A DNA stretch of 26,564 nucleotides, taken from positions 1 through 26,564 of the IMG/VR virus record IMGVR_UViG_3300033553_000562; one strand, given 5' to 3'. Both the position numbers and the translations under genes were made by a program. The stretch is from a virus. Below are positions 1 to 26,564 of this stretch, piece after piece (position 1 is the first letter of the stretch; each line of letters starts with the position of its first letter). The notes beneath the pieces are model-generated. The model saw only the letters and a list, made by a program, of their open reading frames with translations. It had not been told where the DNA came from and did not search any database.

Positions 1-374
1 CATCAGGCCTTTGTTTTAATGGGGTTGCGCGCAAAGCGAAACGAAATGGGTGTTTTCGGCGGTGTCACTGGGAAAGCGTTGCGCCTCGCCCCCCCGTATA
101 CGGTTACGAACAGGAAGGACCCGTTCAATATCAATGGGTTATATGTCTCGCAAAATCGACCGGAGATAGTTTTCAGCAGGGGTACATGCTATCGTTTGAC
201 CGCAAAAACCCGTTGCCAACCTGCATCCTTCCCTCTCTCACATCCCGTGCAATCATATCGTTTTTATACCGAACAGAAATCGATCCGTCACGCCTAACGG
301 TGTCTCATTGAAAAGTGTCCCGCTGATACGCGAGGGGTTGACAGGGCCATGGGTTCACCACCGCCCTGCCCGCT
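1..374. other. No gene recognised at left edge
   Basis: I see no supportable gene, RNA or mobile-element end in this stretch. One open frame on the plus strand (19-297) gives a 92-residue protein that resembles nothing I know and has no clear ribosome binding site. The sequence is visibly less GC-biased than the operon beginning at 375. It lies downstream of the last gene of the minus-strand phage-type operon, so it could be the gap between an early and a late phage module, or the edge of the element. The window ends before this can be decided. Confidence 0.5.
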
Positions 375-800
375 TCACGCGGTCCGCTGAATCACGAACT
401 CCATCGACCGCTTGCGCGGCATGGTCTTGCCGTTGAGCCGCCAGACGATGACCGCGAGCCCGTATTCGAAGCGACGGTTCGCGGTTGCCCGGCTGATCCC
501 GTGCGCCCAGCAAATTCCCTTCCATGCCTTGCGATTGGCCCGCGCCCAGAGGATCTGACCGATGTCCTTGTCGAGCCAGCGCAACCAAAGCATCGCCTCG
601 TCGGCTTGCGTGATCATCCGCGGCGACGGCAGCGGACGGCGCATCTTCGGCTCTTGTTCGACCTGGTCGGCAAAGCTGTAATTATACTCAGGCCATGTGC
701 TGACGTAGCCTTGCGGACGCACTGGCGGCAGGCTGCGCATGACGTCTGCCGCGAGATCCAGCCGGTCGGCGACCATGGCCCGCGTCCAATCATTTGCCAT
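375..800 (-). CDS. DUF6362-like phage protein
   Basis: A 141-residue protein resembling the DUF6362 family of alphaproteobacterial prophages; its function is not known. Typical features seen are an N-terminal DWTRAMVADRL segment, a central LPPVRPQGYVSTWP block, the stretch EAMLWLRWLDKD, and a C-terminal helix-turn-helix-like segment (CWAHGISRATANRRFEYGL) that suggests DNA binding. I chose the ATG at 800 because GGAGG stands about 6 bases before it; an upstream in-frame ATG would add 15 residues without such a site. It overlaps the end of the preceding gene by 11 bases and is the last gene of the minus-strand operon. The family often sits at the end of the early region near packaging genes, so a regulatory or packaging-related role is possible, but that is inference. 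Confidence 0.72.
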   Translation of the reverse strand: MANDWTRAMVADRLDLAADVMRSLPPVRPQGYVSTWPEYNYSFADQVEQEPKMRRPLPSPRMITQADEAMLWLRWLDKDIGQILWARANRKAWKGICWAHGISRATANRRFEYGLAVIVWRLNGKTMPRKRSMEFVIQRTA

Positions 801-1002
801 TGCGCACCTCCCGAACGGCAGGGAGTTTGCCATAGAGCTTTTCACCGAGCTGGCGGACCAGTTCGCGCTCGGGCCAGGTCAGCCGGTCATCGTCGATGGC
901 GATAGCCAGCAGGCCCTGTTCCTGCCAACCGTCGCACTTGACTCGTTCGGGGTCACGCCGGTGACCGCCGTAGCCCTTCGGGGTGAACCGCATGCCGTTC
1001 AT
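790..1002 (-). CDS. Small phage-type protein, unknown function
   Basis: A 70-residue charged protein (start MNGMRFTPKGYGG, then RLTWPERELVRQLGEKLYGK). I recall similar small proteins in Rhodobacterales phage regions, but no function is known to me. The start is supported by GGGGAGG about 6 bases before the ATG, and that ATG overlaps the stop of the RuvC-like gene in an ATGA arrangement, implying coupled translation. Its stop overlaps the start of the DUF6362-like gene by 11 bases. No membrane segment, cysteine cluster or known motif is visible. The central WPERELVRQLGEKLYGK segment could form an amphipathic helix. Confidence 0.6.
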   Translation of the reverse strand: MNGMRFTPKGYGGHRRDPERVKCDGWQEQGLLAIAIDDDRLTWPERELVRQLGEKLYGKLPAVREVRNGK

Positions 1003-1463
1003 GATGCACCTCCCCGGGTTTCGATGGCCCAGTGGAGGATGGCGATGGCATCGGCTTCGTTGTCGTCAGCGGGTGAGAACCCACGGGCCCGGGCGGCGGC
1101 GATCATCGCGTCCTTGTTTGCGTTGCCTCGGCCGGTCGCATGTTTCTTGATGGTTCCGACCGGAACGCCCTGGTAGGCGACGGAATTCTGTTCGCACCAG
1201 ACTTCAAGGATCGCCAACCAACCTCCGTAGAGGTGAGACGCGTCTGTTCCCGCATGTCGGCGCACCTGTTCGTAGTAAAGCTGATCAAACCCCCCGGAGA
1301 GGCGATAGATTTCATCCAACCAGGCCCGGAAGCGCAAGAAGCGCATTCCGCCACCTTGCCAGCGGTCCTGCCTGAACTGGACAACACCACTCGTGATCAT
1401 CTTGTTATCATCCGACAGGGACCAGCCTGTCCGGGTTCCAAGGTCCAGGGCCAGAATACTCAT
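999..1463 (-). CDS. RuvC-like Holliday junction resolvase
   Basis: A 154-residue RNase H-fold nuclease of the phage RuvC type, expected to cut branched DNA such as four-way junctions made during replication or recombination. The opening LALDLGTRTGW supplies the first acidic residue (D7), YYEQV supplies E65, and the C-terminal DDNEADAIAIL supplies D133/D134, E136 and D138. The spacing closely matches E. coli RuvC (D7, E66, D138, D141), although the rest is diverged. GGAGG lies 8 bases before the ATG, and the start overlaps the stop of the HNH gene (ATGA). Its place in a replication operon with a Sak4-like ATPase and primase-helicase fits a role in resolving branches before packaging or segregation. 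I do not use the name ruvC because this is the phage branch of the family. Confidence 0.85.
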   Translation of the reverse strand: MSILALDLGTRTGWSLSDDNKMITSGVVQFRQDRWQGGGMRFLRFRAWLDEIYRLSGGFDQLYYEQVRRHAGTDASHLYGGWLAILEVWCEQNSVAYQGVPVGTIKKHATGRGNANKDAMIAAARARGFSPADDNEADAIAILHWAIETRGGAS

Positions 1464-2077
1464 AGAACGTGCCTCCAGCTGGTGTTGGATAGGATCCTGA
1501 AGATCGAACGCTGATGCATGCCGTAGCCTTCGGCGATTATAGTTCGCGGGATACCAAAGGTCTTCATCCGCCGAATGGCACGAACATCGATTTCAGAAAT
1601 GGATGAAGACGGATTCCTTGAACCGATCATTGCGGTGCCATGAACCCGGCAGTCTCCGAGGTTTTCGGCCTGCGTTGCCCACCTGAGGTTTTCAGCTGTG
1701 TTGTTGGTGCGATTTCCGTCGTTGTGTGCAACGACATGTCTTGAGGACGGTGCAGGGCCATGAAACGCCAGCGCAACGATCCTGTGAATATCCAAACGCA
1801 TCGTGCGGGGTCGCTCGCAAAGACAGACCGAAAGATAGCCGGTTTTCTTGTTCAGCAGTTGCCGAAGCACACGCCCGGTGACTGCACCTTTGGATTGACC
1901 AACCCTGCGAACTTGCCCACTGGACGAGACTTGGTACTTGGACCAGCCCGGAATTGCTCGCCAATCGTTTCGGTCACCGTGACCTTTGGATCGGCAAGAT
2001 GTGCGGTCGGCGCGGAAGGCAGGCGGCAGATCGGGGATTGCCTCCTGCATCCTGGTGGTCAGAGTCGCTTCAGCCAT
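1460..2077 (-). CDS. NUMOD4/HNH endonuclease, homing-type
   Basis: A 205-residue protein with the layout of phage homing endonucleases. After an N-terminal stretch of about 36 residues that matches nothing I know comes a NUMOD4-like motif (DWRAIPGWSKYQVSSSGQVRR, about residues 38-58). An HNH_3-type core follows (IHRIVALAFHGP, then HVVAHNDGNRTNNTAENLRW, about residues 97-135) with the expected His, Asp/Asn and Asn residues. The last 50 residues look like a helix-turn-helix DNA-reading segment (IRRMKTFGIPRTIIAEGYGM). Such genes usually nick or cut a specific site and spread as free-standing selfish genes in phage genomes. AAAAGGAG precedes the ATG at 2077. It follows the repeat-rich gap and its stop overlaps the RuvC-like start, so it is well integrated into the operon. 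A non-selfish phage role is possible. Confidence 0.8.
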   Translation of the reverse strand: MAEATLTTRMQEAIPDLPPAFRADRTSCRSKGHGDRNDWRAIPGWSKYQVSSSGQVRRVGQSKGAVTGRVLRQLLNKKTGYLSVCLCERPRTMRLDIHRIVALAFHGPAPSSRHVVAHNDGNRTNNTAENLRWATQAENLGDCRVHGTAMIGSRNPSSSISEIDVRAIRRMKTFGIPRTIIAEGYGMHQRSIFRILSNTSWRHVL

Positions 2078-2415
2078 CGTGGTCTCCTTTTCGGGTTAGC
2101 TGCGGGGGTGGAAGACGACGGTGGTCATGTGCTTGGCGGTACGGGCCGCCGTCGTCGGATCGGGATGTGCAGGGAGCGTCAAAACCCGCGCGCGCGGATA
2201 CCCTCGACGTATGGGAGGAGAGGCCAAACCTGCCGGTTGGCCTCCCCATACGTAGTATGGGGGTTTCACACCTAACTCCTCGGATGTGGGTAAGAGGCTG
2301 ATCTCAAATAGAAAATCAGGATCCGCGAGGAGTGAGGGAGGAGTTTGCCCCCAAACTCCTCGCGGCGCGCAAGTCATTGTTTTCATTGATTGAGGAGTTG
2401 GTGAGGACATAGGAG
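2078..2415. repeat. Repeat-rich gap after primase-helicase gene
   Basis: The longest break in the minus-strand operon (338 bp). The motif AGGAGTT or its complement AACTCCT recurs, allowing partial copies, near 2274, 2328, 2339, 2354, 2393, 2411 and 2431, the last inside the end of the primase-helicase gene. A 10-bp perfect inverted repeat, GAGGAGTTTG with CAAACTCCTC, spans 2338-2361 with a 4-base loop. A second structured block spans 2208-2262. One open frame (2096-2410, minus) could encode 104 residues; its last 20 codons are GC-rich at the third position, but no start has a ribosome binding site, so I do not call it a gene. Seen: the repeats. Inferred: iterons, operator sites or an RNA control element. 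Confidence 0.6.
2208..2262. repeat. Nested inverted repeats built on CCCATACG
   Basis: The sequence CGTATGGG (2208-2215) is mirrored by CCCATACG (2245-2252), and the stem continues as GAGGCCAA against TTGGCCTC, giving a long imperfect hairpin with a loop near 2231-2234. The right arm also forms a separate perfect inverted repeat, CCCCATAC (2244-2251) with GTATGGGG (2255-2262), spaced by 3 bases. The two foldings exclude each other. No T-run follows on either strand, so it is not a standard terminator. Confidence 0.6.
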
Positions 2416-4794
2416 TTAGGCCTCACTCTTAGGAGTTGGGCCTGATTTTCCGTCATCTTTGCCTGTCATCGGGTAGACCCAGACCGAGGGGTTTTCGACT
2501 TGCAGGCAGACCCCGGATTGCGGGCATTTATAGTGACTCGGGAGCACAGGGCGGGCGATTTCCAAGACTTCGCCCGTCTCAGGATCGACCGATTGCTCGG
2601 GACCGAAATGCATACCCTCAACAGCCAGATAGCCGAACCGTGACCGCACCACCGGGTAGCCGAACCCGGATCCGTTCCTCAGAAACTTCACGAAACCTTT
2701 CGTAGCGAGGACACTGAGGCGTTCCCTGATCGTGTATTTGCTGCCCAGACCACCCTTGTTTTCGAACTTTTCGGCGAACTGCATCGTCGTATACAGACGG
2801 CCCTCAGTGGCTTCTTCGAACAATATGCCGACAATGACGTCGCGCTTGCGATCCCGTTCTGCGTCGTGCCTTGCGCCGACTTCCTGACGCACAAGCCGCT
2901 CGTTCATCGGGTTGATCTCGACCCATTGGCCACCGACCTTGTCGATCAGTTTGGGCGGCAACGCGGGGCCATTGCGCAGCTCGATCTCCAGCTTTCGTTG
3001 CGAGCAATCCTCGTCGGGGCGATGCAGGATCAGGCCGGAGGTGTAGAACCCGCGCAGCGCGCTGGCGCCGGAGAGCGCGAGGAACGGATCGTCCTTCACC
3101 TGCTGCTTGCTGAACTTCTTGGTGTGGTGGATCAGTATGACCCCGCAGTCGGGGTCGATGTGGTCGCGCAGAACCTCGACCCGTTCCTTGAGGAAGAACA
3201 TCATGGCGGTGTTGTCGTTTTCACCTCCGCCATCGGGCCCGCCGTCGAAGAGGTTTCGGATCGGATCGACGCAGAGAATGTCGGGCGGCGCATCGGGGAA
3301 CTCCGTCTGGACAGCACGTGCCACGCGGACGCTGCCCTCGTTGTCGAGCAGCATTTTCAGTTTCGGGGTGGCGACGAAGGTATCGCGCGCGGCGGCCAAC
3401 ACCTCCGGTGGCAGGGAAATCTGCTTCATGCGCTCGCGCAGATAGTGGTACTGGATTTCGGCCTGCAGGTAGAAGATGCGCAGCGGCCGTGGCGGCGTGA
3501 AGCCCAGAAACGGCACGCCCGCAGCCATGTGCACGAGCCAGCTGATCAGAAGATCGCTCTTGCCGACCTTGGGCGCACCGCCCAACACCAGCAGCCCGCC
3601 CGGCGTCAGCACCCGCGGCGCGATGATGTCCTCCGGCATGGGGCTCTGGTCGTCCAGCAGCGCGCCCAGCGTGAAGGCTGGCATTTCATCCGGCCCCGGT
3701 GCGCCAGAGTTTAGCCGGATCAGCGGCGGTCCATATTTCTCGACATGGCGTTCCCAGAGCCGCTCTGACTCGCGCTTGAGCCGCTCGACCGGCCATTGTG
3801 GGCGCAGCATCGCGGCGTTGTAGCCGCAGATGCCCTCCCAGCCCTCGTCTTTCGACATCCGGCCCTCATGGACCATGCGGATGAAATGGCCGATCGCGGC
3901 CGACGCACCCTCGAAACGCGACCAGTCGTCCTGCGCGCTCTCGCGCACCGGGGTGACCAACACATCATCGACAGCGGGCTTGTCGGGCATGGTGAAGTCC
4001 GGCTGCAACGATACGCCCGGCGCAGGCGGCATGTCGGTCACCGCTTCGGTAAACTCGCCCAGATCGCGCTCGCGATCCGCGTTCAACGCCACGATGCGCA
4101 CCTGCGTCTTGAGGCTGTTCTTGTAATAGACCGAGCCTGCCACGCGGATCGGCTGATGCGCCGAGCGGAAATGCATATCGCCGCCGACCTTGGCGGCAAT
4201 GTCACCGCGCAGACGAGTCACACGCGCAATGTCGCTGCCCTCGGCGGGCTCGGTGAGTTTCCACCAGACATGCGTCTTGTGCTGGCCCTCTGGCGTCACC
4301 CCGCCGCTTTCGACCACCATCGTGGGCGGGCCGAGATGGCGTTCGAGATGGGCGCGTTTGGCGGCGATGTCACCAGTGTCGATATCGACGACCACAGCCT
4401 CCATCTGCAGAATGTCAGCCGCCTTGGCCTGTCCGGGCTCGGCAACCGTACCCGGGATGACATAGACGGCAGCACCTTCGCGTGCCGCCCAGTTGGCAAA
4501 GGTGGTCATCTTGTCGGTGACGTTTTCACCGGCCTCGATCCAGATGTTATGCGGGCGGCCATCAAAGCCCTGGCCCTTGTCGATGAAACTGCGAACGGGG
4601 ATCAGCCCGTCGCAGTAGCCAAACACCACCTCCATGAATTGTGCGATCTGCTCGGGGTCCGTCTCGTCGCCGAACACATCGATCTGCGGGGCTGCATCGT
4701 TTAAATCGCGCCATGGGTTGAAATGGAGGAGGTTTTCCTTTGGCGCATCCGGCGCGGTATCATTTCCGTCCTTGCGATCATCATCATGCGGCAT
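2416..4794 (-). CDS. AEP-type primase fused to RecA-fold helicase
   Basis: A 792-residue protein expected to prime and unwind DNA during replication of the element. The N-terminal part resembles RepB-like archaeo-eukaryotic primases: a metal-binding DID (VVVDIDTGDI, about residues 137-139), the HVWWKL strand (about 175-180), a GGD, and the basic IRVAGSVYYKN segment. The C-terminal part is a RepA/DnaB-type ATPase with Walker A GGAPKVGKSD (about 405-414), a Walker B ILCVDPIRNLFDG and a downstream LIHHTKK. The last 150 residues probably include a winged-helix segment. I place the start at 4794 because AAGGAGG stands 5 bases before that ATG. The ATG at 4851 overlaps the upstream stop (ATGA) but lacks such a site; it would add 19 acidic residues. 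The upstream gene encodes the Cas4-like nuclease. Confidence 0.85.
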   Translation of the reverse strand: MPHDDDRKDGNDTAPDAPKENLLHFNPWRDLNDAAPQIDVFGDETDPEQIAQFMEVVFGYCDGLIPVRSFIDKGQGFDGRPHNIWIEAGENVTDKMTTFANWAAREGAAVYVIPGTVAEPGQAKAADILQMEAVVVDIDTGDIAAKRAHLERHLGPPTMVVESGGVTPEGQHKTHVWWKLTEPAEGSDIARVTRLRGDIAAKVGGDMHFRSAHQPIRVAGSVYYKNSLKTQVRIVALNADRERDLGEFTEAVTDMPPAPGVSLQPDFTMPDKPAVDDVLVTPVRESAQDDWSRFEGASAAIGHFIRMVHEGRMSKDEGWEGICGYNAAMLRPQWPVERLKRESERLWERHVEKYGPPLIRLNSGAPGPDEMPAFTLGALLDDQSPMPEDIIAPRVLTPGGLLVLGGAPKVGKSDLLISWLVHMAAGVPFLGFTPPRPLRIFYLQAEIQYHYLRERMKQISLPPEVLAAARDTFVATPKLKMLLDNEGSVRVARAVQTEFPDAPPDILCVDPIRNLFDGGPDGGGENDNTAMMFFLKERVEVLRDHIDPDCGVILIHHTKKFSKQQVKDDPFLALSGASALRGFYTSGLILHRPDEDCSQRKLEIELRNGPALPPKLIDKVGGQWVEINPMNERLVRQEVGARHDAERDRKRDVIVGILFEEATEGRLYTTMQFAEKFENKGGLGSKYTIRERLSVLATKGFVKFLRNGSGFGYPVVRSRFGYLAVEGMHFGPEQSVDPETGEVLEIARPVLPSHYKCPQSGVCLQVENPSVWVYPMTGKDDGKSGPTPKSEA

Positions 4795-4847
4795 GTCGGC
4801 CTCCTTTCTCTGGTCATCTGTGTCGGGCGGGTCGTTCGGGGCATCCG

Positions 4848-5615
4848 TCATGTCGGCAGGTTCCAGCAGCGCTCCGCCCAGGAGCAGAACCGGCATTCGA
4901 AAAAGTCGCGATTGGCAGCCACACGTGGCAGCAACTCGCCCGCGTCAGTGGCCTGCAGGATCCGCACGCCGCGGTCGGACATGCGCTGCGCCAGATCGGC
5001 GTCGAAAGGCACCAACTCGTGGTGCATCTCTCCTGTGTCCTTGTTGATCGCGGTAAACACGGCTGGCGCTCCGCTGATGCCGGGCACGCTCGCTTCCATG
5101 TACGCCTGGTAGACAGCGATCTGCGCGGCATAGACGGGTTTGGATTTGGTCACGCCCTCCTTGACGCAGGCGCGCCAGTTCTTCGCGTTCATGGTCTTGC
5201 ATTCCCAGAGCGCCGGAACGGCAAGCCCAAAGCCCTCGGGTCCGGCCGCAAAGATGCCATCGACATGGCCCCGAATGCGCCCACCCGCGACCGAGAACCC
5301 GAACTGGCCCCCATCTGGACGGTTGCCTTTCTGGGTGTAGAGTTCGAACCCCGCGCCGCGCAGCCAGCGGATGGCGAGATCTTCCAGTTCATGCCCGATA
5401 GCGAAAATGCGCAGCAGCTGGCCTGAGAAGTCTTGTCCCTCGTCTTTCGACGTGGCGGTGAACTCGAATTGCAAGGCGCGTTCGCAGGCGTGGCCGAGGC
5501 GTGACCCACCGAGGTAATCGCGGGGTACGCGTGCCGCATTTTCTACGGTCAGGGCTGCGTCGATGGTCTCGTTGACGCGCTCAGCGAAACTGGGTCGGCG
5601 GTTGTAATCGATCAT
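4848..5615 (-). CDS. Cas4-like PD-(D/E)XK nuclease, four cysteines
   Basis: A 255-residue nuclease of the RecB/Cas4 group. The active-site pattern is clear: IGHELEDL (H75), RGHVDG (D119), WECK (E138 and K140) and the Q-motif QIAVYQAY (Q165). A cysteine near the N-terminus (HACERALQF, C44) and three at the C-terminus (C241-x2-C244-x5-C250) match the arrangement that holds a 4Fe-4S cluster in Cas4 and AddB-type nucleases. It probably degrades one DNA strand to expose ssDNA for the nearby Sak4-like ATPase and SSB-like protein. The frame stays open upstream to 5981, but that extension is the neighbouring gene read in another frame. The ATG at 5615 overlaps the previous stop as TGATG and has GGAGG upstream. 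There is no cas1, cas2 or CRISPR array in the window, so a CRISPR role is unlikely. Confidence 0.85.
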   Translation of the reverse strand: MIDYNRRPSFAERVNETIDAALTVENAARVPRDYLGGSRLGHACERALQFEFTATSKDEGQDFSGQLLRIFAIGHELEDLAIRWLRGAGFELYTQKGNRPDGGQFGFSVAGGRIRGHVDGIFAAGPEGFGLAVPALWECKTMNAKNWRACVKEGVTKSKPVYAAQIAVYQAYMEASVPGISGAPAVFTAINKDTGEMHHELVPFDADLAQRMSDRGVRILQATDAGELLPRVAANRDFFECRFCSWAERCWNLPT

Positions 5616-6043
5616 CAGAAGGGCACCTCCGACTGGCTGGCGATCTCGAACATCTCGGTGCGGAAGGCCTCGACTGTGATCACGATCAGCCGGTGCATGT
5701 CGTGCTGGCTCAACTGCCCCAGCGCGCAGTCCCAACCAATGCGTTCCATTTCGGGCGCAAGCGCGCGCATCACGGCGGGCAGCGCCTGGGTTTCCTCTTC
5801 GGTAAAATCGACCATGCTCAGTCCTCTTTTCGCTTTGATGGTGAAGGTCGACTGGCATTGCATCGAGCAGAACCAGCGGTATGTGCGTTTGCTGCGGGGC
5901 AGATGCGGATCGAACCAGCCGAAGCCTCGGGTGCGCGCGGTGCAGACGGCGCAAAGCGTGCCGCGCGGATGCCAGAGGCAATCAAAGCCCGGGCGATCCG
6001 CAGCCGCTGCGGGCGTGGATTGGACTTGCGCGACATGATTCAC
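5615..6043 (-). CDS. Zinc-ribbon protein, DUF6511-like
   Basis: A 142-residue protein. The first half carries a probable zinc ribbon with two cysteine pairs, one in CLWHPRGTLCAVC and one in FCSMQC. The second half (LSMVDFTEEETQALPAVMRALAP to the end) is predicted helical and resembles DUF6511, a family known to me only from phages and prophages; its function is unknown. The start is a GTG at 6043 that overlaps the helicase stop (GTGA), with GGGAGG 4 bases upstream. An ATG in another frame at 6036 would give a 72-residue arginine- and alanine-rich product with no zinc-ribbon logic, so I rejected it. Its stop overlaps the start of the Cas4-like nuclease gene. An accessory DNA- or protein-binding role with the helicase or nuclease is plausible. 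Confidence 0.7.
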   Translation of the reverse strand: MNHVAQVQSTPAAAADRPGFDCLWHPRGTLCAVCTARTRGFGWFDPHLPRSKRTYRWFCSMQCQSTFTIKAKRGLSMVDFTEEETQALPAVMRALAPEMERIGWDCALGQLSQHDMHRLIVITVEAFRTEMFEIASQSEVPF

Positions 6044-7734
6044 GCTGCCTCCCGCGCGGCAGGTGCCGCGCTCAGGATCAACTGCCGGATGGCGCGCTTG
6101 TTGAACCCGAAGGTCATCAGCGCCGAGGCCTTGTAGCGGGTGAGGCCATAATCGTTGCGCGCGGCGGGCGAGAGGTATTGCAGCTGCTTTTCGGTGGCGG
6201 GCTGGATCAGCCAGGCGCGCGTCTTGAAGGCGCTTTCGTCGGTCTCGTGATCGTTCAGCCAGTCATCGGCCTGCGCGAGACAGACGCTGCACTCGCCGAT
6301 ACCCAGAAGCTGCGGCTGCACCCCGCGCGCGCCGCCGATGCCGTACCAGAGGCCGTCCAGCCAGAAGACACCGCCCCAGGCGGAGAATCCCGTGGCCAGC
6401 AGCGCATCCTCGGTGCCGAAGAGATCGACCCACTCGAAACTGGAGCGCTTAAGCAGATCGATCTCGGTCATCAGAAAGCCGGAGAGCGCCCCACCAAGGG
6501 CTCCCTCATCGGCTTCATCCTCGTCCTCGTCCAAGAATACCGCGCCACAGATCGGGCATTCGCGCGACGCCATTGGAATATCGGCCTGGCACACCGGACA
6601 GGTTTTCGAGGGTGCGTCGCCGGTCCCGGTCTTGCCTTCCAGATCGACGTCCTGCTCCAACGTGCCGTGGGTCAAGCTCGAGGTGCCGAAATCCAACACC
6701 ACGCAGTCGGTCTTGATCACACCCGGGTGCTCGGCAGGATCGACCGTGCGCAGGCCCCGCCCCACCATCTGGATCATGGTGGACTTGTAAGAACTAGGCC
6801 GCAGGAGCACGACGCAGGACATGGGCGGGTGGTCCCAGCCTTCCGTGAGCACGGCCACGTTGGTTATGACGCGGATTTCACCCTTCGTGAAGGCGGAGAG
6901 GATATTGCGGCGTTCGTCGCCGGGCAGATCGCCATGGATCAGGCCGGTGGGGATGCCCGCTGCATTGAAGGCCTCGGCGACATGGGCGGCGTGGGCCACG
7001 GTCGAGCAGAACACCACCGTGGGCCGATCGGCAGCCTTTTCCTGCCAGTTGCGCACCACTTCCTCGGTGATCGGCGCACGGTCCATGATCTCGGCCACCT
7101 CGCTCATGTCGAAATCCGACACGGCCTTGCGCACGGCCTTAAGCTGGTCCTGCACGCCCACATCGATGACGAAAGTGCGCGGTGGTACCAGATGCCCCGA
7201 TGCGATCAGTTCGCCCAGCCGCACCTGGTCGGCGACATTGTCAAAGACGTCGCGCAGCCCCTTTTTGTCACCGCGATTTGGTGTGGCTGTCACCCCGAAG
7301 ATGCGGGCGTCGGGGTTGGCATCGCGGACGCGATCAATGATGCGGCGGTAGCTGTCGGCGACGGCGTGATGGGCTTCGTCGATCACCAGCAGGTCCAGCT
7401 TCGGTATTCCCGCCAGGTTGGCCTTGCGTGCCAGCGTGGGCACCATCGCGAAGGTCACCTGGCCAGCCCATGATTTGGTCGTGGCGTCGACGATGGAGGT
7501 GGACACATCCGGGACCACGCGTCGGAACTTGTCGCGGTTCTGCACAGTCAGTTCATCGCGATGCGCCAGCACGCATGCCTTTGCCTCGGTGCCCGCAAGG
7601 CTGTCGCCAGTAACCGCCGACAGCATGATCGTCTTTCCCGCTCCGGTCGGCGCGATGCCAAGCGTGTTGTCGCGGGTGCCGAGCGCAGACAGGCTGCGCT
7701 CGACGAAGAGTTTCTGGCGGGGACGCAATCGCAT
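6040..7734 (-). CDS. SF2 DEAH-box helicase with zinc ribbon
   Basis: A 564-residue superfamily 2 helicase of the phage/UvrB-RecG-like type, expected to unwind or remodel DNA using ATP. Visible motifs are APTGAGKT (Walker A, 28-35), DEAH (119-122), TATP (149-152), VFCSTV and IHGDLPGDER in the second RecA lobe, and QMVGRGLR (motif VI, 322-329). A four-cysteine zinc ribbon follows (C379, C382, C393, C396), then a very acidic run (LDEDEDEADE, 401-410). The last 150 residues are unlike core helicases and end with a helical GLTRYKASALMTFGFNKRAI segment. The ATG at 7734 lies 11 bases after the preceding stop, with GAGGGA upstream. It could serve replication restart or strand annealing beside the SSB-like and Sak4-like proteins. 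Confidence 0.88.
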   Translation of the reverse strand: MRLRPRQKLFVERSLSALGTRDNTLGIAPTGAGKTIMLSAVTGDSLAGTEAKACVLAHRDELTVQNRDKFRRVVPDVSTSIVDATTKSWAGQVTFAMVPTLARKANLAGIPKLDLLVIDEAHHAVADSYRRIIDRVRDANPDARIFGVTATPNRGDKKGLRDVFDNVADQVRLGELIASGHLVPPRTFVIDVGVQDQLKAVRKAVSDFDMSEVAEIMDRAPITEEVVRNWQEKAADRPTVVFCSTVAHAAHVAEAFNAAGIPTGLIHGDLPGDERRNILSAFTKGEIRVITNVAVLTEGWDHPPMSCVVLLRPSSYKSTMIQMVGRGLRTVDPAEHPGVIKTDCVVLDFGTSSLTHGTLEQDVDLEGKTGTGDAPSKTCPVCQADIPMASRECPICGAVFLDEDEDEADEGALGGALSGFLMTEIDLLKRSSFEWVDLFGTEDALLATGFSAWGGVFWLDGLWYGIGGARGVQPQLLGIGECSVCLAQADDWLNDHETDESAFKTRAWLIQPATEKQLQYLSPAARNDYGLTRYKASALMTFGFNKRAIRQLILSAAPAAREAA

Positions 7735-7745
7735 GGCTCAGTCCC

Positions 7746-8447
7746 TCACTCGGCCCAGCTCGGACGACCCGAGAAGGCAGGTGCGTGCTGTACGGGCGTC
7801 TGCTGCGTTGGCGTCTGCTGCGGCTGTGGGGCCGGTGCCGGATGACCCTGTGCCGGATGACCCTGCGCAGGTGCAGAGGGAGCAACTGGCGTCTGATGCT
7901 GCGGCGCGAATCCGGGGGACTGCATCTGCGGTGCCATGCTCGAGGCCGCGACATGCCCCATCACCTGCGCGTAATCGCGGTGATCCGGCATGACCGCGCT
8001 CTTGATCTCGTTCTTGTCCTCGCCATTGGTGTCCTGTCCAATGTCGATCCGGGCGATAAATTCCAGACCATCAAGGTCAGCAAACCCGTTGATCCGGCGC
8101 CGAGCCTGAGCCTCGGGGGAATTGTCCTTGTCAGAAATACCGCGCGACGAGTTGAGGATGCCCCGCACAAGGCTGCGGCCCATATTGGCCCAATCAGGGC
8201 CTTTGGGGCTGTAGAGCCCGATCAGCGACCAGATCTTGCGCTTGGCATACGGCCCTTCGAGCACAGTGTATTCGGCATCGAGATAGACAGAACCGGTATT
8301 GCCACGTTTGGCATAGCCGCCGGTCCAGCCTTGGCTGGGGTCATCAAACCCGCCGGGGCGCAGCGTCAGGCGCACCTTGGCCTGCGTGCCCTTGGGGATG
8401 ACATTGCTGTTTGATTGCGCGTCGTTGAAATCGTTCCAGAGAGACAT
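7746..8447 (-). CDS. Probable phage ssDNA-binding protein (DUF669-like)
   Basis: A 233-residue protein. The first 155 residues (start MSLWNDFNDAQ, then KGTQAKVRLTLRPGG and KRKIWSLIGLYS) are rich in beta-strand pattern and resemble phage DUF669-type proteins often found beside single-strand annealing genes. The C-terminal 70 residues are a low-complexity tail of Pro, Gln and Ala with a tandem GHPAQ-GHPAP, coded by a 15-bp tandem repeat (7837-7850 and 7852-7865). It ends in SWAE. A folded DNA-binding domain plus a flexible tail with an acidic end is the usual plan of SSB proteins, but the canonical DDDIPF tip is absent. GAAAGGA precedes the ATG. It sits between the Sak4-like ATPase gene (13-bp gap) and the DEAH helicase gene, which supports the role. 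The SSB function is inference. Confidence 0.65.
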   Translation of the reverse strand: MSLWNDFNDAQSNSNVIPKGTQAKVRLTLRPGGFDDPSQGWTGGYAKRGNTGSVYLDAEYTVLEGPYAKRKIWSLIGLYSPKGPDWANMGRSLVRGILNSSRGISDKDNSPEAQARRRINGFADLDGLEFIARIDIGQDTNGEDKNEIKSAVMPDHRDYAQVMGHVAASSMAPQMQSPGFAPQHQTPVAPSAPAQGHPAQGHPAPAPQPQQTPTQQTPVQHAPAFSGRPSWAE

Positions 8448-8460
8448 GGGTGAAGTCCTT

Positions 8461-9357
8461 TCAGTTGGTGGTGTCGTTGGAGGGGGTGGTGGCCTGCGCT
8501 GCCGGGGGTGGCGGCAGTTCCAGGGCCTGGTAGGTCAGGCAACGGCCCTCGGGGATGAGCGGGCCCCGGATCTTGTCCATCAGCTTTCCAAGATGCGGGG
8601 GTTCGACCATATCGAGACGCCCGGACCGATCCTTGGCGGGAAAGCCCCAGGGGTTGAGCGTGTGACAAACAAACCCGCGCTGCGGCGCTCCGTCCTCGCC
8701 TGCAATGTCGGTCATGGTGATGACCTGATCGACGATGCCCGGCAACTCGAGCCCGGTCTTGGAGCCGTCGATCTGGGGCGAGAACACCTTGCGATTGAAG
8801 TCATCAAGCTTCTGATCGAGGATGCCCACAAACCATATGTTCTTGCCGCGGGTGTGCTGCAGATGGGTCAGCCACGCGATCATTTCGCGACCGTGCAAGC
8901 CATACGCGCCACGGACATCGGGCTTGCCGGTCTTGTCCGAGAACGCCTCGGGCTGGCCCTTGCTCCACTGAAAGCACAGCCGACCAGCCACGGTGATCGA
9001 GTCGATGAACACCGTGTCGTATTTCTCGAGCACGGTCGGGTCTCCGAACTTCGTGCACACCGCAGCATAATGCGCGGGGCTGTACGCCTGCTCGTCGCGC
9101 AGCGCCGGGTTGGGGCCACCGATGAAGACGGCGAAATCCCGGCATTCCGTCCAGGTCCGCGGCCGGATCGCATCTATGGCCAGCCCCTCAATCGCAAGGT
9201 CTCCGGCCTCAAGGTCGAAAAACAGCGTGGTCGAGTTCAACAGCGTCCAGAGCAGCGATGTCTTGCCGATCCCGGACGGGCCGAAGATCACGCCCTTGAT
9301 GCCACGGTGTTCCGCCATGCGCTGGTCGGCGGTAATGATGGGGAGCGCGCCGGTCAT
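8461..9357 (-). CDS. Sak4-like RecA-fold ATPase (AAA_24)
   Basis: A 298-residue phage nucleotide-binding protein of the AAA_24/Sak4 type, a minimal RecA-like core that in studied phages promotes single-strand annealing together with an SSB. Walker A is GPSGIGKT (26-33), a FFDLEAGD strand follows, and Walker B is YDTVFIDSIT (D119). There is also a Gln/His sensor-like stretch (LHGREMIAWLTHLQHT). The C-terminus is a Pro/Ala-rich tail (LELPPPPAAQ) that could mediate contact with the adjacent SSB-like protein. The ATG at 9357 overlaps the preceding stop (ATGA) and has GGGAGA upstream. Operon order (unknown protein, Sak4-like, SSB-like, helicase, nuclease) is the order expected of a phage recombination module. 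Confidence 0.82.
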   Translation of the reverse strand: MTGALPIITADQRMAEHRGIKGVIFGPSGIGKTSLLWTLLNSTTLFFDLEAGDLAIEGLAIDAIRPRTWTECRDFAVFIGGPNPALRDEQAYSPAHYAAVCTKFGDPTVLEKYDTVFIDSITVAGRLCFQWSKGQPEAFSDKTGKPDVRGAYGLHGREMIAWLTHLQHTRGKNIWFVGILDQKLDDFNRKVFSPQIDGSKTGLELPGIVDQVITMTDIAGEDGAPQRGFVCHTLNPWGFPAKDRSGRLDMVEPPHLGKLMDKIRGPLIPEGRCLTYQALELPPPPAAQATTPSNDTTN

Positions 9358-9839
9358 ACGGGATCTCCCGCCTCGAGTGTCACCTTCAGCGTGCCCACCT
9401 TCACCGTGCGCGCAGGCTCGAACCCCTTGCGCCAGGCCTCGGGCAGCGCGCTGTATTTGCGTTCACTGACCTTCAGCGTCGTATCGATGAATTCGGATGG
9501 GTCCTGGCCGGATGCCGTGACGCTTTGGGCAATCTGCATCAGTTTTTCCTGATCCCAATCCACCCGCTTCGGCAAATCGGCCACCACCGTGTAATCGCCA
9601 TCCGCCAGCCGCACTGTGCCGGTGTCCTTGCCGCACGCACGGCGGGCTTCCGTGGCGCGGGTTGCGTAGCGCACCTCCAGCGCCGTACTGAAATGCGCGG
9701 TGGCCGATTTCAGCTGCCTGGCCGCATGCGCGAGTTCCGCCTGCAGACCCGCCAGCAATTCAACCGGCATCTGGGCCAGCTCGCCGGTGGGCATGTTGAG
9801 CATGTCATCCACGCTCGGGGTGTTTTCAGGATAAGTCAT
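9354..9839 (-). CDS. Phage-type protein, unknown function
   Basis: A 161-residue protein that I recognise only as a recurring unknown in Rhodobacterales phage regions. The N-terminal third is helical and probably coiled (ELAQMPVELLAGLQAELAHAARQL). The middle is well patterned (RYATRATEARRACGKDTGTVRLADGDYTV, positions 57-85, then ADLPKRVDWDQEKL). The C-terminal part (ERKYSALPEAWRKGFEPAR) precedes a beta-rich end. AAGGAGAT precedes the ATG. Its stop overlaps the start of the Sak4-like ATPase, so the two are probably made together and may act together. No catalytic motif is visible. Confidence 0.65.
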   Translation of the reverse strand: MTYPENTPSVDDMLNMPTGELAQMPVELLAGLQAELAHAARQLKSATAHFSTALEVRYATRATEARRACGKDTGTVRLADGDYTVVADLPKRVDWDQEKLMQIAQSVTASGQDPSEFIDTTLKVSERKYSALPEAWRKGFEPARTVKVGTLKVTLEAGDPV

Positions 9840-9864
9840 AGGATCTCCTTTTCGGGTAAATGGG

Positions 9865-10173
9865 TTAAGCAGCCGCAGCGAGCTGCTTCACGGCAGCCGA
9901 CTGTGCAGCGCTCTTTTGCCGGCGGGCGATGGCGAGGTAGGCAAAACGGTCCGGTCCAAGACGCTCCTGGAAGAGATGAACGCGGCCGAGTTCAGCGAGG
10001 CGGTAGGCCGCGTGGGCGGTGGCCCGCAGGCCCTCACGCTTTGCTTTGGTCAGCGCCGAGACGTCGGCGGTCTTGTCGACCACCAGAAAGCCTGTGTGAT
10101 AGGTCAGGCGCGCACCGGGCTCTGCCACATCGACCCAGGCCATCAGCGTGATTTCGGAAACAGCGGAAACCAT
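9865..10173 (-). CDS. Phage-type protein, unknown function
   Basis: A 102-residue protein with no motif I recognise. The first 35 residues have a beta pattern (VSEITLMAWVDVAEPGARLTYHTGFLVVD). The rest is helical and basic, ends in a poly-alanine tail (KQLAAAA), and contains ALTKAKREGLRATAHAAYRLAELGRV, which looks like a helix-turn-helix or an amphipathic pair. The ATG at 10173 overlaps the preceding stop (TGATG); a GTG one codon upstream is an equal alternative. The next gene starts 25 bases downstream with its own strong ribosome binding site. Confidence 0.6.
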   Translation of the reverse strand: MVSAVSEITLMAWVDVAEPGARLTYHTGFLVVDKTADVSALTKAKREGLRATAHAAYRLAELGRVHLFQERLGPDRFAYLAIARRQKSAAQSAAVKQLAAAA

Positions 10174-10382
10174 CACGCCACCCCCGCGCTTGCGCTGTCA
10201 GCGATCACGCGAAGCCGCTCTTTCTCGAAGGCAAGGATGTCATCGAGCCGGTACACAATCCGGCCGCCTATTTTCATGTAGGCCGGGCCCTCACCCGCCC
10301 ACCGCCAGCGCTCAAGCGTGCGATGCGACAATGTCCAACGCCGGGCGAGCTCCTTTTGCGTGAAGCAGATCTTTTCTTGCAT
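10173..10382 (-). CDS. Excisionase/AlpA-like HTH protein (HTH_17)
   Basis: A 69-residue DNA-binding protein with a MerR-type winged helix: FTQKELARRWTLSHRTLERWRWAGEGP followed by the wing segment YMKIGGRIVYRLDDILAFE (residues 7-52). This plan is typical of recombination directionality factors and AlpA-type regulators. The frame is open further upstream to a TTG at 10412, but GGAG lies 6 bases before the ATG at 10382, so I use that start. It is the first gene of the long replication operon, so it may control that operon or steer the serine recombinase at 15293. Either role is inference. Confidence 0.75.
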   Translation of the reverse strand: MQEKICFTQKELARRWTLSHRTLERWRWAGEGPAYMKIGGRIVYRLDDILAFEKERLRVIADSASAGVA

Positions 10383-10580
10383 CGGTGTCTCCAGATCAAT
10401 TCCTGGAGCCAAGATGCAAAATTCAACTGTGGGATGTCGTCAGGATCGTTGGGGGATGCGGAAGGGGATGACTGCCCTCATGAAAACAAGTCCAAAATTG
10501 CAAAGAGGGGGATGCTCATCCCCCTCCATCCCCCAGCCTATCCCCTTCCGGTCCCCCCCCTCGGGAGGGCCCGCCTGTCG
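10383..10580. promoter_or_regulatory. GC-rich inverted-repeat spacer upstream of early operon
   Basis: This spacer separates the unknown gene ending at 10581 from the HTH gene beginning at 10382, both on the minus strand. GGGGATG or its complement recurs: GGGGGATG near 10451, GGGGATG near 10464, GGGGGATG near 10507, and CATCCCC copies near 10517 and 10528. GGAAGGGGAT (10460-10469) is mirrored by ATCCCCTTCC (10540-10549), 70 bp apart. The promoter of the operon must lie here or upstream, but I cannot point to convincing -35 and -10 boxes. Repressor sites are a likely use. Confidence 0.5.
10505..10526 (-). terminator. Probable intrinsic terminator
   Basis: A perfect 9-bp inverted repeat, GAGGGGGAT with ATCCCCCTC, with a 4-base loop. 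On the minus strand it is followed by TTTGCAATTTTGG, a broken T-run. It lies 55 bases after the stop of the gene ending at 10581, so it could end that transcript before the replication operon begins. The T-run is poor, and the same bases belong to the GGGGATG repeat family, so an operator role is an alternative. Confidence 0.45.
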
Positions 10581-11261
10581 TTATTCGGTATTCAGCCGGT
10601 AGTTGCCACGGCGATCAGACTGAATCAGATCGCGCCAGTTATTCTTGGACTTGAAGACGTCCGACATCCTCAGGCTTTTTGAGCGCGCTTCAGACAGGAT
10701 GTTCTTGCCATTCTGCCAGGGCTGACCTGCCTGTACCCCTCTGTGCAAGGCCCGCACAACCGCCGCCTGGATCGGTCCGAGCTGGAACCGATGACCATTG
10801 CAGCGCACCTCCGAATAGTCGCGCGATGGGATGAACGTGCGATCATCCAAGTGGCCACCGGCGGTAAATCCTGATTTGATTTCATAGCGATCGCGCTCGT
10901 CACGCCGCATCAGAAGATCGCCGATTACCACATAATGCGGCTCGGCCGGGTCCCAGAGCGCCGCATAATCAGCATTGGGAGCGCGGAACTCACTCAGGTG
11001 CGCTTCGCCGGAGCGGAACAGGTGGAACACATCGCAGGCGTGCAGGTCGACCACCCCGCTGAAGAACTGCCGATCCGTTGGGATCCGAAACGACTGCCCG
11101 CCCTCACCCTCTTCATAATCACCAAATTCCAATGGCAGCCCGAACACTCTGATCGACAGGCGCAGTTCGTTATTCTCAGCAAGATAGATCAGATCGTCTT
11201 CCGCGATGGACCACCGTGTGAGGATCTCGGGGAGCGCAAAATATGACTTTTCGATTTCCAT
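10581..11261 (-). CDS. Unknown protein divergent from the repressor
   Basis: A 226-residue protein that I cannot assign. The N-terminus (EKSYFALPEILTRWSIAEDDLIYLAENNELRL) looks like a small HTH domain of the kind seen in Rhodobacterales unknowns. The middle is beta-rich (SFRIPTDRQFFSG, YVVIGDLLMRRDERDRYEI). The last 70 residues (FQLGPIQAAVVRALHRGVQAG, later SDVFKSKNNWRDLI) look like a winged-helix domain. It is transcribed divergently from the XRE-S24 repressor gene, the position that cro-like or anti-repressor genes take in phages, so a regulatory role is reasonable but unproven. GGAAG lies just before the ATG at 11261. The GC-rich hairpin at 10505-10526 follows it. Confidence 0.65.
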   Translation of the reverse strand: MEIEKSYFALPEILTRWSIAEDDLIYLAENNELRLSIRVFGLPLEFGDYEEGEGGQSFRIPTDRQFFSGVVDLHACDVFHLFRSGEAHLSEFRAPNADYAALWDPAEPHYVVIGDLLMRRDERDRYEIKSGFTAGGHLDDRTFIPSRDYSEVRCNGHRFQLGPIQAAVVRALHRGVQAGQPWQNGKNILSEARSKSLRMSDVFKSKNNWRDLIQSDRRGNYRLNTE

Positions 11262-11368
11262 TTTTCTTCCGACTCCCCTCGTATTTGTTCTAATTTCGTT
11301 CTAGCCTCTTGACGAAGTCGGATCAATCCAATCTTATCCTATTATATCCACACATATCTGGGGATAAC
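11262..11368. promoter_or_regulatory. Divergent control region with likely operators
   Basis: An AT-rich 107-bp spacer between the unknown minus-strand gene and the S24 repressor. GTTCTA occurs at 11287-11292 and 11298-11303, exactly 11 bp or one helical turn apart. TATCC occurs at 11335-11339 and 11345-11349, and an inverted copy GGATA lies at 11362-11366, just before the repressor start. Repeats of this kind flanking a promoter suggest binding sites for the repressor itself and perhaps for the divergent protein. The assignment is inference from position. Confidence 0.55.
11309..11337 (+). promoter_or_regulatory. Likely sigma-70-type promoter of repressor operon
   Basis: A -35-like TTGACG at 11309-11314 and a -10-like TCTTAT at 11332-11337 are separated by 17 bases. 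They lie about 30-60 bases before the repressor ATG at 11369. The TATCC repeat overlaps the -10 side, which would allow self-repression. Box quality is moderate. Confidence 0.5.
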
Positions 11369-12046
11369 ATGACCGAACATCACACGCTTGCAGACCGCCT
11401 GCAGGCCCGTGCAAGCCAGCTTGGGCTCAGCCCTGCGCATGTCGCCGAAATGGCCGGGGTGAACCGGTCCTTTGTCTATGACATCCTGCGCGGTCGCTCG
11501 ACGCGCCCGGGACTTGACCGTCTTGCCGAAGTCGCACGCGTTCTGAAGGTGGAACTGGATTGGCTGATACACGGGATTGGCGGTGTGGAAGGTGCGTCAC
11601 CCTTCATCGAAAATCCTGACGATACATTCGTGGCGATCGCGCACGCTGGCGTCCGGCCCTCCATGGGCGGTGGAGCGGCCGTGCTCGAGGAGCACGAAAC
11701 GCCGGGACGCGCCTATCACTTCCGCAGGTCCTGGATCAGACAGGGGCTCAAGGCCTCGCCTTCACAATTGCGCATCATGAAAGTCGAAGGTGACAGTATG
11801 GAGCCCACCCTGATGGAGGGTGACACAGTCCTTGTTGACATGACCAGGCGCGCGCCCAACCCACCAGGCATTTTCGTGCTCGATGATGGTATGGGGCTGG
11901 TCGCCAAACGCTTGCAACATGTGCCGAACAGTGACCCGCCGGCCGTGCGTGTCATATCGGATAACAAGCACTATCCTGAGTATGAACGGATCGCTGATGA
12001 GGTGCACATCATTGGGCGGATCCGCTGGTTTGCACGGGAGGTTTGA
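11369..12046 (+). CDS. XRE-family repressor with S24 peptidase domain
   Basis: A 225-residue CI/LexA-like transcriptional repressor. The N-terminal helix-turn-helix (residues 7-66: LADRLQARASQLGLS, then VNRSFVYDILRGRSTRP) should bind operators. The C-terminal S24 domain has the serine in VEGDSMEPTL (S143) and the lysine in GLVAKRL (K180) that form the Ser-Lys dyad. AHAG near residues 91-94 is a possible self-cleavage site, which would make the repressor respond to RecA and DNA damage; cleavage cannot be judged from sequence. I start at the ATG at 11369, preceded by GGGGA. An earlier frame opening at 11309 overlaps the promoter. It is divergent from the unknown gene at 11261 and heads an operon with a small protein and RecD2. 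Confidence 0.88.
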   Translation: MTEHHTLADRLQARASQLGLSPAHVAEMAGVNRSFVYDILRGRSTRPGLDRLAEVARVLKVELDWLIHGIGGVEGASPFIENPDDTFVAIAHAGVRPSMGGGAAVLEEHETPGRAYHFRRSWIRQGLKASPSQLRIMKVEGDSMEPTLMEGDTVLVDMTRRAPNPPGIFVLDDGMGLVAKRLQHVPNSDPPAVRVISDNKHYPEYERIADEVHIIGRIRWFAREV

Positions 12047-12049
12047 ACG

Positions 12050-12295
12050 ATGACGCACGTCATTATTCGCGGTAAAAATGGCCGACGTCACGAAGTAGAC
12101 TTTGAAAACACCGAAATCACGGTTGAAGTTTACGCCAACGACACGACCGTGGAATTGGTAATTGAGGCGCAGGACGAAGATCTCCCGCCGGACAAGAGGC
12201 GGTTCGCTTTGGTCAACCTCCCCAAGTCCGCCTTTGATAAAGCCATGGCGGACTTGGCAAGGTCGCGCAGCACAGCACTCAAAGCGATCGATTGA
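12050..12295 (+). CDS. Small unknown protein between repressor and RecD2
   Basis: An 81-residue acidic protein that I do not recognise. It begins with a beta pattern (MTHVIIRGKNGRRHEVDFENTEITV), has an acidic turn (IEAQDEDLPPDKRR) and ends with a helix (KSAFDKAMADLARSRSTALKAID, residues 59-81). GGGAGG stands about 9 bases before the ATG, and the gene begins 3 bases after the repressor stop. Its own stop overlaps the TTG start proposed for RecD2. Tight spacing on both sides makes it a real gene, and it may assist either neighbour. Confidence 0.65.
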   Translation: MTHVIIRGKNGRRHEVDFENTEITVEVYANDTTVELVIEAQDEDLPPDKRRFALVNLPKSAFDKAMADLARSRSTALKAID

Positions 12296-14487
12296 CAAGC
12301 ACCTCTTCAGAAACCGAGGTCTTGGCGGGCCTCGTAGAACGGGTGACGTTTCACAGCACGGAAAGCGGCTTCTGCGTGCTGCGCGTCAAGGCACGAGGGC
12401 ATCGCGACCTGATCACCACCATCGGGCATGCCGCGATGATATCGGCGGGCGAATGGATCACCGCCTCCGGCGTCTGGATCAATGACCGCAACCATGGCCT
12501 GCAGTTCAAGGCACATTTTCTGAAAACCCATGCGCCCTCCACGCTGGATGGCATCGAGAAATACCTCGGATCCGGCATGATACGAGGCATCGGACCGGTC
12601 TATGCTAAGCGCTTGGTGAAGATGTTCGGCAAAGATGTATTCGATACGATCGAAGCCGAACCACAACGGCTGCGCGAGGTCGAGGGTATTGGCCCGAAAC
12701 GGGCGGATAAAATCACGGCCGGCTGGGCCGATCAGAAGGTGATCCGGGAGATCATGGTCTTTCTGCACCAGCACGGCGTGGGCACGGCTCGGGCCGTACG
12801 GATCTTCAAGACCTATGGTACGGATGCGGTCCAGATCATGAGCGAGAACCCTTACCGGCTGGCCAGGGACATCCGCGGCATCGGGTTCCGAACCGCCGAT
12901 CTGATCGCCGAGAAACTCGGCATCGAAAAGACCGCAATGATCCGCGTGCGCGCCGGGATTTCATTCGCCCTGACCGAGGCCATGGGTGACGGGCATTGCG
13001 GCCTGCCCCGCGCGGGGCTGATCGGTCTGGCAGTAAAGCTTCTCGATGTTCCGGCCCCGCTGATTGACAGCGCGCTGCTCGAGGAACTGGCCGAGGAAAC
13101 CGTTACCGCAGATCGGGTGGGCGAAGCCGATTGTATCTTCCTGACCGGCCTGTATCTCGCCGAGCGCAGTATTGCCGAACATCTCAACCGGATCCGCGGG
13201 GGTCACCTGCCCTGGCGGGAGATCGATGCTGACAAGGCGCTGCCGTGGGTCGAGCAGAAGACGGCCCTGACACTCGCCGCGAGCCAGACTGAAGCCATTC
13301 GGCTGGCGCTACGCTCGAAGGTCATGGTGATCACCGGCGGGCCAGGCGTGGGCAAGACGACGATCGTCAACTCGATCCTGCGCATTCTGGCCGCCAAAGA
13401 TGTGAAACTCCTGCTCTGCGCGCCCACCGGCCGGGCCGCCAAACGCATGACGGAAGCCACGGGCATGGAGGCCAAGACCATCCATCGCCTGTTGGAATTC
13501 GACCCGAAGGTATTCGGCTTCAAGCGCAACGAGGAGAACCCGCTCGACTGCGATCTGCTGGTAATCGATGAGAGCTCAATGGTGGACGTACTCCTGATGC
13601 AGTCGCTGATGAAGGCTGTGCCGAGTGATGCGGCGCTGCTGATCGTGGGCGATATCGATCAATTGCCGTCGGTCGGCCCCGGTCAGGTTCTGGCCGATAT
13701 CATTGGCTCAGGTGCGGTGCCGGTCGTGCGACTGACCGAGGTTTTTCGACAAGCGGCCCAGAGCAAGATCATCACGACGGCGCATGCGATCAATGCAGGC
13801 CGCATACCGGATCTTGCGCCACCTGATGGCGTAACGGATTTCTACTTCGTACCGGCTGCTGATCCGGAACAGGCCGTGCCTCGGATCGTGGAACTCGTGG
13901 CCAAGCGGATTCCGCGGCGTTTCGGCTTTGACCCGATCAAGGATATACAGGTCCTCTGCCCGATGAACCGCGGTGGCGTGGGTGCCCGCTCGCTCAATGT
14001 GGAGCTGCAAGCAGCCTTGAACCCGGCCGGTGAAAAGAAGGTCGAACGGTTTGGCTGGACCTTTGCCCCCGGCGACAAGGTCATGCAGATCGAGAACGAC
14101 TACGACAAGGACGTCTATAATGGCGACATCGGCATGATAGAGGATGTCGACCTGGACGAGGGCGAAGTGGCCGTCGACTTCGACGGCCGTACTGTGACCT
14201 TCGTGTTCGGAGAATTGGACACATTGGTGCCCGCCTATGCCGCAACCATCCACAAAAGCCAGGGCTCGGAATATCCCGCGGTCGTTATTCCGGTGATGAC
14301 CCAGCATTACGCCATGCTGCAGCGCAACCTGATTTACACGGGCGTCACGCGCGGCAAGAAGCTGGTGGTACTGGTTGGGCAAAAGAAGGCCGTAGCAATC
14401 GCCGTGAAAAACGTCTCAGGGCGGCAACGCTGGTCGAAGTTGAACGAGTGGCTGACCGTGAATGGTGCCGCAACCAGTCTGCACTGA
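12292..14487 (+). CDS. recD2: RecD2/YrrC-type superfamily 1 helicase
   Basis: A 731-residue RecD-like helicase of the RecBC-independent RecD2 branch, a 5'-3' DNA helicase used in repair and fork processing. It has the typical N-terminal OB-like region (LVERVTFHSTESGFCVLRV), helix-hairpin-helix segments (MIRGIGPVYAKR, VEGIGPKRADK, IRGIGFRTAD), Walker A GGPGVGKTT (349-357), motif II DESS (425-428), motif III GDIDQLPSVGPG, motif V YAATIHKSQGSEYP and motif VI TGVTRGKK. Length is normal for the family. The start appears to be a TTG at 12292 whose last two bases begin the preceding stop (TTGA); no ribosome binding site of note is seen, so coupling is likely. It follows the phage-type repressor, which suggests control with the element's DNA-damage switch. 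Confidence 0.9.
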   Translation: MTSTSSETEVLAGLVERVTFHSTESGFCVLRVKARGHRDLITTIGHAAMISAGEWITASGVWINDRNHGLQFKAHFLKTHAPSTLDGIEKYLGSGMIRGIGPVYAKRLVKMFGKDVFDTIEAEPQRLREVEGIGPKRADKITAGWADQKVIREIMVFLHQHGVGTARAVRIFKTYGTDAVQIMSENPYRLARDIRGIGFRTADLIAEKLGIEKTAMIRVRAGISFALTEAMGDGHCGLPRAGLIGLAVKLLDVPAPLIDSALLEELAEETVTADRVGEADCIFLTGLYLAERSIAEHLNRIRGGHLPWREIDADKALPWVEQKTALTLAASQTEAIRLALRSKVMVITGGPGVGKTTIVNSILRILAAKDVKLLLCAPTGRAAKRMTEATGMEAKTIHRLLEFDPKVFGFKRNEENPLDCDLLVIDESSMVDVLLMQSLMKAVPSDAALLIVGDIDQLPSVGPGQVLADIIGSGAVPVVRLTEVFRQAAQSKIITTAHAINAGRIPDLAPPDGVTDFYFVPAADPEQAVPRIVELVAKRIPRRFGFDPIKDIQVLCPMNRGGVGARSLNVELQAALNPAGEKKVERFGWTFAPGDKVMQIENDYDKDVYNGDIGMIEDVDLDEGEVAVDFDGRTVTFVFGELDTLVPAYAATIHKSQGSEYPAVVIPVMTQHYAMLQRNLIYTGVTRGKKLVVLVGQKKAVAIAVKNVSGRQRWSKLNEWLTVNGAATSLH

Positions 14488-14613
14488 GGGCAGACCGACG
14501 TAAACACGATCAGATACGCCAGAGTTCGCAAGACCCCGATAAGCCTTTGTTTTTGATTGTATATCGCAACTGCAAACGCTTCATTCGGGGTATTCAACCC
14601 GAAAGGCGCTTCC
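14488..14613. other. Spacer before recombinase cassette
   Basis: An AT-richer 126-bp gap between RecD2 and the recombinase cassette that probably holds the cassette's promoter, though I cannot fix its boxes. A short inverted repeat, TTCGGG (14584-14589) with CCCGAA (14598-14603), lies just before the start at 14614. Its right arm overlaps the GAAAGG ribosome binding site, so a hairpin here could lower translation of the cassette. Confidence 0.4.
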
Positions 14614-14844
14614 ATGAGCAGCACTCTCAGACCCCCGGTTTCGGGGCCCAATCCCCTGCACCCTGATCGCATGTCAGCGCACGAACGCCGGACTGAGCTC
14701 TATGCCCTGCTTGCCGCCGGTCTCATCCGGCTGCTCGGACGCGAACGCGAGGGTACATCCGCTGACGGCGGAGATAGTTCGCTACACTTCCGCCCCAAAC
14801 AGAGCGGTACTGCGGGTCCAACTCACAGGAGGAGATCCGCATGA
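14614..14844 (+). CDS. Small protein preceding DUF2924 gene
   Basis: A 76-residue protein of the type that commonly precedes DUF2924 and recombinase genes in Rhodobacterales. It has a PVSGPNPLHPDRMSAHERRTELYALLA segment (positions 8-34), a helical LLAAGLIRLLGRERE, and a basic end HRRRSA. I know no function. GAAAGG precedes the ATG at 14614 and the stop overlaps the DUF2924 start (ATGA). The basic tail and coupling suggest a small DNA- or recombinase-associated protein. Confidence 0.7.
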   Translation: MSSTLRPPVSGPNPLHPDRMSAHERRTELYALLAAGLIRLLGREREGTSADGGDSSLHFRPKQSGTAGPTHRRRSA

Positions 14845-15296
14845 CGACACACGAACCCCTCCTCGCCCGCCTGGCCACCCTGAAGGCCATGTCGGTGAAT
14901 GACCTGAAAGCCGAGTGGCAGGTGCTTTTCGATGCACCTGCCCCAAACAACAGCCGCACCTTTCTTGAAAGCCGACTGGCCTATCGCATCCAGGAACTGA
15001 CCTATGGCGGCCCCGACCGAGAGACCCGGCGCATGTTGGACCTGCTGGCCGACGAGGTTGACGGCACGCTGACTCGAAAGAGCCAGATTGCCGACCCGCG
15101 CAATCCGGTGGTGGGCACCAGGCTCATTCGCGAATGGGACGGTGTTGCCCATACCGTCACCGTTCTGAAGGACGGCTTCGAATGGGATGGCCGCCGCTAC
15201 AAGTCGCTGTCGGCCGTGGCGCGCGCCATCACCGGCACCCGCTGGAACGGCTATCGCTTCTTTGGGTTGCGCGAACGCAAGCGGGGTGAGACATGA
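14841..15296 (+). CDS. DUF2924 family protein
   Basis: A 151-residue protein of the DUF2924 family, whose members usually lie directly before a large serine recombinase in alphaproteobacterial phage-like elements; their function is unknown. Family features seen are the N-terminal LLARLATLKAMSVNDLKAEW, the middle SRLAYRIQELTYGG, the C-terminal LIREWDGVAHTVTVLKDGFEW, and the ending YKSLSAVARAITGTRWNGYRFFGL. The last part resembles a small DNA-binding RAMA/SSO-like fold. AGGAGGAG is about 6 bases before the ATG. The start overlaps the upstream stop and the stop overlaps the recombinase start, so all are translated together. A role as partner of the recombinase, for example in site choice or directionality, is inference. 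Confidence 0.88.
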   Translation: MTTHEPLLARLATLKAMSVNDLKAEWQVLFDAPAPNNSRTFLESRLAYRIQELTYGGPDRETRRMLDLLADEVDGTLTRKSQIADPRNPVVGTRLIREWDGVAHTVTVLKDGFEWDGRRYKSLSAVARAITGTRWNGYRFFGLRERKRGET

Positions 15297-16624
15297 TGGA
15301 TGTATCCCCCAAACCGGCCCGCCGCCTGCGCTGTGCCATCTATACCCGCAAATCCAGCGAGGAAGGGCTGGAGCAGGAGTTCAACAGCCTGCACGCCCAG
15401 CGTGAGGCCTGCGAAGCCTATATCGCCAGCCAGCGGTCCGAAGGCTGGGTGCTGGTCCGCGATCGATACGACGACGGAGGTATCTCCGGCGGCACGCTGG
15501 AACGCCCCGGCCTGAAGCAACTGCTTGCCGATATCGAGGACGGGCTGATCGACGTGGTTGTGGTTTACAAGATTGACCGCCTGTCACGGTCGTTGATGGA
15601 CTTTTCCAAGCTGGTCGAGGTGTTCGACCGCAATGGGGTGACGTTTGTTTCGGTCACGCAATCCTTCAACACCACCACGTCAATGGGACGGCTGACGCTC
15701 AACATTTTGCTGAGCTTCGCCCAGTTTGAACGCGAGGTGACGGCCGAGCGCATTCGCGACAAGGTCAAAGCATCGCGCATGAAAGGCATGTGGATGGGCG
15801 GCTACGTGCCTCTTGGCTATGATGTCCGGGATCGCAAGCTGGTGGTGAACGACGAGGAAGCCGCCAAGGTGCGCAGGGTGTTCGAGCGTTTCGTCGAGGT
15901 GGGCTCCGCCACTGTGCTGGCGCGGGAGCTTCGCCGTGACGGGTTCCGCAGCAAGCAGGGAACGCTGATCGACAAGGGATATCTGTACCGCTTGCTCAAC
16001 AACCACGTCTACCGCGGCCTCGCCGTGCACAAGGGCAAGGCCTATCCCGGCGAGCATGAGGCCATCATTGACACGCGGCTGTGGGAACAGGTGCATGACA
16101 TCCTGGGCGAAAGCCCACGCAAGCGGGCCAATAACAGCCGCACGCAGACACCTGCCCTGTTGAAGGGCCTGCTGTTCACCGCCACAGGTGCAGCGATGAC
16201 GCCGTCCAGCACGAAGAAAGGTACGCGGCGGTACCGCTATTATGTGTCGATGGACCTGTTAAAAAACCGCGAAACGCCAGAGGATGGCATCCCGCGACGT
16301 TTGCCCGCGGACACAGTAGATTCTGCTGTTGTCGCCAAAATCCGCCGGGTCCTGCGCACGCCGGAGACCACCGCACAGGTCATAGCGGTACTTGATAAGA
16401 ACGAGATGGCAGACATTGAAGAGGCGGACACCATCGCGGCCCTGAAAGGCTTCCCGGACCTCTGGGCCCAGCTCTTCCCAGCCGAACAGGCCCGCATCAT
16501 CCAGCTGCTCGTGCGGCGCGTTACCGTGACGGCTGAGGGACTGGTGATTGACCTACGCACCGATGGCATCGCAGGCGTTATGCGCGACCTGATGGTGCCG
16601 CGAAGGCTTGAGGCGGCTGAGTGA
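15293..16624 (+). CDS. Large serine recombinase
   Basis: A 443-residue site-specific recombinase of the large serine (resolvase/invertase-related) family, expected to integrate and perhaps excise the element. The catalytic domain begins at CAIYTRKSSEEG with the serine at S21 (S22 adjacent) and conserved R19. It contains the KIDRLSRS and FAQFEREVTAERIRDK helix motifs. A recombinase domain follows (GGYVPLGYDVRD, then YLYRLLNNHVYRGLA). In the region where a zinc ribbon is usual, LLKGLLFTATGAAMTPSS has no cysteines, so the metal site appears lost; my recollection is that this holds across the DUF2924-linked group. The end is shorter than in phiC31-type enzymes. It overlaps DUF2924 by ATGA and the next gene by TGATG. 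Confidence 0.9.
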   Translation: MMDVSPKPARRLRCAIYTRKSSEEGLEQEFNSLHAQREACEAYIASQRSEGWVLVRDRYDDGGISGGTLERPGLKQLLADIEDGLIDVVVVYKIDRLSRSLMDFSKLVEVFDRNGVTFVSVTQSFNTTTSMGRLTLNILLSFAQFEREVTAERIRDKVKASRMKGMWMGGYVPLGYDVRDRKLVVNDEEAAKVRRVFERFVEVGSATVLARELRRDGFRSKQGTLIDKGYLYRLLNNHVYRGLAVHKGKAYPGEHEAIIDTRLWEQVHDILGESPRKRANNSRTQTPALLKGLLFTATGAAMTPSSTKKGTRRYRYYVSMDLLKNRETPEDGIPRRLPADTVDSAVVAKIRRVLRTPETTAQVIAVLDKNEMADIEEADTIAALKGFPDLWAQLFPAEQARIIQLLVRRVTVTAEGLVIDLRTDGIAGVMRDLMVPRRLEAAE

Positions 16625-17022
16625 TGAGCGCGCCTGATACGATCCAGGTCTTCGTGCCACTGAAAGTGCGCAAGAAAAACGGGCGGCCGAAAATCCTGCC
16701 GCCCGCTGATTACCTGCCGAGCGAGGACCAGACGCAGGATCCGCATATCCTGCGGGCGATTGGTAGGGCTTGGTCCTGGCGGCGGCGCATGGAGGCCGGA
16801 GAGTTCGGAACCGTTCGTGATCTCGCCATCGCCGTGAACCTTGCAGAGCGCCACGTCAGTCGGCAGCTCAGGCTGGCCTATCTCGCGCCGGAAGTGCTCA
16901 AGCGGCTGGTCTACAAGCGGGAAGCCACAGCGGTGACCGAGCTTAAACTGAGCGATTGCGCAGCGTTGCCGTGGCACGAGCAGGCGGACGTGGTCTTTGA
17001 TGGTGCCAAATCAGCGAGATGA
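16624..17022 (+). CDS. Small HTH-like protein after recombinase
   Basis: A 132-residue protein. The N-terminus (FVPLKVRKKNGRPKILPPADYLPS) is basic. The centre (RAIGRAWSWRRRMEAGEFGTVRDLA, then AVNLAERHVSRQLRLAYLAPEVLK) looks like a KorB/ParB-type helix-turn-helix. I recall it as the usual fourth gene of the DUF2924-recombinase cassette, without a known role; recombination directionality or autoregulation are reasonable guesses. The ATG at 16624 overlaps the recombinase stop (TGATG), with a GTG one codon upstream as an alternative. The cassette ends here and the sequence becomes non-coding, so the attachment site of the element may lie just beyond. Confidence 0.72.
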   Translation: MSAPDTIQVFVPLKVRKKNGRPKILPPADYLPSEDQTQDPHILRAIGRAWSWRRRMEAGEFGTVRDLAIAVNLAERHVSRQLRLAYLAPEVLKRLVYKREATAVTELKLSDCAALPWHEQADVVFDGAKSAR

Positions 17023-17784
17023 AGGAACCACCCTGACCCTTTGCTGAAAGTTAGGCCGATGCGACGCCTTCCCCAAATCGGTGGCTCGTTCATGACGCAG
17101 CGACGAACCGGAGGCAGCCCAAAACTGCCGCTCGCAACCGCGATCCTCGCGCGTGCAGCATTTGACACGTTGGGCGGAAAGTGTGAGTTCGCTGCATCTG
17201 CAAAGGCATCCTGTCAAAGACATGAAAGCGGCCGTTCACGGCTCAGGTTCAACGCTCCACATGCTGCAGCAGGCACCAAGGTCGGCAGTGCGCAGGAAGC
17301 GGGATTTGCAAACTCATGGACGTTTCTCGACAGCGGACCTTTGTACGATGTGCAGCGAATTCGGGCTGTGATGTAGGTTTCTCGGACGCCGTGCGCTGCG
17401 TTTGCGTGGCGCGGATCGTCGCCTGGCGTCGGAGAAGCGCTCAAGCGGGAAATCGCGGGGTTGGGCTTGGTGTGCCGTTTGCTGCTATGGGGATTGGCGT
17501 TGAGCGGGTGCTTTGACCCTGATCTGCGAGACCCGTTGAGCGATCCCCGTCGGGCTAATCGCGGGGTTGGGCTTGTCAGCATTTGCGCGATTTGCGCGGA
17601 ATTTTGTTAGCGTCATCAACGCTTGCCGCGTCGACAACTGGATCCGCGCATGATGATGGGTTCGCAGGTGACGCCGCCTGCGGCTGAGGGTGTTGTTCGT
17701 AATGTGTGGCGCGCGCGTCATGCTGCGGCTCTTTGTCGTTTTGGCGGTGCTCTGGAGTGCTGTGTTGGTGCTATTGTCTCGACG
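17023..17784. other. Non-coding stretch after the recombinase cassette
   Basis: About 760 bp with no supportable gene. Several frames are open by chance (for example 17041-17376 plus and 17214-17582 minus), but their products are rich in Arg, Ser and Cys without any motif. Base use is more mixed than in the operons on either side. The only clear structure is a 19-bp direct repeat described separately. Since large serine recombinases often sit next to their attachment site, the right border of the element may be within the first few hundred bases. I could not identify a paired copy at the left. Confidence 0.5.
17451..17575. repeat. 19-bp direct repeat, two copies
   Basis: AATCGCGGGGTTGGGCTTG occurs exactly at 17451-17469 and again at 17557-17575, with starts 106 bp apart. 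Both copies are preceded by CGGG one or two bases upstream. They lie in non-coding DNA between the recombinase cassette and a broken integrase. Origin is unknown; remnants of insertion-sequence ends or a dispersed genomic repeat are possible. Confidence 0.75.
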
Positions 17785-18093
17785 ATGATCAACTGTCCGC
17801 CGCAACATGGGCACCAAATCATGCCGCCGCAGGGTCACGCGGAACAGAAACTTGACGCCAGTCATGGTCTGGTTGCGCGTGCAGATGCTCGTCCCGCTCT
17901 CCACCAGATGATGCTGGAAATACTTCACATCATCCGGCGTCGCCGTCTCTGGCGAGCGACCGAGCCATGCCGCAAACCGCTTACAAGCGCGCAGGTGACT
18001 GGTCTGGGATGCAGGGCCGAGATTGCGCCCTGACATATCCGCAATCATGCGGGCACGAAGGGGTGTCATTGGTGTCGATTGCTGAATGTTCAT
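17785..18093 (-). pseudogene. IS91-type tyrosine integrase, N-terminal fragment
   Basis: Only the N-terminal arm/SAM-like domain of a tyrosine integrase is left. MTPLRARMIADMSGRNLGP, SHLRACKRFAAWLGRSPETAT, DDVKYFQHHLVESG and GVKFLFRVTLRRHDL are typical of integrases that accompany IS91-family transposases. Homology fades after about 100 residues, near 17785. The open frame continues to 17485 through unrelated Arg/Thr-rich sequence with no catalytic Arg, His or Tyr. The start at 18093 follows AGAGGACATTCCG. No active recombinase can be made from it. The missing C-terminal half is not nearby on this side; a C-terminal half of the same kind of protein is at 25931-26454, but the order shows that it belongs to a different copy. 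Confidence 0.75.
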
Positions 18094-18574
18094 CGGAATG
18101 TCCTCTGTCAATCGAGGCAAAATCACCTCGATCAACAGCACACACCCAACATCACAATACGCGAAACAAATCCCAGCTCAGCGAAACACCAACAAAATGC
18201 GCCCTATCGCGGAGCGATTTAGTGCTAGAGCCCATACCGGTCGGATTTAAATCGCCTACTTCGCCATTGCAGCAAACGAACCATCCTGGCTAGTCCGAGA
18301 GCTGTGCTGTGGCGCGGCAATGAAAGCAGTCATTCCTTCTAGGAATACCGCAGACTTGGAGGCGACGACCGAGATGCGAAATAGCAATATCGGGATTGGT
18401 TGACCTATTTCAGGGGAAAACTCCAGTGTCGCTACCACAAATATCCGCCAGCAAGGATTCTTTTCGCTACGACAAATGCATCAAAACAGCAAGCCGAGTG
18501 ATCTAAAACCTAGCGCAGCCGACAATGCGTCACGAGTTGACTCTGGCATCGCAGCGGATTGTCAAAACTTTCAG
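18094..18574. other. Gene-free spacer, AT-richer
   Basis: I see no gene, RNA or clear insertion-sequence end in these 480 bp. The sequence is AT-richer and lies between the start of the broken integrase and the end of the DUF4242 gene, both on the minus strand. It may contain the junction between element-derived DNA and the cyclase region. Confidence 0.45.
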
Positions 18575-18832
18575 TCAGGCAAAAATGCCTGGATCTATGC
18601 GATCCACAGGGGTGATCACGTCAGCAGGAATGTTCAGGCGTTCCGCTGCCCTTCGCAGGCTGTCCTCGTCAGGGGCTTCATACAGGCAGTAGGTTTTCCG
18701 CTTGTCCGCGCTGAGAAAAGAAAAGATCCACTCTACGCCCTCGGTGTCGTTGATCTGTTTGATGTTCTTTTTCGCTTCGTCGTCGATTTCTAGCTTTTCA
18801 GCAAAATTTCTCTCGATAATGTACCTTGGCAT
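18575..18832 (-). CDS. DUF4242 family protein
   Basis: An 85-residue protein resembling DUF4242, a small ferredoxin-like fold family that includes a nickel-binding Streptomyces member. Family features seen are the start MPRYIIERNF, EGVEWIFSFLSADKRKTYCLYEAP in the middle, and LRRAAERLNIPADVITPVDRI near the end. No obvious new metal site is visible beyond Cys and Glu in CLYEAPDE. AGGAGAG precedes the ATG. It begins 28 bases after the cyclase stop on the same strand, so the two are probably one transcript, with the small protein acting as a sensor or partner of the cyclase. A short hairpin (18576-18591, CAGGCA with TGCCTG) overlaps its stop codon and may help end transcription. Confidence 0.75.
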   Translation of the reverse strand: MPRYIIERNFAEKLEIDDEAKKNIKQINDTEGVEWIFSFLSADKRKTYCLYEAPDEDSLRRAAERLNIPADVITPVDRIDPGIFA

Positions 18833-18860
18833 TACTCTCTCCTGCGCGAGCTATCCGGAG

Positions 18861-21800
18861 TTAGGCGGCTTGACCTTCAAGCTTCAGCTTAAGAGCAAGC
18901 ATACCCAGTTTCTGGGCCGTTGCCAACGCTTCCGCTTCCAGATGAAATGCACGCTCTTGGTCCTGTTTTCTGCCGCGCCGTCGCAGACCCGCTGCAAAAG
19001 CGGCTTTACTATGCGCGATCCACGGCGGGGCATCCATGCCGGTGTCGATTTCGATGGCTGTTTCAAACATGTCATTGGATGCATCCCAATCACCCATCAA
19101 TGCCGCCAAAGCACCGAGCCTCCGCGCAGCAGATCCAGCACAAACAGTCGTCGCACCGGCGGTTATGGTCATACGTTCGTAAGGCAAGAGCATATCGTAA
19201 ATGGTCTTTGCGTGCTCCAAGTGTTCCACTGCCACACAAATGTCGGCGAGATAGGAGAGTGTTGTGGAATACATGGCGTCGTGCGGTAGTTCGAAACCGG
19301 TTTCTGCCAGCTCCTTCAGAATGCGTTCCGCGGCATCCTTGTATCCCAACTCGGCGGCAATCAATCCAAAACCGGGCTTCCAAGTTGTGTCTTCGGGGCT
19401 CTCTGACATGAGGCGCTTAATGACCGGAGCAACTTCCTGCAAACGGCATTGCTCACGCCGAATTGTGAACATCTGAACGCCGTAAACGCCTTCGACATGT
19501 TCTCCATGCGTGTGACGGCCGATTTTCACAGCTTCGTTTGCGTATTGCTCGGCACGCTCGAAATTCCCGTTCAAAATGGCAACCATTGCGCGCGCGTGCG
19601 TTTGCACCCAATAGAGTTGCAGGTGCTGGTCCTTTTCGGAAATCTCGGTCAAGAGATCAAGGGAATGATTCATAAGCTGGCGATCCGCCATTTCAGCGCC
19701 AACAAACAGACTTAGAGTCCGGTCCCGACCCTGATCAATGTTGCCAAGCTTCTCCGCAACACGGTGCATGGCTTCAAGATTTTCTCGCCAGTTCCGCACA
19801 TCGTCTTTGCTGCGCGCCACGAAAGGCGCTCCAAAACGTGACATCATCACAGAGAACTGTGCCTTGGAGTCCCCCAACTTTTCGGCAAGTTCCATGGCCT
19901 CACGGCTGAACGTACGGCTTTCTTCGAACTGCCCCGTGAACATATAGGCCCGTGCAAGCTGACTCATAAGCCCGCAACGACGTCTTTCGTCTTGCTCTGG
20001 CAAGTCTTTCAAGGCTTGAAGACAAAATCCGATTGCCTTTTCGTGCCAGTCACTGGCCATCATAGCACTATCGGCGAAGTGGTTTGCGGCATCCGCTGCA
20101 AGTTCGGCGTTTCCAACCCTTCTCGAAGTGTTCCAAACCTCCTCGAGTATTTCGATGCAATCCGGAAGACGTCCGACACTGTCGTAGCTGCGCCCAACCA
20201 GGATTTTGGCTGAGATCACTTCAACTGTACTGTCATCACCCAGATGGTTTGCCGCTTCCAAGGCTTCTTTCGCATTTGCCACCGCTTCGTGACTTGCCGA
20301 ACGGGCCAGAGCCAATTCGGTCGCGGACCGCCATCGCTCAAAAGCGGCCGACCAGTCTTCGGCCTCTGTCAGGTGGCGGGCGACAAGTTCAGGTTGTCGT
20401 TCCACCTCTGCGGACCTAAGACTAGCCAAGGCGTGTGCAACGCGCGCGTGCTGCTCGCGGCGCGTCGATGCCAGCATCGATTGATAGGCGGTATCGCGGA
20501 TAAGAGCATGGCGGAAGACATAGTTGCCTCTGCTATGGCCGCTTTCGAAGATCAGACCCGACTTGCGCAGTTCTTCGAGACAGGCTGTTACATCGACCTG
20601 GCTTCCAGCCATCGATTCAGTCAACAACGTCGGATCGAACTCCCGGCCAATCACCGCCCCTGCCAGAGCGACTTGTTTTGCATCTTGTGAAACCGCATCA
20701 AGGCGCGCCATCAGCGTCCCCTTCAAGGAGGAAGGAACCTTGATCTTGTCATGACCGCCTGATGTCCGGATGGCGCGAGTCAGTTCTTCGACAAACAGCG
20801 GCACGCCGTCGGTCTTTTCGATGATCATCTCGATCAGATTTTTGTCTGGCTCCTGCCCCGAAATGTTTCGGACCAAATCGGCAACATGATCGAAGTCGAA
20901 CCGACGCAATTGCAGGGTTTGAACATGTGCATCGCCTTCAGACTGGTCCAAGGACCACTCGGGTCTGTGAGATATCAGAACCATCAAAGGCAGGTCGGCG
21001 CAGATATCCTTGAAACGGTCGAGAAGCGCGTTGGTCGAAGGGTCGATCCAATGCGCATCTTCCACAAATAGGATCACAGGGCGGACGCTTGCCCGGACTT
21101 TTACAGTATTGATCAGCGTCTGGATGGTGATGTCGCGCTGTTCTTTCGGCGACATCGCAAGAATTTCCTGTGCAACAGTGCTGCGCGGTGCAACGAGTGT
21201 TGCAAAAACAGGAAGAACCTGCTGCCAATCGAGCGCCGGCCTTGCTTCCAACATTGCGCGCAGATGTTCCAAGATGCGGTTGTCGTCAAAACCAGGTACA
21301 ACGCCTGCGTCTTGCGAAATACGCTCGGTCACTGGGTGAAACGGGCTACTTGTCAGGTACGGAGAGCAATTCAACCTGATGACATCCGCGCTACCCGCAA
21401 CTTCATTGTCGGTCAGAAATTCTTCGGTCAGGCGGGATTTTCCGATGCCAGCTTCGCCGCTCAGCAAGACGACTTCGCCTTTGCCGCTCTGCGCGCGCTG
21501 CCACGCTTGCCTGAGAATTCCCTTTTCGAGCTTGCGTCCCACCAGTACGTTAGTCGGGTCTTCGTTATGTGCGGCGCGAAACCGGCTTTCAGCACTGCGT
21601 TCTGCGATAACCTGCAACAGTGTGCATGGTGCCTCAAATCCCTTCAATGACACCTGTCCCAGTGACGCAAACTCGAAAATTCGCTGCAGCGAAGCTTCTG
21701 TTCCCTCCTCTGGCAGCACAATGGTGTTGGGCGGTGCATGCTCTTGTATGCGCGCCGCAAGGTTCAGGATGGGGCCCGTCATCGCGCCTTCTTCGTAGGT

Positions 21801-22481
21801 GTTCTCACCAACTGTATCCCCAACGACAACCTCACCGCTGGCAATACCCACTCGGACCGACAGCGGTTTGCCATCTGGTGTCTGCTGTTCATTAACGCGT
21901 TGCACAGCATCTAACCCAGCTTTGATGGCGCGCACGGCATGATCTTCGTAGGCACGGGGCCATCCGAAAAAGACCAGCAAACCATCACCCAAATACTTCG
22001 CGACATATCCCCCGTATCGGCTGACCGCTCCTGCAACTGCGTCCTGATAGTGTTGCAGCAGGACGCGCATATCTTCGGGGTCAAAGCGGTTGGTCAATTC
22101 TGTCGAGCCGACAAGATCTGCAAACAAAACTGTCAGGTGTCGCCGTTCGGCAGCGGCAACAGTGTTCGGCTTCTTGGGGGGCGCGATGCCTGTATTTGGC
22201 ACCTCTGCCCCCGGCGAAGGCTGGGGAGTGTTCGCATCGGCTAAAATGCCCGAAACATCCGCGTTCGGTTCAGCATCGTCCGGACCCTTTGACAGGTCTT
22301 GGATTGCAGCCAGAATAAGCTTTCTGTGTCCAAAGCTTACGCCCAGCTCTTTCAAGTCTTCGCTGGTCAAAAGCGGAAGCACCCGGTCGTCGACATCGTT
22401 CTGGCGGAACGCATCAACGTACTGCTCCATGCCCAGAGCCATCAGCCATTTTTCGATTTCCGAACCCATGCGAAACAGCAT
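18861..22481 (-). CDS. SAM-cyclase-AAA-TPR signalling protein
   Basis: A 1206-residue multidomain regulator. Residues 5-65 form a SAM domain (EIEKWLMALGMEQYVDAF, ELGVSFGHRKLILAAI). Residues 113-290 are a class III nucleotide cyclase with metal aspartates D122 (VLFADLVGST) and D166 (KYLGDGLLVFF), K162 favouring ATP as substrate, and NLAARI with R244. A RecA/STAND-like AAA ATPase follows (LVGRKLEKGILRQAW, Walker A GEAGIGKS at 342-349, ILFVEDAHWID). From about residue 650 the rest is helical and TPR-like. The enzyme probably makes cAMP in response to a signal sensed by the TPR part. The ATG at 22481 has only a weak AAGAAG upstream; an in-frame ATG lies four codons on. The gene is AT-richer than the phage-type operon. 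All key cyclase residues are present, so it looks intact. Confidence 0.88.
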   Translation of the reverse strand: MLFRMGSEIEKWLMALGMEQYVDAFRQNDVDDRVLPLLTSEDLKELGVSFGHRKLILAAIQDLSKGPDDAEPNADVSGILADANTPQPSPGAEVPNTGIAPPKKPNTVAAAERRHLTVLFADLVGSTELTNRFDPEDMRVLLQHYQDAVAGAVSRYGGYVAKYLGDGLLVFFGWPRAYEDHAVRAIKAGLDAVQRVNEQQTPDGKPLSVRVGIASGEVVVGDTVGENTYEEGAMTGPILNLAARIQEHAPPNTIVLPEEGTEASLQRIFEFASLGQVSLKGFEAPCTLLQVIAERSAESRFRAAHNEDPTNVLVGRKLEKGILRQAWQRAQSGKGEVVLLSGEAGIGKSRLTEEFLTDNEVAGSADVIRLNCSPYLTSSPFHPVTERISQDAGVVPGFDDNRILEHLRAMLEARPALDWQQVLPVFATLVAPRSTVAQEILAMSPKEQRDITIQTLINTVKVRASVRPVILFVEDAHWIDPSTNALLDRFKDICADLPLMVLISHRPEWSLDQSEGDAHVQTLQLRRFDFDHVADLVRNISGQEPDKNLIEMIIEKTDGVPLFVEELTRAIRTSGGHDKIKVPSSLKGTLMARLDAVSQDAKQVALAGAVIGREFDPTLLTESMAGSQVDVTACLEELRKSGLIFESGHSRGNYVFRHALIRDTAYQSMLASTRREQHARVAHALASLRSAEVERQPELVARHLTEAEDWSAAFERWRSATELALARSASHEAVANAKEALEAANHLGDDSTVEVISAKILVGRSYDSVGRLPDCIEILEEVWNTSRRVGNAELAADAANHFADSAMMASDWHEKAIGFCLQALKDLPEQDERRRCGLMSQLARAYMFTGQFEESRTFSREAMELAEKLGDSKAQFSVMMSRFGAPFVARSKDDVRNWRENLEAMHRVAEKLGNIDQGRDRTLSLFVGAEMADRQLMNHSLDLLTEISEKDQHLQLYWVQTHARAMVAILNGNFERAEQYANEAVKIGRHTHGEHVEGVYGVQMFTIRREQCRLQEVAPVIKRLMSESPEDTTWKPGFGLIAAELGYKDAAERILKELAETGFELPHDAMYSTTLSYLADICVAVEHLEHAKTIYDMLLPYERMTITAGATTVCAGSAARRLGALAALMGDWDASNDMFETAIEIDTGMDAPPWIAHSKAAFAAGLRRRGRKQDQERAFHLEAEALATAQKLGMLALKLKLEGQAA

Positions 22482-22701
22482 GCTTCTTTACGCAGTAGCA
22501 ATCAAGTTAACCCGCGTGCACCGGCTTCTTTGTCGCCGATTCCAAGTCAAACATCTTGAGCGGAAAATTGGTTGAGAGGCCCATCGTGACAGTTACCTTG
22601 GAAAACGGACAAGAAACGCCGCTTGGTATCCCCGCCCCACTCCAAAATAAGAGGGGCAGGGAATTTTCGAGTGCAGACTTCGCGCAATTCTATATCAATA
22701 C
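22482..22701. other. Spacer between flavoprotein and cyclase genes
   Basis: No gene is supported in these 220 bp. An imperfect inverted repeat, CCCCGCCCC (22630-22638) with GGGGCAGGG (22653-22661), one mismatch, lies 40 bases after the flavoprotein stop. It may act in ending that transcript, although no T-run follows on the minus strand. The cyclase promoter should be in this spacer. Confidence 0.4.
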
Positions 22702-24138
22702 CTATTCCGCAGCGGCGGGAGTTTCCGCCGGAAGAATGTTGTGATTGCAGCGGAAGAAATTGTTCGGATCGTATCTGGCCTTGACCTCCGAAAGTCTTTG
22801 CATGTTCGCGCCATAGACGTTTTCGACCCGATCCACCTCATCTTCAGGCATGAAGTTCACATAAGCACTTCCGGTCGAGTAGGGCTTCATATCGTCAAAC
22901 AGATCGCGTGCCCAACCGATGCAGGCGTCGTCTTTGTCCGCTGTGCTCCAGCGCGTGTGGACATTCATGATGAAGTGAGCCGAACGTTCAGGATAGGCGG
23001 TTTCGCCAACCGGGACGCGCGCCATCGCACCGCCAACATGCGCGATGAACACCTCTGACTGCGGGTCAGGCAGATTGCCGATTGCATCGACAAGTGTGCT
23101 GATCGCCTCATCCGGCAGACCCTCGAAGTCATGACTTTTCCAATAATTACGTTCACCGGGAGTCAGCAGAGGGTCAAAAGCTGCCTGCCAGCCGACAAAG
23201 GGGTGTGGGCTGATAACGTCAACGATTGGGTCCCCAAGAGCACGCAGGCCTGCCATGGCCTTTTCGCCCTCAGCCATGTCCCCAGCGTAACAGGCCGCAA
23301 AAATCAAGACCTCTTTGCCATGCCACTCTTCGGGCAAGAAGGGCAACGGCGGCGCTTTGCGCATGACCGTCCAGACCGTCAGCGCATCATCTGCTGTGTC
23401 CACGATTGACGTCAAGTCGCGCAGCAGCGCTGGGGCTTCTGAGATCGGGTGCACGATCAGCCCGGACATAACCTCTGGGCCAAGCGAATGCAGCCGAAAA
23501 TTGAAGGCTGTCACAACACCAAAGTTACCGCCGCCCCCTCGCAGCGCCCAATAGAGATCTTCATTTTGACTGGCGTCGCAGATGCGGATTTCTCCATCGG
23601 CAGTGACCACCTCGGCTGACAGCAGGTTATCGATTGTCATGCCGAACTTGCGCGTTGTCCAACCAAAGCCCCCCCCAAGCGTCAGACCGGCAATCCCGGT
23701 TGTTGAGTTGATACCTGTTGGAACAACGAGCGCGTGTGCCTGCGTTTCCTTGTCCACGTCAGACAACAGTGCGCCCGGTTCAACCCGCGCGGCTTTGGCA
23801 ACCGGGTCGACACTGACCGAGGTCATAGCAGAAAGGTCCAGTAACAGCGCCCCGTCCACCACTGCGTGCCCGGCAATCTGGTGTCCGCCAGAACGTATAG
23901 ACATCATCAGGTTATTGTCGCGCGCAAAGGCAACAGCCCGCTGAACATCGCTGGCACCCTTGGCATGAAGGACCAGCCCTGGGTTGCGATCCACCATCGC
24001 GTTCCAGATGATGCGGGCATCGTTGTAGCCCGGCGCTCCCGGTTCGGACACGCCACCCCGCAGTGCTGCATCGAGGCCCGCGACGGCCTCTGAGTCGATG
24101 GTTATGGAACCTCCGTCCAGTGTTTTGAGCTTCGTCAT
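22702..24138 (-). CDS. FAD-binding oxidoreductase, berberine-bridge type
   Basis: A 478-residue flavoprotein of the PCMH/BBE family, which oxidises sugars, alcohols or secondary metabolites and passes electrons to oxygen. The FAD domain shows IRSGGHQIAGHAV, where H86 is the likely covalent flavin attachment. There is also VEPGALLSDVDKE, and GINSTTGIAGLTLGGGFGW in place of the Cys-containing loop, so a single rather than a double covalent link is expected. The BBE segment is at the C-terminus (RLSEVKARYDPNNFFRCNHNI). No signal peptide is seen, so a cytosolic enzyme is likely. I start at the ATG at 24138 (MTKLKTLDGG), preceded by GGGGA; a longer reading from 24186 has no such site. The substrate cannot be predicted. 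Confidence 0.88.
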   Translation of the reverse strand: MTKLKTLDGGSITIDSEAVAGLDAALRGGVSEPGAPGYNDARIIWNAMVDRNPGLVLHAKGASDVQRAVAFARDNNLMMSIRSGGHQIAGHAVVDGALLLDLSAMTSVSVDPVAKAARVEPGALLSDVDKETQAHALVVPTGINSTTGIAGLTLGGGFGWTTRKFGMTIDNLLSAEVVTADGEIRICDASQNEDLYWALRGGGGNFGVVTAFNFRLHSLGPEVMSGLIVHPISEAPALLRDLTSIVDTADDALTVWTVMRKAPPLPFLPEEWHGKEVLIFAACYAGDMAEGEKAMAGLRALGDPIVDVISPHPFVGWQAAFDPLLTPGERNYWKSHDFEGLPDEAISTLVDAIGNLPDPQSEVFIAHVGGAMARVPVGETAYPERSAHFIMNVHTRWSTADKDDACIGWARDLFDDMKPYSTGSAYVNFMPEDEVDRVENVYGANMQRLSEVKARYDPNNFFRCNHNILPAETPAAAE

Positions 24139-24717
24139 ATTCAATCCCCTAAATAAAAGATTTTCGATCAACACCCTTTTACACATAGAAGAAAGACGGA
24201 CCTGAGTCTGTGAAATAGGTCACTTACGGCAAAAGCCTTCTTTCTTCGCATGTAGGAAGTGGGGCGTATGTACAGCGAACCACCGGTTTCGACCTCTTCC
24301 TGCCAAGCTGCAATGAACGACCGCTTTCCACCAAGATATGCTGCGCCGCTCCTAGGGGGGCACCGCATCAACTGATCTGCCGCGGCACATTTTGCTACAC
24401 CCGCATCGGTCTGCTTTGTCTGAGGTTTGTGGCTGCTGTCATCGCGAGATGCAGCGGCGACAAACCTCAGACAAGGAGGAAAGCGCGGGCGGATTTCGGT
24501 GCTATGGGGGTTGTGTACTACGGCTGCGGTGATCGACGTGCAGAACTATCGACTGTGTGATGACAAGCAGCGCAGATATGTCGATTTTCCCAGCCCGATT
24601 TGGCTGATTGATATCCCGTTTTGCCGCCAATGGCCTGTTGTAGCGCAGGTTTTGGCGGGATGGTCGCACCGATGGGGCCGGCGTCCGCGTAATGAAGGGC
24701 CAGATTTGCTAGTCGTA
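24139..24717. other. Spacer holding the probable left end of the IS91-type element
   Basis: About 580 bp without a supportable gene. The first part (24139-24415) should hold the flavoprotein promoter. The rest probably belongs to the IS91-type element, whose transposase ends at 24718. Two structures stand out: the long inverted repeat at 24416-24474, and CCGCCAA (near 24625) mirrored by TTGGCGG (near 24652). IS91-family ends carry short hairpins rather than terminal inverted repeats, so either could mark the end, but I cannot fix the boundary. Confidence 0.45.
24416..24474. repeat. 15-bp perfect inverted repeat, cruciform-like
   Basis: TTGTCTGAGGTTTGT (24416-24430) is exactly mirrored by ACAAACCTCAGACAA (24460-24474). 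Inside, GCTGC (24432-24436) is mirrored by GCAGC (24451-24455) around a 14-base loop. No T-run follows on either strand, so it is not an ordinary terminator. It lies about 240 bp beyond the transposase stop. Confidence 0.8.
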
Positions 24718-25920
24718 TCATGCGGCATCCTCCCATGGCGGTGCGCGGGACTTGGGTGTTTGGCCGCGCATGAAGGTCTCGATGATGATCATTACGCCAC
24801 CGCATCTGGGGCACGGCTGGGACTGGTCTCGTTCGTCGGTATCGACACCTTGATCCTTACTGGCTTTCGGAATGGCGTCTGCTTCAGCCTCCAATAAGGA
24901 CCTGATCTTTGCGATCCTGTCGCGCCGGATGCCGTTTGCGAGGAAGCCGGTGTGGCGGATGCGGTGGAAGCCTGACGGCAGGACGTGGATCAGGAAACGG
25001 CGAATGAACTCATCCGTGGGCAGACGCATGGTCTTCATGCGGTCGCCGCGCTTGATGCGGTAGTCTTTCCAGCGGAAGGCCACGGTGTCGGCATCAGCAC
25101 TCACGAGGCGGTGGTTCGAGATCGCGACGCGGTGTGTGTAGCGGCTCAGATAGGCCAGCACCGCCTCCGGTCCGCCGAAGGGTGGCTTGGCATAAACAAC
25201 CCAGCTGGCTTTGCGCAGTGGCGCGAGATGGGAGGCGAAGACATCGGGATCGGCGAGTCCGGCCAGTTCCCCGAAGAAGGCCAGCTTGCCCGTCTGGTGC
25301 AATCTGGTGAGCCCTTCGAGGAACAAACGCCAGAACAGCCGCGACAGGACCTTCACCGGCAGGAAGAATCCTGGGCGACAGGCGACCCATCGGGACCCGT
25401 CCGGGGACAGCCCGCCACCCGGCACGATGACATGCACATGCGGATGGTGCGTCATCGCCGACCCCCACGTATGCAGCACCGATGTCATGCCGATCCGCGC
25501 ACCAAGGTGCTTTGGATCGGCCGCAATGGTCAGCAGAGTCTGGGCCGAGGCCTTGAACAGCAGACCATAGACCTCCGCCTTGTTCTGGAAGGCAATGTCC
25601 GCGATCTGGGCCGGCAGCGTGAACACCACATGGAAGTATTCGACCGGCAGAAGGTCTTCCATACGCGCCTGCATCCAGTCTTTTGCGGTTGCTCCCTGGC
25701 ACTTCGGGCAGTGCCGATTGCGGCAGGTGTTGTATGCGATGTGCTGATGATCGCACTTTGTGCAGGCAGCGACATGCCCGCCAAGTGCAGCGGTCCGGCA
25801 GTTCTCGATCGCGGACATGACCTTCAACTGTGGAAGGTTCAGGTGTCCGGCATGGTCAAGACGGTAAGCAGGTCCATGGGCGCGGAAGATATCCGCGACC
25901 TCCAGTCTGGGACGAGGCAT
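24718..25920 (-). CDS. IS91-family HUH transposase
   Basis: A 400-residue rolling-circle-type transposase. The N-terminal zinc-binding domain shows C53-x2-C56 and the cluster C66, H70, C71-x2-C74 (YNTCRNRHCPKCQG). The Y2 nuclease domain has the HUH motif in HHPHVHVIVPGGG (H161 and H163) and two candidate catalytic tyrosines in AYLSRYTHR (Y257, Y261). A C-terminal CPRCGG may be part of another zinc site. Length agrees with the family, and all catalytic parts are present, so the protein may be active. Elements of this type nick one strand and can carry adjacent DNA with them. The start at 25920 lies 10 bases after the integrase stop with a weak ribosome binding site, suggesting coupling to it. 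Confidence 0.92.
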   Translation of the reverse strand: MPRPRLEVADIFRAHGPAYRLDHAGHLNLPQLKVMSAIENCRTAALGGHVAACTKCDHQHIAYNTCRNRHCPKCQGATAKDWMQARMEDLLPVEYFHVVFTLPAQIADIAFQNKAEVYGLLFKASAQTLLTIAADPKHLGARIGMTSVLHTWGSAMTHHPHVHVIVPGGGLSPDGSRWVACRPGFFLPVKVLSRLFWRLFLEGLTRLHQTGKLAFFGELAGLADPDVFASHLAPLRKASWVVYAKPPFGGPEAVLAYLSRYTHRVAISNHRLVSADADTVAFRWKDYRIKRGDRMKTMRLPTDEFIRRFLIHVLPSGFHRIRHTGFLANGIRRDRIAKIRSLLEAEADAIPKASKDQGVDTDERDQSQPCPRCGGVMIIIETFMRGQTPKSRAPPWEDAA

Positions 25921-25930
25921 GAGACCCGGG

Positions 25931-26454
25931 TCAGCCGGACCCAGCTTTCCGCCGCACCAGCAGATCGAGCGGGCTGGTCACATCCCGGATCGTCTTGGTC
26001 GCCACCTTGGTATAAATTGTCGTTGTTTCCAGCTTGGCATGGCCCAGCAGCACCTGGATCACCCGGATGTCGGTCCCGCCTTCGAGCAGATGGGTGGCAA
26101 AGCTGTGCCGCAAAGTGTGTGGCGACACCTGTTTCTTGATCTCGGCAAAGTCGCAAGCCACTCCGAACGCCCGATTGAACTGCCGCGTCGAGATCGGATC
26201 GACCCGGTTTTGGCCCGGGAACAACCAGCCCGCCGGCCGGGCTTCGCGGTAATAATCGCGCAGCAGCACAAGCAGGCTCGGCGACAGCATCACATGGCGG
26301 TCCTTGCCGCCCTTGCCCTGATCCACCCGGATCAGCATCCGGTCGCTGTCGATGTCGCCGATCTTGAGATGTGTGACCTCACTGGCCCGCAATCCGCCGC
26401 CGTAGGCAACGCTGAAGGCTGCGCGGTATCGCAACCCAGGCCCGGGGTGTTGAA
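25931..26454 (-). pseudogene. Tyrosine integrase, C-terminal half, cut by IS21 end
   Basis: About 172 residues of the catalytic domain remain, from PGPGLRYRAAFSVAYGG onwards. The active-site residues are present: Arg in GGGLRASEV, Lys in QGKGGKDRHVM, HTLRHSFATHL (HxxR), LLGHAKLETT, and the nucleophile Tyr in TTIYTKVATK. The N-terminal arm-binding and core-binding domain is missing. Upstream of about 26454 the frame runs on into the IS21-type end, giving some 22 unrelated residues from a start at 26515, so any product would be a chimera. It belongs with the transposase that follows 10 bases after its stop. Confidence 0.85.
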
Positions 26455-26564
26455 TGTCACTCAAAACTGACCCGGTAGAGGTCAGAATTGTCACTGAGAA
26501 ATGACCCATGTGCAACCTTGCCCCTGACCAGATGTGTCGGGGGTAATTGGAGTGATAGACATGG
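26455..26564 (+). mobile_element. Probable IS21-family left end and start of istA
   Basis: TGTCACTCAAAACTGACCC begins at 26455. Two 18-bp copies of a terminal-type repeat lie at 26456-26473 and 26490-26507, 34 bp apart and identical at 15 positions; multiple repeats of this kind at the ends are typical of IS21-family elements, where the transposase binds. An ATG at 26561-26563, preceded by GGAG 8 bases upstream, is in the right place to start istA, but only its first codon is in the window. The integrase reading frame is broken at this junction. The exact first base (26448 or 26455) cannot be fixed without the other end. Confidence 0.65.

Follow-up and report, generated by a model that had tools for sequence, protein, structure and literature searches.

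We propose that positions 2207–2437 of the window (the whole 26,564-nt stretch of IMG/VR viral record IMGVR_UViG_3300033553_000562 that was analysed) very probably serve a tailed-phage-type element as its replication origin, whose repeats the C-terminal domain of the adjacent primase-helicase is predicted to read. An earlier note had seen here a repeat cluster that might be an origin or, equally, an operator array or transcript switch. A repeat array, its common layout among relatives, co-variation of the repeat word with the C-terminal domain, an IHF-like site and a covarying stem-loop are all visible in the sequences themselves, and together with an AT-richer stretch they argue for the origin. 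Features are collected in Table 1.

Table 1. Coordinates in the window of the candidate origin and the adjacent initiator gene.
Feature	Position	Strand	Remark
Primase-helicase initiator gene	2416..4896	-	826 aa, single frame; Pfam, PHROG, AlphaFold2 + Foldseek/VIA-align
AEP primase part	residues ~77-287		predicted fold
RepA-type helicase part	residues ~405-661		predicted fold + Pfam AAA_25
Winged-helix C-terminal domain	residues ~663-800		predicted fold
AGGAGTT copies in cluster	2274-, 2339+, 2354-, 2393+, 2411+, 2431+		signs give strand
Iteron 1 AACTCCT	2431..2437	-	within last codons of primase-helicase gene
Iteron 2 AACTCCT	2411..2417	-	overlaps primase-helicase stop codon
Iteron 3 AACTCCT	2393..2399	-	
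IHF-like site AAACAATGACTTG	2370..2382	-	one mismatch to consensus WATCAANNNNTTR
Iteron 4 AACTCCT	2354..2360	+	inverted; partner of iteron 5 in 10-bp inverted repeat
Iteron 5 AACTCCT	2339..2345	-	
Decayed iteron slot CACTCCT	2328..2334	-	AGGAGTg on other strand; AACTCCT intact in several class-A relatives
Iteron 6 AACTCCT	2274..2280	+	inverted, adjoins stem-loop
Small hairpin CCCCATAC-TAC-GTATGGGG	2244..2262	-	alternative to large hairpin
Large bulged stem-loop	2207..2253	-	outer stem of 9 bp, inner stem of 10 bp, bulge on the 3' side; candidate site of primer start
Second, optional hairpin GACGACGGTGG...CCGCCGTCGTC	2114..2156	-	in many, not all, of 20 gaps viewed

The repeat cluster is real. 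Counting both strands, AGGAGTT occurs eight times in the whole window, six of them within 2274–2437; no dinucleotide shuffle of the window reached eight (100 shuffles, mean 1.90, largest 5), and no shuffle of the gap (200) gave six copies of any 7-mer. The shorter AGGAGT shows no window-wide enrichment (10 copies, equally high in 12 of 100 shuffles). The perfect 10-bp inverted repeat reported at 2338–2361 is also there (2338–2347/2352–2361), with longer arms (2323–2338/2350–2365) 88% complementary. As had been claimed, the gap is the sole long one of the operon, at 338 bp (2078–2415) against at most 25 bp between other frames in the ORF list. The cluster does lie beside the primase-helicase gene, with the small correction that the array is not confined to the gap: it starts at 2437, inside the last codons of that gene.

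The sample of relatives comprises the 80 best of 597 viral matches and the 80 best of 331 matches in genomes, so distant members fall outside it. From these 160 loci, 6 without a primase stop and 25 duplicates (judged over 300 nt around the stop) were removed, leaving 129 relatives that with the window make 130 non-redundant gaps. Downstream of the primase-helicase gene, a 7-mer recurs more often than in any of 200 shuffles in 103 of the 130 gaps; coding controls gave 0 of 129 and 1 of 130. The other 27, including all eight class-F gaps, fail to beat all shuffles when exact 7-mers are counted. The repeat word differs between lineages, and 13 word classes were named by hand from the gap 7-mers before any association was tested; some words are related (D, D2, D3, D4, D6, G and G2), four loci were tied between classes (L016, L121, L134 and L147) and L152 nearly so. 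Among the 11 class-A loci, counting the window, pairwise identity is 99% in the repeats and 71% in the intervening DNA, the pattern of conserved repeats and varying spacers that the earlier note had proposed looking for. It had also held that relatives lacking the repeats would speak against it; those without AACTCCT mostly carry another repeated word, set at common offsets in several classes.

The earlier note's other worry was that frame 2096–2410 might be a conserved protein gene; the repeats would then be incidental. The frame is open for 104 codons in the window and over comparable stretches in several of the ten further class-A loci, but it is unlike a gene because substitutions are flat over codon positions (142/166/162), each comparison has 6–9 indel columns, with a stop after 67 codons in one relative, and neither Pfam nor PHROG gives a match at E 0.001. 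We give this explanation practically no chance.

The repeat word shows strong co-variation, across the sampled relatives, with the predicted winged-helix domain at the C-terminus of the primase-helicase. After nine proteins shorter than 700 aa had been set aside, 121 were left, 116 of them with a class score of at least 3, and a 97% redundancy filter reduced the set to 104 sequences. Pairs at 80–88% identity over residues 50–640 were compared (399 same-class, 3748 different-class). Over residues 681–820, same-class pairs exceeded different-class pairs in identity by 0.213, the largest value in 300 label permutations being 0.017; elsewhere the difference was 0.002 (residues 1–400), 0.006 (401–660) and 0.005 (RuvC, beyond the gap). 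Among the less similar pairs of the 72–80% band, 56 of them same-class, deltas of up to 0.08 also appear in a few stretches toward the N-terminus. The tree of the C-terminal domain requires 14 class changes (minimum 12, shuffled mean 70), those of the primase and helicase parts 58–60, slightly below their shuffles, and that of RuvC 45 (shuffled mean 60.2, lowest 55). Shared ancestry therefore plays a part, given the class signal in the RuvC tree and the slight shortfall in the primase and helicase trees. Among the 30 columns that covary most are T704, M705, Y721, T722, G742, F745, V749 and V750, which on the predicted fold map to the beginning of a helix, to the N-terminal end of the helix presumed to do the recognition, and to the wing; several others (G765, A781, V796 and C797) lie outside the winged helix.

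The coding DNA of the C-terminal domain and the array are neighbors. Mere linkage, in which the array is co-inherited with the adjacent C-terminal DNA and bound by a partition, copy-control or packaging protein, would draw on this adjacency, on the overlap of the first iterons of classes A and F with the last primase-helicase codons, and on the class signal that the RuvC tree keeps across the gap. We nevertheless judge it very unlikely: the association in the 80–88% band is about zero both for the rest of the protein, up to residue 660, and for RuvC, and the C-terminal tree goes far beyond that of RuvC. Many of the strongest covarying residues also fall at predicted DNA-contact positions of the winged helix, and the word changes at common offsets while the IHF-like site and hairpin stay.

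Three other operon proteins were rejected as partner of the repeats, their associations being too weak and the pairs too few, though the signal is not nil: xis (delta 0.088, 9 same-class pairs; 14 tree changes against a shuffled mean of 17.1), p103 (0.102, 18 pairs; 21 against 26.9) and p161 (0.057, 77 pairs; 25 against 30.6). This bears on the operator array or transcript switch that the earlier note had rated equally with an origin, where a regulator on the repeats, or mutually exclusive mRNA hairpins, would control RuvC/DUF6362 expression. The gap does precede the downstream genes, and the hairpins are on the sense strand of a transcript presumed to be polycistronic, so that the RNA would fold likewise. 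Among the operon proteins tested, however, the word tracks the primase-helicase's own C-terminal domain and not a separate regulator, and in seven longer records it forms no second array, with 0–5 scattered single copies elsewhere in each. Positions 1900–2700 contain no promoter-like match of the sigma-70 type, the one type searched, and no intrinsic terminator (stem-loop then T run). Rfam, at E up to 1 over positions 1–12000, gave one sub-threshold match, at 4508–4615, and none in the gap. Regulation by operator or switch is accordingly not favored, and we regard it as unlikely.

The layout of the gap fits the origin reading. The exact IHF consensus, WATCAANNNNTTR, is found in 74 of 130 gaps with 1.0 expected, counts that are not independent events because the gaps share ancestry. 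The offsets of the iterons from the IHF-like site and stem-loop, given wherever 30% or more of the loci in a class have them, are common across words, closely in four classes and partly in two, and the hairpin lies at +118 to +121 from the IHF-like site in 55 of 56 loci. Mean GC is 0.49–0.51 over the first 200 nt and 0.58–0.66 around these; the window's own profile is uneven (0.46, 0.64, 0.44, 0.60). Some results count against an origin. The cumulative GC-skew minimum lies within about 1 kb of the gap in two of the seven longer records, with no consistent switch, and in two of the seven (G007 and G011) the gap's exact copies of the word number just 3, with 4 and 2 outside it. DnaA boxes do not exceed chance (exact TTWTNCACA once in 130 gaps, 1.65 expected).

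Two overlapping hairpins had been described as mutually exclusive, and folding and alignment columns confirm this; they exclude each other because both use GTATGGG. The large stem-loop covaries in both type-I and type-II relatives (50 alignment rows in A2, window included, and 46 in A3, leaving out L139 and also L019, whose match was out of place). The small hairpin is paired in 96% of cells in type-I relatives, mostly invariantly, and there shows no covariation beyond conservation (score 0.020, with 498 of 500 shuffles as high). The hairpin pattern missed ten gaps, yet two of these (L082 and L137) plainly carry the hairpin.

The primase-helicase has one Pfam family at E 0.001, AAA_25 at residues 414–594, and PHROG matches 13004/239. 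Its predicted folds match the S-2L PrimPol (Z 20.2), RSF1010 RepB' (Z 17.0) and RSF1010 RepA (Z 10.4), in a full AlphaFold2 model that is low-confidence in places (mean pLDDT 63.6). A sequence-profile search of PDB found no meaningful match, RSF1010 chains included; its top match, the FabG reductase (E 0.0026), was taken as chance. The assignment of the C-terminal domain as a winged helix comes from a predicted model whose PDB matches are weak (best E 0.06, best Z 8.0).

From these features we infer binding, bending, unwinding, priming and a start of replication at the gap. The primase-helicase, whose gene lies just upstream, would bind the AACTCCT iterons through its C-terminal winged-helix domain, and IHF would bend the DNA between the two iteron groups. 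The RepA-like helicase part would then open the AT-richer array, exposing the conserved stem-loop as single strand, where the protein's own RepB'-like primase would start a primer. As in iteron origins, a short-repeat array stands beside an initiator gene, the initiator's putative DNA-binding domain is matched to the repeat by co-variation, and there is an AT-richer stretch with a bending-protein site, in the window with one mismatch; the DnaA boxes of the DnaA-dependent subset do not exceed chance.

Several known systems share parts of this arrangement. In RSF1010, as outlined in part of PMC4234260, RepC binds iterons, RepA unwinds and RepB' primes at ssi stem-loops. As in that IncQ oriV, our element has a predicted RepB'-like primase and RepA-like helicase (by fold matches only), iterons, and a stem-loop resembling ssi sites; given these predicted folds, it looks like an IncQ-type replicon whose proteins have become one, the iterons lying after rep as they do in SaPIs. 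Unlike in RSF1010, with its separate RepA, RepB' and RepC, primase, helicase and proposed iteron-binding domain form a single polypeptide; where RSF1010 has its ssiA/ssiB pair, one conserved composite stem-loop, a candidate site of priming, is seen here along with the second optional hairpin; and there is an IHF-like site and a phage-type carrier. SaPI Rep/ori and SCCmec Cch2 likewise carry iterons immediately after rep, and the initiator helicase recognizes them by its C-terminal domain (PMC7581432, in part), a specificity that co-variation suggests here too. Their helicases are of DUF927 or Primase_Cterm/D5 type (PMC7581432), families not found here in Pfam at E 0.001, where the helicase is AAA_25/RepA-like, and the portion of that account available to us describes no word set at common offsets.

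For pRN1 and BIP-1, part of PMC4234260 describes a stem-loop origin that follows the gene of a primase-helicase ending in a winged helix; pRN1 is said to be without iterons, BIP-1 has its repeats at another place, not regarded as its origin, and both have SF3 helicases. Our element shares the stem-loop downstream of such a gene, with a predicted C-terminal winged helix, and differs in having iterons and stem-loop together. In the PLE satellites of Vibrio cholerae, initiator and iterons vary between relatives as a matched module, as they do here, and an initiator-mimicking nuclease may select for swaps (PMC8263062, in part); PLE RepA is however a RepA_N protein with no predicted primase or helicase activity (PMC7145576, in part), unlike the primase-helicase here. 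The portion of the polyvalent-protein paper (PMC5512222) that was consulted has nothing relevant to this origin. By title or abstract we found no prior description of it, in a literature that leaves out most subscription journals.

We think it somewhat more probable than otherwise that this is an origin scaffold of fixed geometry, in which winged-helix domain and iterons are exchanged together as one matched cassette and the IHF-like site, offsets, stem-loop, primase and helicase stay, in prophage-type elements of Rhodobacterales and related bacteria and in at least one phage WO lineage. Swapping would perhaps be driven by incompatibility or by origin-targeting nucleases. Judged by eye, seven species have two loci that can be classified, and in six of them the two differ in class; Ruegeria intermedia, the seventh, has class D twice. 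The count is drawn from record titles and words, in some cases via a duplicate locus; since chance alone gives about six of seven by hand estimate, we make no claim of incompatibility from it.

If this is right, a widespread prophage type would have a mapped candidate origin, as would one phage WO lineage, and the IncQ division of labor between iteron reader, helicase and stem-loop primase would be found in one protein. About a dozen winged-helix domains would also come naturally paired with a DNA word, at offsets that are common, so that rules of DNA recognition and origin incompatibility could be tested by swaps.

The gap downstream of the primase-helicase gene is the candidate replication origin of this element. 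It lies in the replication operon, on the - strand of the 26,564-base window, a virus record, and holds six exact copies of AACTCCT/AGGAGTT, a 10-bp inverted repeat and two mutually overlapping hairpins, in keeping with the earlier note. A gene hidden in the gap was considered and rejected on comparison with relatives.

Operon features of the window, and offsets of the repeated word from the IHF-like site in six word classes (offsets in at least 30% of a class's loci)
Feature	Position	Strand	Remark
Excisionase-like frame	upstream end 10412	-	our label
Operon frames	upstream ends 10176, 9839, 8447	-	
AAA-type ATPase frame	upstream end 9357	-	our label
DEAD-type helicase frame	upstream end 7734	-	
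DUF6511 frame	upstream end 6043	-	
Cas4-type exonuclease frame	upstream end 5621	-	read from inner start
Primase-helicase	4896-2416	-	
Gap, 338 bp			directly after primase-helicase, before HNH/NUMOD4
HNH/NUMOD4 frame	upstream end 2077	-	first after gap
RuvC-like frame	upstream end 1463	-	then 70-aa frame, then DUF6362
Class A word	-55, -35, -17, +22, +37, +48, +58, +102		
Class B word	-48, -35, -18, +22, +35, +48		
Class B2 word	-55, -48, -35, -18, +22, +48		
Class C word	-77, -57, -46, -36, -19, +24, +35, +47, +58, +104		
Class E word	-56, -35, -18, +34		
Class F word	-53, -50, -33		only these

Relatives were tblastn-confirmed primase-helicase matches: the best 80 out of 597 among viruses and the best 80 out of 331 among genomes. 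Titles place most of the genome loci in Rhodobacterales-type genera and some in Hyphomicrobiales or elsewhere. Ten frames scanned in one longer relative (G006) revealed integrase, head protease, major head, tape-measure and tail-fibre genes; the family is thus tailed-phage-like. Among the loci examined, AACTCCT arrays are limited to class A, comprising the closest relatives and a few others, while the remaining loci mostly carry another repeated word at the same position (CTGTCAT, TTGTCAT, GTTCGTCC, CAGATTT, CGTGTTC, TTCCTCAT, CTCATAT, CAGTTTC and variants). The best 7-mer exceeded all 200 dinucleotide shuffles in 103 of 130 non-redundant gaps, and in 0/129 and 1/130 coding-DNA control stretches from the same loci. 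The 27 gaps below this strictest threshold, including all eight of class F, count against the origin reading. One locus (L137), its repeats apparently largely lost and its hairpin intact, is possibly a decayed origin.

The words share a layout. Of the 64 class A, B, B2, C, E and F loci scoring at least 3 for their class, 63 have an IHF-like site that departs from the consensus by one mismatch or none. The hairpin, caught in 56 loci, starts at +118 to +121 from that site in 55 of them. Exact IHF-consensus sites occur in 74/130 gaps (1.0 expected) and sites with one mismatch allowed in 105 of 130 (21.4 expected), counts that are not independent since the gaps share descent. Pairwise identity in 11 class-A loci is 99% at iteron positions, 71% in spacers and 86% in the hairpin. 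Mean AT content is higher in the array stretch than to either side of it. Against an origin count the lack of a consistent GC-skew switch at the gap in seven longer records, the thin arrays in the gaps of two records (G007, G011), and the finding of no DnaA boxes beyond chance in the gaps.

The word tracks one part of the primase-helicase. Among protein pairs matched for identity over residues 50-640, same-class pairs in the 80-88% band did not exceed different-class pairs in identity across residues 1-660; over residues 681-820 identity was 0.772 for same-class vs 0.559 for different-class pairs (label permutation sd 0.006). Pairs in the 72-80% band, 56 of them same-class, again had their highest deltas (up to 0.27) in the C-terminal windows, with values up to 0.08 in a few N-terminal ones. 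In tree comparisons covering 104 loci in 13 classes, the C-terminal domain required 14 class changes (minimum 12), residues 60-660 required 60 (lowest shuffle 62), the primase part 60 (lowest 66) and the helicase part 58 (lowest 61), shuffled means being about 70; RuvC required 45 on 91 loci (shuffled 60.2) and Cas4 58 on 97 loci (shuffled 65.3). These trees point to some shared ancestry throughout, with the C-terminal domain standing apart in tracking the word. Since class-A iterons overlap the gene no earlier than residue 820, codons within the repeat itself do not explain the association. Co-inheritance of word and domain as mere neighbors is disfavored, as the domain's signal is far above that of RuvC and word offsets are common across classes.

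An AlphaFold2 model of this domain (mean pLDDT 82.6) is a winged helix; most of the PDB structures that it matches are winged-helix proteins that bind DNA, each match being weak. Excess mutual information is largest in columns that include T704, M705, Y721, T722, G742, F745, V749 and V750, located at a helix start, at the N-terminal end of the presumed recognition helix and in the wing; others (e.g., C797, G765, A781) lie in the segment that follows. The earlier note had thought an operator array or transcript switch equally plausible. We do not favor it, because the word tracks the initiator itself, seven longer records hold no second array of the word, and no sigma-70-type promoter-like or T-tailed terminator-like match was found in 1900-2700.

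The large stem-loop is paired in 92.3% of cells in 50 type-I rows (covariation score 0.139, vs 0.036-0.073 for slid versions) and 90.0% in 46 type-II rows (0.178 vs 0.062-0.110). Double-change pair counts are not outstanding (48/500 type-I and 164/500 type-II shuffles as high), nor is the type-II pair-type count (500/500). The small hairpin, almost invariant in type I, draws its support only from conservation. This covariation is equally compatible with folding in RNA. At an origin, unwound DNA might fold at the composite stem-loop and priming begin there, the least certain step, which we judge evenly balanced; the ssi sites of RSF1010 and the stem-loop of pRN1 offer analogues (PMC4234260).

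RuvC is present in 141/160 loci, 186-995 bp from the primase stop where both ends were placeable (L139 gave a negative value). Gaps of 775-995 bp (L006, L007, L012, L014, L024, L067, L075, L111 and others), against the usual 330-550 bp, suggest insertion adjoining the candidate origin. In the window, the HNH/NUMOD4 gene (1460-2077, -) opens with ~26 residues that recur in a short frame immediately preceding RuvC in relatives without a longer HNH match (78 nt at 84-100%, e.g., L003, L010, L093), and the gene therefore seems to have been inserted into that small frame beside the candidate origin. In L024 the copy of the gene is almost complete (94%). A second hairpin, GACGACGGTGG...CCGCCGTCGTC at 2114-2156 (-), precedes the small frame upstream of RuvC and recurs in many, not all, of 20 gaps inspected. 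Judged by eye, the frames in 11309-26564 (LexA-like, RecD2-like, serine recombinase, cyclase-like, FAD oxidase, IS91-type transposase, integrase) give this right half the look of DNA from a host or another mobile element, and the record may therefore not be purely phage.

The C-terminal part of the primase-helicase has a homologue in the RepA/ATPase gene of phage WOVitA (KX522565, L162; query residues 610-817, 33% identity), and a WOVitB segment (L184) gives identical match figures. At the gene end and just after, an AAGTTGGC/AAGATGGC word surrounds an IHF-consensus site, in L162 one of two on that strand, marking L162:7863-8070 and its L184 counterpart as candidate WOVitA/WOVitB origins. Other WO records (L183, L185, L186) gave no match to that part at E 0.01, the L185 record ending inside a gene. 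A WO genomics paper, in the portion available, discusses the origin of the Wolbachia chromosome, not a phage origin (PMC9203015).

Iteron origins are known, as are origins that follow rep and are recognized through the C-terminus of its product (SaPI, Cch2), proposed likewise here, and stem-loop origins (pRN1, BIP-1), which the composite stem-loop resembles. Our literature search found no earlier description of the combined features in this tailed-phage-like family: a RepB'-RepA-winged-helix fusion with an IHF-like site, a composite stem-loop and a large set of words whose offsets are shared and whose sequence varies along with one protein domain. Confidence in the full primase-helicase model is uneven (mean pLDDT 63.6); its matches are Cyanophage S-2L PrimPol (Z 20.2, residues 77-287), RSF1010 RepB' (Z 17.0, residues 79-289) and RSF1010 RepA (Z 10.4, residues 445-661); D171 and D173, invariant in 46 sequences, occupy what we take to be the positions of the catalytic acids of AEP primases. 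A single polypeptide thus seems, from the modeled folds, to combine here the three roles for which RSF1010 uses separate RepB', RepA and RepC proteins.
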